A stretch of DNA of 64,000 nucleotides. Source: Diphasiastrum complanatum (lineage: Eukaryota > Streptophyta > Lycopodiopsida > Lycopodiales > Lycopodiaceae). A program made the translations under genes and the position numbers. Under the pieces are notes generated by a model. That model made no database searches. It worked only from the letters and a program-made list of their open reading frames with translations, and had not been told where the DNA came from. This document shows positions 1-64,000 of the stretch, in pieces. Numbering within the stretch: the first letter of the stretch is position 1; each line of letters begins with the position of its first letter. The DNA lies in the NCBI GenBank assembly GCA_029204225.1, contig CM055097.1, positions 74,982,860 to 75,046,859 on the forward strand. Direction: 5' to 3'.

Positions 1-1000
1 GCCAAATTTTGGCAATTTCTCACACTCAAAAGGCAATGAGCATATGGTGTGCAAACTCTATAAAGCATTGTATGGATTGAAACAGTCACCAAGAGCATGG
101 TTTCAGAGAATTAATTATTTCTTTATAAATCATAGTATTAAACGAAGCTCTTATGATTTAAATGTATGCTTTAAGACTTTAGAAATTTCTTATGTTATCC
201 TTACATTGTATATTAATGATACATTGCTTTTTTGACAATGACGTCAAACTTAAGGAAGTAAAAGCTATGCTGTCAAATGAATTTGATGTGATAGATTTTG
301 GCATCCAAATTCATAGATATGTGACCAATAGACTATTTTATATAAGTCAACAAAGATCCATTAATAGTCTATTACATGACTATGATTTTCAAAATTGTAA
401 ACTTGTAGATTTTCTAACGGATCCATGCATGAAACAGTCTTAAGGATCATTGTCCTCAAACAGATGCAGAAAAAGAATGAAGGATTACCAATTTCACTTA
501 GTTATTGGATCTCTCATGTATGCCATGATATGTACCAAATTTGACATTGCTTATGCAGTTCACACTGAGCTAGTTCAAGTCAGAACTTGGAATAACGCAT
601 TGGAAGACACTTATCAGAGTGCTACGATATTTATAGGCCACCAAAGACCAGTGCATCTGCTATGACAAACCCAATATAGAAGGCGATCATGTTTTGCAAG
701 GCTACACAGATGCAAATTGGGAAACTTAGATACACGAAAGTCCATATCATGTTATAATTTCTCACTCAACAATAGTCATATTTTGTAAAACAATACAATA
801 GTTTTCTCTTCTCTTGAATCAAAGTATATCTTTGCAACACATGCGCATGAACGAGCTCGATTTATAGTTTTCATTGTGGATATGTGTTAAATTTTAACTT
901 CCCCCCTCAAGAAAGAGTGGTGGATGGCCAACTTTTGGACTATTTGACAAAAGTTGTTAACATACAGTTGGTACATGAAAAGTGCAAGGTATGGTTTATG
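1..1000 (+). mobile_element. Ty1/copia fragment, RT to RNase H
   Basis: Three successive open stretches on the plus strand match the copia reverse transcriptase thumb and RNase H. Near position 60 the motif YGLKQSPRAWFQ is readable, followed by an RT catalytic-loop region. Around 690-850 a run resembles the RNase H start (GYTDANWE). Near 920-975 a sequence resembles the C-terminal end of copia pol. Gag, protease, integrase and the 5' LTR lie outside the window or are lost. The fragment is old and broken several times. It is closest in wording to copia C at 36-44 kb, so it probably belongs to the same lineage. Confidence 0.85.
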
Positions 1001-1795
1001 TGAGGACATCTTTTGGCTCATCCTCGACTTGAAATGTATATTAAATTTTCATGAACAAGACTATATACGAAGTTAAAACTTTGAAACACCACATAGATGT
1101 TGAATGACAAATGAGGACATACCTGACTTCCATCTTTTAGTGTAGAATGTATAGAGTAAGGTGATGAGCTTTAGTACTCCAATACCTTGAATGATGGTGT
1201 CATCTTGAGAGCATGACATGACGAGGAGCGGTAAGAGGGAGAGAGGTAAATCCCTTGTTGGGGATATTATTCGACATAAGAATCATTTGTTTGCTTGGGC
1301 TTTCATAAGCGTAATGGCTTCCCCAAGTAGGTTGCTTGAGCTTTTGTGAGGATAATGCCGCTTGTGGGCAAATACGTGAGCTCTTTAAGGAAGGGGGGGG
1401 GGGGGGGGGGTGGGGTGTGGGGGTTTGTGGCTTTGATCGAGGGCATTAGCTTAAGGTGGAAGGGTCGAGGAGGTGGACCTTCTTGCATGTGAAAACAACC
1501 TTTTTTTTTGTGTGTGTTGTGATTTTTTTATATGCACATTTTGAGCCTATAACAAATTCTGTTTTCTTTGTTATGAAAATTTTTTAAGCACCTTCCAACG
1601 GAAGGTGTGTAAAAAAATATACATTTTTTTTGTGCACCTTCCGACCCTAGAAAGGTGCATTAGATAAGAAAAAAAAAAACACAGATTTCGCTATAGTGGC
1701 CACGTTTGTTTATTTCACTAAAAGTAAAAACTGGTTCTATGTGGGGGGGGGGAGGCCCTTGTCTGAGGGCTGTTCATTGTAGGAGGACCCTTGTG
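1001..1795. other. no gene recognised; poly-G and short hairpins
   Basis: No convincing coding sequence. The stretch holds a run of about 18 G at 1393-1410 followed by more G blocks, which could form a quadruplex or be an assembly-prone spot. It also holds two short inverted repeats built on CACCTTCC/GGAAGGTG near 1589-1607 and 1631-1656, and another G run at 1742-1751. The ORFs over the G runs are compositional artefacts. Confidence 0.6.
1393..1410 (+). repeat. poly-G homopolymer, G-quadruplex prone
   Basis: About 18 consecutive G followed by TGGGGTGTGGGGG. It is readable directly in the sequence and its length may be unreliable in any assembly. Confidence 0.85.
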
Positions 1796-2376
1796 TAGTG
1801 CAGACATCCCAAAGGGAACCACAACTTAGCTTCACAGCTTTCAATGCTTGCCATCCGAATCCCAAAGGGAGTCGAGAACCGCAACTTAGCTTCCCAGATT
1901 TCAACGCTTGCCATCTGAATCCACTCAACATACAACTAGCCAACTCGCCAACAAAGATCAGACTTAACCAACTTGAAATTTTGGAACCAACATTGAGATC
2001 CAATCTGGTGCCACGCCAGATCTGGGCTCCCGACGTGGGTGACTTCCTTTCAAGCGAGCCGCCCGACATACATCAAACTTAACCAATTCGAAGCCTCGTT
2101 ACAAACGAGCCAACCTAGCGCCATGCCAGATTGGACAACCATAAATAGGTAACTTCCACCCAAGCAAGCCATCCAATTCAGCAACAAGATAAAGCCCGTT
2201 CCCCAATTCACATTCATGCAAAGAAAACACTCTGAATCACAAGCCGCGACAGATATGGCGACAACCAATTTCTGGACCGAATGGTCCGACAGCATACCGC
2301 TGGCGTCCCGGACCGAATGGTCCCGATGGCATACCGCTGGCGTCCGGGGATATGGCCCTCAGCTATGTGCAGATTA
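1796..2376 (+). repeat. dispersed repeat P, copy 1
   Basis: About 580 bp that align by eye, at roughly 80-85% identity, with 61866-62440 in the same orientation. Shared landmarks include CCAACTCGCCAACAA, CCAACATTGAGATCCAA, the inverted motif CTGGCGCCATGCCAGAT (GGTGCCACGCCAGAT here), GCCGCCCGACATACATCA and ACAAGCCGCGACAGATATGG. This copy has two internal tandem duplications absent from copy 2: a ~53-bp unit (starts 1808 and 1861) and a 36-bp unit (starts near 2274 and 2310). No coding capacity is evident. It may be part of an LTR or a large non-autonomous element, but its termini are not clear. Confidence 0.75.
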
Positions 2377-3708
2377 AAAAGATTTGAAGCGGCCTTACAA
2401 CTGGCGCTTTTACCGAACATTGAAACCCAGAAGGTAATCAAAGTCAGTTTGAAAAAAATCTCACTTTATTAATAATCTGAGAAGGTTACATTTCAAGTGT
2501 GTGACCGACCCTAGTCTCTGGGGCGCTGGCATGCCAAGGCGGCGCCAGAACAACATTCTAGCAAGGGGAGCTGAGACTTGGTTGGAGCTCGTCCTGAGTC
2601 ACAACCTGCATCCCCCTATAATTATGGTGAAATTTGCCACCTCCCCTTACAACAAGTGCTCAGCCCAAGTTGGTAAAACAGGTTTCTCTCTCTCTAGAAA
2701 GTCATTTCGTCTCTCTAAAATTTATCGATCCCCAGGCTTCCTTTAATCATGCCTAGATTTTGTGAGGTGATTGCACATCGATCCGAGGTCTTTGGACTTC
2801 GTTAGATCCGATAAAAGTTTGAAGCGATAAGAACTTGGCGCCGGCTGGATTCTGGTCGTAGTGGCGCCAGGGGTAGCAGTGGCGATGCTGGCGCCGAGAG
2901 TAAAGCTTGCACTTGTAGTTAGCTTTACAACACCTTGTCTGAGAGTATTAGCCCTCAATCAAGGTCCAAGTCCCTGAAATTTGATACTATTTGATATAAA
3001 TTTGTCTATATATGCAAATTCTATTCGAAATCTCCTTGTATTATGTGCTGGGCTAGAACCTCCTAGATACAAAGAAAAAATTAAAGAGTTAGAATCACAT
3101 AGGGGAAAGGTTTCAAGGACCTTATGTGTTGGGAGGACACTTGCCTCGGGGTGGAGTTCCAAAATAAATAAATACATCTTTCCACTTAGCATTATGGGGG
3201 GTTGCCCTTCGAGAAAAGCGTTCGAGGGCGGAATGCCCCAAGGGCGACTCCTGCCTTACCGTAATTTGATTTTTTAACCTTTTTGAAATGTTTTTTGTCG
3301 TAAATTTCTTTTACTCTCACGTTCCATGCGAAAGGTTTAAATTTTTTCATTAAAACATGGTGAGGTGGCGAGATTCCAATGTGGAAGTCATCTCGATTTT
3401 CTTTATGAGAAGGTTAAAAATGACATTACAAAAAAGAGACGTGAACTTGGCTTTTACTGATTTGTAACAACCTACTAATTTTTTTATAGTGTATTTCTGT
3501 GAAACCTTAAAAGCCACAATATCACACCTGCATTTATTATTTCAAGATTTGGAGAAGTAATAAATGTACAATGCATCATTACTACTTTTAGACATAACCA
3601 GAAGTGCATTACACTTTGTAAAATACTTTTATTATTATTAGAAAGTATTTTTTAGAAACCTGAAATCATAAACTTACTATTTTTAATAAATCACGGGTTA
3701 TTTTTAAC
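2377..3708. other. no gene recognised; GGCGCC-rich tract then AT-rich DNA
   Basis: GGCGCC occurs at 2541, 2837, 2863 and 2891 within 350 bp, one of them in CTTGGCGCCGG, which resembles the TGGCGCC type of Ty3/gypsy primer-binding site. This could be an LTR/PBS relic downstream of repeat P, but no matching LTR pair or polyprotein is seen. The rest (2960-3700) is AT-rich with no coding signal. Confidence 0.4.
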
Positions 3709-3847
3709 AAAAAAAAAAAAAAAAAAAAACCAGCGAGTGTCACGGCAGGGGAAGGCCCCCGCCTGGGGGCCTTCCGTGCCTGGAAGGCGCCTCGGGCCGC
3801 CCTCGGACGTCTCCAGGCGCTGGCGCTGAAGGCCCCGGCATGGGGCC
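3709..3847. other. poly-A run followed by GC-rich hairpin block
   Basis: A run of 21 A (3709-3729) abuts about 115 bp of very GC-rich sequence inside AT-rich DNA. The block contains a perfect inverted repeat with 11-bp arms (GGAAGGCCCCC at 3750-3760, GGGGGCCTTCC at 3765-3775) and a 4-nt loop, plus further GGC/GCC-rich partial palindromes. The poly-A could be the tail of a retroposed sequence to its left. The GC block has no recognised homology and no ORF of note. Confidence 0.6.
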
Positions 3848-4067
3848 TTACCCTATATGTTGATTATAGATAGAGATATATATATATTCATAACTTTAGC
3901 AATTGCTTTGAATCTGTGTGTACGACACACTCACATACATGCTGGGTTCGAACCTTCTGGAATGCACTACAATTTTTGCAAAAGGGGGCACCGCCTCCAT
4001 TTTCCAACCCAGCAGCGCCCCACCAGCTCACACCGACTTCAGCGATGGCACAATCGCCGTTAGAAGC

Positions 4068-4132
4068 TGACGTCAAATCATATCTCTGGAATATTCCCGT
4101 TTGATCCCTCGTCCCGAACTCGGCGTATAAAA
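4068..4132 (+). promoter_or_regulatory. candidate Y1 promoter (TGACGTCA and TATA box)
   Basis: A perfect palindromic bZIP site TGACGTCA lies at 4068-4075 and a canonical TATAAAA at 4126-4132, about 50 bp apart and in the right order for a plus-strand start near 4160. The Y2 copy retains a diverged version of the flanking sequence. The ATG at 4135 is too close to the TATA box to be the translation start. Confidence 0.5.
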
Positions 4133-4394
4133 GGATGTGGGAAGCAATTGAAAGGGATATGCAGGCATTGATAGAGCGCAGAGAAGCAGAGATGCAGCGG
4201 GAGATGATGCTCGAAGCAGAGATGGAGCAGGAGATGATGCTCAATCAGAGACACGGAGCAGTGTGCGCAAGCAGGAGGTTGAGGCATGGGCGCGTAGTCC
4301 CTTTTCTTGTGTGTGCTTATGGCCGTTTGCAGCAGATGGGTGCCCCTTGTGGCAGATCTGTGAAACTGTGGAGATACGAAGCCGAGAGCTGGTG

Positions 4395-4857
4395 ATGGAG
4401 GCAACAAGGATGCTAGTTCGGGTTTTTTTAGCGATCATGTTGTGGCTTATCAACGACTCGAGAGGGACTGAGTGGAGCACGCGCGAACTTGAAGGTGATA
4501 ATTCGTTTCATGAAGTATCGGCAGGTGCAGAAGATGAATTTCCTTCTTACACCATGTTGTGTCTATGGCAGAGCGGATCGGTACCTCCTTCAAGACTGAA
4601 AACGAAAAATTGGTGACGGATTTATCAAGGACGGTGGTTTTCGAGTTTTCAGGCAGTATTCCCGAGTATGGCTAGAATTTCAACTAAATAATGGGATTTT
4701 TTGCGACCTTGTTCCACTATTCAATAATTACGGAATCACATCTTCTTCATCTGTAGATCCTACTTATTGTGGATGTATTTCTTTTGAGACGTGGATCATA
4801 CTCATCTGCAACAAGGACAGGGTTTTGTTAGTGTATTGGTGCCGTGAAATGACATGA
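4395..4857 (+). CDS. Y1 gene, putative secreted or membrane protein of unknown family (5' part)
   Basis: I do not recognise this family. From the ATG at 4395 the frame encodes a signal-like hydrophobic segment (MLVRVFLAIMLWLI) and then a part conserved with Y2 (DSRGTEWSTRELEGD, later GAEDEF and MLC.W.SGSV). This frame stops at 4614-4616. An overlapping frame, open from 4600 to 4857, continues the similarity (VWLEFQLNNGIFCDLV, then NKDRVLLVYWC before the stop). A frameshift or unrecognised splice therefore separates the two parts. The start at 4395 is preferred over the in-frame upstream ATG at 4263 because Y2 has an ATG at the equivalent place and upstream similarity is not frame-preserving. 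A promoter lies 260 bp upstream. Expression and function are unknown. Confidence 0.5.
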
Positions 4858-4998
4858 TAAAGCCGACCTATTTTGATGTCGGCCGGAGTGTCAGTAATTT
4901 GGCAGCTTTCTGATTTTGTCCTTAGTTGATACTTCAGGTGTCTAAAAGAAGAATGATATTTTCAGAACAGTGGTACAGTAGTACGTTGGCAAGGGGCA

Positions 4999-5620
4999 AC
5001 GGTTTTATGCAAAAAACTTGTGGTTGCTTTTTTGTAGCACTTGCGATCGGTGTTCGGAAGATCATTTTTCAGTTTCTCATCGTCTTGGAGTAACATGGGT
5101 TATCTTTTTATGGGGCACTTGCTGAACCAGAATCTTTCTCTGTGACTCCAACAACTGCTCCTACTCTGGGACTCTACCCTGACGATTATCGACTTTTGCA
5201 CGAATTGTGGGATTGCAACCTTCGAAGAACTTCCATCTTTGGTTTTGCTGTTTTAGTGCATGTGCATCTCAGCAGCCATGCTTCAAGCTTCAAAACTCTC
5301 TTCTTGAGAGGCTATAGCAGCTATTTTTCAATACCAACTGTTCTGATAGGCTACACAAAGTAAGGTCAAGGCTATAAATCTCTATGCATAAAATTCTTAT
5401 TGCTCATATTGAATTTCTCAAATAGATAATAAAAAATCTGTAGTTTGTTATAATCCACAGGAACTTTGCCCTTATGGGTGCGCTTACGGGGCGAGTTCCA
5501 CTTTAATAAAACTGGTTATTTTTGTGGGCTTTGGGAGATTTTCCTCCCGGTCTGTGTCGTAGTTGTATGGTTGCCTTTATTGTGTTTTCTTTTCTGTTGT
5601 CCTATTGATCTCCTTGAATT
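4999..5620 (+). other. conserved non-coding part of Y1
   Basis: Conserved with the Y2 reverse complement but without a shared reading frame, so it is probably intron or 3' UTR. It includes a characteristic phrase (ACGGGGCGAGTTCCACT near 5490, then AATAAAACTGG) and the block CATCTCAGCAGCCATGC near 5264. Just upstream, at 4864-4885, a small stem (GCCGAC/GTCGGC) follows the 4855 stop. Confidence 0.45.
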
Positions 5621-5746
5621 TTAATGCAGTGTCTACAGTATAAAAGCTCAACGGTAGAATTTACAACTGAATTTTATTGATTAAAGATAAAACTCACGTG
5701 TCTCAGGATTTGAGCTTGGATCTTAATGTCAACTGCATTTTTAAAG

Positions 5747-5918
5747 AAAAAGACTGCTTAATCCATATCCTATGGAAGGATTCCGCTGGGCACTTTGGGA
5801 ATCAGGCAGGCAACTAGGCTGTGCAGAGTTTGGAAAAAGAATGTCTTTTGAGAGTGATGAGAAGTTGGCGTTTCAGTTGCAATTCAAATTTACAGGTTTA
5901 GATATTCAAAGGTATTGA
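5747..5918 (+). CDS. Y1 candidate last exon
   Basis: An open stretch in one frame from a possible acceptor AG at 5745-5746 to a TGA at 5916-5918. The peptide (NPYPMEGFRWALWESG ... FGKRMSFESDEKLAFQ) has coding-like composition. The same block in Y2 (about 31049-31206, minus) keeps the DNA similarity but has several stops in this frame. That contrast suggests the frame was constrained in Y1 and decayed in Y2. It is too short for the usual ORF cut-off. Linkage to the 4395-4857 part is inferred only from order and shared duplication. Confidence 0.45.
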
Positions 5919-6040
5919 ACTTGAAGCTTTCTCGCATATTTTACTTGTCTGCAAATAAAAAACAGCGAAGTATCTACATTTAGTAATCAAGTAATGAATT
6001 ATAAATTGCTTATTTATGAAGGTTATGTTAGGTAGTGTTT

Positions 6041-8890
6041 CTCCCTCAAATACAAGAAAGGTCCCTTTTGGTCATATGTAGTCCATTGGTAGAGCACCTG
6101 AATGGATCGTTCATTGACATTTGCTTCTTAGTCAACATGGTGTGTATCTAAGAGAACTGAATTCTTTCAAAACCATTATAGCTTCTGCTTGGTATTGATG
6201 AGACTTCCAAGTAAAAATGGTGGGCTAAGATTTCTTGTTTATTAAATTGTATATTATTGTTTTGATGTAGATCTGTTTTTTTGGGGTGCATGTACATGAC
6301 TGACTTTCCAAATTGAGTTTGTGAATTTGGAATTTTTCAGCATCCAATCTTACGAATAGGTATGCTTCACAGCAGAGAGTAAATGAGTGTGTAACTCCAA
6401 TACTGAGCCTCAATGCTTGAATCAAGGGTATGGTGAGCATTTTAGCATCTTGTAAAAATAATTAATTCAAAATAACGTCCAGGCTACTTCTCATTATGCC
6501 TTTTCACAAATCAATTCAGTTTAGCCTAAGGTCGTGCAGCAAGCAAGTATAAAAAATTTTGAAACGAGTCTTTAAAAGGTGATTAAAAGGGTGTTTTTGG
6601 AAATCTGTTAAAGCATGGTTATGGTTGAAAAGCATCACAGTTGCTCTTGATGTTCTAAATGAAAGTAGCAAATGAAAGTATCAAAAATCACTTCAGCACA
6701 CAGTTGTAAGTGGTGAAGCTATCAGGTCTCCCTGATATCACGGGCCTGTTATTGAAGGTGTGCATTTCTGCATCTTAATCTTAACAGCAATCTAAAGGTA
6801 TAGGTAAGAAAGCAGAACTAGGTGGGCTTTCTTTGCTGCTGTTATCTTAGTATCATACATAATAACAACTGAGATGCTGGGGAAATTGTAAACGTCCAAA
6901 ACACAGTTCAGTTTGCATTTAGAGTGTATGTTGAAATCGGTATTTGTGAAAAGCAGAACCAGTCTGACACTAGCTCAGGACAGTGCGTGAGCACCACGCA
7001 GTTTGCCACTGAATGTAACAATGTGTTGTGCCGATCTGGATTTCTAACCTCTGCTTTAGAGGTTTTGCTGATACCATACAAATATTAGAAATTAGTGTCC
7101 AACATTATCCCAAGTTGAATTGACAGCTATGTACGCTAATTTTGCTAGTGACATCATGTGTGTCTTGTGAGGGGTTTCTGTTTGTTTTCACCGATTTCTG
7201 TTTGATATGCAAACACGATAAAAAGGTTGAAGTGTTGTTGCCAAACAGAATTGGAAAGTGCAAGCTCCTCAGGTGAAGGAATTAAGGAATCAACAATGAA
7301 ATGTGCAGTTTGTGTAGATTAAGAAGAATAGTCAGCACCGATTTCTGTGAGATGAGCAAGCACGATAGGAAGGGTGAAGTGTTGTTGCTATCAAATAGAA
7401 TTGGAAATTGTAAGCTCCTCGGGTGAAGGAATCAACAATGAAATGTGCAGTTTGTGTAAATTGAGAATAATGGTCAATACATCTTGAGTGTGCAGCAGGA
7501 TCTTTTGGTGAAAGATATGGATTATCACACTGTTATGTTGCATACCATCCCAGACTTGACATTGAAACATGTTTAGGTACTCAGATCAGTATTGCAGAGT
7601 CTGAAACTTATTGCATAGCGCCATTTATTAGGATTTAACCTTTGCAGAGATCATTTTATTTGATGTAAAGTCTTTTGAGGGTTTTTAATGTGGGTTATTA
7701 AGATTAGTATATGAATGTATATCAGTTGAATGCTTTTTATCTTCAGCAGTTGGTTGCTTTTATCAGTTTCACTCTCCAGGAAGAGTGATTGCCAAAGGGT
7801 TAGAGCTTGAGGGTGGATGCCCTTCCCGGAGCACAATTCCAAGGTGGTGTTCTCCTTGTCTTAATAATTTCTTTTTTGCTATTATTTTTTTTTAAAAACT
7901 CATTCTGGGCAAAAGATGTGTGTAAAAAGATTTTGCCATGAAAATTTGTGCACTATAGATTTGGTTTGAGAGGTTACACCATCTTTCATAAAAATGTGAA
8001 ATAATATTACAAACGGATGTATTGTATTCGCTCACAGAAAATTGGTGAGTTAACACGGGCAGTAAACGTCAAGTTGAGTTACAATGGCAAACAACAATAT
8101 TTTACCCCATGACTTATTGGTGTTGATATATTATTTATATTATTTATAATGTCAAAGGAAAAATGTCCTCATAGATGATGTAATGTGGTTTACTCGGTCA
8201 GGGAGTTGATTTAGGGAAAGCTATGGCTTTGCCTTCAGCTTAATAGTTTTCCTGAATTTAATGTGAAGAATATAATTTAAAACCAATAATAATAAAAAAC
8301 CATTGGGTGAGTTGGAATAGAGGACTTTTGTTCAAGTTGAGGTTCAATTCCTCAATATGTTTGTCATATTCATAAAGCTTTTGTATCTTCTTGTACATCA
8401 ACTTTTGGTAAAAATGAAGAACATTAAAATGTACCACTTTCTACTTTCTGTGTGGTATTAATTTTAAGTGTAGGTAGAATATTTCAAATGCATTTGAAAT
8501 ATCTCCATGTGTAATGGGAATTTGAAATATCTCACCATGTGTAACGGTTGGTAGATAAGAAGGTAACAAGGGTTCGAGTTTGACAAAATTAGATTTTACG
8601 TTTTTACACAACTCTTGTGTCTCTCTTGTTATTTTGATTGATGGGGTCCCGTTCACTTACATATGTACAGAGATTGTGCATGTTACATATGATGAAGATA
8701 TTGGACATTTTTTGCTTTGCAACTTTTACATAGAAGTTGTCCAAGTTTGCAAGAGGCAATCACTTTTGCCCAGCGCATAGAATCCTCTGTTAAGAATTTT
8801 AAAAGTTCTCAAATATGCTCCCAAAGTCGCAATTGTTTTTCAAACCTTCATATATGTTTGTTCTAATGGACATTTGGTCTAGATTTTGCA
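6041..8890. other. no gene recognised; AT-rich, one tandem duplication
   Basis: No coding region is supported. A 147-bp diverged tandem duplication lies at 7189-7480. Two places carry tRNA-promoter-like wording (6089-6110 and 8305-8362) but no foldable tRNA. A tail-like phrase near 7795-7850 resembles one near 3120-3170. Confidence 0.55.
7189..7480. repeat. 147-bp tandem duplication (two diverged units)
   Basis: Unit 1 begins at 7189 and unit 2 at 7336, both with CACCGATTTCTG. Both continue through AGTGTTGTTGC, AAGCTCCTC.GGTGAAGGAAT and CAACAATGAAATGTGCAG. The units differ by scattered substitutions and a small indel. Confidence 0.85.
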
Positions 8891-8899
8891 AATCATATA

Positions 8900-10700
8900 A
8901 CCAAATGTAGCAAGTACTTAATGCAATCAAAGTTGATAGCTATTTTTGCGACTCTTGGATCAGTGCTAGGAACCCTAAGTGAGTGGCTTTTGAAGGCGAG
9001 CCATTTACAATCTTTGACATCTGCTGCTTCTTGGATTGTTTACACAATTAAACTTTTGCTTAGTTTTGTTAGATTTTGAAAGTTCAATCTTTTCCGTCTC
9101 CAAACAATTAGTTGCCAAGTTGGGGTTGTCAATTGCAAAAGTAGAGGATATGAGTTCTTTTTTAAGTTCATTGAAAGCTTTATTGCTCCTCTCATGTGGT
9201 CGTTGTAACCTTAAAGGTTTAGATCTATCTTTCTCATATTAGTGTTATGCCTCTCTAAGTAGTTATTCTCAATCACTTTGAGAATATATTGGTTATCTTT
9301 TTCTACACCAATGCTTAATTTTTTCTCTAGAAATTTTCATTTTCTTGATTCTGGGTTTCATTAACTATTGTAGAATCTGATGATTTTCTCTCAGATTCAA
9401 CTTTCTAATGCAATCTTGTTGACTAGTTTTTTCATCTTATTGTAGACCATGATAACTTACACATGTTTCATGCCATCAAAACTTTCCAAGTTTTTCCAAT
9501 TAAAAATTTTGGTGAGAAGATGTCTTTCTAAAGAGCTTGAGACAATCAAAAATATTTTTTCTTATATGTTGGCGAAAGGTATTAGTTGTCCCTCTCATGG
9601 TGCTAGGGCCTTCAAGCGTCATTTTGAGAAGACATCTAATGGAGTTCATAGATTATGTGTAGATTCTTAATAGTTAAATGTAATGACACATTGTGATGCT
9701 TATTTGCTTCCTAACATGGATAATAGCAGTACGTTTTGACATATTGCGTCATTTTGAGAAGACATCCAATGGAGTTCTTAGATTATGTGTAGATTTTTAA
9801 TAATTAAATGTAATGACACATTGTGATGCTTATTTGCTTCCTAACATGGATAATTTGCTAGATCAAGTACGTTTTGACATATTCTACTTCTCTTGATTTA
9901 GTTGTCAAGCCTTTGATGAATTTTAGTTTTTTCTTCTGATGCTTCTAAAATTTGTTTTTGAACTCTTTCAAGCTTATATAAGTTTAAGGTGATGCCATTT
10001 GGTCTTTTTGGCACTCTAAGTCATACCAAAACTTGGGATAACCATGTACACATGTTATAGTCGATTTTACAAACTTATTTAAGTGCAATCTCAAGCTTTG
10101 GATGAAAATGTATGATTGGAAATAAAGTTTACAGAAAGTTTTTGTCGAATTTGCAGATGATCAAGGCATCTTCTAAGTTTATCAATGGAAGGTTTATTGT
10201 AGCAATTTTTTTTTTTTCAAAATTTATATTAAATTTCAAGTGTGCATCATTTAATTGAAGTCAAGCTTGTGTTTATCCTTCTGATCAAATTCATACTAAT
10301 ATTACTATTATTCATCATGTTTTCGCAGATTTTTCATTGGACTTCTCAAGCACTATTGGACAAAGTTATCTTAATATAGACAAATCTTTTTAAAATCAAA
10401 TGATAAACCGATATAGCATTTGTTGTCCACAAGTTGGTGAGTTTTGAGCTTTGAATTTTTTGTAGAGACAATATGATTTTATAGTTAATTTGAGTTTGTT
10501 TGCATTGGCTTTCATTTTTTATCTTGAATCATGCTAATATAGGAAAATCTAGACATCTTTGTGAGATTTTGTGGCAAGTTGAAGCACATTTGAGACCTTT
10601 ATTTTCGTAAATATTCAAATTCTTGAACATCTTTGTTAAAAATTTTATTATCTAAACCAATTTCTCAGAATGAGATTTATGTTATTGCATTTCATTTCTA
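8900..10700 (+). mobile_element. Ty3/gypsy pol fragment
   Basis: Short plus-strand stretches resemble the gypsy reverse transcriptase in the expected order. A region near 9560-9720 reads like the RT start (HRLCVDS, then DAYLLPNMDN), and near 9980-10020 the motif KVMPFGLF is readable, typical of gypsy RT. Protease-like and downstream parts are too decayed to assign. It is old and broken many times, with no LTRs found. It contains an internal 130-bp tandem duplication. A caulimovirus-like origin was considered, but nothing beyond RT wording supports it. Confidence 0.7.
9617..9880. repeat. 130-bp tandem duplication inside the gypsy fragment
   Basis: GCGTCATTTTGAGAAGACAT starts at 9616 and again at 9746, and the following ~120 bp are nearly identical. 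The second unit carries a few extra bases before AGTACGTTTTGACATATT. Confidence 0.9.
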
Positions 10701-11110
10701 CCTCCAATATTTTTTTTTTAGTATTTAATCTAAATTATGTTGTGTTGTCTTGTGACATGTCTTGAACAAAATTTTGATGAGATGCGGGGACTTTCAAGAA
10801 AAGACTTAATACATCAATTTCACATGTGTAGAACTTTAGAATTCATGAAGTGTAGAACTCTAGAGGCCTTTTGGTGGAGACTGGACATATCTCCATGTTT
10901 AAATACTATTGACTTTGAAAAAATAATCAATATGATGATCCATAATTTTGGTGTAATTTTGTTGGTCATGCAGTGTATCCCTTTCAAATGTGTTGTATTG
11001 CTAACTCGGGGCTAGATCTTTAAGACTGTAAATCTTGGTGTGCTCATTGCAAAAACGAAAGCGGGAGTACAATGGGCACTTTTGAAATCTTTGTATGCTT
11101 ATAGTGAAAT

Positions 11111-13644
11111 ATGAAGCGGGACAATTTTTCAACGCGACAGACATTACAAATGTAAGGTATGCTAGATCTATTCAGTTTGACTTATTGTAGTTTGAAGCAT
11201 TTACGGATTGTAGCTTTCAACAATGGTAATGTTCTATTTGCATGTTGCACTTCCTATGGAATGCACTCCACTTATTAAAAAAATTCGTATGTGAAAGAAA
11301 TAGCGGATTACTTGGATATTGTCAAAAGTTGCGTGATATTGGAATGCATAGTGTATCTTGTTTTAATTAGCAATTACAATTTACTAATCAACAATTGCAA
11401 CGTGCAAATCAACAATTGCTTCAATATGTGCAACACACTAGTGCTGAAAACAATGCACTCAAGCATGCTATGTTGGAGTTGAATGCTACAATCACTACTC
11501 TTCGGGGATCAAACCAAGAAATGTTGGAATCCATGGAAAAGTTGTAATCTGAGAGTTTAAAATCTATTGTTGATATAAAAGTTATAAAAAAGGCAATGAT
11601 GAAAAAAAAAAGAGAGAGAGTACCGATGAAGCATATTGATAACTTATCTACACGTAGCGGCAATTAGAAAAAAAAAAATTCAAGCATTCAAATATGTTTT
11701 TTTATAAACTGTTTATTTGATTTGTATTTGTCATTTAAGATTGATTTGCATTTGGTAATATGCATTATCAATTTATTAAACATAATTTGAGCTTTATATG
11801 TTTGTTGCAGATCATGTTTGGTGGCAAAGAACTATTTGACAGATCGTTCATGCATCTGATCATCTTTAAGTCGTGTTTTACCAAGAAAGTCAGCAAAGGC
11901 AATGATGAAAAATGCTCGGTTTGAAAAAATGAAAAATGAAATTGTAGAGATTGTTTTGAATAAGGTTCAAACTTACGTGGATGCAAATAATATAGTAGAT
12001 GCATGTGATGTTTCTGGAATTAGGAGAGATATTTATTCTACTTTTTTTAGAATAGATAAAGAAGTTTTTTCTCAAGTGACGGTGAAGAAAACTTATCTTC
12101 CTCGTCCATGTCGGGTAAGATTAACAAGAAATTATTATAATGACGGAATGTTCAAAGTAGTTGGCCAACCACTTCATATAATTGAATTATACAAATCAGA
12201 ATATGGTGAGCTCAATTACAACGATTGCAATAATATTTTCCATGATATTGAAAATATTCTAAAATACATTATTCGATTTTATAAACTAGACGAATATCAG
12301 GTAAATGGAAAGATCATTATTGTAATAAAATTGAATGAATCCGAAATGATCAAAGGTCAAAAGTTGGAACGAGCGAGTTTCACTTTAATGAACAATATTT
12401 CAGATACAAATGATCGAACGTTTAGTGTTCAATCGAAAAATCACATATGGTGGTTGACGACATTCCAGGTATACTTATCAAAAAAAAAATTAAAGTATCG
12501 TTATTAACATCTCATACATTGCCATTTTTTATTAACATGTCATGCATTACTTGCCTCTCTACATGTCTTGAAAGATGACTATAAAATACTTTCATGGATG
12601 TTTTCACGAACAAATTATGGCGAAATTATAAAGAGACATTTGGAGGGTGAGAAATTTACAGTCGAAAACCATGGAAGCTTTCAAATTCAATGGCACCTTG
12701 CAGGGGATTTGAAAACATTGAAATGTATGCATAATGTCTCTCATGGGGCAACATCAAAACATCCATGTCTTTATTGCATGAAGGATTGCTATAATATGAA
12801 TTTGGGACAATCAAATACTAGCCCAACACGAGAAGCAAAAAATCCAAATATGAAAAGTGTTCTGCCAATTTCATTAAAAAATGTTCACATATGCACATTG
12901 CATGTTGAGGTCTGAAAAACTTATTTACCTGCATATTCTCCTTGCATGGAATCATAACCCGAAGTCTGTGGCTAAAGCAGCTATTAAGAGGTTGGAATAA
13001 GTTCTTTCAAAGGCAAGACTACATAAAGGGAATGTCACCATTGAAAAAAGTGACAGACTCTTCGGAGAAAAAAGAAATGTTCCTAATAAGCCATCAATTG
13101 GAGGTGCTAAAGCAAGAAGATTCTTATCCAATCACACATGCAAAAAATCTAGTGTCATATACGGAAAGAAATTGTTCAAGCAACAACTAGAAGTAATTGA
13201 GTGGAAAAGAGACAAGTGTGGAACAACTTAGACAAACTCATAGGTGTTACTATTATCAGAAGATATGAGGACTTTGCAAAATCATTGCACCACATTTGTA
13301 AAATCTGTACATGATTGTTGGGGAAAGGACAACATTACACGTTACATGGTACTAATTTATTTCATTATATGGTACTTATGTCATTTATGATTATATATTT
13401 TTGTACTGATGTTACTTATTTCAACTCTTGTTTGCAGCACATCTTTCTTCATCATGCAACTTATTTTGCAAAGGAATATGAGAGCTTAAGTATCTAGTCG
13501 TCACAAGGCATGGAAAAATCACATTGGCAAGCAAGAGAAACATTTCATAGAGCTACAAATCATGGAAGACACAATTCAAAAAATAATTATTTAGTTCAAC
13601 TTTTTCAGTGGTTTTACAAAAGAGCACAATTTAGATATCAAGAT
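11111..13644 (+). pseudogene. X gene 1, transposase-like, copy 1
   Basis: A multi-exon gene with a short first exon from ATG 11111 to a GTAAGG donor at 11152, an acceptor at 11212-11213, exon 2 with a coiled-coil-like Gln/Asn-rich stretch, and an acceptor CAG at 11808-11810. The largest exon runs about 11811-12468 to a GT donor. It begins with an MMKNARFEKMKNE helix and includes LPRPCRVRLTRNYYNDGMF and IIIVIKLNESEMIKG. The exon at about 12560-12911 carries IQWHLAGDLKTLKCM and HPCLYCM. Further parts near 13440-13600 include FAKEYESLSI and HWQARETFHRATNHG. The order (acidic strand, GDLK.L.C, zinc-like CxxC, late E-K-S-H block) fits an RNase H-fold DDE transposase. Assignment is inference, and the copy is not whole. 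Confidence 0.6.
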
Positions 13645-13733
13645 TAAAAAACTTGCCAAATGTTGCGATTTTTCGTAAGGCATTCAAATTCATAACAAAA
13701 GAGAGATCCTTATAACATGTCAATAATCTATTA

Positions 13734-13815
13734 CAAAAGATTGTTTCATCATCATCCTCTTCAAGATTTAGACGGATGGTACTGTCATGAAAAAATAATC
13801 TCTTTTCATATGGAT
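13734..13815 (-). pseudogene. X gene 2, C-terminal remnant in copy 1
   Basis: On the minus strand the peptide FLDPYEKRLFFHDSTIRLN, followed by an acidic tail, matches the last exon of gene 2 in X copy 2 (46635-46752). It is convergent with gene 1, as in copy 2. Upstream exons are not present here. Confidence 0.7.
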
Positions 13816-14639
13816 CCAAAAATACTAAAAATAGTGCTAGAAAAATAGTGTTAAGTTTCATTGTGACTTTTATTGAAATAATGATTTCATTTTCACATGC
13901 TGTGAAGGATGCAACTGGTGTCAAATCAAAAGAAATCCTAGGGGATAGAAATGCATGATCCAAATGAAGCAATAGACTAATATCACAGCAAAGTCATAAC
14001 ATTATCCTAATAACTAGAAATGCAAAATTATCATAATAATCACTTTCATAGACAAACAAACTCGCACATATCTTATTTTTATTACTTGCAAAATGTGTGT
14101 GCTCTCACCAAGGAACCATGTAAATATGGATGAAGTTGGTTGTAAACGCCCAAACCACTACCACCGTTCTGTGATTGAATAATTACCTTATGCATAATTA
14201 AGATTTTGACTGACGAAACAAATAGGAAGAAGACGACATTATCTTACTAAAGATACTTGCTCCCATTCTAGAAGTACAAGCATTAGTTGAGTAGAATTGA
14301 GATGCTTGAGGGAAAAAGTATTTGTGAGCACTTCAATTGCACAGCCAATTGTTGGCTACTTATTAGCTAACATAAGTAGCTTTGTATTTGGGATAGGAAC
14401 GACAGGCTACAAGCTTCGGGAACAACTCGTTCCTATTCAAACGCAGCCTGAGTCGTTTTGCACCAGGCCAGTTATAAGAGATCTTATTCTTGGGTTCGAT
14501 AAGAATCAGTTGGCAACTTTTTGCAACATTTTTCAAGAAATTTTCAATGGACAATGGCAATGCGGACATTCTATGTATGCATTGAAGTACATATCAACAC
14601 AAAAAGAGACCTGCTTCACCATACCTTCCATCCCCACCT
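13816..14639. other. no gene recognised
   Basis: An ORF at 14297-14662 (121 codons, plus) has no recognised domain and may be the start of the following LINE or chance. The rest is AT-rich without supported features. Confidence 0.4.
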
Positions 14640-15670
14640 TCCTCTTCCCGCCCTCGTCGTGAATCTATGCTTGCTAGTACATCTCTTCTTACACCTGCTC
14701 CACCCACATCTTCGTACATCAGTTTCTTCCTCTCCTTTGTCATCCTCGCAAAATCCTATACCTCCACCCTCTTGAGTACCTTGTCAAGGTTGTGAACGTT
14801 TATATGTGCAAGGTGTGGACCTTTCTCGGCATCAAAATGCATGTACCGCATTTCAAAAAGGGCTTCCTTTTTAGTAACACCAAACATCTCTCATCTTGCT
14901 CCTCTTTCACCTCCGGACTCTAGTTGGCTTGGGCTCGCGATCTTGATATCTTAGGCTCCTTTTATCTCGATTTTCCTCACCCTCGCCTTTATGCCCGCAT
15001 TCCAATTGCCCTTCAGCAAGACGTACAAAGAGGTCTTAGACTATCTATAATCTGTTTACCTGCCAACCCTTCTAATATTTTCTATTCCTATTCATAGTCG
15101 TCTTTGTCGTTGTGTTTGGCTTGGGCAAGCTAGTGAGTTTTCTGGTGTTGCTCGCTCCCTTGCTTCCTCAGCTGCAGCGATGCCTTCTTTTGCTAATGTT
15201 CAAGCACTGGAACGACTTCACACACAAGTGACACACTTCCTTTGTTTGTGAAAGTTTTCAGCCTGATTCTGATCTGCAGCTTGCACAAGATCATTTTATT
15301 AAAGCTTTCTGCGATGTCCTTGCCTCTTGGCCTTCAGGGATGGTCTTTGAGCACCTACGCGATTGTTTTTCTCCTAACGATTCTACTAGTGGCTTTTAAT
15401 CTTCTTTTCAAGGTCTGTTCCTACATTGCTTGGGGGCAGATTCGTCCTTCAGTTGCTCATAATTTAGGTGTTGCTCGTCTTTTAGCATTGAATAAACCCT
15501 CTGGTGGTGTGCGTCCAATTGCGGTGGGTGAATGCTTATACAAGTTGGTAGCAAGGATCTTGTGTTTCCAGTTTCGGAAAACATTTCATGCTTATCTTTT
15601 TCCGTTTCAGTTTGAATGTGCTACCCTTGGTGGATGTGAGCTATTTTGGATCTTCATCTTAACTCGATAG
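14640..15670 (+). mobile_element. non-LTR retrotransposon (LINE) fragment with zinc finger and RT
   Basis: Near 14785-14850 the plus strand encodes a CxxC...HxxxxC finger (CQGCERLYVQGVDLSRHQ), as found at the N-terminus of R2-, NeSL- and Dualen-like LINE proteins. At about 15470-15640 the RT-like segment LNKPSGGVRPIAVGE is clear and is followed by a conserved-looking stretch. GGVRPIAVGE is a LINE RT signature. The element is partial: RT palm, endonuclease and tail are missing, and several breaks separate the finger from the RT part. Clade assignment beyond a zinc-finger LINE is uncertain. Confidence 0.7.
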
Positions 15671-15974
15671 TTCTACAAGTTAATGTTGCTAATGCTTTCA
15701 ACTTTGTTTCTCAAGCGGCTATCTGCCTATAACGTCTATACCTTGTCCTCAATTTGTAAGATAGACTGCGGAGGAGAGTATTCAAGTTCAAGCATACCAT
15801 GAATACTTAGATAGACAGAGCAGTCAAGCAAGCACGTCATATTCACCTTACAAATTAAGAGAGCCTACGATAATGGCACTGGGAGCAGTAGCACCAATCT
15901 ATGAGTACCCAATCACTCTTGAGAATCTTTTGCAGATCCATATGCATGTAGGGTCCTAAACACTATACTTTTAA

Positions 15975-16260
15975 CATGGCATCAAAGCCAAGTACAAGAG
16001 TTTAATTGCTGATCAAAACCAAGTCCAAATTTAGCAAGTTTGATGCTAAAAATCTAGTTTTGAGATACTTATTTCTAAAGTGAAAGTGGGAGTTCAGGGA
16101 AAGTGCAATGCAACTTTGATTGCCATAATGCAATGTAGTTGGTCTGAGTTGTTGAAATTTCAAAACATTTAGTAGTCTTTTGAGCCATATGACTTCATTT
16201 ATTGCTTGAGTGGTTGTACCATATTTGGACTTTATGGAGGACACAAAAATTCATTTATGC
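15975..16260 (-). mobile_element. copia RNase H fragment with nearby PBS-like site
   Basis: A minus-strand ORF (16244-16002) contains TTQAINEVIWLKRLL and a CDNQSCIALS-like segment of the copia RNase H. On the plus strand at 15979-15992, TGGCATCAAAGCCA resembles the tRNA-Met primer-binding site used by copia elements, but its orientation disagrees with the RNase H fragment. Two different relics may therefore abut. Both are old. Confidence 0.6.
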
Positions 16261-16894
16261 TTTGACTGTTCCATGAAATGTTTTGTTGTACTATAAAGCA
16301 CAAATAGCCAGAAGTAGATTTGTTGGTTCCAACCTAATTTGAGTCTGAATGGGCTTTCAAGATTAATGCATCCGTCAAATTTTCATTATAACACAAGGCA
16401 TAGTGCTTTGTAGCTTGAATGTAATTCAATGTGCTCTACAGAACTTTCTAATGTGGTAGGCCTAGATTTAATATATATTAGGATAATACATTGACTAAAA
16501 AAGCAAGATCCAATTCAAAGGTGTAGTTGTTTGGATGTAACTTTTCAATTTTCATCAACACCTGGGCTTCGAGGTTTAAGCATGTCCAATTGTCAAAACC
16601 TAGTGCATCTACAAATTGCACAATTTTGAAAGAAACTATCATATTCTTGTAAATGTAATACAAGAATAAGTAAATAAATGTGACAATACTCATTAATACC
16701 CAACACAACCTGTATGCAAACTAGGATACTTTGGAATTAAAAAATTGATAATTGGCTTACTCGACAAGGTTAGCCATAGATTGCAAAAAAGCAGCTTGTT
16801 GCTTAGATACACTAAAAAGTTCTATAGCATCTCTATATAAAAGGAGGTCTTGCTCATAAGCATGTAGAACTAGCAGGTGTGGATGCATGAACAA
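16261..16894. other. no gene recognised; possible LTR relic
   Basis: AT-rich flank into which copia E inserted. TATATAAAA at 16834-16842 followed by GAGGTCTTGCTCATAAGC looks like an LTR-type promoter, but no LTR partner is seen. Confidence 0.35.
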
Positions 16895-17585
16895 TGTGAA
16901 AAGTACAGTACTAAGGACCATAAATGGATCTTTGAATGATCCACAAGGTGATTGTATGCTTGTTAAACAATCTATCAGAAACTAGTCATCGGAAAACAAG
17001 ATCTAGTTTAGCAGCTTGATAGGAAACAAGTAGAGACAATCAAAGCATTGATCAAATAGTCTAATCCAACTCCACACGTGTGGAAATAAGGCTGTAGTAC
17101 GGCCTGTAGACAGTGTTTACAAAGTGCCAAAGCTGGGTTTCATTGGAAAAATAGAGTAATCACCATACAATGAGAGGAAACTCGAGTTTCTCCTTGAGGC
17201 TCCAAAAAGTTTCTATCTTCTCACTATGGAGAATGGAAATACATAGTAAAACACACTTCCTTTGCAAAGTTAGGTGAAAATCCAGCATGTAATAAGGAAG
17301 TAGACTCCACTTTCTTGCCCTAATGTGAAAACCCTAGCCTAGATCCAAGAGTCATGCTTGGTAGGTGCATGGTAGGTACAAATCTCATCATAAATCATGG
17401 TCTAGATCCTACAAAGTAGGAATCACTACCAAATAGACACAATCACTCCTCTTGACTCGTGGTAACCTACTTTAGGTGTGTATGTACAAGTGGCACTTTG
17501 GCCATTCAAGTAACCAACAAACAATATTGACAAAATGTACAATATTCTACATGGCTAGATCTGCCAATGTAGGCAATTTTTTTCA
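16895..17585 (-). repeat. 3' LTR of copia E
   Basis: Matches 22191-22881 almost base for base. It holds the 12-bp palindrome CCACACGTGTGG at 17072-17083. The purine tract (read on minus as GAGGAGGAGTG) lies just inside at about 17585-17596. Confidence 0.95.
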
Positions 17586-18191
17586 CTCCTCCTCAAATCT
17601 AGCCTTGGAGATCACAATGCTTTTATCAATAACTCCAATTGAAGATCTAAGCTTGACAAATGAATCTTTAGGTAAAGGTTTAGTAAACAAATCAGCCAAG
17701 CAACTTGATGATGGCACGTGTTGGAGCTTGATCTCTTTAGCTTGCACTTTTTCCCTCACGAAATGATGAGCAATTTCGATGTGTTTGCTCCTTGCATGGA
17801 ATGTAGGATTAGTTGCAAGTGATTGGGCTGATTGGTTGTCACAATAGATGATAGGGATCTCCTCCTCCATGACATGAAGCTCCACCAATAGCCTTTTGAG
17901 CCACAAGACCTCCTTGCATGTTGATGTCAAGGCCTTGTATTCGGATTCTGTGGAAGATAGGGAGATGGTATCTTGCTTTTTGGAAAGCCATGATACTACT
18001 CCATCACATATAAAGGTGACAAAGGCACTTGTTGATCTTCTATCCACTTTGTCACCTGCAAAATCCGAGTCACTATAGGCTCTTAAGCCAAGATTAGTTC
18101 CTCTATACAAAATACCAAAATTCTTAGTGAACGAAATGTATCTAAGAACTCTTTTGGCCATCTTCCAATGTGAAACTAGAGGACTTTGCAT
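17586..18191 (-). CDS. copia E RNase H region
   Basis: About 200 codons of the copia RNase H: GLRAYSDSDFAGD near the start, STESEYKALTSTCKEVLW, YCDNQSAQSLATNP, and a C-terminal LADLFTKPLPKD. It is the last part of the pol polyprotein and lies directly upstream of the purine tract and 3' LTR. RNase H would remove genomic RNA during reverse transcription in the cytoplasmic particle. Confidence 0.92.
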
Positions 18192-18206
18192 GAATTGGCT
18201 TAACTT

Positions 18207-20438
18207 TCAAACACTATAACTAAGATCAGGTCTAGTTATAGTTAAATAGATCAAGGAGCCAATAAGCCTTCTATATAATGTGATGTCCTCAAAGGATGCT
18301 TCATCACAACCAATAGATGCTTTTACATGTTGCTCCATTGGTGTCTCAATGCCTTTACAATTCTTCATTCCAAATCTATCTAGGATGGATGTAGCATATT
18401 TAGATTGACAAATGAAGCTAAAATCACATCCTCTAATAACCTCTATTCCAAGAATGAAGCTCAATAGGCCGAGATCTACCATCTTGAACTCTTTTGCTAA
18501 AGCAATTTTTACATCTCTAATTCCATCTAGATCATTACCACTCAAGATAATGTCATCTACATACAAAACAAGAATAATGATCATGCCATCATGAAAACTT
18601 ATATACAATGATGGATCATAGGCACTCATTACAAAATTGATGGAAATGAGAAAAGAGTTTAGCCTAGAGTACCATGCTCTAGGTGCTTGCTTGAGCCCAT
18701 AAAGGCTCTTCTTCAAAAAACACACCTTTCCTTCGTGCTTTGCCTTGATGAAGCCCTCGGGTTGCCTCATGTAGGTCTCTTCCTCCAAATAACCATTGAG
18801 GAATGCATTTGTGAAGTCAAGCTGGAATAGCTCCCAATTGAAGGTTGTAGCAAGACTAATGATCAACCTGATAGTAACAAGCTTAGCCACAGGAGCAAAA
18901 GTCTCATCATAGTCAATGCCTTTGATTTGTAAAAAACCTTTGGCAACAAGCCTAGCTTTATGCTTGCTTATTGATCCATCTTGATTATACTTCAATCTAA
19001 ACACCCACTTGCAATCAAGAGGTTTCTTCCCTTGAGGAAGATCCACAAGATCCCAAGTATGATTCTCAATAAGAGCATCATACTCTACTTGCATAGCATC
19101 CATCCAACTTTTAGACTTACAAGCATCTTCATAGCATGTTGGCTCATCTAACATTGAAGTAAGAAAGGTGTAAGATGTGAAAGATGATAAGCCTTCCCTT
19201 TGATGACCTTGACCATCATAGGTGAGCCTCAATGGCTCGGATCTTGCCCTTGTAGATCTTCTTGGAGTTCTTGGAGTTCTTGCATCTTGAGGTGGATCCT
19301 CAAGTTCTTCTTCACTTGGAGGATCCTCCTCCATCCTAGCATGATCCTTGGCATCAAGATGATTAGTAGCATTATCATCCAAATCACAAGCATGTCCTTC
19401 ATAAAAAATAACATCCCTACTCAATATCACCTTGCTAGTGATGGGATTGAAGACTCTATAACCTTTGCTATTCTCACCATATCCCACAAAGATGCCTTTG
19501 ATGGATGTTGCATCATCCTTCCTTCTCTTATCCAAGGATTGGTGTACATAGCAAGTGGATCCAAAAACTTTGAGATCTTTGAGATTGGGCTTTTCTCCAA
19601 ATAGAGCTTCAAATGGTGTGATTCCTCCAATGGCTTGGTTTGGCAATCTATTGCACAAATAGTTAGCACAAGTTATTGCTTCACCCCAAAATGGTTTGGA
19701 TAGAGAAGCATCTAGCCTTAAGGCCTTAGCACACTCACAAAGAGATCTATTTCTTCTCTCACTCACTCCATTTTGTTGAGGGGTGTATGGACATGACAAC
19801 TCCCTCTTTATGCCATTAGAAATACAAAAGTCAATCAACTTATTGGAGACATATTCACCTCCATTATCACTCCTTAATACCTTAATCTTGGTACTAAGTT
19901 GATTTTCTACCAAAGTATTGAACTTTACAAAAGAATCAAACACCATTGATTTGCTAGACAAGAGGTACATCCAACAAAATCTAGAATAGTCATCAATGAA
20001 GATTACATAGTACTTGGCACCACCATTAGACTCATCTGAAAAACTATGAACATCCGAATGGATGAGTTCAAGAGGAGAGTTTGATCTTGATGTAGATCTT
20101 GAGAAGGGTAGCTTGTGAGCCTTTGAGAGGCTGCATGCTTCACATCTCTTCCCACACTTTGACAAATGCTTGGGGAGTCCAACTGCAAGCTCCTTTGTAG
20201 CCATAGATTCCATGGCTTTGTAGTTGGGGTGGCCCAACCTTTTGTGCCACAGTTCCACCTTTGATAGCTCCACCTTTGCCAAGTTAACACTCTCCACTGC
20301 AATATTAGCACCAAGCTTAAATAATCTACCTTGCTTAAAGCCTTTGGCTATACATTCATCATTTCTAAGGATGGAACAAACTCCATGCTTAAATTGTACA
20401 TCTAGGCCATTATCCATTAACTGGCCAACACTAAGCAA
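18207..20438 (-). CDS. copia E pol: integrase and reverse transcriptase
   Basis: 743 codons. An HHCC zinc domain (about residues 65-103, HKRLGHPNY and CEACSLSKAH) leads into the integrase core with D at about 129 (HSDVHSF), D at about 191 (RSDNGGEYVS) and E at about 227 (NGVSERRN). A low-complexity linker follows (SEEELEDPP, RRSTRARSEP). The reverse transcriptase has CKWVFRLKYN, ARLVAKGF, YGLKQAPRAWYSRL and the catalytic YVDDIILSG. The order PR-IN-RT-RH is diagnostic of Ty1/copia rather than Ty3/gypsy. Confidence 0.95.
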   Translation of the reverse strand: MLSVGQLMDNGLDVQFKHGVCSILRNDECIAKGFKQGRLFKLGANIAVESVNLAKVELSKVELWHKRLGHPNYKAMESMATKELAVGLPKHLSKCGKRCEACSLSKAHKLPFSRSTSRSNSPLELIHSDVHSFSDESNGGAKYYVIFIDDYSRFCWMYLLSSKSMVFDSFVKFNTLVENQLSTKIKVLRSDNGGEYVSNKLIDFCISNGIKRELSCPYTPQQNGVSERRNRSLCECAKALRLDASLSKPFWGEAITCANYLCNRLPNQAIGGITPFEALFGEKPNLKDLKVFGSTCYVHQSLDKRRKDDATSIKGIFVGYGENSKGYRVFNPITSKVILSRDVIFYEGHACDLDDNATNHLDAKDHARMEEDPPSEEELEDPPQDARTPRTPRRSTRARSEPLRLTYDGQGHQREGLSSFTSYTFLTSMLDEPTCYEDACKSKSWMDAMQVEYDALIENHTWDLVDLPQGKKPLDCKWVFRLKYNQDGSISKHKARLVAKGFLQIKGIDYDETFAPVAKLVTIRLIISLATTFNWELFQLDFTNAFLNGYLEEETYMRQPEGFIKAKHEGKVCFLKKSLYGLKQAPRAWYSRLNSFLISINFVMSAYDPSLYISFHDGMIIILVLYVDDIILSGNDLDGIRDVKIALAKEFKMVDLGLLSFILGIEVIRGCDFSFICQSKYATSILDRFGMKNCKGIETPMEQHVKASIGCDEASFEDITLYRRLIGSLIYLTITRPDLSYSV

Positions 20439-21559
20439 ATTCTTGGAACATAAAGAACATTATCTAGATTCATCCTTTTGGATGATCCCACATACAAGGG
20501 AATTGTTCCTATTCCACTTATCTTACATTCTTGACTACTTGCAGTATAGATTGATCTATTTAAGTCATTGTAAGAAAGTAAGGTGGAGAATATGTCCTTT
20601 TGATATGTCATGTGGGAACTTGCCCCACTATCAATCCACCAAGAATCATTGGTGTTGCTCTTGGATGATGGTGGTTTGTTGGAAACCATCAAGGATGACT
20701 CTTCATCCTCCTCTTCCTCCTGATGTGCAATGTTGCTTTGTTTGCTCTCTTGTGCCTTCTTCTTCTTGAGACATTCTGATGCAAAATGTCCTTTCTTTCC
20801 ACAGAAAAAACATTTGTACTTGGACTTGTCTTTGATCTTGCCCTTTGAGCTTGAAGCCTCATCCTCCTCCTTGGTCTCCTTGAAGTGCTTCTTCTTGCCA
20901 TTGGTCTTCTTCTTGCTTTTGAATGAAAAATTAGCTTTCTCATCACCATCCTGCAGAGAAATAGCATTCATTCTTGCATTGGTATGCAACATCCTACACT
21001 CTTCAGCTACTAATACACTGTGTAGCTTTTCTATAATAGGCAAAGTGTCTTGGATTGCAAAGCTTTGGACCAAATTTGTAAAGCCACTCCCTAGACCATT
21101 TAGGACAATCTGAACAAGCTCACTATCTTGAATCTTCTCTCCAATGGAAGCTAACTCCCTATTAAGAGACTTGATTCTTAGCACATAATCTTGTGCATTC
21201 TCATCACTCCTCTTCATGCTTTGTAGAATCTGATTCCTAAGCATGAGAACCCTCCAAGTGTTACTAGACTCATAGATAGATTTTAAAGATTCCCAAGCCT
21301 CTTTAGCACTCTTACATGATAATACTTCCCTTAAAAGATCATTGCTTACATTCATCTTAATACAGGGAAGTGCAAGCCTAGACCTCTTCTTGTATCTCAC
21401 TAATTCCTGTGCACCTAGAGGTTCATCTTCATCATCTATTAGAAACTCATAAAGATCCTGGAGCACCATTAGTGACTCCATCCTCACTTTCCAAATAGCA
21501 TAATTGGTAGAATTTAACCTCTCACTAGCTTCTAGAAGGTAGGCTCCCACTGATCCCAT
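20417..21559 (-). CDS. copia E gag and protease start
   Basis: 380 codons from MGSVGAYLLEASERLN. The gag capsid-like region (UBN2-type: WKVRMESLM, EAWESLKSIYES, LVQIVLNGLGSGF) is followed by a Lys-rich stretch, one CCHC zinc knuckle (CFFCGKKGHFASEC, about residue 254) and the aspartic protease motif WWIDSGASSHMT (about residue 312). It builds the particle and packages RNA. Confidence 0.95.
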   Translation of the reverse strand: MGSVGAYLLEASERLNSTNYAIWKVRMESLMVLQDLYEFLIDDEDEPLGAQELVRYKKRSRLALPCIKMNVSNDLLREVLSCKSAKEAWESLKSIYESSNTWRVLMLRNQILQSMKRSDENAQDYVLRIKSLNRELASIGEKIQDSELVQIVLNGLGSGFTNLVQSFAIQDTLPIIEKLHSVLVAEECRMLHTNARMNAISLQDGDEKANFSFKSKKKTNGKKKHFKETKEEDEASSSKGKIKDKSKYKCFFCGKKGHFASECLKKKKAQESKQSNIAHQEEEEDEESSLMVSNKPPSSKSNTNDSWWIDSGASSHMTYQKDIFSTLLSYNDLNRSIYTASSQECKISGIGTIPLYVGSSKRMNLDNVLYVPRICLVLAS

Positions 21560-22177
21560 CTTACTAGCAAGATTCTACACACAAGATATAGATTTGTTTG
21601 GACCTGAAACTCACAAAGGTTTCTAACTTGCAGTGTTTCACTCAAATGTTGACTTCTAATCCAACAGATGGATTTGTAATCACAGTTCTATCACTCCCTC
21701 ACAAGCTGGAATGAAGATAAGATGAGATGAAAACTACACTCAAGCAAATCTTGCCAATCTTGGCTATTCTTGGACAAAAACTGACTCTATCTCTCTCATT
21801 CACTTTGATGTACTTTCAAGACCTGGTTTCCACTTTAAGAAGGTCTAAAATCAGCCTAGATTAATTAGTTTTCATGAAACAAATTCAAAACTAATCAATG
21901 GCAAGTGATCTTGGTAGCTTATCCTAGGATTTGCACCAAAAATTACATCAAACTGACACCATATGAATTTTCTATGATCCAATGAATATGGGTTATTAAA
22001 TGCTGGTTCAAAGATGCCCACACGTGTGAACAATACGGATTTTGATCCTGAAAAAGTTTGGGATCAAATCCCCTCACCAAAACCTGGATACCAGCTCGCC
22101 CTTCCAATACTAGCTTTTTGCACCAAAACCTGCTAAAACTGGATTAGATTCAAACACAGATCAATGGCCTTGTACTT

Positions 22178-22190
22178 GGCTCTGATACCA
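22178..22190 (-). other. primer-binding site of copia E
   Basis: Read on the minus strand the sequence is TGGTATCAGAGCC, directly after the 5' LTR end. This is the typical initiator tRNA-Met site of plant copia elements. Confidence 0.9.
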
Positions 22191-22881
22191 TGTGAAAAGT
22201 ACAGTACTAAGGACCATAAATGGATCTTTGAATGATCCACAAGGTGATTGTATGCTTGTTAAACAATCTATCAGAAACTAGTCATCAGAAAACAAGATCT
22301 AGTTTAGCAGCTTGATAGGAAACAAGTAGAGACAATCAAAGCATTGATCAAATAGTCTAATCCAACTCCACACGTGTGGAAATAAGGCTGTAGTACGGCC
22401 TGTAGACAGTGTTTACAAAGTGCCAAAGCTGGGTTTCATTGGAAAAATAGAGTAATCACCATACAATGAGAGGAAACTCGAGTTTCTCCTTGAGGCTCCA
22501 AAAAGTTTCTATCTTCTCACTATGGAGAATGGAAATACATAGTAAAACACACTTCCTTTGCAAAGTTAGGTGAAAATCCAGCATGTAATAAGGAAGTAGA
22601 CTCCACTTTCTTGCCCTAATGTGAAAACCCTAGCCTAGATCCAAGAGTCATGCTTGGTAGGTGCATGGTAGGTACAAATCTCATCATAAATCATGGTCTA
22701 GATCCTACAAAGTAGGAATCACTACCAAATAGACACAACCACTCCTCTTGACTCGTGGTAACCTACTTTAGGTGTGTATGTAAAAGTGGCACTTTGGCCA
22801 TTCAAGTAACCAACAAACAATATTGACAAAATGTACAATATTCTACATGGCTAGATTTGCCAATGTAGGCAATTTTTCACA
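22191..22881 (-). repeat. 5' LTR of copia E
   Basis: Partner of 16895-17585, TGTGAAAAG...TTTTTCACA on the plus strand, flanked by the AACAA target duplication. The palindrome CCACACGTGTGG lies at 22368-22379. Confidence 0.95.
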
Positions 22882-22886
22882 AACAA

Positions 22887-25800
22887 GACATCTTCAGCTG
22901 AACTTGGACCCCATGTCAAGTTTATTGTCTAGCACGAACCCTATGCTACATAATAATCTCTTCAAATCTTATCTAAAAGTCCCTTAATTGTAGTAGGTAA
23001 TTTTGGATAAAGGAAGTTCGCCTTTTGGGGCTTCAAGGAAGTATTGCCTTTTGAGGCTCGTAGAACATTAGATTTGGGAGCACACTAGACATGATCTACA
23101 ACATGACCTAATAATTTTCTCTTGTATGCCAAACCTTTTGCCTCCAATGCATACGTCTCATTACTCCTTCCATTCGCACATTTTGAAAGAGCCTTAGATG
23201 AGAATGTGCACCCATAATTTTCTAATATTTTGGCAATCCACTATTTGATATGCTCTAATGCATCAAAATATTCAAAGAAAAATTTTCTTTGAATAATGCC
23301 TACTTTCACAAATATAAAGTTCAACAAAATCTTTCTAACAAAAAATTAATAACTCTCTTGCTAGTTGATGTGAAAACTTATGCTTATTAGTTTTCTTACT
23401 AAGTTGAACATTACAAAAACAAAGATAAAAATATGGAGGCTCAAAAAAACATCACAAACTTGTAGATTGGGTGATTGAGGAATTGAACCTCAATCAAGAC
23501 AATAATCTTCACTTCCAAGTCACCCATCAATAGCTTATTTAGATTCTTTACATTCTCAAGCAAGTGAGTCCATGCAAGGAACCTAGGTACAATTACCACA
23601 TGGTTCTTACCTTCAACAACTTCCTTATCTAGTGAACAGTGGCTACATTGCTTCATTTATCAAGATCATTTGCAATGACACATTAAACATCAAAGCCAAT
23701 AGATCAAGGTGGGTAGAAGATTGTTCTTCAACCATGGTGCCTCTAGGTGCAATGCCATTCTTGTGTTACCAACGTCTTGAACCTTGTATTCCATGTTTAA
23801 ACAAGACCTATTACCAAGATCTTGAGAATTTGGCCTGTTATTAATGTGCAATGTATTATTGTACATATTCAAACTAGTACAAACAATTTCTTGGAGTGCA
23901 ATGATTACAACCAACATATACATAGGACAAATTTAGTCAAGCTACTCACACATTAGAGTTTAGGCCCATTCTCTTGATTGGCCAAGGGTAAATTGATCAG
24001 ATCAACATTCAATATTGATATAAAGAGCAAAATCTGAAAACAGTGACCCAAGCAACTAGCATCGCATGCCTTTGTGAGACTCATGTGCAAAAAAGATACA
24101 CCAATGACGCACATCAAAGCACATATCCACATTAGATAATTCTCAATAGTACCTAGCTTAACAAATTAATTGTACTGTAAAAAGACAATTACACCAACTC
24201 CACTATCCATAGCTCAAACCAACTGCTATTCCTATTGACTTCATCAACACTCAGGAATAGGTGGATTTAACATGGACATCTAACGTTCATAATGTCTATC
24301 ACATAAGTTCATGTTCATAATGTTGACTAGCTTCAATGTAATTCAGCGTCAATGGTAAAGGGTCTATTTGCACATGAAGGAAGGCACTAAAGAACACCAC
24401 CATCATGGAACTTTCCATAAAAAGACAATACAAAAAACTTTACACTTACACTACTTTACTTGCTTAGAAGCTAAATAGATGTCATAAACTTAGAAGCTGA
24501 TTAGATAGCGTAGCGAAGTGCCGCATAGCTCCACTTGTGATAAAAGAATAGCAAGAAACTTAGTGGATGCAACTTGGCTAAAGACATCAAACAAACACTT
24601 TTGCAAATATGGTGAATTACTATACTGTCGCAAGTCTAAAATACTACCCAAACTTGAATGATTCAAATGTCTACATTGATTTGCCCATGTCAACTTCAAA
24701 TGCTCGAGGCATCAAACATTTTACGGATAAGAAAGCTCTCAATTATGACTCAAAAAAATCTTCTCAAAAATTCCTCTCCCATAACACCCATCAATTCAGA
24801 AGACCTAGAATTTTGTAACTTTCTACTCTAACAAAAGCATTAGTAACTAATTATAAACTATAATCATTTACAATGCCTACTCTCTCTGCATGTAACTAAT
24901 TATAAACTATAATCATTTACAATGCCTACTCTCTCTGCATGCAAACAACAAACTAATGACATCAAAACTCCAACCCAATATCTTCCACTACTACCTCCTC
25001 CATAGAACCCATTAAAAAACTTCTAGTAAATCAACAATCAAACAATACAATGCAAAGAAAATAACAAATTCACTTTCCACTTCAACAAATATATTCTACC
25101 TACATATTGCATGTTAACTAATTGCTACAAATTTTAGGGCCTTGGGATTTTTACAAAAGGAGGGAAAGATCATGGCTCCACATCAACTATTTTAAGGTTC
25201 CATTACCACAATTAATTTACACCTAAAATGCATCAATATGCTTCTTCCATCAATGAGATGACTTATCTCCTATCCACACCACACAATATTTCCACAGAAT
25301 TTTCAGGGGTGAAGTGTCAACTTGACATGATGGAAGTCATCATTTCGAGCCTAATTATCCCCATCTAAGTACTTACCGAAACTAATAAAACAATTTTCCA
25401 TACTAACATGCTACTTGTTGCTTTAAAGTTTACTATCTCATTGACTGTAGACTGTGGAGTGTTTAGGGGCAAGCTCATGAGGCCCTTTGAATACAAATAG
25501 ATGCATCCCTCTTCTTGCTCCATCGAGTGGTGCAAGGAGCAACATTGAGGCAGCAAAGCCAGGTTAAGCCCTTTCCATTGTTCCATGTACTTGGTGCCCC
25601 TTACCATACTACCTCCCTTTCACTGCTAGCATCACTCCATTTGCTCTGCTGCCTTTATGAGGTACAGAGTCTTTATGAACAACCTTAGGAGTTTGATTAC
25701 ACTAGCACAAAAGTGTCAAGTATATATGGGCAAACCTATGAGCTTGATTACTAGCACAATAACATTGTACTTACTTAATGCCTCCCTTGACCCACGCTCT

Positions 25801-26460
25801 CACCATGCTCATCCAAGATTCAATGCACCATTCCTCCTTACTATGCTACATCTAAATCCCATCTGCCTGATCCTGATTGCCCACTACTTCTTCCTCTGCT
25901 ACAATTGTCGCTTCAGCTGCTCAATCATCGATTGCTCTGTCACTGCATCTGCCTTTCAAAATAGAACAAGTATCCACTCTTAAAAATTTGACAAGGTCCC
26001 TAAAGTACGGCCATTAGTTCAACTCGAGTGGGATGTTGAACAACCATTATGTTATTTCATTAAACATTTTCATATTCTAAGTACATTATGTACATCTGCA
26101 ATTTCACAGAGACTGAAAAATGTGTCACATGTAGCCAGAATTTGACTTCTGTTCTTTCAGCACTACTATCAACCCCACACCCCGTGGGAGACGTCAGGTC
26201 TGGATTTGGGGTTTATTTAATGAATGACTTATTATTAAGTTGTCATTCCATACAGTTGCTAAGCATGTGGCTGACAAAAAAACAAAATGCAATAATGGGG
26301 CATACCCAGTTTTGTACCTCAATTTGTATACTGGAACAAATTCAAACTACACTCATTGCTTTTGATTATGTAAGCTTGACAGAATTCAAAAGCCAACTCC
26401 TCAACAGATAGTCTGCTCTTATTTTTATGAATTTAGAAACTTCACAAAATTGGACTGCAT
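22887..26460. other. no gene recognised; small tandem repeat
   Basis: AT-rich sequence with only short chance ORFs. It contains an exact 49-bp tandem duplication at 24843-24940. Some phrases (22990-23110) resemble decayed copia text but are too weak to call. Confidence 0.45.
24843..24940. repeat. 49-bp exact tandem duplication
   Basis: GTAACTAATTATAAACTATA begins at 24843 and again at 24892. The two 49-bp units look identical, so the event is recent or an assembly duplication. Confidence 0.9.
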
Positions 26461-29400
26461 TTCATAAATACAGCAGGTACAGTAAAATTTTAACTCATCA
26501 GCGACACAGTCAGACACTAGAAGTCATGTATCCTGGACAAACCAATATTTACATAGCTGGCATACTGAAGATCAAGAATTACAATTAGAGTGATATCAGT
26601 AACAGCTAAAAAGAAAGTGGATACTTCCAAGCTCCATTGCAACAAGCGGCCAGTGGCAATTCTTCTATTTGATAATCCTCACCACAGCTTCAAGATTCTT
26701 ACATCAGCCTGTGCCAAGTCCCCTGACAACATGATAGCAATAACATAGTAAGTGCGATGCTATATATGAAAACCCTAGACCAGCTTGGCAAACCCATTAT
26801 ATTTCAACCCATAAGTACTTCAGCAAATATCTATGCTTACCACCTGAGCAGAAGATGAGATCTCTAAATACCAATGCTCACTGAAAACACAAAAACTCCT
26901 TCAGATTGATAAATCCTTTAGTATGTATTACCAATGCCCCCCAGATACTTGAAAACGCATGATCACAAGATTACTTACCTGTAGACACACGTTAAGAGAC
27001 AGTCCCCCCGGCTAATAACCAGTTTCCATGGGAATTTTAATTCTTCAGTAAATTTCTCTTTCAGGTATGAAGTGTGAGAGCCAAAATACAATATTGAGTG
27101 GCTTGTTAAGAGGTAGGAAAAACAGTGTGTAAGAAATTGTATTTCAATAAAGCCAAAAGTCGAGCCATCTTCACTATTATTGTTGTAGGCTTTTTACTTA
27201 CCAATGGCTAAATCTTTCAGACGACTAAGACTATGAGCTTAATATGATCTGCACCAAAGTCTACAGAGTAAGAGCCAAATCAATTAGAATAATGTCACAT
27301 AAAACATAAACCACTCATATTTAAAGCTATGTCTTTCAGATGAAGTGGTCCTCCATTTTACATGTCTAGATATCAACCTGTACTATTGTCATCAAGCAGA
27401 CCAGGCCGCTACTGTAGTCAAAAACGATAGTATGCTTTAAAGTACCCAGGTTAATAAGCAGCACTTGTTTCTTAAGACTCAATTTATAATGACCATCTAC
27501 CCGTACAGATGTGAAGCTTTCTAACATAGATAGTACTGCACTTCAAAATCATATCACAACCTTCTTTTATAGCCACTCTTTTGAGTCTTTGTAGCTTCAC
27601 TGTTGATTACATTCTTCGCAAATGAAGAAAAATCAAAAATCTCCACTTTGTCCAATATGAGACGTGTACTGACTACAACACGACATGAAGTAATTCAATC
27701 TAAGAAAAAATCAAACTTTCAAAGACATGATCTGTCCAATAGAAGGTGCGCAAGAGAAATTGACATACATCTTGAGATGCAATAAAGCCAAAACCCCACT
27801 ATCTTTGGTTTTGTGATAACATTACATTTGCGACCTTTCCCAAGAGTCACAGTCAACTACTTCAGACTATATTGAGGAGTCCATTTGCCACTCCACACAT
27901 TGTAGTCCATTTGCCACTCCACACATTGTCAGAGGGGACTGCAAACACAAAAAAAAATGATTAGTTCTGCCACCCCACACAATTCACCTAAAATCATCAA
28001 AAAACGAAGTCTTACTCCAATACACTTAGACATGCCATTGGTGTAAAATTGTAGATGATCTTATCTTGAGTGCAACAATGCTCACAAAGAAAAATCAAAT
28101 CACTTTTTTTTAATCCAAAAATGTAAGGAGTCAACCTTATCAGCAACAACAATTAGAAGACTTTCTCATGCCGGCAACAACACTAGCGTAGCTTTTCATT
28201 TTCTGATTGCCACTCACACAAACGTCAAATCATAACCTATGTGCCAAAGAAAGGCATAGATTTTTACCACAAGAAAGATAATATGGAACACCAACCAATA
28301 ATCCTGCAGAATTCACATCTTTTACTTAATGAACTGTGATACTTATCAAAAATTGGGGGCCAATTATAAACTTAATATACAAGAAATCAAACTAGAATCA
28401 TCTTGCCCTCGAGAAGCCGCGAGATTGGACCAGCTAAAAAGCAGCTGGCCACAAATCTTGGGTACTTTCTGTTTCCAACTGCCACTGGCAGAAACATTAG
28501 ATCATAAAATTTAAAGAAGAAAGAAATCAGCATATTAGAACACCAAGCATTGATCCTACAGAATTGACATGCCTCAGAAGCAGCACATGACAAGAATGAA
28601 CCCCAACAATACTCATCGGAGATTAGGACGCTTCAAACTAAAAGAATCATCTCAACATCAAGAAGCTAAGAGGTTAGACCATATGGAAATAAGCGGCATC
28701 AACTATCAGACTCCAAAAGTTCATGCTGAAACAAGAGCAAGAGATACTTTGAAAAAAATGTTTAACGACAACTGTGCCATGACAAAGCACTTGAACTCAT
28801 CCCTATCAAACCTACACAAAACCATATCATCAACCATCCTATCAGATACAGCTCGCATAATGGGAAGCACTGATGCTCCACCATTTCTGGCTGCATCATA
28901 TGCAGATACAAAAGTTCAACCTTTCTATCCTGCTTGCATATCAAACAGAAAAAAGTGAAAAAAAATAACACACCAAGAACCTCACAAGACGGCATGATGT
29001 TACTAGCAGAATCAGCAGGCATAGGTCTAAAATCAACTAATTTGAACCTTGAACCTGGACAGATATTTTCATCTGGCAGACCGGATACTTGTTTCCAAAA
29101 TACCAGCAAAACCTCAAACTTGGGAATCCTGATATGCATATTATACTATGAAATTCAGCAGCAAAACCTTGCATAGTAGAGCAGTGCCAAGCATGATGAC
29201 CTGATTGTAGTGTCAACAGCAACCTGGAAATGGTATTCATCACCACTTTTTGCTTTCAGCATGTGCTCTTAAAGCAGATCATACTGACTTTTGAGCATCC
29301 ACAAATTCCGCAGCATCAGTAGCCATGATGTACAACATAAGGCATATTACAAAAAACAAATTTAATGAATCATGGCTGCACTACATCACACCTGGTTCTG

Positions 29401-30869
29401 ATTTATTAGCTGTATCTTCATATTACTATGCTCAAGTTAAGAGATACAGAAACATGTTTAGCAACTACCACGGCTTTCATTCAGCACATCAAGAACAAAC
29501 TATGGTGCTTAATGGCCATCAGGTTTCTGAGAACAACTTTTGATATTTCTTCCAGAAACTTGTTTTAAGAAATTCTTATTTGCTTGCATCAAGAACCTGC
29601 TGCCCAGTAAAATCACCTCAACTTGATGTAAACCGTTTTAGGCTAAAACTATATTTTTATATTAAAATAAAGGTGCAAAGACAAATAAACCGAAGCATAT
29701 TCTTGAATTGATTATCTTCGAAAAATGTTGCTTTAAGTGCTAATTATACCTTTAATTTGCCAGGAGCAATACTGGAGAAACAGCCACTGATTTGTTGACC
29801 TGCTATGCTGAACAACAACGTGGAACAGATAATGAAAGCTTACTGTCTTGTGCATTGAAAGTAAAAAATATTGAGTTTGTTACTTGTTTGATGTTTCAGT
29901 GTAACAATAACTTTGGTAATGTCCAAGGTTATATAATGATGGGTTACATCATATTCAGAGACCCATTCCAACCACTTTTGATTGAAACATAGTGTATGTT
30001 CCAAAAAACGAGCGTACATTCCAAAATATATTGGTCCAAAACGTGTTAAAAACTTAAAAATACCCTAAATACCCAAAAAGCAGTAGATACTGAAAAAACT
30101 GCACCAACTTATAAGCACTATTTGTATAGATGGAGGATGTACTTCTAGCCTCACAAATCCAGCGACACTGAACTGAAATTTGAAACAACACTACATGCTA
30201 AAGCAATTGAATAGATTCAAACTGTAAACATTTGTTGATAGTTTGATCGATGTTTAAAATGTATTTTGTTATGTGAGCAATGAGAACCAATTTTCAGGGA
30301 ATTTCAAAATACTGACTGCAATTTGCTTAGGTCTCCCAGTTCAGTACCCCAAATGCCAATCCTGTTTCTCTTTAAAATGTACAGCAGCACGTACATGTCC
30401 GACAGCACATTTGTCCAAATGAAGGATGGACTTTCGGTATATATAGTTTGAACTCTGTGGCTTTCTTTCTTTTTTTCTCATTTCCCGGCGGGCGAACGAA
30501 CTTGCAGCAAGAATAAAGGGTTAAGCTTTCTATTCTCATAAAACAGGTTATGAATGCTGATTATGGAGCTTTATATACTACTGTTTCAAAACACGTGCAT
30601 TGATCTGTCTACCTTTTGTGCATTGAAATTTAAGAGTCAAGACTGGTAGTAGTCTGGTAGCAGTGAGCAATTTGAACAAACATTAATGATGATAGTCGCT
30701 CTAGCTCTCGCTCTCTCTCTCTCTCAACCTGAACATTATTTTGATTGATTGCACTATATGTTTGATCTTTCAGTGTGACAATTTCCCGTAGCCGTGGTTA
30801 GGGCCTTTTAAGTTTGTAACGTTACAATATTGGCTTACATATGACCAAAAGAGAGAATTTTTTAATTTA
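26461..30869. other. no gene recognised; small repeats and microsatellite
   Basis: No coding region is supported. It contains a 26-bp tandem pair (27878-27929), a diverged ~270-bp duplication (roughly 28190-28440 against 28460-28710, with shared wording such as AACACCAA.CA.T.ATCCT.CAGAATT) and a (CT)n run at 30707-30725. It lies downstream of the Y2 pseudogene on the minus strand, so part may be its former introns or UTR, but no exon is recognisable. Confidence 0.4.
27878..27929. repeat. 26-bp tandem duplication
   Basis: AGTCCATTTGCCACTCCACA is repeated at 27878 and 27904 with identical 26-bp units. Confidence 0.9.
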
Positions 30870-32700
30870 AAAGAGTGAAACTGTCTGCTGTGCTCTCATA
30901 AGTAAAGAAAAGTGAGCAGTTTATAACATATAGCTTTAAAAGCAAATCTGTATACTTCCGCTGTTTCAAATTTGCAGAATCTTGATATGCAAGTAAAGCA
31001 TGAAAGAATGTTTCACGTTCGATACCTTTGTGCATCTACACCCTTAAAATTTGAATTGCAACTGACAACGCCCACTTTTTATCAGCCTCATAAAACATCC
31101 TTTTCGGTTCACAAATAAATTCCAAATTTTGCACAAGCCAGTTGCGTGCCTGATTCTCAAAACGCCCCGCAAATACCTTCCAGAGGATATGGATTTAACA
31201 ATCCTCTTGTTAATATGAGATGCAGTTAAACATCTTAGAACCTGAGACATGTGAGTTTTTTCTTTAGTCAAAAAGTTCACTTGTGAAGTCTACCGTTGAG
31301 CTTTTACATTCTATAAGCACTACATCAACCATAAAAGGAGAATGGAAAAAGGAACAATGAAGACAACCATGCAACTACGACACAGCCCGGGAGGAAAACC
31401 TCCCCAAGCCAACAAAAGTACCCAGTTTTATTGGAGTGGAACTCGCCCCGTAAGCGTACCCATAAGGGCAAAGTTCCTGTAGATCTACAGATCTTGTCTT
31501 TATCTTTTTAAGCAATTCACTTGGATATGGGCAATAAGAAGTGTATGCAAAGAGGTTTACAACCTTGACCTTACTTTGTGTGGCCTATCAAAAATATTTG
31601 GCCATGAAAATAGTTACTATAACCCCTCAAGAAGAGGGTTTCGAATCTTGAAGCATGGCTGCTGAGATGCACATAAACGAGAACAAATCTATTGTAACAG
31701 AGCCGTAGATGAAGCTATTAATCGATTCGTGCAAAAGCCAACTATCGTCAAGTGGAGTCCCAGAGTAGCAGCAGTTGTTGGAGTCCAAAGGAAGGAACTG
31801 GTTTAAAAATGCCCTGTAGAAGATAAGCCTTTTCTTACTAGAGGCTCCAGGACGATGAGATAAACTGAAAAATCATGTTTCGGACTCCATCGAACGTGTT
31901 ACAAAAAGGTAACCACAAGCTTTTCACATGATAACTTTGCCCCTTGGCGCTATCTACTTAACCGACCATAGATCTGTAGAATACAATTCTGTTTTCAATA
32001 ACTGCCGACTGAAGTTTTAACTAGCCTGAATCGCATCAACAAGGTTAACGTAGTTCAAGCAGAAAAGCTCCAAATCGCTGTAACTCCCACCCACCGAGGG
32101 TCCAAGACCGTCAGTACCAAGAGAAACCGATCTGTTCGGCCATGGACACAGCGTCATGTAAAAAAGAATTTCAGCTTCTGCACCTACTAATAGTTCATAA
32201 AACAAACCATCACCTTCAAGACAACGCGTGCTCCACGCGGCTCCTCTTGAATCCTTGCTAAGCCATGAAATGATAGCTAAAAACACCAAAACCAGCATGA
32301 TGATTCCCTTCATCACCAAATCTCGGCTTTCTATGAAAAGGGGCACCCATCTGCTGCCGACAGACACAAAGCACATGCAAGAAACAAGACCAGATATCCA
32401 TGACAGACTCATACTCTTGAGGTAATTGCTTGTTTGTGAGACAAATCAACCTCCTGCTGCTCCTGCTCCGCTTTCCTCCACGATGTTTACCGCTCCTGCT
32501 GCTCCTGCTCTGCTCCTGCTCTGCTTTTCTCCACGATCATTGCCACTTTCTTCATCATCTTTCTTTCCTTTGCTTCCCTCTTATTTTGGACGTTTGGGGA
32601 AGAAGACAGAAATAGTATATTCTGTCGAATAGTATTTGACGGCGTCTAACTCCCCAAAGGAATCTTCCGTCCTACTTAAACGGCGCTTGTGGCACCGTGT
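30870..32700 (-). pseudogene. locus Y2, inverted copy of Y1, partly decayed
   Basis: Reverse complement of Y1 (4060-6040). An ORF on the minus strand (32412-32017, with an internal ATG at 32313 equivalent to the Y1 start) encodes MKGIIMLVLVFLAIISWL, a signal-like segment, then DSRGAAWSTRCLEGD and GAEAEI, ending at a stop after DAIQAS. Downstream similarity continues through non-coding sequence to the block equivalent to the Y1 last exon (about 31206-31049). There the homologous frame has several stops and the NPYPLEG start is still readable. The upstream part is Gln/Glu-rich (GCAGGAGCAGAGCAGGAGCA repeats near 32470-32530). Probably a pseudogene, though the 5' exon alone might still be expressed. 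Confidence 0.65.
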
Positions 32701-34544
32701 CGGCCACCCAAACAGTACTTACTTGATGACCATCTTCCTCAAGTGAGGTGAGGGTGCACTAGAGATAGACTCAGGAAGAATGATGCATTTGATCGTGATA
32801 CATTCATTCATGGAGATGAGCGTTCACAATTTTTGGATGAGAGGGGGCTTTGCATGCACCCTCACCCTCAGTGCAGTTGATGGATATGCTAATACATTTT
32901 CGAGGGTTAGAGTGGTGAAGGAGAAGTGGTCGGCCGCTAGATCCCACTACCGTCCCTCAATTTGAAGTTATTTGAGGTTGCCCGTTGTTATGGCCACGTC
33001 TTGCAGGATTCGACATAATCCTAAACTTGGATACACGGTACTTCAGTACCCGAGATTATTGGTTAAGCCTCATTATTCCAAAATAGACAAGAAATGTAAT
33101 TTAAAATCTTGTGAGGGCCTAGTCACATATGTGGGGTTGGTGCATGGGTTAGACGGCAATTGCCATGTGTAGAGTATCAACAACAATGAAAAGAGTATTT
33201 GGAAATATTCTTGGCTTGCATGGAGGCATGCACAGGAAAAGCTAAAGCTATATATCCAAGTGGGAACTTGCCCTACTACCATTCCACTTTGTGGTTTTCA
33301 TTACTAGTTTCCTCTCTCTATACCTGCATCCTATAAGGGTGATGCTATTGGAGATGGATTGGTGGCTTCTCATCAGTTGGGTGGTTTTGTTTGTTCCATT
33401 GTATTTTTGTGAGCAAACCTTGAGGTGCTTTCCCTTACACCCCTAACCTGGTTTGGCATATTGTGGCAATTGCATGTAGCAGCTTCTTGCAAGTTCTAGA
33501 ATTCATGAAGCTTTGAATATTATTAAACATGCAACAACTAGAGACTAGTATAGAAATGATCTTCACAAATCACCAAAAATCAAATCTCTATGTCTTATCT
33601 ATCGCATCTTATCAAAATGGGAAGTAGATATTTAAAGTTGTCCAAGATCAAGGTGAAGTTTTTCAACCCTTGGTGTGTGCGTGAAACCACTATCCATATG
33701 CCAGTATTTGCCACCATATCAGCTCAATTATTTGGAAGCTAACCTAGGTAGTATATGATATTTTGCTAAGGTCAAGAGTTTGACCCGCCCTTTATCTAGT
33801 ATCAATACTCATGAAAAATGCTCATGCCAAGTGGACATTGTAAGTTTTGTCCATGGTATCAAATTTTTGGTTGGTCATTATAATTCAAATATCTTATAAT
33901 TATTTATTTATGATGTTGTAGGACAATGGCATTTAGTATTCTCATTTCAAAACAACTTCATAATGCATTTTAAAAAAAGTGTATGCTAGTTTATTTTGAA
34001 AACTTTGGTATCCTAGAGCCACGTCACAAACATATATTCATACGAAGTTGGGTTAGTTCTTGCGTGTCAATAACTCATGTATCATGTTTGTAATAAAAAA
34101 TTTAAACACTCATAAAACTCCATAATTATTTGGTTTCAAAAATAAGCAACTAATTGGGATAAAGAATAGTGATACCCACCCACAATTTCAACGTCATCCT
34201 CTATGGTACATGACCATATCATCACAATGAGTGGAATGCATGTAGTAGAAACATGCAAATCTCCTCACCCAAATATAGGTTGAGGGAGATGCATAGGCAG
34301 ATGTAAGGTCATCCCTGTCATGAAGGTGATGCACGAAATATGCAGTTGATGCTCGAGCATAGAACATGCAACTGAGCTCTTTGATAGTATGTTCTTTGAT
34401 GGCCTTCCACATGGACTACCATGGTGTGGCAAGTTTCTAAGTCTCTCTCCAAGGTTACTGCCACAAGCTACATGGAAATCTAACATGTTATCTTGCATCA
34501 ACTTGGCTTGTGGAGAGAATGAAATCCATCATGGACCAAGGGGT
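32701..34544. other. no gene recognised
   Basis: Only short chance ORFs. The phrase ACCCGAGATTATTGGTTAAG near 33050 recalls TTCGAGATTATTGGTCATGC near 60560 and may mark a shared decayed LTR family. Confidence 0.35.
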
Positions 34545-35331
34545 TGTTGGATTATTCTCCTTCTTACTAATCGACTAATCGGTTTTAATCCTCATCCATT
34601 GTTTATCCAGTTCTGCATATTTTCCCGTGTCTTTACACAGTCTGCAGATTTACAAGTGTTTTTACACAGTCTGCAGAAATACATGGAGTTTGACAACAAT
34701 GTTGCATTTTTCGCCTGTCAGGAATTACGAGTAAATATGCAGAGTCGCTTTTCTAAAATGGCAGTTTTAGTTCATTTCTGCAGAGTGACAATTTTAGTTC
34801 ATTTATGCAGCAGACTATTTACGGCCAATTTTCACCGCTTATCAACAATCAATTTCTGAGAAGGAACTGGATGAATGCCAGCGAACACCAGCCAACTGGC
34901 AATCACATTTGACGACCTAATTACTTAGTATAAATCAGCTATTCATACATCTCTTTTTAAGTTCGGAAGCAAAGAATCAACATTCTGAATTGTGAAGGAG
35001 TTGAGTGTTATTACACGACGCTTCCTGCGCTCTTATCAAGCAAATCATTCACAATCAGAAAGTATTGTTGCTATCACGCTTTCAAGCTTGAACTCTCTTG
35101 AGCATTCTAGCTCAGTCTTTTAGAGATTTATTTTAGAGTTGCTATTGCGCTACTGCTTATCAGCAGAGCTGCTAATTATCAGACTTATTCTCAGTTACTC
35201 AGAGACAACTTAGAGTGCGCAAGTAAAGTTCTGAACACTATCAAATACAATAAATCTAATTAATTGTACACTAGTTACAATATCACATTTGAAGCTTATA
35301 CTAATGAATTAGATCAAACTATATTCTAACA
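34545..35331 (+). repeat. possible solo LTR
   Basis: A 787-bp stretch that begins TGTTGG and ends TCTAACA (short inverted termini). It has a TATA-like AGTATAAATC near 34928 and AATAAATC near 35250, as expected of a plus-strand LTR. No partner LTR, primer-binding site or target duplication (GGGGT against GTTGA) is present, so this is tentative. Confidence 0.4.
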
Positions 35332-36177
35332 GTTGATTGAGGTGGTTTGTGGGTCCTTGATTTTAATTAGGGCTTATGACACATTTACTTTATTCTTATT
35401 CAAAAATAGGTGCTCATCTAAAACTAGGAGGCCTTGTGTCTTCAACTATGTGGTTTGGCATTTAGAAAGTAGATGGCCAAGAAAACCTCAGTTGTAGTTT
35501 AATTCCCCCCTTTCATATAAGTTTGTAAGGTTTGGCATTTAGAAAGTAGATTGCCAACAAAACCTCAATTGTACTTAAGGTTCCTTTTGTAATAGTTTGT
35601 TTGATTATATATATAACACGTGGAAGTTCTTGGTTTAGTTCAAATAGGATTCTTCGAAAACTGACATTAATACCAAAATTGTACCATTTTCATTCAAATT
35701 TTTCTCAACATTGATTCAAAACTTTATAGTAAAACTAGTAAAGAGTGCTCGTCGTTGACGGGCAATGGCGGCTGATCTAGGTGACGGCCGATGATTTGGA
35801 AATTCAGTACGTCGTTGACAAGCCAGTGTCGCATTTTTCGGATTTGAGGAGAGTGTCACATTTTTGGGATTCGAGGGGAGTGTCTTATTTTTTTGGATTT
35901 GGAGGGAAGTGTCGCATTTTTCGCATTTGGAGGGGAGTGTCGCATTTTTTGGATTCGAGGGGAGTGTCGCATTTTTTGCATTTCGAGAAGTGTCACATGA
36001 TTTTAGAGCCCTGTTGTTTGGAGAGAAAGATTGATGCCTAATCCGATTAGATCTTCTCACAGGAGTCAATTTGATTTGTTCATTTCCTAAACCTTGCAAA
36101 CACAGTATTTTTTTTCAAATAAACAATGCTATTGAGGTCTGTTTTCGGCTGTTCCATGAAATTGGGCCTTGATTGAA
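35332..36177. other. no host gene; short tandem repeats
   Basis: Holds a 77-bp-spaced duplication (TTTGGCATTTAGAAAGTAGA at 35454 and 35531) and the 27-bp minisatellite below. A 127-codon minus-strand ORF (36099-35716) spans the minisatellite. Its first part (LTPVRRSNRIRHQ) resembles a copia IN-RT linker, so it may be a displaced copia piece. Confidence 0.45.
35826..35998. repeat. 27-bp minisatellite, about 6.5 units
   Basis: GTGTC starts at 35826, 35853, 35880, 35909, 35937, 35964 and 35990, so units are 26-29 bp. Each reads approximately GTGTCGCATTTTT.GGATT followed by a GAGGGGA-type end. On the minus strand most units code a 9-residue repeat (NATLPSNPK-like). Confidence 0.9.
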
Positions 36178-37132
36178 CTAGAAAAAAAATCCATAGGTCA
36201 ATTTTCTTGTGTCGATGTCTCCTGTCCAATCTGCATCTATGTAGCCCTCTAAAATGTTCGCAGATTGGCTGCCTCCATAGCAAATGCTGAGGTGCTTTGT
36301 AGCTTGGACATACTTCATGACTTTCAAGAGTGCCTTCCAATGGACTGGACCTGAATTTGAGATAAATTGGTTGAGAGAGCCGATTGAGTAAGCAAGGTCG
36401 GGTCGAGTAAAAAGCTTAGCATACATTAATGAACCGATTATGGAGTGAAATGGATACTGCTTCATTTCCTCCTTCTCTGACTCGGATTTGGACATTGCTC
36501 CTTTGACAGCTTCAAACCAGGGTCGAGTGGAAAGTGGCCCGGTTTGCACTCGGCCATTCCATATTTCTTTAGCACATTGGTGAGGTATCTCTGTTGGCTA
36601 ATGAAAATCCGTCTACTGGGTCGAATTCGAAAAATCTAAATGAGATAGTAGTGAGCAGGACCCATATCTGTCATCTTGTATTCCTATTCTAACAAGCATT
36701 TGGTATCCTTCAACAAATTTAAATTGTTACTAAATGATAACGTGTCATCAACATAAAGAGTGATGATTATGAAGGAATCCGATACAAACTTAAAATAATC
36801 ATTTGAGTCTGCCGAGTTTGGGATGAAACCATTCTCGATTAGAAATGTATTAATCTTTTGAAACCAGACTCTTGGAAATTGTTTCAGGCCGTACATGGCT
36901 TTATGAAATTTGCACACTAGGTGTTCCTTGTCTTTTAGCTCATATCTTTTGGTTGGGACATGTAGATCTCCTCTTCAATGGTGCCATTGAGGACTGCAGT
37001 TTGGACGTCCATTTGGTGAACTTCAAGGTCTGTTGTAGCTACATAGGAAAGAAGTAAACAAATTGAAACATGCTTTACCACAGGACTAAAGGTTTCAGAA
37101 TCATCCAGATTTGGGATTTGGGAGAAGCCTTT

Positions 37133-37780
37133 TGTGAAGGATTTCAAATCATTCAAGATCCAATCCTTGTCCCAAATCTTTGGTTACAATAAGGAGCAAA
37201 CCAGCAATCCTGCCAATGTAAAAAAATCAGCATCTACATACAAAATGAGATGCAAACTCTAAGAGATATTGATCAAACATGAACCAAAACATGAAATATG
37301 TTTATTTTTCGTACAATTACAGTACCCTAGAGTATTTCACACGTGTGGAACCGAAAATAGCAACATATGAGCATTCTGCACACAAGATTGCAAGATATCA
37401 CCAAGATAGTGCACCAATAAGTAGTAGAACCCAAAGAGAACCATGTATAATGATGAAATGAGAGATAGAAGGGAGAAAATGTGTCTCTCCACAAGTTACA
37501 TTCTTTTATAGAGTTTCCAAACCCTATTTGGCCACTTGGCTTTTCCTCCAAAATGTAAACCCTACTATTTTTGGGTCTAGATTCAATGTACCCAAAGTTC
37601 AAATTTGAATATCTCTCAAAGTCGACTACCAACTTTCCCACACTTTCAAAAAGTGTTTATTTAATGTATTTTAAACTAATATAACTTCAGTTTATCTCTA
37701 AGTCTAAAATGAGTTTTGGCCTCTTATTAACAATTTACCAAAATGTGTAAACTAGAATAAACTAGTTGAAATCTCTCACA
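37133..37780 (-). repeat. 3' LTR of copia B
   Basis: TGTGAAGGATTTC...ATCTCTCACA on the plus strand. A TATA-type box read on minus lies at about 37502-37511 and CACACGTGTG at 37338-37347. The purine tract GAAGAGGGAG (minus) lies just inside. Confidence 0.93.
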
Positions 37781-39960
37781 CTCCCTCTTCAACTAGTTTT
37801 GGCATAGTTTTGACAATAGAACTTTGATCCAACTTTAGAATGATCTCCATCCTAAGTATAGATCTCCTTTCTAAGGTTCTAAAGTATCTTTCATAATTGA
37901 TATAGAGAATAGTGTCCAAATTGGATGCTTCACTATCTCTTACATCAATTTTACACATCAAGATATAACTAGAACATGAAGAACCAAATAGAATGTGAAT
38001 GAAATGATTCCTCCATGTTTCAAACTTTGAACTCTCTGGAAAATCACAATAACCAAACCATAATTGTGAGTGATGACCATTTGCTTGCTTATCTCCTCCA
38101 ACTTTGTCCTTTCTTGATATGTCTCCACCATAAAACTCCATGAATGAGCCTCCATCTCCATCTTGCCACAAGATATCATCAAACCTTGGAAATCCTTGAG
38201 TAGGTGAGTACATTAATGATGCAAATCCAGCACCACATGACTCCATCAACCAAGTAGGTTGCACTAGTCCATCTTCAAGATCTACTTGACAGAAGAAAAT
38301 GAACATGAATTCACCAAAAAATGACAATCTCGAAACATTGGCATCAAGTAACTCAAACCTTGAGAACTTGATCATGGATGAGTGATATAATGAGCTTCCA
38401 ATAGCTTCATTTCCATCAGCAAAACCAGCCAAGAATTCTAGTACAACTCCAACAATAAGATATTGCCAGACAATGTAGCTAGTTTGTCCATATTTTGACA
38501 ATTTACACACATCCATATGAAATAGCTCAAACATGAGATAGAAGAAGTTAAGTAAACTTGAACAACACTTTCTTGCTGCTCCTTGACCTTACTTGAGTCT
38601 TCAATAACCCATAAAAATAGATCCATAACATCTTTGCCAAGTACCTCTCCTTTGATGCTCTTGACTAGCTCCAAATTGCCACCTTTCCTTTTGTGTTGTT
38701 GAAGCCCTTTGAGACCAATCTCTTGATCTTTCTCTTGACCATCAAAGTCGTAAAACAAACTTTGTTTTTCAGATACATTACTTGCTTTTCCGGTATGAAA
38801 ACCATGATAACCAATATCCACTTGCATAGCATCATCTACACAAGAAGATTCTCCAAAACATGTGAGTAATGCAAAGTGAGTCTCTTCCACTTGCTTACCT
38901 TTCTCTTGATCATCAAAGATATCAAGATATGAATATTTGTAGACCTGAACCTTTGGAAATACTCCCTCTCAAACATATGATCTAGATTTAACAAGATCTC
39001 ATCAATGCTTGATCTTGAATTTCCACAAAGGTTAGTGAAAACTATGTCACCAATGTCACCATCATACATCAAAAGATAGATTCCAAACTTTCGATCCAAC
39101 ATGAAGTAGAATAGGTGAAGATGAGTATCAAACCTAATAAATCCAGCCTTCTTGAGTCCATAACAAACCTCAATAAGCTCACCAATGAGATCTCCCTTGC
39201 CTTGAAGAAATTGCCTCTCGGTTTGCTCCATGTAGTCTTCTCCAACCAACCTTTTTGCCATCTCGATCATGAGTGATCAATTCACAATCATAGAATCCTT
39301 TGAGTTGATGAAGAGATGTGAGATCCATGCCTTGGATCTTCCCAAGAACCAATCTTCCATTGCTCTTTCCTTCATAAGACTCCCTCTTAATGATTGCATC
39401 ATAAGAAGTAGAAACCTCAAAGACATTAGAAGCCATGAAAAAAATGATTAGTACCTTCAACATAAGAATGATTGAAGTACTCTCTTTTTTAAAACAAGAA
39501 CCTCTACTCAATGTTTTAGGTAATGACTCATATGATAATGATTCTTCCTCACTGTCATTCACAATGACATCATTCAAAGTACATCCTACTTTGAACTCTT
39601 CACATACTTCTCTTCTTCTTGACTTGTGACTATCTCCCTCACCAAGTCTCTTGATAGAACCATTTGATCTACTCTCTTTATGAAGACATGTGACTCCACT
39701 TGCTGGAAAAATGACTTTCTTGGAATCATAACAAAAGAATGTAGAAGACCCATCTCCTTCATGAATTCACCTAGCAACATCTTTTTCCATATGATCAAAG
39801 AAATCATGAACAATAATCTTTTCCAAGGAAGAACCTTCACCTCCATTGATGAAGTTAGCTCTTTCCTTACCTTTTGCATGCTTGTACTTGCCATGAAGAA
39901 CCATTGAAACACCATCATTATCCTCAAGACTAGCCAAGTTAGCACAAAGATGAACATCTC
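37781..39960 (-). other. foreign open segment carried by copia B
   Basis: About 2.2 kb that do not resemble any copia domain. Four overlapping minus-strand ORFs cover it: 39577-39179 (132 codons), 39270-38836 (144), 38890-38438 (150) and 38534-37776 (252). Landmark peptides are GRLVLGKIQGMDLTSLHQLK, KKAGFIRFDTHLHLFYFMLD, GNLELVKSIKGEV and LFGSSCSSYILMCKIDVRD. The last ORF ends in KLVEEGV immediately before the purine tract, as the pol C-terminus of element A also does. Its 3' half is closely related to 47990-49020 in element A. I do not recognise the protein. It is probably captured host sequence. Confidence 0.75.
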
Positions 39961-40399
39961 CAAGAAGCATATTAGATCTTGACCTAGATCTAGCATAAGG
40001 AAGCTTTTTAGACTTTGCATAAGATCCACCAATCTTATTGATGCTAAAAGGGAACTTTGGAAAGTTGAGACCAATCTCCTTTTCCATTCCATCCTTTTTG
40101 TTAGCCATAACAAAAGCATCAAGCTTGAAAAGTCTACCTTGTCTATTGCCCCTAGCAACCAAGATTTCTTCCTTTGTAATGAAACAAGCATCACCACCAA
40201 AATTTACCATGTATCCTTTCTCTATCATTTGACCAACACTTAGCAAATTCTTTGAAAGTGAAGGAATGTAAAGAACACCATCAAGTCTTGCTTTCCTACT
40301 AGTAGAGAGACAAATAGGAATTGAACCAATACCTTCAATCACACACTCACCACCATTGGCCATGTGAATTGCTTTCTTGGCTCCATCATAAGTGACCAA
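39767..40399 (-). CDS. copia B protease/pre-integrase region
   Basis: About the first 145 codons follow the copia protease to pre-integrase text (ANGGECVIEGIGSIPI, LSKNLLSVGQM, GRLFKLDAFV, SKKLPYARSRSRS). After this the sequence departs into the foreign segment. The HHCC domain and catalytic integrase core are missing, so the product could only cover maturation functions. Confidence 0.8.
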   Translation of the reverse strand: MVTYDGAKKAIHMANGGECVIEGIGSIPICLSTSRKARLDGVLYIPSLSKNLLSVGQMIEKGYMVNFGGDACFITKEEILVARGNRQGRLFKLDAFVMANKKDGMEKEIGLNFPKFPFSINKIGGSYAKSKKLPYARSRSRSNMLLGDVHLCANLASLEDNDGVSMVLHGKYKHAKGKERANFINGGEGSSLEKIIVHDFFDHMEKDVAR

Positions 40400-41424
40400 A
40401 GAATTGAAAGAACTCCTTGTGACTAGTCATGTGTGAACTAGCTCCACTATCAATCCACCATGAATCTTTGTAACCTTCACTTGATATTGGACTTGAAGAA
40501 CACATCAAAAGAGAATCACCACCACCTAGATCCTCATCATTAGTAGTACAGTTGATTTGCTTGCTACCTTTATCTCTTTGCTTCTTCAAACATTCATTTG
40601 CAAAATGCCCTTTGATTCCACAATAAGAGCATTTCAACTTAGACTTATCTTTCTTTTTGCCAAAAGAAGAAGTCTCACCTTGATCTTGCCCTTTAGACCA
40701 CTTACCTTTGCCTTTGCCTTTGTCCTTGAACTTGCCTTTGATGAACATAGCATCCTCTTTATAATGAGATGTCGATGTAGATCCATTTCCTCTTGATTGA
40801 AGCCTATACTCCTCATTCACCAAGATCTCTTGAAAATCCACAATACTTGGAAAAGTCTTTTGAATAGCAAAACTTTGAACAAGACTAGCATGATCATCCA
40901 ACAAGCCATTAAGTATAACTTGAACAAGTTCTACCTCCTTAATGCTTTCATCAATACATGCTAACTCATTATTGACTTTAACCCTCAAAACAAAAGCCTT
41001 GAGTACTCTCTTCCTTCTTTTGCAAACTTTGAAAGATTTGCCTCCTAAGAGTAAGAACTCTTGATGTAGACTTGGATTCATAAAGCTTCTTCAAAGCTTC
41101 CCAAGCCTCCAAAGATGATGTGCACTTACCAATCTCCTTGAGAAGCTCATTGGTAACATTCATCTTAATCATGCGTAGAGCTCTTTTAGCTCTCGTGTCA
41201 TACCTCACTTGATCTTGAGGTGCTTGAGGTCTCTCCTCCACACCTACAACAATCTCCATCAACTCATTCATCTCCATCCTCACCTTCCAAGTAGAATAGT
41301 TGATTGAGATAAGCCTATCATTGCCTTCCAACATGAATCCACCACTTGTAGCCATGTTGCAATGACCTGATCTTCTTCTTTCAACCTGTTCCAATGCACA
41401 AAGCACTCTTTTGAATGTCAACAA
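40386..41424 (-). CDS. copia B gag and protease start
   Basis: Two overlapping minus-strand ORFs (41424-40978 and 41081-40386) cover gag. Landmarks are FMLEGNDRLISINYSTWKVR near the start, LEAWEALKKLYESKSTSRVL, one CCHC knuckle (CSYCGIKGHFANEC) and the protease motif WWIDSGASSHMT. They are close in wording to gag of element A, so A and B belong to one family. The coding region is broken. Confidence 0.88.
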
Positions 41425-41860
41425 ATGAACTCAAGAAGAAATCACAAAGATATGGAACCTCTCAAATCTCTTCTAGCACTTATAATTAGAAAATCAACAC
41501 ATAGAATAGTGAAATCTTGATCAACCTATGATCTATCCTCAATCTAATGATTCTTGCCACTTCATAAGATTGAAACACAGTCAAATGAAGTTCAATAACC
41601 TCACAAACTAGAGATCCAATCAAAATTAGGGTTTTGACACAATCACAAAAGAAAATCATCTAAATCCAGTAAGCCAAGTGTGAAATCGGAATTGATCAAG
41701 TATATAACCCTATAATGAGTTTTGACCTACAAAAGATCAATTCTACACATGCAAAAATGTTGATTTTTTAGTAGAGATCAATCTAGCATGCTCTAGCATT
41801 GGTAACTCCTCCAAATCCTTGCTAAAGATGGATGATCCTTTCATAACCTAAAACACAATA

Positions 41861-41872
41861 GCTCTGATACCA
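41861..41872 (-). other. primer-binding site of copia B
   Basis: Minus-strand TGGTATCAGAGC next to the 5' LTR, complementary to initiator tRNA-Met. Confidence 0.9.
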
Positions 41873-42516
41873 TGTGAAGGATTTCAGATCATTCAAGATC
41901 CAATCCATATCCCAAATCTTTAATTACAATAAGGAGCAACCCACCAATCCTGCCAATGTAGAAAAATCAGCATCTACATACAAAATGAGATGCAAACTCT
42001 AAGAGATACTGGTCAAACATGAACCAAAACATAAAATATGTTTGATTTTCGTACAATTATAGTACCCTACTGTATTTCACACGTGTGAAATCAAAAATAA
42101 CAAAATATGAGCATTCTACACACAAGATTGCAAGATATCACCAAGATAGTGCACTAATGAGAAGTAGAACCCAGAGAGAACCATGTATAATGATGAAATG
42201 AGAGATGATAGAAGATGTGTCTCTCCAAGAGTTACATCCTTTTATAGAGTTTCCAAACCCTATTTGGCCACTTGGCTTTCCCTCCAAAATGTAAACTCTA
42301 CTATTTTTGGGTCTAGATTCAATGTACCCAAAGTTCAAATTTGCATCTCTCAAACTCGACTACCAAATTTCCCACACTTTCAAAAAGTGTTTATTGAATG
42401 TATTTTAAACTAATATAACTTCAGTTTATCTCTAAGTCTAAAATGAGTTTTGGCCTCTTATTGACAATTTACCAAACTGTGACTAAACTAGACTAAACTA
42501 GTTGAAATCTCTCACA
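41873..42516 (-). repeat. 5' LTR of copia B
   Basis: Partner of 37133-37780. TATA-type box (minus) at 42238-42247, palindrome CACACGTGTG at 42078-42087, right target duplication CCTTT at 42517-42521. Confidence 0.93.
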
Positions 42517-42892
42517 CCTTTGGCTACCAATCTGGCCTTGTATCGATTTATATTACCTTCAGCATCATACTTCACTTTGAACAACCACTTGCATGGGATC
42601 GGATTTCGATCCTTTGGCAGCTTAGTCACAGTCCATGTTTGATTCTCAATCAAGGAATCAAATTCTACATCCATGGCGGCCTTCCATTGGTCAGCATCAG
42701 TTGTTGACATAGCCTCATGAATTATGTTTGGCTCCTACACAAAATAACAGACCGGATCATCCATGAATTGGGATGGAGGCTGTCTGGGTCGATTTGATCT
42801 TCTGGGTTGAATTTCGACCCTCTGATGCTGCTTGTTCTGTTGAGGTTCTGACTCACTGTGAGAGTCAGTATCGATTTTTTGGGGTCGCGGAT

Positions 42893-42975
42893 TTTGGATT
42901 TTCAATCTTTGGATCAAATTTTGAATTTTTGACTCTTGGATCGAATTTTGAATTTTTGACCCCTGGGTCTAATTT
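42893..42975. repeat. short 27-bp-period repeat in the copia C linker
   Basis: About three units of TTTTGAATTTTTGACTCTTG-like sequence, 27 bp apart, in the region between integrase and RT of element C. It is another 9-codon period repeat, unrelated in sequence to the 35.8-kb one. Confidence 0.7.
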
Positions 42976-43246
42976 TTTAAGAGATTTTTCCTTGTGATCA
43001 AAAAACTAATCCTCCGAAAAAATGACATCTCTGCTCGTGAGTGATTAGGTTGTAGAGCTTGCATGCCTTGTGATCTAGGGAGTAGCCAATGAAAATCAAT
43101 TTTTTGCTCTTGTCATCTAGCTTATTTCTTAGATCTTCAGGGATCTGAGCATAAGCAATGCATCCAAACACTCGAATATGTTTGAGTGATGGCTTAGATA
43201 CAATCTACACCTCATAAGGTGTCTTGCCATTTAGGGACTTAGTGAT

Positions 43247-43576
43247 GGATCGATTTTGCATGTAGGCAGTTGTAGTGACAACTTCTACCCAAAATTTCTT
43301 TGGAAGAGAAGCATGGGCCATGATGCTTTTGACACTCTCTATCGGTGTCTGATTCTTCTATTCTGCTACTCCATTTGTTGACTGAGGTGAGTAACTCATG
43401 GAGAATTGTTGGGATCGATTTTGCATGTAGGCAGTTGTAGTGACAACTTCTACCCAAAATTTCTTTGGAAGAGAAGCATGGGCCATGATGCTTTTGACAC
43501 TCTCTATCGGTGTCTGATTCTTCTATTCTGCTACTCCATTTGTTGACTGAGGTGAGTAACTCATGGAGAATTGTTG
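43247..43576. repeat. 165-bp exact tandem duplication within copia C integrase
   Basis: Two units starting at 43247 and 43412 (GGATCGATTTTGCATGTAGG) appear identical over 165 bp, a multiple of three. Given the age of element C this is either a recent duplication or an assembly artefact. Confidence 0.92.
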
Positions 43577-44229
43577 GACTATTTCACAGGCCTTGCAGAA
43601 TTCTTTGAACTTGGTGGAGATATATTCTCCCCCTCCATCTGTATGTAGAGCTTTTATTGTTCTTTGGGTCTGATTTTCTATAGATGCCTTGAACTGCTTG
43701 AAGAATTTGAAAGTCTCGTATTTATTCTTCAAAAAGTAAGTAGCAGTTCTCCTAGAAAAATCATCAATAAAAGTCAGAAAATAAAGAGCTCCCCCTGTGG
43801 AAGAAGTCTACATTGGGCCATAAAGGTCACTATGTACAAGGTCTAGCAAATCTTTAAAAGTGTGAACAAAATCTGACGTGAATGGATGTCTAGCATGCTT
43901 GCTGATAATACAGCTTTCACATGGGAAATCAGATTTGCTAATAGATGGAAGACCTTGCACTAAGTTCTGACTTGATATTTCTTGAATACTCTTGAAATTT
44001 AAATGGCCTAGTCTGAAATGCCTCAACAAATGATTTGATTTAGAAGTAGAAATAAGAGCTTGACTACTAGTAGAATAACAGTGACTTAATTTGTAAAGAT
44101 AGCTACATCTTCTACCATAAGCTAGGACTTTCCTAGAATTCCCAAGAATAGTGCAGCCTTCTGTATCGAATTCGACCCTACGACCAGAATCAGTGATTCT
44201 GCTTATAGAAAGCAGGCTTATAGTGAAAT

Positions 44230-46566
44230 ATGAGGCGGGACGATTTTTCAATGCAACATAAACATTACAAAAGTAAGGAATGCTAGATCTATTCGTATTG
44301 ATTTACCGTAGTTTGATTCATTTACATGATTGTAGCTTTAAAATTGGCAATGTTCCATTTGCATGTTGCTCTTCCAATGGAATGCACTCCAATTATTCAG
44401 AAAAATGCGAAAGTTGTAGAGAATGCTACTGCAATAGTTAGAGAATTGAGAATGAACAATCATATGAATATAGATTTGTGGGTGGATGGATCAATTTATC
44501 CTAATGATCCAGCTACCAATTTGTGTCCAGATTTAAAGTCCGTAACTCATCTTCTCAGATATGTATGTGAAGGAAATAGTGGATTGCTTGGATATTGTCA
44601 AAAGTTGCGTGATATTGGAATGCATAGCATATCTTGTCTTAATCAACAATTACAGTTTGCTAATCAACAATTGCTTCATTACATGCAACACACTAGTGCT
44701 AAAAACAATGCACTCAAGAATGCTATGTCATAGTTGAATGCTACTATCACTACTCTTCGGGGATCAAACCAAGAAATGTTAGAATCCATGGAAAAGTTGC
44801 GGTCCAAGAGTTTAAAATTTGTTGTTGATATAAAAGTTATCAATAAGGCAATGATGAAGAGGAAAAAAAAGAGGGTACCAATGAAGAATATTGATGACTT
44901 ATCTACACATAGCGGCAATCAGAAAAAAAGAATTCGATCATTCAAGTATGTTGTCATATAAACTGTTTATTTGATTTGTATATGTCATTTAAGTTTGATT
45001 TGCACTTGATAACATGGATTATTTATTTATTAAACATAATTTGAGTTTCATATGTTTGTTGTAGATCATGTTTGGTGGCAAAAAAACTATTTAACAGATC
45101 GTTTGATCATCTTTAAGTCATGTTTTACCAAGAAAGTCAGCAAAGGAAATGATAAAAAATGCTCAGTTTGAAAAAATAAAAAATGAAATTGTAGAGACTG
45201 TTTTGATTAAAGTTCAATCATACTTGGATGCGATTGTGATACAAGGTGCATGTGATGTATCTGGAATTAGCAGAAATGCTTATTCTACTTTTTTTAGAAT
45301 AGTTAAAGAAGCTTTTTCCCAAGTGATGGTGAAGAAAATTTATCTTCCGCGTCCATATCGGGTAAGATTAGCCAGAAATTTTTATAATGACGGAATGTTC
45401 AAAGTAGTTCGCCAACCATTTCATATATCTGAATTATACAAATCAAAATATGGTGAGCTCAACTACAACGATTGCAATAATATTTGTCTTGATATTGAAA
45501 ATTTTCTAAAATACATTATTTGATCCTATAAACTAGACGAACATCAAATAAATGGAAAGATCATTATTGTAATAAAATTGGATGAATCTGAAATCGTCAA
45601 GAACATTAAAATGTGTGTATAATGTCTCTCATGGGACAACATCAAGGCATCCATGTCTTTATTGCATGAAGGATTGCTACAATATGAATTTGGGACGATC
45701 AACAAACATTGGCCCAATAAGAGAAGCTGAAGATCCAAATATGAAAAGTGTTCTGCCAAATCCATTAAAATATGTTCACATATGCACATTGCATGCTGAG
45801 GTTCGTATTATTGAAAAACTTATTTACCTGCATACCGGAGTCTGTGGCTAGAGCAGCAATTAGGAGGTTGGAAATAGTTATATCAAATGCAGGACTACAG
45901 AAAGGGAATGTCACGACTGAAAAAAGTGATAGACTCTCCAGGAAAAAAGGAAACATTCCTAATAAGCCATCAATTGGAGGTGCTAAAGCAAGAAGATTCT
46001 TATCTAATCACACATGCAAAGAATCAAGTGTCAGATACGAAATTTGGAGAGAAATTGTTCAAGCCACATGAACACTAGAAGGAAATAATCGAGTGAAAAA
46101 GAGACAAGTGTGGACCAACTTAGACAAACTCATAGGTGTTATCAGGAAAGAAAACCTATCATCAGAAGATATGAGGACTTTGCAAAATCATTGCACCACA
46201 TTTGTAAAATTTGTACATGATTGTTGGGAAAAAGACAATTTTACTCATTACATGGTGCTAATCTATATCATTATCTGGTGTTTTTCTCATTCAGGCTTAT
46301 ATATAACTAATCAAAACTATTGTTTGCAGCACATCCTTCTTTATCATGCAACTTATTTTGCAAAGGAATATGGGAGCTTAAGTATCTGGTCATCACAAGG
46401 TGTGAAAAAATCTCATTGGCAAGCAAGGGGAGCATTTCATAGAGCAACAAATCATGGAGGACACAATGCAAGAAATAAATATTTAGTTCAACTGTTTTAG
46501 TGGTTTTATAGAAGAGCACAATTTAGATATCAAGCTAAAAACTCGCCAAGTATTACGATATTTTGA
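44230..46566 (+). pseudogene. X gene 1, transposase-like, copy 2
   Basis: Exon 1 is ATG 44230 to donor GTAAGG at 44273. The acceptor TGTAG ends at 44335, and joining across this ~63-bp intron keeps the frame into KLAMFHLHVALPMEC. Exon 2 contains VENATAIVRELRMNNH, DLWVDGSIYPNDPATNLCPD and a Gln/Asn-rich coiled-coil stretch (LNQQLQFANQQLLHYMQH), then a basic end (MMKRKKKRVPMK) that may be a nuclear signal. A second intron runs from GTATGT near 44947 to the acceptor at 45064. The later part has IIIVIKLDESEIV, HPCLYCMKDC, HICTLHAEVRIIEKLIYLH, EYGSLSIWSSQGVKKSHW and FHRATNHGGHNARNKYLVQL. It is parallel to copy 1 but with different parts lost. Function as a DDE-type transposase is inferred from motif order, not from a recognised family. 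Confidence 0.6.
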
Positions 46567-46752
46567 AAGGCATTCAAATTCATAACAAAAGAGAGATCCT
46601 TGTAATATATCAAAAATCTATTACAAAAAATTATTTAATTATCATCATCATCCTCTTCAAGATTCAGACGGATGGTATTGTCATGAAGGAATAATCTCTT
46701 TTCATATGGATCCAAAAATTCTAAATTTTTTCTCTTGCTCATATCAATGTAA

Positions 46753-47402
46753 TGTGAAAGATTTCAGATCCTTAAGATCCAATCTACTTGAATGATCTTT
46801 GGTTAGAAAGAGAAATACACTACCAATTTCACCAATGTAGAAAAATCAGCATCTACACACAATTTGAGATGCAAACACTAATAGAACTTGATCAAACTTG
46901 AATGAAATGATTATGTACTGTTGCTGTCCGTACAAAACCAGCAAGCTACTGTATTTCACACGTGTGGATCCAAAAATAGCAAATATAGATCATTCTACAC
47001 ATAGAATTGCAAGCAATCACCAAGATAGTGCACCAATGGATAGTAGAACCCAAGAGAACCATGTGTAAGCATGAAATGAGATAGAGAAGAGAGAAGATGA
47101 CTCTCTCCACGAGTTACATCCTTCTATAGCAGGTCCAAACCCTATTTGGACACTTGGCTTTCCCATCAAAATGCTGACCCTACCAATTTTGGGTCTAGAT
47201 TCAATGTACCCAACTTATTCAAATTGAATCTACTCAAACTCGCATTCTATCTTTCCCACACTTTCAAAAAGTGTTTATTTAAATGAAATTTAGACTAATG
47301 AATTTTGAAAAGTCAACCTCTAAGTCTAAAACAAGTTTTGGCCTCAATATGCCAAATATGGAAATATTGCAAAATGTGATGAAACTAGTTGAATCTTTCA
47401 CA
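46753..47402 (-). repeat. 3' LTR of copia A
   Basis: TGTGAAAGATTTC...AATCTTTCACA on plus. Palindrome CACACGTGTG at 46957-46966. The purine tract, read on minus as GAAGAGGGAG, lies next to it at 47403-47412. Confidence 0.95.
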
Positions 47403-47985
47403 CTCCCTCTTCAACTAGTTTTAGCATAGACTTCGATAATACTCCAAGTGAAGTCCTATGATTCATGAACAAGTCTTTTCCCAATGCTTTGGTGAAGATA
47501 TCAGCTACACATTCCCTTGAAGACACATGTTGAAGCTCCACCTCCTTTGCAATGACTCGCTCCCTCACAAAATGATATTGTATCTCAATATGCTTGCTCC
47601 TACCATGAAAGATAGGATTGGATGCCATTCTTTGGGCTGATTGATTGTCACAAAAGATGATTGGGCTCTCTGAAAAATCCAGCAAGTGAAGATCCTTGAT
47701 CATCCTCTTGATCCATACCATCTCCTTTGTGCAATGTGTAAGAGCTTTGTACTCGACCTCACTAGATGACAATGAGATAGTGGCTTGTTTCTTTGACATC
47801 CATGATATAGCTCCATCACCTATGAAAATACAATAAGAACTAATGGATTTCCTATCCATTATATCTCCAGCATAGTCCGAATCTGAAAATCCAAAAAGAT
47901 TAGGTGATGATCCCTCATACAATATGCCAAAACCTCGAGTTCCAATGATGTACCTCAAAACTCGCTTTCCTAGCTTCCAATGCTC
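47403..47985 (-). CDS. copia A RNase H region
   Basis: About 190 codons: VLRYIIGT-type start, FGFSDSDYAGDIMDRKS, SSSEVEYKALTHCTKEMVWI, FCDNQSAQRMASNPIFHG and CVADIFTKALGKD, ending KLVEEGV next to the purine tract. It resembles the RNase H of element E. It joins the foreign segment at about 47985, where the foreign frame and the copia frame differ. Confidence 0.9.
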
Positions 47986-49030
47986 CTAGCATAGTTTTTG
48001 CCAATAGAACTTTGATCCACATAAGAATGATCTTCTTCCTAAGAATAGATCTCCTTTCAATGATCATGTAATGCTCAAAATAGAAACAACCATAATTGAT
48101 ATAGAGAATAGTGTCTACTTGGGATGCTTCACTATTTCTTACATCAATTTCACATGTAAAAATGTGACTAGAACATGAAGAACCAAATAGAATGTAAGTG
48201 AGATGATTCCACCATGCTTCCAACTCTGAACTCTCTGGAAAAATACAACAAACAAACAATAAATATGAGTGATCAACTTTTGCTTGCATGTCTCCTCCTC
48301 CTTTGTCCTTTGTTGCCTTGTATCCACCATGATACTCCAGGAATGAGCCTCCATCTTCATCTTGCCACAAGAAACCATCAAACCTTGGAAATCCATGAGT
48401 AGGTGAGTACATAAATGATGCAAATCCAGCACCAGATGACTCCATAAACCAAGTAGTTTGCACTAGTCCATCTTCAAGATCTACTTGACACAAGAAAATG
48501 ACCATGAATTCACCAAAAATTGACAATCTCCAAGTATTGGCACCAAGTAGCTCAACACTTGAGAACTTAGCCATGGATGAGTGACATAATGAACCTCCAA
48601 TAGCTTCATTTCCATCAGCAAAATCAGCCAAGAATGCTAGTACAAATCCAACATCAAAACAATGCTCACCAATGTAGCTAGTTTTGCCATATCTTGACAA
48701 TTTGCACACATCCACATGAAATTGCTCAAACATGAGATAGAACAAGTAAAGTAAACTTGAACAACACTTATTTTCTGCTCCTTTGACCATACTTGAGTCT
48801 TCAATATGCTGTAAAAACAGATCCATAACACCCTTGCCAATTACCTCTCCTTTGATGCTCTTGACTAGCTCCAAATTGCCACCTTCCCTTTTGACTAGTT
48901 GAAGCGCTTTGAGATCAACTTCTTGATCTTCAACTTGATCATCAGAGTCATTGAACAAACTTTGTTTTCCAGATCCATTACTTGATTTTACAGCAATATA
49001 ACATCCATCCACTTGCATAGCTCCATGTAC
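47986..49030 (-). other. foreign open segment carried by copia A
   Basis: About 1 kb, open in one minus-strand frame (ORF 49018-47915, 367 codons including a tail that runs into RNase H sequence). Landmarks: GNLELVKSIKGEVIGKGVMD, DVCKLSRYGKTSYIG, ADFADGNEAIGGSLCHSSMA, VDLEDGLVQTTWFMESSGAG, SPTHGFPRFDGFLWQDEDGG and LFGSSCSSHIFTCEIDVRNS. It aligns with the 3' half of the foreign segment in element B, apparently with frame kept over most of its length. It sits where the RT should be. No family recognised. Confidence 0.75.
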
Positions 49031-49042
49031 ACGAGAAGATCT

Positions 49043-51532
49043 TCAGAAAGATGTTCCACTCTTCATAAGAGATTGATACTCAAGATCCATTGCTTGGATC
49101 CACTCTTCTTTCCTTGCTTGATCTACACTTGTAGGCTCATCCAAAGAGGTTAGGAAAGCAACATAATTTCCAGAAACTACTTGCTTACCCTTTTGATCAT
49201 ATCTGAGCCTTGAAGGTACTTGTCTTTCTCTTGATGTTCTCCTTGGCTTTTGACTTGATGAAGGTCCATCATCACCACCATCCAAAGTAGGATCCTTCTC
49301 ATCAACATTAAGAATGCTAGATCCATCTACTTTACCATCAATCATGCTTGAAGACACCTTTGGAATGTTTCTCTCATCAAAAATGACATCTCTACCAACA
49401 ATCACTTTGTTAGTAGAAGGAATGTAAACCTTGTAGGCTTTACTCACCTCACTATATCCAACAAAAATACCTCTTCTTGAAGATGGATCCTCCTTGGTCC
49501 TATCATCAAGAGTAATGTTGACATAGCATGTGCATCCAAAGGTTCTTAGAAAGTTGACACTCGGCCTCCTCTTGAATAGCATCTCAAAAGGTGTCCTTCC
49601 ATCCAAAATAGCACTCGGCCACCTATTGCACAAGAAATTGGCACACAACAAAGCTTGATCCCAAAATGGTTTGTCAAGATTAGCACTTAACCTCATAGCT
49701 TTAGAACTTTCACATAAAGTCCTATTCTTCCTTTCAGCCACTCCATTTTGTTGTGGGGTCCTTGATGTTGTATACTCCCTCTTGATCCCATGCTCATCAC
49801 AAAAGGCCTTGAACTTGTTAGATATGTACTCACCACCATTGTCACCTCTCAAGCACTTGATATTTGTGGAGAATTGGTTCTCCCTTGCATTCTTGAACTT
49901 GACAAAGACATCATACACTTCATCCTTGCTCTTTAGTAGATAGATCCAACAAAATCTACTAAAATCATCAATGAATGCTACATACATCTTAGCTCCACTA
50001 TTGCTAATTGTAGTGAATCCATGAATATCCGAATGTACAAGTTGAAAAGGCTTTGTAGATCTAGAAATAGATCTAGTATAAGGTAGTGTATGTGACTTAG
50101 ATAAAGCACAAGACTCACAAACATGCTTGTCATTACTTAAGGAACTTGGAAGACCAATCACAACCTTCTTCCTTGCCATTACCTCCAATGACTTGAAGTT
50201 GTGGTGTCCCATCCTTTTGTGCCAAACCTCTTGATTAGAAATTTGCTCCCTTGCAACACATCCAAATTGGTTAGCAATAACACAAGCATCAAGTTTGAAC
50301 AACTTCCCTTGACTTTTACCTTTTCCAATCAAGACATCCTTCCTTTTGATCAAACAAGCATCTCCATCAAACTCCACCTTGAGGCCCTTACTTAGCATTT
50401 GACTCACACTAAGCAAATTCTTGGTAATAGATGGAATAAACAAGACATCCTCCAAATGAAAATTCCTATTTGTAGAGAGAGAAATAGGAATTGTGCCAAT
50501 CCCTTTGATTGCACACTCACCATCATTGGCCGTGTAGATCACCCTCTTGTCATCTCCATATGCCAACAAAGAAGTGAAATACTCTTTGTGAAAGGTCATG
50601 TGTGAACTTGCTCCACTATCAATCCACCAAGGATCTAGATCTCCATCATTAGCAAGCATACATGAAGACATCACAAAAGCATCATCATTTGCATCTTGCA
50701 CATCCAAACCATCCTCATCAAGAGTAAGATTACCTTGCTTGTCTCCTTGATCTCTCTTCTTCTTGTAGCACTCACTTGCAAAGTGTCCTTTGATGCCACA
50801 ATAGAAGCACTTGAGCTTTGATCTATCCTTCTTTTTGCCACTTGAAGAAGCATCCACTTGATCTTGCCCTTTAGAGCACTTGCTTTTGGTTTTGCCCTTG
50901 AATTTGCCCTGTGTGAACATAGCATCCTCTTGAAGTGTCGATGTAGATCCACCTCTTGCTTGAAGCCTATATTCCTCATTGATCAAGATCTCTTGAAGAT
51001 CCATCAAACTTGGCAAAGTCTTCTGAATAGCAATACTTTGAACAATGTTAGCATGAGCATCCAACAAGCCATTAAGAATCACTTGAATAAGCTCTCCTTG
51101 CTTAATGCTTTCATCTATGCAAGCTAACTCATCATTCAATGCTTTCATTCTGAAAACAAAAGTACTTGGACTTTCTTCATTCTTTTGCAAACAAGAGAAG
51201 ATTTGCCTTCTTAGAGTCAACACTCTAGAAGTAGACTTGGATTCATAAAGCTTCTTCAATGAATTCCAAGCTTCCAAAGATGATGTGCACTTACCAGCTT
51301 CCTTGAGAAGTTCATTGGTAACATTCATCTTTATCATGTGTAGAGCCTTCTTGGCCCTCTTGTCATACCTCAATTGATCTTGTTGTGTTGCTGGTCTCTC
51401 CTCCAAACCTACAACAATATCCAAAACATCATTCATCTCAAGAAGTAACTCCATCCTCACTTTCCATAATGAATAGTTGCTTGAGGTAAGCCTATCATTG
51501 GCTTCCAACATGACTCCAATTGAGGTTGCCAT
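49043..51532 (-). CDS. copia A gag-protease-integrase polyprotein
   Basis: 829 codons from MATSIGVMLEANDRLTSSNY. Gag (WKVRMELLLEMND, LEAWNSLKKLYESKSTSRVL) is followed by one CCHC knuckle (CFYCGIKGHFASEC, about 242-255), protease motif WWIDSGASSH (about 302-311), the pre-integrase region (LLSVSQMLSKGLKVEF), the HHCC domain (WHKRMGHHNFKSLE, CESCALSKSH) and the integrase core with HSDIHGF, RGDNGGEYIS and NGVAERKN. A linker with RRTSRERQVPSRL and the first residues of the RT region (WIQAMDLEYQSLMKSGT) follow. The ORF ends at the border with the foreign segment. Confidence 0.95.
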   Translation of the reverse strand: MATSIGVMLEANDRLTSSNYSLWKVRMELLLEMNDVLDIVVGLEERPATQQDQLRYDKRAKKALHMIKMNVTNELLKEAGKCTSSLEAWNSLKKLYESKSTSRVLTLRRQIFSCLQKNEESPSTFVFRMKALNDELACIDESIKQGELIQVILNGLLDAHANIVQSIAIQKTLPSLMDLQEILINEEYRLQARGGSTSTLQEDAMFTQGKFKGKTKSKCSKGQDQVDASSSGKKKDRSKLKCFYCGIKGHFASECYKKKRDQGDKQGNLTLDEDGLDVQDANDDAFVMSSCMLANDGDLDPWWIDSGASSHMTFHKEYFTSLLAYGDDKRVIYTANDGECAIKGIGTIPISLSTNRNFHLEDVLFIPSITKNLLSVSQMLSKGLKVEFDGDACLIKRKDVLIGKGKSQGKLFKLDACVIANQFGCVAREQISNQEVWHKRMGHHNFKSLEVMARKKVVIGLPSSLSNDKHVCESCALSKSHTLPYTRSISRSTKPFQLVHSDIHGFTTISNSGAKMYVAFIDDFSRFCWIYLLKSKDEVYDVFVKFKNARENQFSTNIKCLRGDNGGEYISNKFKAFCDEHGIKREYTTSRTPQQNGVAERKNRTLCESSKAMRLSANLDKPFWDQALLCANFLCNRWPSAILDGRTPFEMLFKRRPSVNFLRTFGCTCYVNITLDDRTKEDPSSRRGIFVGYSEVSKAYKVYIPSTNKVIVGRDVIFDERNIPKVSSSMIDGKVDGSSILNVDEKDPTLDGGDDGPSSSQKPRRTSRERQVPSRLRYDQKGKQVVSGNYVAFLTSLDEPTSVDQARKEEWIQAMDLEYQSLMKSGTSF

Positions 51533-52120
51533 GTAGCAATGACCTGATCTTCTCTTTCAACCTGTTTCAATGCACAAATCACTCCTTTGAGCAACAACAA
51601 ATGCTTTCAAAAGAAATCACCAAGATTTGAAACTATCTCACAAATTCTCTTCTAGCACTTATCCAAGCAAATCAACACATAGAATCATGGAATCTTGATC
51701 AACCTATGATCTATCCTCAATCTAATGACTTTTGCCACTTCCTAAGATTGAAACACACTCAAATGAGGTCCAGCAACCTCACTATCTAGAGATCCAATCA
51801 AAATTAGGGTCTTGACAAAATTACAAAAAATTGACTATTCCAAATCTACATGCAAATGTTGAAAATTTGATATGCAATCTATAAGCCACCACTTAGACTG
51901 AACCAATGATCCAAAAATCGGCCAAATCCAGCATGTGAATTCAAAAAACGGAATTGAACAAGTATATTGACCTATTTAGTGTTTTGATCTACAAAAGATC
52001 CAATCTACAAAAGCAAAACATCTGATTTTGGTGTAGAATCCTCTCTAGCATGCTCTAGACTTGATATCTTCACCAAATCGTTGATAGATCTGATTTCCTC
52101 CTTCATAACCTGAAACACAA

Positions 52121-52132
52121 GCTCTGATACCA
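52121..52132 (-). other. primer-binding site of copia A
   Basis: Minus-strand TGGTATCAGAGC directly after the 5' LTR. Confidence 0.92.
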
Positions 52133-52783
52133 TGTGAAAGATTTCAGATCCTTAAGATCCAATCTACTTGAATGATCTTTGGTTAGAAAGAGAAATACAC
52201 TACCAATTTCACCAATGTAGAAAAATCAGCATCTACACACAATTTGAGATGCAAACACTAATAGAACTTGATCAAACTTGAATGAAATGATTATGTACTT
52301 GTTGCTGTCCGTACAAAACTAGCAAGCTACTGTATTTCACACGTGTGGATCCAAAAATAGCAAATATAGATCATTCTACACATAGAATTGCAAGCAATCA
52401 CCAAGATAGTGCACCAATGGATAGTAGAACCCAAGAGAACCATGTGTAAGCATGAAATGAGATAGAGAAGAGAGAATATGACTCTCTCCACGAGTTACAT
52501 CCTTTTATAGCAGGTCCAAACCCTATTTGGCCACTTGGGTTTCCCATCAAAATGCTAACCCTACCAATTTTGGGTCTAGATTCAATGTACCCAACTTATT
52601 CAAATTGAATCTACTCAAACTCGCATTCTATCTTTCCCACACTTTCAAAAAGTGTTTATTCAAATAAAATTTAGACTAATGAACTTTGAAAAGTCAACCT
52701 CTAAGTCTAAAACAAGTTTTGGCCTCAATATGCCAAATATGAAAATATTGCAAAATGTGATGAAACTAGTTGAATCTTTCACA
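52133..52783 (-). repeat. 5' LTR of copia A
   Basis: Partner of 46753-47402, followed by the TGTAA target duplication. A TATA-type box CTATAAAAGG read on minus lies at 52501-52510. CACACGTGTG lies at 52338-52347, downstream of the expected transcription start. Confidence 0.95.
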
Positions 52784-54191
52784 TGTAACCCGAATAAAGG
52801 GCCATTGCAGATGATCTTTTCGTAGTCTCATTGGGAGTATAACCCAATATCTTAATAGCCAAATCTCTTTTCACAAAAATTATTTTATATGTTCCTCTTG
52901 CGTACTTATGGCCTCCTAAACAAACTGATAATGATTTGATTGCCTTAATGACAGTGGTTGCATATGGATTAAAAGATGAATGACATACACAAATCTCATT
53001 ATTTTGAAAGTGTTTCAAATAATGAGATAGAGACACATCTTTTCTCCCGGCTGATACACCACGGACGCCTCCATGTCTCATATCAAAGGCATCTATTTTA
53101 ATAGCATCCTATAAATGAGAAAAGAAAATAAATCTAGAATTATACATAACACTGCAAACTCAATAAGAAAATTGAACAATATCAATACCAATATAATATC
53201 TACTTACCAGATCATAATAATCGTAATCAATGATGTTTGCTCTACTAATGTCATGTCCTCCAATGGCCTCTACGTTTCTGGAGTGGATATATCTAGGCCT
53301 TGGAGGATATTTTTTTTGGAATTTCAAAAGTTCTTTCTCTGTAGGCAAAGTTTTTTCATAAACTTTAGATTTTTCAATCATGGCCTCCAAGGCCTCATTG
53401 CCAAATTTTCAATTGTCATCTTTATCATAATCTATCTCACTTTCAAGGTCATCATATGAGTAATCAGCAATGTCAGAAAATTCAGATAAATTTTGAGCAA
53501 AAATCGAGAGGATTACTCTCTCAAATTCAAAACATCTTCTATATCATTAAATGAAATATAACTTTCACTATTTATAAAATATAAGAGAACATCGAGTAGA
53601 GATAATTAATCAACAAGAGATGCAGATGGAAAAGAATCAGAGAGGATTATAGAACGAGGGAGAGTTTTTTGATAATCTGAAGCCATAAATGCTTCAGCTT
53701 CAACCCCTATATCAGTATCTGCATCATCTACATCAACTGGAGCAGGTGCGGATACTTCGATCAATGGAACAGTTGAAGATTCAACAGACTCATCATCTGG
53801 AATCTCAATAGTTATGTAAAAGACAAATGCCATTCCTTTGATAAGAAGGCGACATAACCTTTTGTGGATATCACAATATATATTTCTTTTGAAATGGTCA
53901 TGCAGGTTAGAGTACTTTCTATTGTGTTTATGCTTAGAGGATGGTTGGGAATGCACAAGGTCCTGAAAATGAACGAAACAAAAACTATCTATATCCAAAA
54001 CAGGAGTACTAATAATCTGAGAAAAATTATCAAGATAAGAAATTAAATCATAACGATTCTCATAAAGTATATCGATATCGAAAGGAGCAAAAGAAAATAC
54101 TAGCAAAATACCCTAATTTCTCAAATGAAATGTCACTAGCATTAGAAAAATCCAGAAGTTTGTTATCTGAGGACATGGAGGAACTAGCCAT

Positions 54192-55992
54192 ATTGAACCT
54201 GATATCGATTCTACGCAACCAAATGATATCGGTAGAGAATGAACAAGAGTGCGCGCGTTGATCCGATATCGTTAGGATGAAATTGAAATTTGATGCGAGC
54301 ACACGTCAAGCTAATATCGATTCAGTGTGCCTGAATGAATACGACCATGCACTATTTGAGAAGGCGAGCGTTGATTCGATATTGCGAGATAGAAAGAAAA
54401 CAAAAAGACTAGTGAGTTCAGAATAAAAGATCACAAAATCGAAGTATGACAAGTGGTGCCCATATTTATAGCCAATTCTTGTTGAACACATCCATACATT
54501 TGTCAAATAACGAATTGAAAAACACAGCCTATATTTATCCAGCAATCAGAGTGAGACATATTTGTACCTACGCCGGAATACATCAACTAGTCTATCACTA
54601 GATTCAACGAATCATCATAAGCCTTGACCCTAGAATCTGTACCTGCACTGGAATACATTAAATATTCAATCAATAGCCTCTTCGAATAATCATTAAACAA
54701 ATAATAAACAAATGATAAATGGACATCATTAAAAAATGTGTACGAGGAGAAATATTACAATCTCTCGTCCTATTTAAGCAGAGTAAAGACAATATTTTTT
54801 CTTTTGAGATAATGTTTATTCAGAACATTTTCATTAGTTGTTCATAAAGCGCTCCAATATAAATTTTCTGCATATCAGATATCGGATCATCGCGCCTGGC
54901 AGAAGATGGTTATTCTCCATTTGAACTGCGCGCGTCGAATCGCTATTGCAGGAACAAATTTTTTTTTGAAATTTTGAAAACTATTGGACCCCTTATGCAT
55001 GCTCAAAGCTTGATTCGGTAGACTCTTCATACTGTCCAAAATTACGCAGAATCTATCGAGTCAAGCTCTGATCATTCATATTCCGTCGAATATAGGTACA
55101 GCACGCGAGAATAGCACCTCTAGTTTTCACATGCTATATATGTGCGTCGATTAGCTATCGGATGAAATACTGGCTACCGGATCAGCGTGTCTTTGGAGAA
55201 GACATTGACTTTTCACTTGGACTGCGCACGTCGAAGCGCTATTGTAGGGAAAAAAAAATTTGAAACTTTTTTTAAATTTGGAAGGTATTTTGCATGATCA
55301 AAGTTTGATTCGATCGACTCTCATACTATCCAAAGCTAAAGAGAATTTATTGAGTCAAGCTTTGATCATTCATATTATTTTCCAATATCGGTTCAGCGCA
55401 TGAGAATAGTCTCTTTGGTTTTCACATGTAGTATATGCGTGTCGATTTGCTATTGGGTGAAATAATGGTCGTTGGAATTTTTCAGAAATTATAATGATTG
55501 GATATAGAAAAGGTCAGATATTTATAGTTTAATCTTGTCAATTTCAGCAATAAATTGTAGATGTGACCATACTTTTGTAGCTTTAATTGTAGATGTGACC
55601 ATACTTTAGTTGAAATTAATTCTGGTTTATTTGATATCGACTAATCATTTTGATGATAGATGGATATTTAGTTTGATTCGATTGACAAGTCTCAGAGTAA
55701 TCATCATTGTAATCCGAGCCTCGACACGTTTGCAATCATTTCGGATTTTCTCTATATATACTGATGGACGACGTTGAAATTTTTTTGTCTAAAGTTCTTA
55801 CAGTTCTCTACATCCATGCGATAGCGATTCAGCGTGCTCAAAACAAGCTTCCTACGATCCGCTATTACTCACGTGCGTCCATTCACTACCAGCTATCGGC
55901 TTGGTTGAGTTCAGGTATCGGTTCGATGCGCTTGACCTGACTTATGATCCTGGGTTCTCCTTCTTTGCGCATTGATCCGATATTGGACATTA
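54192..55992. promoter_or_regulatory. divergent intergenic region of X with eight inverted-arm modules
   Basis: The region lies between gene 2 (minus) and gene 3 (plus). It holds modules of the form GATATCGGTTCAGCGCGC, ~34 bp, GCGCGTTGATCCGATATC (arms vary). Approximate module starts and ends: 54201-54270, 54313-54383, 54878-54947, 55089-55161, 55173-55243, 55384-55456, 55818-55890 (weak right arm) and 55914-55984. The two modules nearest the genes end 8-9 nt from the ATG of gene 2 and gene 3. Spacer sequences differ between modules. Modules 3-4 and 5-6 are related by a ~295-bp tandem duplication. They are probably protein-binding sites for an X-encoded factor, or promoter elements. Confidence 0.75.
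54871..55465. repeat. 295-bp diverged tandem duplication in X
   Basis: Unit 1 (about 54871-55165) and unit 2 (about 55166-55465) share the module pair and the intervening text (GAGTCAAGCT.TGATCATTCATATT, AATAG..CCTCT.G.TTTTCACATG). Divergence is substantial, so this duplication is old. Confidence 0.75.
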
Positions 55993-56451
55993 ATGGCGCG
56001 GACCAAGCAAACAGCACGAGGCCATCCTGATGCAATACCAATCTCATGAGCTGGTCAGGAAAACTCACCACCACCACTTCCTCCTAGGCCAAGGGATAGA
56101 AGAAGAGACCCACCCTGGCTCAAGGATATTCGAAAGCTACAGAAGACAAATAATCTTCTGATTCCGAAAGCTCACACATAGAGATCCATCAGACAGGTTA
56201 CAAGAAGTCTATCTGCAGATGTGAGATGGATGGTAACAGCAATTGAGACGCTGCACACTACATATGAGGATTTCCAAGTGAAATCTTTTTCAGATAGTGT
56301 TGTTGCAGTTGTCCATGCCAAGAGGGTGACCGTCATGCCCAAGGATTTCAACATTGTGTTCCGGCTTTGGGACACATATGACAAATTTGCAAAATACTTT
56401 AGACTTGCTCCCTCCTCTCCTCCAAAACAAGATTCAGAGAGGAGAAAATGA
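55993..56451 (+). pseudogene. X gene 3: histone H3-like domain
   Basis: From ATG 55993 the frame begins MARTKQTARG, identical to the first nine residues of canonical H3 (with Met) but with G in place of the K9 position. A shortened Pro/Arg-rich tail follows, then WLKDIRKLQKTNNLLIPK (H3 alpha-N, REIRRYQKSTELLIRK), VRWMVTAIETLHTTYEDFQV (alpha-1/alpha-2 of the histone fold) and VVHAKRVTVMPKDFNIVFRL (H3 HAKRVTIMPKDIQLARRI). The length, order and fold positions match H3 throughout, without introns. About two in-frame breaks make it a pseudogene here. It is clearly diverged from the replication-type H3. The ATG lies 8 nt after an inverted-arm module. Confidence 0.85.
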
Positions 56452-56538
56452 AAGCAATCTCGACCATCCCGGTTTGGTATTCGTATATAGAGCGGGAGTG
56501 TTTCAAAGAAGAGGAGGTCTCATGACCCTCCAAATAAA

Positions 56539-57201
56539 GTGAGGGATTTTTCCAAGCCATCTCCTCTGGACGAGATTCTTTCTTCTAGGCATTCTCCTCC
56601 CAATTCTCCTCCTAAGTCTCACTCTCCTTCTCCCAAAACTCCATTTCTACCTTCTCCTGCTAAATCTTCCTCTCCTAATAAATCTCCTCCTAAATCTCCT
56701 CCTCCTACCCCCATAAATATTAATTCCCCTCTACCTGTTCTAGGAAATGATTTAGATGATTTTGTTAATGTAAAGATAGAATCAATTTTGAATGACAATT
56801 CTTTTTCTGGTTTATCTATATTACTTCCGTCACCCCTTGCACTTGCCTTTGTAAATACTCCTCAATATGTACAGTATGAGCAATTGTTAAACACGTATCT
56901 TAAAGCTTTAGGTCCTCGATACAGTTTTTGGATGTCGAAGACCAATGTTGGTCTCTCCCTTTCTAGTTTAGATACATGTGAATTAGAAAGTAGGGATAAA
57001 AATGCTAGGTGACAATGTAGGAGGTGGGGACCATTCAGTACTGGATGGAGTTTTTCTAGACCCCATTGTTTATGGATGTAGCCTTTTTTCCCCTCAATTC
57101 ATGGCTGCATTTGATTTCCTTGATTTCAAAAGTCTGCACGATGATATGCTCCAATACGTTAGATTGAAGACTCCAATTCTCGTGTTGCCATACATAACAA
57201 A
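56539..57201 (+). pseudogene. X gene 3 continuation: Ser/Pro-rich region and unknown domain
   Basis: In the same frame as the H3-like part and directly downstream, about 160 codons start with a Ser/Pro/Lys-rich stretch (SPPNSPPKSHSPSPK, SPNKSPPKSPPPTP), reminiscent of SPKK-type DNA-binding or CDK-target repeats. A non-repetitive part follows (VKIESILNDNSFSG, NTPQYVQYEQLLNTYLKALG). A neighbouring frame (57002-57205) continues with FSPQFMAAFDFLDFKSLHDD and ends at a GTAAGT donor (57202). It could be a C-terminal extension of the histone-like protein or a separate gene. Confidence 0.5.
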
Positions 57202-57382
57202 GTAAGTGTCTTTTTTTTTTTTCAGATTTTATTATGTGGAATTTTTCATATGAATTTGATTTCACATTAATTCTCATAGATGTGTTGTTTTTCGATTGCA
57301 ATGATCATTAAAGCTTATATGTCTTGTCCTTATACGTCAATGATGAGGGTGTGTGTAATCCAGTTTGTTTAAAGATGAACTC

Positions 57383-57386
<4 letters not shown>

Positions 57387-57415
<29 letters not shown>
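57387..57415. repeat. (AC)n microsatellite
   Basis: About 14 AC dinucleotides, lying in a presumed intron of X gene 3. Confidence 0.95.
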
Positions 57416-57419
<4 letters not shown>

Positions 57420-57423
57420 TGCC

Positions 57424-57505
57424 AGGAGCCATATCCAAAAAATACAGGAACTCTTTCCAGTAAATGCAAAAGCATATACGAAGCTAAAAATTGTTGATGC
57501 AGAGG
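57424..57505 (+). other. possible further exon of X gene 3
   Basis: A short open stretch between an acceptor-like TGCCAG and a donor-like GAG|GTAAAA, with coding-like text (SHIQKIQELFPVNAKAYTKL). It is too short to be sure. Confidence 0.35.
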
Positions 57506-57517
57506 TAAAAATTTATC

Positions 57518-57674
57518 AATATTGGTTCGACGTGCCCTTGTAGTTATTGTTTGGTTTCTTTTCATAACATGCGCACTGATCTGATATTCAAACAATATTT
57601 TTGGATATCGGTTTGACGCGCGCTTATTTTCATTGTAGATTTAATTATAACATCATGCACGTTGATCTGATATC
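57518..57674. promoter_or_regulatory. two inverted-arm modules at the right border of X
   Basis: Modules 57518-57589 and 57603-57674 have the same architecture as those upstream of genes 2 and 3 (left arms GGTTCGACGTGC and GGATATCGGTTTGACGCGC; right arms GCGCACTGATCTGATATT and GCACGTTGATCTGATATC; spacers about 34 bp). The last arm ends at the junction with copia D, so it may be the terminal or subterminal sequence of X. Confidence 0.75.
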
Positions 57675-57675
57675 T

Positions 57676-58863
57676 CATGCTTGGATGCATCACTATCAAT
57701 GTACCAGGTATCCTTGGCTTCATCACTTGCCATTAATGCTGTAATGAACAATTTTGAACTTTTAACTGTATCATCTTCATGTTGATGATCATCGTATTGA
57801 TGTTGATCAGTATAATTATCTTCACAATAATAGTCATCAAATTGATGTTGATCAGAATAATTTCTCACTTGCCATTTGTCTTTTTTTTGTTCCATCTCCT
57901 TCTGTTTCTTGAAGCATTCACGCTCCCAGTGGCCAGGTTTGTTGTAGTACCTACAATTTCCAGGTTTATTTTGTCTTGAATAGCCGCATCCTTGACCTCG
58001 TCCTTGATTCCAATTTTCTCGATTTGGACTATCATTGACTTGCTCATGAAATTGTTGAGATGATCCCCGGCTTGAGTTTTCTCCTCTCGATTGATACCTT
58101 CCACGGCCAAATCTTCCACCTCGTCCTCTAACTGCAAGAGCTTGATCATAGCTCAAGTTACGATGATTCAAGTTCTCTTGACGTTGCTCTTCTTGCAAAA
58201 GCAATCCACCTAGTTCTTCATAAGGTTGGAAGATTTTGTCTTGTGGCTATACTAGTCACAAACATCTGATGTGACTCACTCAGACTATTCAATGTCAATT
58301 GCATGATCTCACGATCTTGTACTCGCTCTCCAACTGCTGCTAATTGGTCACAGATCTCTTTGACCTTCAATATGTGATCTGCAATAGTTGCACCATCATC
58401 CATCTGCAATGTATGCAACTTCATCTTCAAAAATAGTATTCGAGATATATTTGTTGTTTCAAACAATGCCTTCAATATATCCCACGCTTCTTTTGGTCCT
58501 TTCGAATCTAAAATATAGGGAATAATTGCATCTCTAACTAATAAGTTGATGACATTCTGGGGCTTTTTGTTTTTTCCTATCAAATGCCCGCTGATCTTCT
58601 TCAATCACTAGCCTTTTTCTCTTCACCTGTCACGATCTCCCATAGCTCCATTTCCATCAAAATGTTCTTCAGTTTGAATTTCCAAATTGCATAGTTGTCG
58701 ACACCTTCCAATTTGCTTGAATTATTTCTCTAATATTGAAAGGTTGAAAAGAGCTGAAGAGTATGATATCAATTTGATATCGCGAAAGATATCAAGTACT
58801 AGAGCTTTCGATCTGATATCATGTTGGAACCAAATAAAAAATAGTGAAATTGCTCTAATACCA
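57676..58863 (-). mobile_element. Ty1/copia fragment D (gag to protease start), likely 5' part of C
   Basis: Minus strand. Gag UBN2-type text at 58604-58218 (GPKEAWDILKALFETTNISR, CDQLAAVGERVQDREIM), then an RGG-rich RNA-binding stretch, a degenerate zinc knuckle (CRYYNKPGHWEREC), His/Asp-rich repeats and the protease start (DTWYIDSDASKH), where it meets X. A primer-binding-like TGGTATTAGAGC (minus) at 58852-58863 is followed by a TGTCGG LTR-like start. Order and orientation fit copia C on the other side of X, with roughly 60 codons of protease unaccounted for. Old and broken. Confidence 0.8.
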
Positions 58864-61125
58864 TGTCGGAAAGTGGTGTGCAGAAGATAGGTCTAGCTCG
58901 AAAAGAAAACGAACTCGAACAAGAAATGAATGAAAATAATTCGAGTGTCTAGAAAGAAAACTTTTTGCGCATGGTGGAATAAACTATCTTCATCTTTCCA
59001 ATGCATGACTACGCCTACGCAGAACTGCAGAAACAATGGATGAAGATTAAAATTGATTAGTCGATTGGTAAGAAGGAGAATAATCCAATATGAATATGGG
59101 AAGTAGTGGTAAAGATTAAAATAAGGTTCACTGATTGGCTACCAAGTACCATTTAGTTTGGATTGGATCAGAGAAATAAAGCTTTAATCTTAAGCTTATG
59201 TCCAAAGATGTTTGTATAAATCAACCTGATCTTGGTTTATGCACTAAGATTTGAAGTAGGTTGATTGGTTGAAGCAATTTTGGTGATAAAAGTATGATGG
59301 TTGGAAAACTTCTGATGTGGAATTATTCACTTCAGATATTTCCTAGATATGTTATTTACTCATGAGAAATAGAGTTCTTTTGTAGCTGAGTTACAAGATT
59401 CTCAATGAGTTATGTGAGTAACATATGCGGATTTTGGAGGATTGTAGAATTTGGAACTCATACTTTGATTAAGAATCGGTTTGAAAGAATATTCTTGGAA
59501 TCTAGTGGTTTTCCTTGTGGAAAATTTTTTAGAATGGTTCTTATATTTCTTGACTGGTATGTTGTGCATATACCACAATATCTTTTAGTGATTAAGTATG
59601 GTTTTAGAATCCTGAGAATTATGATTGACGGGTCATAAGATTCTAAATGAATATGATTGACGGATCATAAATTGATACTTAAAGGTCATTTGAAGATTAT
59701 AAGAAAAATGTGAGGATTCTTAAGATAATGAGTAATTATTGATCAATTATGTAGTTAAGGATTTATATATGTTGGTTGAAACTCTAAATTTCTTTATTTT
59801 CGTACATACTTGAGATTGTGTGGATCTCACAGACATTTTCATTAAGTATTTGCATACTTATGAGAAATTTGCTTACCTTATTGATTGTAGTCTATAAGTG
59901 CTTGTGTGCTAAGTTCAGTCTTTATCTCCAGATTTATAAGAGACAGATAAATCTATTAAGATACAGCAACTTGCATGTGGTGCTAGAAATGGGGTTGTTA
60001 ACTCATTAAGAGTAACTACAGTACTCTGGTTTGAGTTATAATTGTATGAGACTTGATGGATCTCCTAGAGATATTAGATGACTAAATTGTGGTATTTCAT
60101 AATATTATTTGGATATTCTAAGAATATTTGTACCAAGAAGCCTTATTTATTGCAAGAAATTGAAATGGCATTTCTTCAGCTTTTGGATTTGATTTTTGAA
60201 ATAAGGTAAATTACCTAGTGGTTCATATAATTAGGATTACATGAAGGTGATGAACTTTTTTTTTGGAGTAGATCAACCCATTTGGAAGATTTATAGCTTA
60301 GTGTATCTTTTGGAATTTGAGTTAGTATTCATGAGTAGGGGCAATTAATTGAAGAATTGTTGCATCTCCGAGTACTTATTCAGATGGAAAGATCATACTA
60401 AGAAAAATGATTCATGGGAAAGACTTGAAAGCTTAAGGAATAGTTTCATGTTTTCTTTTTTCTCGTTATGAGGACAGAACCTGTTTAAGGGAGGAAGAAT
60501 GTTACGACCATATTTGGTTAAAGACATGGTCCTAATATGGTAGACCGGCCCTCCAGTGTTCGAGATTATTGGTCATGCCTAGATTTTATTCCACGTCAAG
60601 GCCTGTTGGTGACTAATAACCTTGAGAGGACCCAAACACTCTAATATTCATTATTTTGAAAGAATATCCTTTGAATATCCTATTGTTTCATATCAAATCA
60701 AACAAAAACGACAAGCTCCAAGAAACACAAAGGATGTCTCTTAAAGAGTGGATGGGACTCAAAACATGCACTTTGTTTGATGGTGGGCATTTACTTCCAC
60801 ACTAAACACCTCCAGACTTGGCCCTACACATTCTACCCATAAAAGCAAGGGTAGCTCACTTGAAAAAAATCAATTTGTATGTTTGGTAGGACTCTCCAAG
60901 GCTTAAGGTGTTTGCATTGGACTTCACCACAAACGTAGACATACTCGTCTACCTAGGTTCAATTATGTCTGATTTCATGGATTGATAATATCATAAAACA
61001 CATAGACATACACTAGAATGATGAAAAGGTCTTTGGAGTTCGTGTGAACGAACTTTCTTAACGTCGCCTCATTGACTTTGGGATTCACTCACATACCAAC
61101 AAATATTTCAAGTGTTAATGTTAGA
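58864..61125. other. no gene recognised; possible LTR relics
   Basis: 58864 onward may begin the 5' LTR of D, but no partner was found. At 60488-60499 a purine tract AGGGAGGAAGAA is followed by TGTTACGACC, a typical end-of-element arrangement for Ty3/gypsy (PPT then 3' LTR). The AT-rich DNA upstream (59300-60480) might be decayed gypsy pol but has no readable motif. Confidence 0.4.
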
Positions 61126-61340
61126 TATGACGAAATTTCCATTCATCTCGGTTTCCAAGGAGGGCTTGATCTCGGAGCAAAAAACTTTGGATGCCAAGAT
61201 AATCAAATAAGCCAACACCATTTAGTGAAATTTACCTTCATGCATTTCGGTTTCCAAGGGAAGGCTTGAACTTAGGACCAAAGAAACTTTGGATGTCAAG
61301 CTAACCAACTGAGCCAACCTCGTTGGGTGAAATTTACCTT
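61126..61340 (-). mobile_element. tRNA-derived SINE-like sequence, two tandem copies
   Basis: On the minus strand, copy 2 (61231-61340) has an A-box-like TGGCTCAGTTGGTTAGC (61300-61316) and a B-box-like GTCCTAAGTTCAAGCC near 61262-61277. Copy 1 (61126-61230) keeps diverged versions of both. The copies share GTTTCCAAGG, CTTTGGATG.CAAG and GTGAAATTTACCTTCATG. The promoter pair and tRNA-like text indicate pol III-transcribed SINE heads. No clear 3' tail is visible. Confidence 0.6.
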
Positions 61341-61865
61341 CATGAAGTGAGCAACCATGAAATTCTCTTTCAACCCCATTCTAGGCCTTTCCTTTTGCTT
61401 CCCATAAAGATATGATGATTGTTCATTCACAAAAGTGCTCACAAAAAATTGACAAAGTCCTACCAACTGGCTAGTTTTATAATTTATTGGTTGATCTTGA
61501 AACAAGCATGAAACCAAAAGTCTATAAATTAGCTAGAAATGTGTACTTAAACCTAATTCATTGAACCACTTATGTTTTATATTGACTTTTAGATAGTAGC
61601 TATCATGCTACGGAAGTAGTACTACTATTTGGATTTCTTTTGGCAAACTTAGGGTGGTTAGGGGCAAGTCCTTTTGCATGGCCCTTTGACTTGTTGTCCA
61701 TTTTTTTGAATTTTGGTATGTGAGTTGATGGGCAATGAACCACCCCTCTTTCAAACTTATTTCGCAAGCGAAGGGCCGCAATCTGATAGGCTAATTTGAA
61801 CCTTTATGATATGATTAGTCCATTTTTTTGAAGTTCCCTTTGGCAACTCAACATATTGGGCATTG
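61341..61865. other. no gene recognised
   Basis: AT-rich spacer between the SINE pair and repeat P copy 2. No supported feature. Confidence 0.5.
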
Positions 61866-62440
61866 TAGCATAGGCATCCCAAAGGGAGTCGGGAACCACG
61901 ACTTAGCTTCCCAGCCTTCAACTCTTGCCGTCCAAACCCACTTGACATACAAGCAGCCAACTCGCCAACAACGATCAGACTTAACCAACTGGAAGTTCGG
62001 AAACCAACATTGAGATCCAACCTGGCGCCATGCCAGATCGAGGGTCCTGATGTGGGTGACTTCCCTCCAAGCAAGCCGCCCGACATACATCATACTTAGC
62101 CAACTCGAAGCTTCGATACAAACGAGTAACATCCATCCCAAGCAAGTGGTCTGACTTACATCAGACTTAACCAATTGAAAGCTTTGTCATTAGTGCTGGA
62201 AGCCAACCTGGCGCCACGCCAGATTGGACAGCAATAAACAAGTAACTTCCACCCAAGCAAGGCATCCAACTCAGCCGACAAGTTAGAGCTTATTCCCCAA
62301 GAGCTTAACCCATTTATGTTCATGCAAGGAACACTCATAACCACAAGCCGCGACAGATATGGAGACAACCAGTTCCTGGACCGAATGGTCCCGACAACAT
62401 ACCGCTAATGCCACGGACTCCTGGGGGGGCTTGCTCAGCC
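61866..62440 (+). repeat. dispersed repeat P, copy 2
   Basis: Partner of 1796-2376, same orientation. Contains CTGGCGCCATGCCAGAT and a second CTGGCGCCACGCCAGAT, and ACAAGCCGCGACAGATATGG. It lacks the two internal tandem duplications of copy 1 but has an extra ~70-bp stretch near 62110-62200. Non-coding. Confidence 0.75.
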
Positions 62441-64000
62441 CTGCTCGCAAGTACGGTGGCACATAGGGCATGATGTCTGGGTCACAACTCACCAATGGAT
62501 CATGGTTTTGGTAGCCTACAAAAGATATGATCCCAAATCTTGCCACTCAATGTGGCACTTAAGCACTGCTAGCTACAGCAGAAAACTGGACTTTATATTC
62601 AAAATATAAATGAGATCATAAATGTGGGAAGAAAGAATCACCTACAGAAAATCTGGAAGAGCTAAGGTGACAGACCACAATGGTTGTGTGTCAGCTGAGA
62701 AAGCTACCAAAAAATAGAGCGATTTGAACGGACTCAACGATCCAGAGGGATGGAAATGAAGCAGCTAGCTGAGGCTTGCGATCAACATCAATGGCACAAA
62801 AGGATGAGCGAGAGAGAGTGCAGAGCCAAGGAATGCATATCCTTGGCAATTTGAATGTCAAAGCAACGGGAAGGGGGGGAGGGGGGGGTCCGGGCAGCGT
62901 GAGTTGCCCGGAAACTCTATTAGTTTTAGTATATATAGATGTCGAAATTTGATAGTCTAAAAAGTATCTATGGAGGCGGGTGATAAGATCCTTGTGTGAA
63001 TAAGTGCTCACTTCTCCACAACCCTCACTAACAAACATATATCTGAAGTACTTTAAGCTAAGGTGGTTTCAAACTACATTGTCTGTATGGCAAGCCCCAA
63101 ATTTAAAATAAAGTCCTCCCCAAGCCATAATCGTAGCAGATGTGAAGCACAGTGTTGGAAAGGCTTTTTGTCTGAGAACTCTACTCTAAGTCCGGTCAGC
63201 TACTTTTATAAGTGGAGGGGAACTATCACACACACCTCTCTCTTGGGGCAAATTTTGAATGAAAGTTGATCAAAATGGGAGCAAATTCAAGGTAATTTAG
63301 CCATACTCACACGAGGAGACTGGCGAAGTTTGGACCTAATAAGTTGACAAGTTTTTGTTGTGGAGAGGAAAGCTTGTTATAGGCTTTCTCTGGACCAGCA
63401 ATGATGAGGAGACATAATGAGTACGCTTGTGTTACGTGTAAAGCAGCTGATCAATGAAGGAACTGTGAAAGTTGAGTCTTGCACGAGAGACTTGGTACTT
63501 CGAACGGACGCTAAGGGACAGTTCGTGTTGAGATTGGACTAGTGCAAACTCTGGGTGCATGTGTCTGATTCAAAGAGAGCTACTTGAAGCCAAGCTAGAT
63601 GTACACTTCTTGTTTTGACTGTGAGGCAACTGACCAATGATGGAATTGTGAAAGTCAAGTTTTGCGCGAAGGACATGGCGCTTCAAACGAACGTGAAGAG
63701 ATAGTTTGTATGCGGATCAAACTGGTGCGACCCCTTGGCTCTCCACGAGGTCAATAGCTACATTTGGATTGATTCAAAGATAGCTACTTCATTGCAGAGT
63801 ACTCAATCTTTGCCTATCTCAAAGAGCCAAAAATGAAAAGTATCAAGATCAGGCTGGGACAAGGAGAGAAATCAAGGTGCAGAAGCAACAAGGCACGAAG
63901 TGGACCATAAAGTGGGCAATCAAACGATAAATCCTTTGGCTCAAGGAGCCCTGATACCTGTGCAAGAACTGATCAAATCTAGAGCTCAGGGAGCTCAACA
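62441..64000. other. no gene recognised; 183-bp tandem repeat
   Basis: The only structure seen is a diverged two-unit direct repeat (63441-63800) and a G-rich run near 62872-62888. The ORFs here are unsupported. Confidence 0.45.
63441..63800. repeat. ~183-bp diverged tandem repeat
   Basis: CAGCTGATCAATGAAGGAAC at 63444 and CAACTGACCAATGATGGAAT at 63627 start two units that share GTGAAAGT.AAGT.TTGC.CGA, CTTCGAACGGACG/CTTCAAACGAACG and GATTCAAAGA.AGCTACTT. Whether it codes is unclear. Confidence 0.8.

What the first reader, a model, noticed from the sequence alone, without database searches (positions are those of the whole stretch)
54201..57674. Ten modules of paired inverted arms at constant spacing in element X
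Ten times the sequence shows a left arm like GATATCGGTTCAGCGCGC followed by a right arm like GCGCGTTGATCCGATATC. Left and right arms strictly alternate along the sequence. The gap between arms is 33-35 bp in every module, although spacer sequences are unrelated and distances between modules vary from about 85 to 1600 bp. Arm centres are about 52 bp apart, close to five helical turns. Two modules are copies of two others through a tandem duplication, leaving eight independent cases. Conserved arms, fixed spacing and free spacers point to a dimeric or looped protein-binding site, such as a transposase or regulator site, or to a structured RNA, and not to a decayed dispersed repeat.
Basis: seen in the sequence. 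Interest (0 to 1): 0.92.

Follow-up and report, generated by a model that had tools for sequence, protein, structure and literature searches.

The report
Paired docking sites in clubmoss transposon
A very abundant jumping-gene family in a clubmoss genome carries eight to ten copies of a two-armed DNA signal whose arms lie nearly always about 53 bases apart, apparently paired landing sites for a control protein of the element, and it also carries a histone-like gene.

Summary
All ten arm pairs are present, arm starts 52-53 bp apart (gaps 34-35 bp), with no unpaired arm in the window's part of X. The host genome matches Diphasiastrum complanatum. X belongs to a high-copy multi-gene mobile family carrying a histone H3-like gene (1436 candidates; 40 of 40 scored are 86% or more identical). 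The exact arm motif occurs 2356 times genome-wide, 0 for the reversed-pattern control. Among the first 100 places listed, 10 of 10 head-to-head neighbours within 60 bp lie 52-54 bp apart. In ten sampled places each sampled arm has a partner 51-54 bp away, and nine of ten places match X relatives. Between two X subfamilies arms differ at 8 of 233 sites, spacers at 48 of 250 (P = 2e-8), while dead copies decay alike in both: past selection on the arms, not on the spacers. Arms do not co-vary as RNA stems. Best reading: paired DNA sites for a dimeric regulator, probably encoded by the element, placed in leaders, promoter region and a predicted intron. The binding protein is not identified.

The parts
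54201..54270 (.). module 1 (arms 54201-54218 and 54253-54270, spacer 34 bp); 10 bp from the predicted ATG of the minus-strand gene
54313..54383 (.). module 2 (spacer 35 bp), in the predicted leader of the minus-strand gene, downstream of a TATAAAT at 54464-54470 (minus strand)
54878..54947 (.). module 3 (spacer 34 bp)
55089..55159 (.). module 4 (spacer 35 bp)
55173..55243 (.). module 5, tandem duplicate of module 3
55384..55454 (.). module 6, tandem duplicate of module 4
55820..55890 (.). module 7, in the predicted leader of the H3-like gene, downstream of a TATATAT at 55753-55759
55914..55984 (.). module 8; right arm ends 8 bp before the ATG of the H3-like gene; a module ends 10 bp before the ATG in two diverged relatives
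57518..57588 (.). module 9, in a predicted intron of the H3-like gene
   Evidence: intron read by eye
57604..57674 (.). module 10, in the same predicted intron
   Evidence: intron read by eye
55993..57012 (+). decayed histone H3-like gene (MARTKQTARG start, histone fold, long S/P-rich tail; four in-frame stops)
   Evidence: Pfam PF00125 E 2.6e-9; PDB H3 matches; frame read
52783..54190 (-). decayed minus-strand gene (starts MASSSMSSDNK), no known family found
44216..46752 (+). left part of element X with coding remains of a larger plus-strand gene, no known family found; a second copy of this part lies at 11097-13829
46753..52782 (-). younger copia LTR retrotransposon nested in X (LTRs 98% identical, TGTAA on both sides by eye); not part of X

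Best explanation
Each 71-bp module is a bipartite DNA recognition site: two copies of an 18-bp half-site (RATAKCGRWTCRRCGCGC) facing each other with centres 53 bp, about five helical turns, apart, so that both present the same face of the helix. A sequence-specific protein, most likely encoded by the element, binds the two half-sites as a dimer or as two dimers in contact. The element places these modules in the leader/promoter region between its divergent genes and in a predicted intron of its H3-like gene, where the bound protein would switch on or protect transcription of the element (an element-specific activator or anti-silencing factor). Shown: anatomy, spacing, copy number class, occurrence of sampled arms mostly in this family, selection on arms and not on spacers, retention in diverged relatives. 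Inferred: the protein, its dimerisation, and the effect on transcription or silencing.
For: 20 of 20 arms form 10 of 10 pairs at 52-53 bp in the window. In 25 sets (the window, 22 other copies, 2 diverged relatives), 129 of the 136 pairs found within a 30-80 bp search range lie at 52-54 bp, 106 of them at exactly 53 (tallied). Exact half-sites genome-wide 2356, reversed control 0. Of the first 100 places listed, 10 of 10 plus-to-minus neighbours within 60 bp lie at 52-54 bp. Ten sampled places: 10 of 10 sampled arms paired at 51-54 bp, 9 of 10 places match X relatives with arms masked. Majority sequence over 6-9 copies per module: seven of 18 arm positions identical in 20 of 20 arms; spacers 29% alike, near chance. 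Fixed differences between subfamilies: arms 8/233, spacers 48/250, inter-module 89/1022. Modules end 10 bp upstream of the H3-like ATG in two diverged relatives, of whose upstream DNA blastn aligns none (L053) or some (L054) to X.
Against: No binding protein was identified; apart from the histone fold no X protein piece matches a Pfam family above its cut-off, and no binding data exist. One conserved half-site has no partner. In the loci tallied, 30 further arms at or above the thresholds used had no partner at threshold within 30-80 bp (13, 3, 11, 3); some lie where the partner is worn or cut, but I did not check each. The matrix was built from the window's arms and the copies were found with X queries, so module presence in them is partly expected. 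Non-CpG inter-module DNA also differs slowly between subfamilies (80/964 against arms 6/152, P 0.07), so part of the low arm divergence could be general constraint; spacers are the fast part. The grouping and the 70% majority rule are mine. L057, one of ten sampled places, showed no similarity to X outside the arms.
Confidence: 0.72

Rival explanations
1. The modules are sites for the transposase or an accessory protein (like TNPA of Spm/En) and serve excision or synapsis of the element ends and not transcription.
For: CACTA elements have repeated 12-20 bp motifs thought to be bound by an element protein, and in soybean Tgmt* they form palindromes (PMC2613891, passages seen). X is a dispersed high-copy family.
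Against: The modules are internal as far as traced: about 4 kb (nested copia excluded) from the left limit and at least 2.5 kb from the right limit, and they abut start codons and sit in a predicted intron. The true element ends were not found.
Confidence: 0.13
2. The modules act as RNA: each forms a stem-loop in the leader or intron that controls splicing, translation or small-RNA production.
For: Inverted arms can pair; module 8 folds with z -5.4; modules 1, 2, 7 and 8 are downstream of TATA-like boxes, hence probably transcribed.
Against: Arm complementarity within modules is no better than between modules (11.2 vs 11.7 of 18, permutation P 0.92; with G-U P 0.94-0.96), and lower on the majority sequences (12.9 vs 13.7, P 0.996). 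Position 9 would be a mismatch in 10 of 10 modules of X on the majority sequence. 1 of 10 window modules has z below -3.
Confidence: 0.08
3. Copying artefact: an ordinary dispersed repeat or array whose arms happen to be retained.
For: All modules may descend from one ancestral module; 3/5 and 4/6 are duplicates and 2/3 share some spacer sequence.
Against: Spacers otherwise differ as by chance while arms are 78% identical, and between subfamilies spacers change about six times as fast as arms.
Confidence: 0.04

Closest known systems
VANC target motifs of VANDAL elements of Arabidopsis (PMC5735166; passages seen)
   Same: A short element-specific motif repeated in introns and intergenic non-coding regions of one mobile family, in high density only there, bound by an element-encoded protein that removes DNA methylation.
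   Different: The VANC21 motif is 9 bp, arrayed in one orientation and often in tandem repeats that vary in number; here an 18-bp half-site occurs in inverted pairs at a nearly fixed 53 bp with free spacers. No VANC- or MULE-type domain was recognised in X by Pfam.
Subterminal repeats of CACTA elements such as soybean Tgmt* and Tgm1; in Spm/En bound by TNPA (PMC2613891; passages seen)
   Same: A motif of 17-20 bp with a GC-rich and an AT-rich part, arranged in palindromes within the element.
   Different: Those lie within 159 bp and 732 bp of the two element ends; here they are internal as far as traced and next to start codons, with nearly constant spacing. No TNP2-type domain was found in X.
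Histone H3-like gene H3L in a hAT-type element of Pyrenophora tritici-repentis (PMC3538342; passages seen)
   Same: A DNA element that carries an H3-like gene and multiplies it.
   Different: Fungal, 26 very similar H3L copies, hAT dimerisation domain; here a clubmoss, 1436 candidate copies (40 scored) and diverged relatives, a long tail after the histone fold, no hAT domain found.

Membership tests
CACTA (En/Spm) elements | TNP2-type transposase domain | tested here: not met
   No such Pfam match in 20 ORF pieces searched; the genes are broken, so a miss is not final
CACTA (En/Spm) elements | CACTA terminal inverted repeats and 3-bp target duplication | tested here: inconclusive
   Element ends not reached
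CACTA (En/Spm) elements | repeated motif confined to the subterminal regions | tested here: not met
   Modules lie about 4 kb from the left and at least 2.5 kb from the right limit traced
VANDAL / VANC system | element-specific motif concentrated in non-coding parts of one element family | tested here: met
   sample of ten genome places (9 of 10 in X relatives)
VANDAL / VANC system | motifs arrayed in one orientation, often as tandem repeats | tested here: not met
   Inverted pairs at nearly fixed spacing
VANDAL / VANC system | MULE-type transposase and VANC gene | tested here: not met
   No such Pfam match, on pieces of broken genes only
VANDAL / VANC system | protein binding to the motif and loss of DNA methylation | not testable with these tools
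   needs ChIP-seq and bisulfite data
hAT element with H3L (Pyrenophora type) | H3-like open reading frame inside the element | tested here: met
   (frame broken in the window copy)
hAT element with H3L (Pyrenophora type) | hAT dimerisation domain | tested here: not met
   No such Pfam match, on pieces of broken genes only
structured RNA (hairpin) element | compensatory changes between the arms | tested here: not met
structured RNA (hairpin) element | unusually stable folding of each module | tested here: not met
   1 of 10 window modules with z below -3

The most novel reading that the evidence does not exclude
The modules are sequence-encoded seats for the element's own H3-like histone. A 71-bp two-fold symmetric module has about the length wrapped by an H3-H4 tetramer (about 70-75 bp, recalled). 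An element protein binding both arms could seed a particle containing the element's H3 variant at every promoter of the family, giving it a private chromatin state that host silencing does not recognise.
Probability: 0.04. Interest if true: 0.95.

Novelty: new variant of a known kind. Interest (0 to 1): 0.62.

Why it matters
Motif arrays through which a mobile element is recognised by its own protein are known, as far as I recall, from few systems. Here the grammar is unusually strict (two facing half-sites, 53 bp, free spacer), is kept in diverged relatives within one clubmoss genome, occurs in a family with more than a thousand candidate copies, and comes with an element-borne histone H3-like gene. 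It offers a natural experiment for anti-silencing or element-specific transcription outside flowering plants; the arms are rich in CpG in a window otherwise poor in it.

Tried and rejected
RNA hairpin or small-RNA precursor: disfavoured for lack of co-variation and weak folding. Viral origin: pattern scans for the module in IMG/VR and in prokaryote genomes found 0; ten single-arm hits in viral contigs had no second good arm at the right distance; two protein scans of viral contigs confirmed no relatives. The protein search with the H3-like gene listed 13 histone-domain proteins at 30-42% identity, some with long tails; none was identified as viral by me, so the origin of the gene stays open. 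Minus-strand gene: no homologue and a useless single-sequence model (pLDDT 33); left-gene piece likewise (pLDDT 36); a left-gene piece gave no PDB match. Small mobile elements with target duplications as the cause of each module: none seen by eye in the flanks. Element termini: not found; the apparent left limit at 44216/11097 is exceeded by L022 and L028. A family search for host histones failed because the machine was busy. Bacterial promoter and terminator scan: at chance level and not applicable.

Opposite letters at arm position 9: 10 of 10 modules in X on the majority sequence, but by eye 7 of 10 of the exact pairs in the genome list, so I rest little on it.
Full report
What was checked. 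Arms fitting an 18-base motif pair left-to-right at 52 or 53 bp, start to start, in all ten; the gap is 34 bp in modules 1 and 3 and 35 bp in the others. On a matrix built from the 20 arms every arm scores at least 15.6, the best other site in the window 12.9, and no unpaired arm of that strength occurs in the window's part of X; in 20 Markov versions of the window no pair at 52-54 bp reached 11. Modules 3-4 and 5-6 are a tandem duplication.

Where it lies. The window is G000:C6:74982860-75046859 of a 1.745-Gb genome. Contig C16 of that genome is 51,441,102 bases, exactly the contig length recorded for a Diphasiastrum complanatum protein, P0014, and P0014 matches that contig at 100%, so the host is taken to be this clubmoss. 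Element X occupies at least 44216-46752 plus 52783-57676; a copia element (46753-52782, LTRs 98% identical, TGTAA on both sides by eye) sits inside it. Other copies continue to the right past module 10 and a little further to the left. The true ends were not found. A second copy of the left part lies at 11097-13829.

Its genes. To the right of module 8 an ATG opens a decayed reading frame that begins MARTKQTARG, contains a histone H3 fold (Pfam PF00125, E 2.6e-9; PDB H3 chains) and runs into a serine- and proline-rich tail, with four in-frame stops. On the other side a minus-strand gene of unknown family starts at 54190. TATA-like boxes lie upstream of both, at 55753 (+) and 54464 (-) (others occur too), so modules 7-8 and 1-2 would lie in the two leaders, ending 8 and 10 bp before the ATGs. 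Modules 9-10 fall in what looks like an intron of the H3-like gene (donor at 57507/57508, acceptor in the longer copies; read by eye, not confirmed by transcripts). A histone H3-like gene in a DNA element has a precedent in a fungal hAT-type element (PMC3538342, passages seen).

Other copies. A 200-bp query from modules 1-2 gave 574 candidates; 40 were scored, the window itself and 39 others at 83-87%. The H3-like gene gave 1436 candidates, 40 scored, all at 86% or more. I fetched twelve copies; modules 1 and 2 are in 12 of 12, as the query implies, and 6 of 12 show further modules downstream at the same kind of spacing, L022 all ten (L030 has another two pairs in an inverted fragment). Of two 20-kb loci one has 10 of 10 module pairs, the other nine plus one degraded. 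Of eight loci fetched for diverged members, one (L050) belongs with X; of the other seven, at about 75-90% DNA identity to X, six cover the place of the duplication and all six lack it, and two (L048, L052) show the full set of eight pairs. So eight modules is probably the older state. Two more distant relatives (L053, overlapping L042 and akin to L040 and L041; and L054, the same locus as L044) carry modules just upstream of their H3 start codons, at 54 bp in L053 and 56, 53 and 54 bp in L054; in L053 a second module shows only its right arm. Blastn aligns none (L053) or part (L054) of their upstream DNA to X. In all, 129 of 136 pairs found within a 30-80 bp range in 25 sets lie at 52-54 bp and 106 at 53; the exceptions are 40, 49 (twice), 50, 51 (twice) and 56. 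Thirty further arms at or above the thresholds used (11, 8 or 5, by call) had no partner at threshold.

Selection. Among copies of the X subfamily (nine for modules 1-8, six for 9-10) the non-CpG mismatch rates are 6.3% in arms, 7.5% in spacers and 6.2% between modules (104/1661, 187/2485, 592/9495; arms against spacers P 0.12): these copies decay evenly. Between the majority sequences of the two subfamilies, which reflect the time when the lineages were mobile, arms differ at 8 of 233 sites, spacers at 48 of 250, and inter-module DNA at 89 of 1022 (ten sequences in one group and seven in the other, fewer at modules 9-10; the duplicated block, the last bases before the H3 gene and columns without a 70% majority were dropped). 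Arms against spacers gives P = 2e-8; arms against inter-module DNA P = 0.006, or 0.07 without CpG sites. On the majority sequence seven arm positions are identical in 20 of 20 arms, and spacers resemble each other at 29%, near chance.

Genome-wide test. The exact half-site pattern occurs 1166 times forward and 1190 times reverse; the pattern read backwards, 0 and 0. Of the first 100 places listed, all on C1, the ten plus-to-minus neighbours within 60 bp lie at 52 (2), 53 (7) and 54 (1) bp; the one minus-to-plus neighbour lies at 34 bp. Each of the ten sampled arms has a partner at 51-54 bp, and with arms masked nine of ten loci match X relatives. L057 does not.

RNA or DNA. If the arms formed an RNA stem, changes in one arm should be matched in the other arm of the same module. 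Complementarity within modules is not higher than between modules in the window (11.2 against 11.7 of 18; permutation P 0.92; with G-U pairs 0.94-0.96), and is lower on the majority sequence (12.9 against 13.7, P 0.996). Only module 8 folds markedly better than shuffles. This favours recognition of each arm by protein on DNA.

Mechanism proposed. Two facing half-sites, 53 bp from centre to centre, present the same side of the helix about five turns apart (inference from B-DNA). A dimer with a long reach, or two bound proteins in contact, could read this distance; the 34-bp spacer of module 3, kept in both subfamilies, shows that one base of slack is tolerated. The placement at both start codons, in the intergenic region and in a predicted intron resembles the targets of VANC21 in VANDAL21 (PMC5735166, passages seen), a protein that removes DNA methylation from its own element. 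The half-sites hold up to four CpG positions each, and the inter-gene region has a CpG observed/expected of 1.28 against 0.40 for the window, so methylation sensitivity is plausible. I therefore favour an element-encoded activator or anti-silencing factor; a TNPA-like transposition accessory remains possible. No step beyond the cis anatomy and its selection is shown.

Membership. X is not shown to be CACTA, MULE/VANDAL or hAT: no diagnostic Pfam domain was found in pieces of its broken genes, and the ends are unknown. The modules work like an element-specific motif array but differ from the two known kinds considered in orientation, spacing or place. I searched PMC for endogenous viruses with H3 in lycophytes or ferns, for clubmoss genome repeats, for transposon-captured centromeric histone, for transposase-binding subterminal motifs, for VANC, for TnpA and for H3-like genes in transposable elements and saw no description of this element or motif in the listings; that is a statement about those eight searches only.

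Noticed in passing
55993-57012; also L035, L047, L049, L051, L053, L054: The H3-like gene keeps a near-canonical start (ARTKQT) in diverged members (MARTKQTARG, MARTKQTTRG, MARTKQTARL, MARTKQTTQL; MVRTKKTTRG in one copy), while the rest of the N-terminal tail differs and, in X, a long S/P-rich tail follows the histone fold. LLIP, RW and KDF residues resemble centromeric H3 (recalled).
   Followed up: partly
P0014 (O6H91_16G009700) at G000:C16:4838227-4838955: This annotated clubmoss protein looks like a fusion of two parts of an X-like element: its first part matches sequence upstream of the H3 start in L040-L042, its last part the tail of the H3-like gene.
   Followed up: partly
L036:617-892 (+): An open stretch beyond the window's cut reads QVDSVSCGWYTICNAKHFFNW, resembling by eye the cysteine motif of ULP1-type proteases (recalled); Pfam and PDB searches found nothing.
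   Followed up: partly
L036:1567-1584, L029:8225, L027:9689, L030:1334: A conserved solitary half-site (scores 13-20) without a partner in the right-hand part of the element, in 4 of 4 copies.
   Followed up: partly
L022 reverse complement 3500-3909: A tandem array with a unit of about 111 bp at the far left of an X copy, possibly another promoter array of the element.
   Followed up: no
43808-44215 and 57677-58604: X is flanked by two parts of copia coding sequence in the same orientation, with, by comparison with another copia here, about 66 residues of the protease region missing between them; whether X inserted there with a deletion is unclear.
   Followed up: no
window, arm position 9: In every module of X one arm has T and the other A at position 9 (10 of 10 on majority sequence), so the two arms are not identical; 7 of 10 in exact pairs of the genome list (by eye).
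   Followed up: partly
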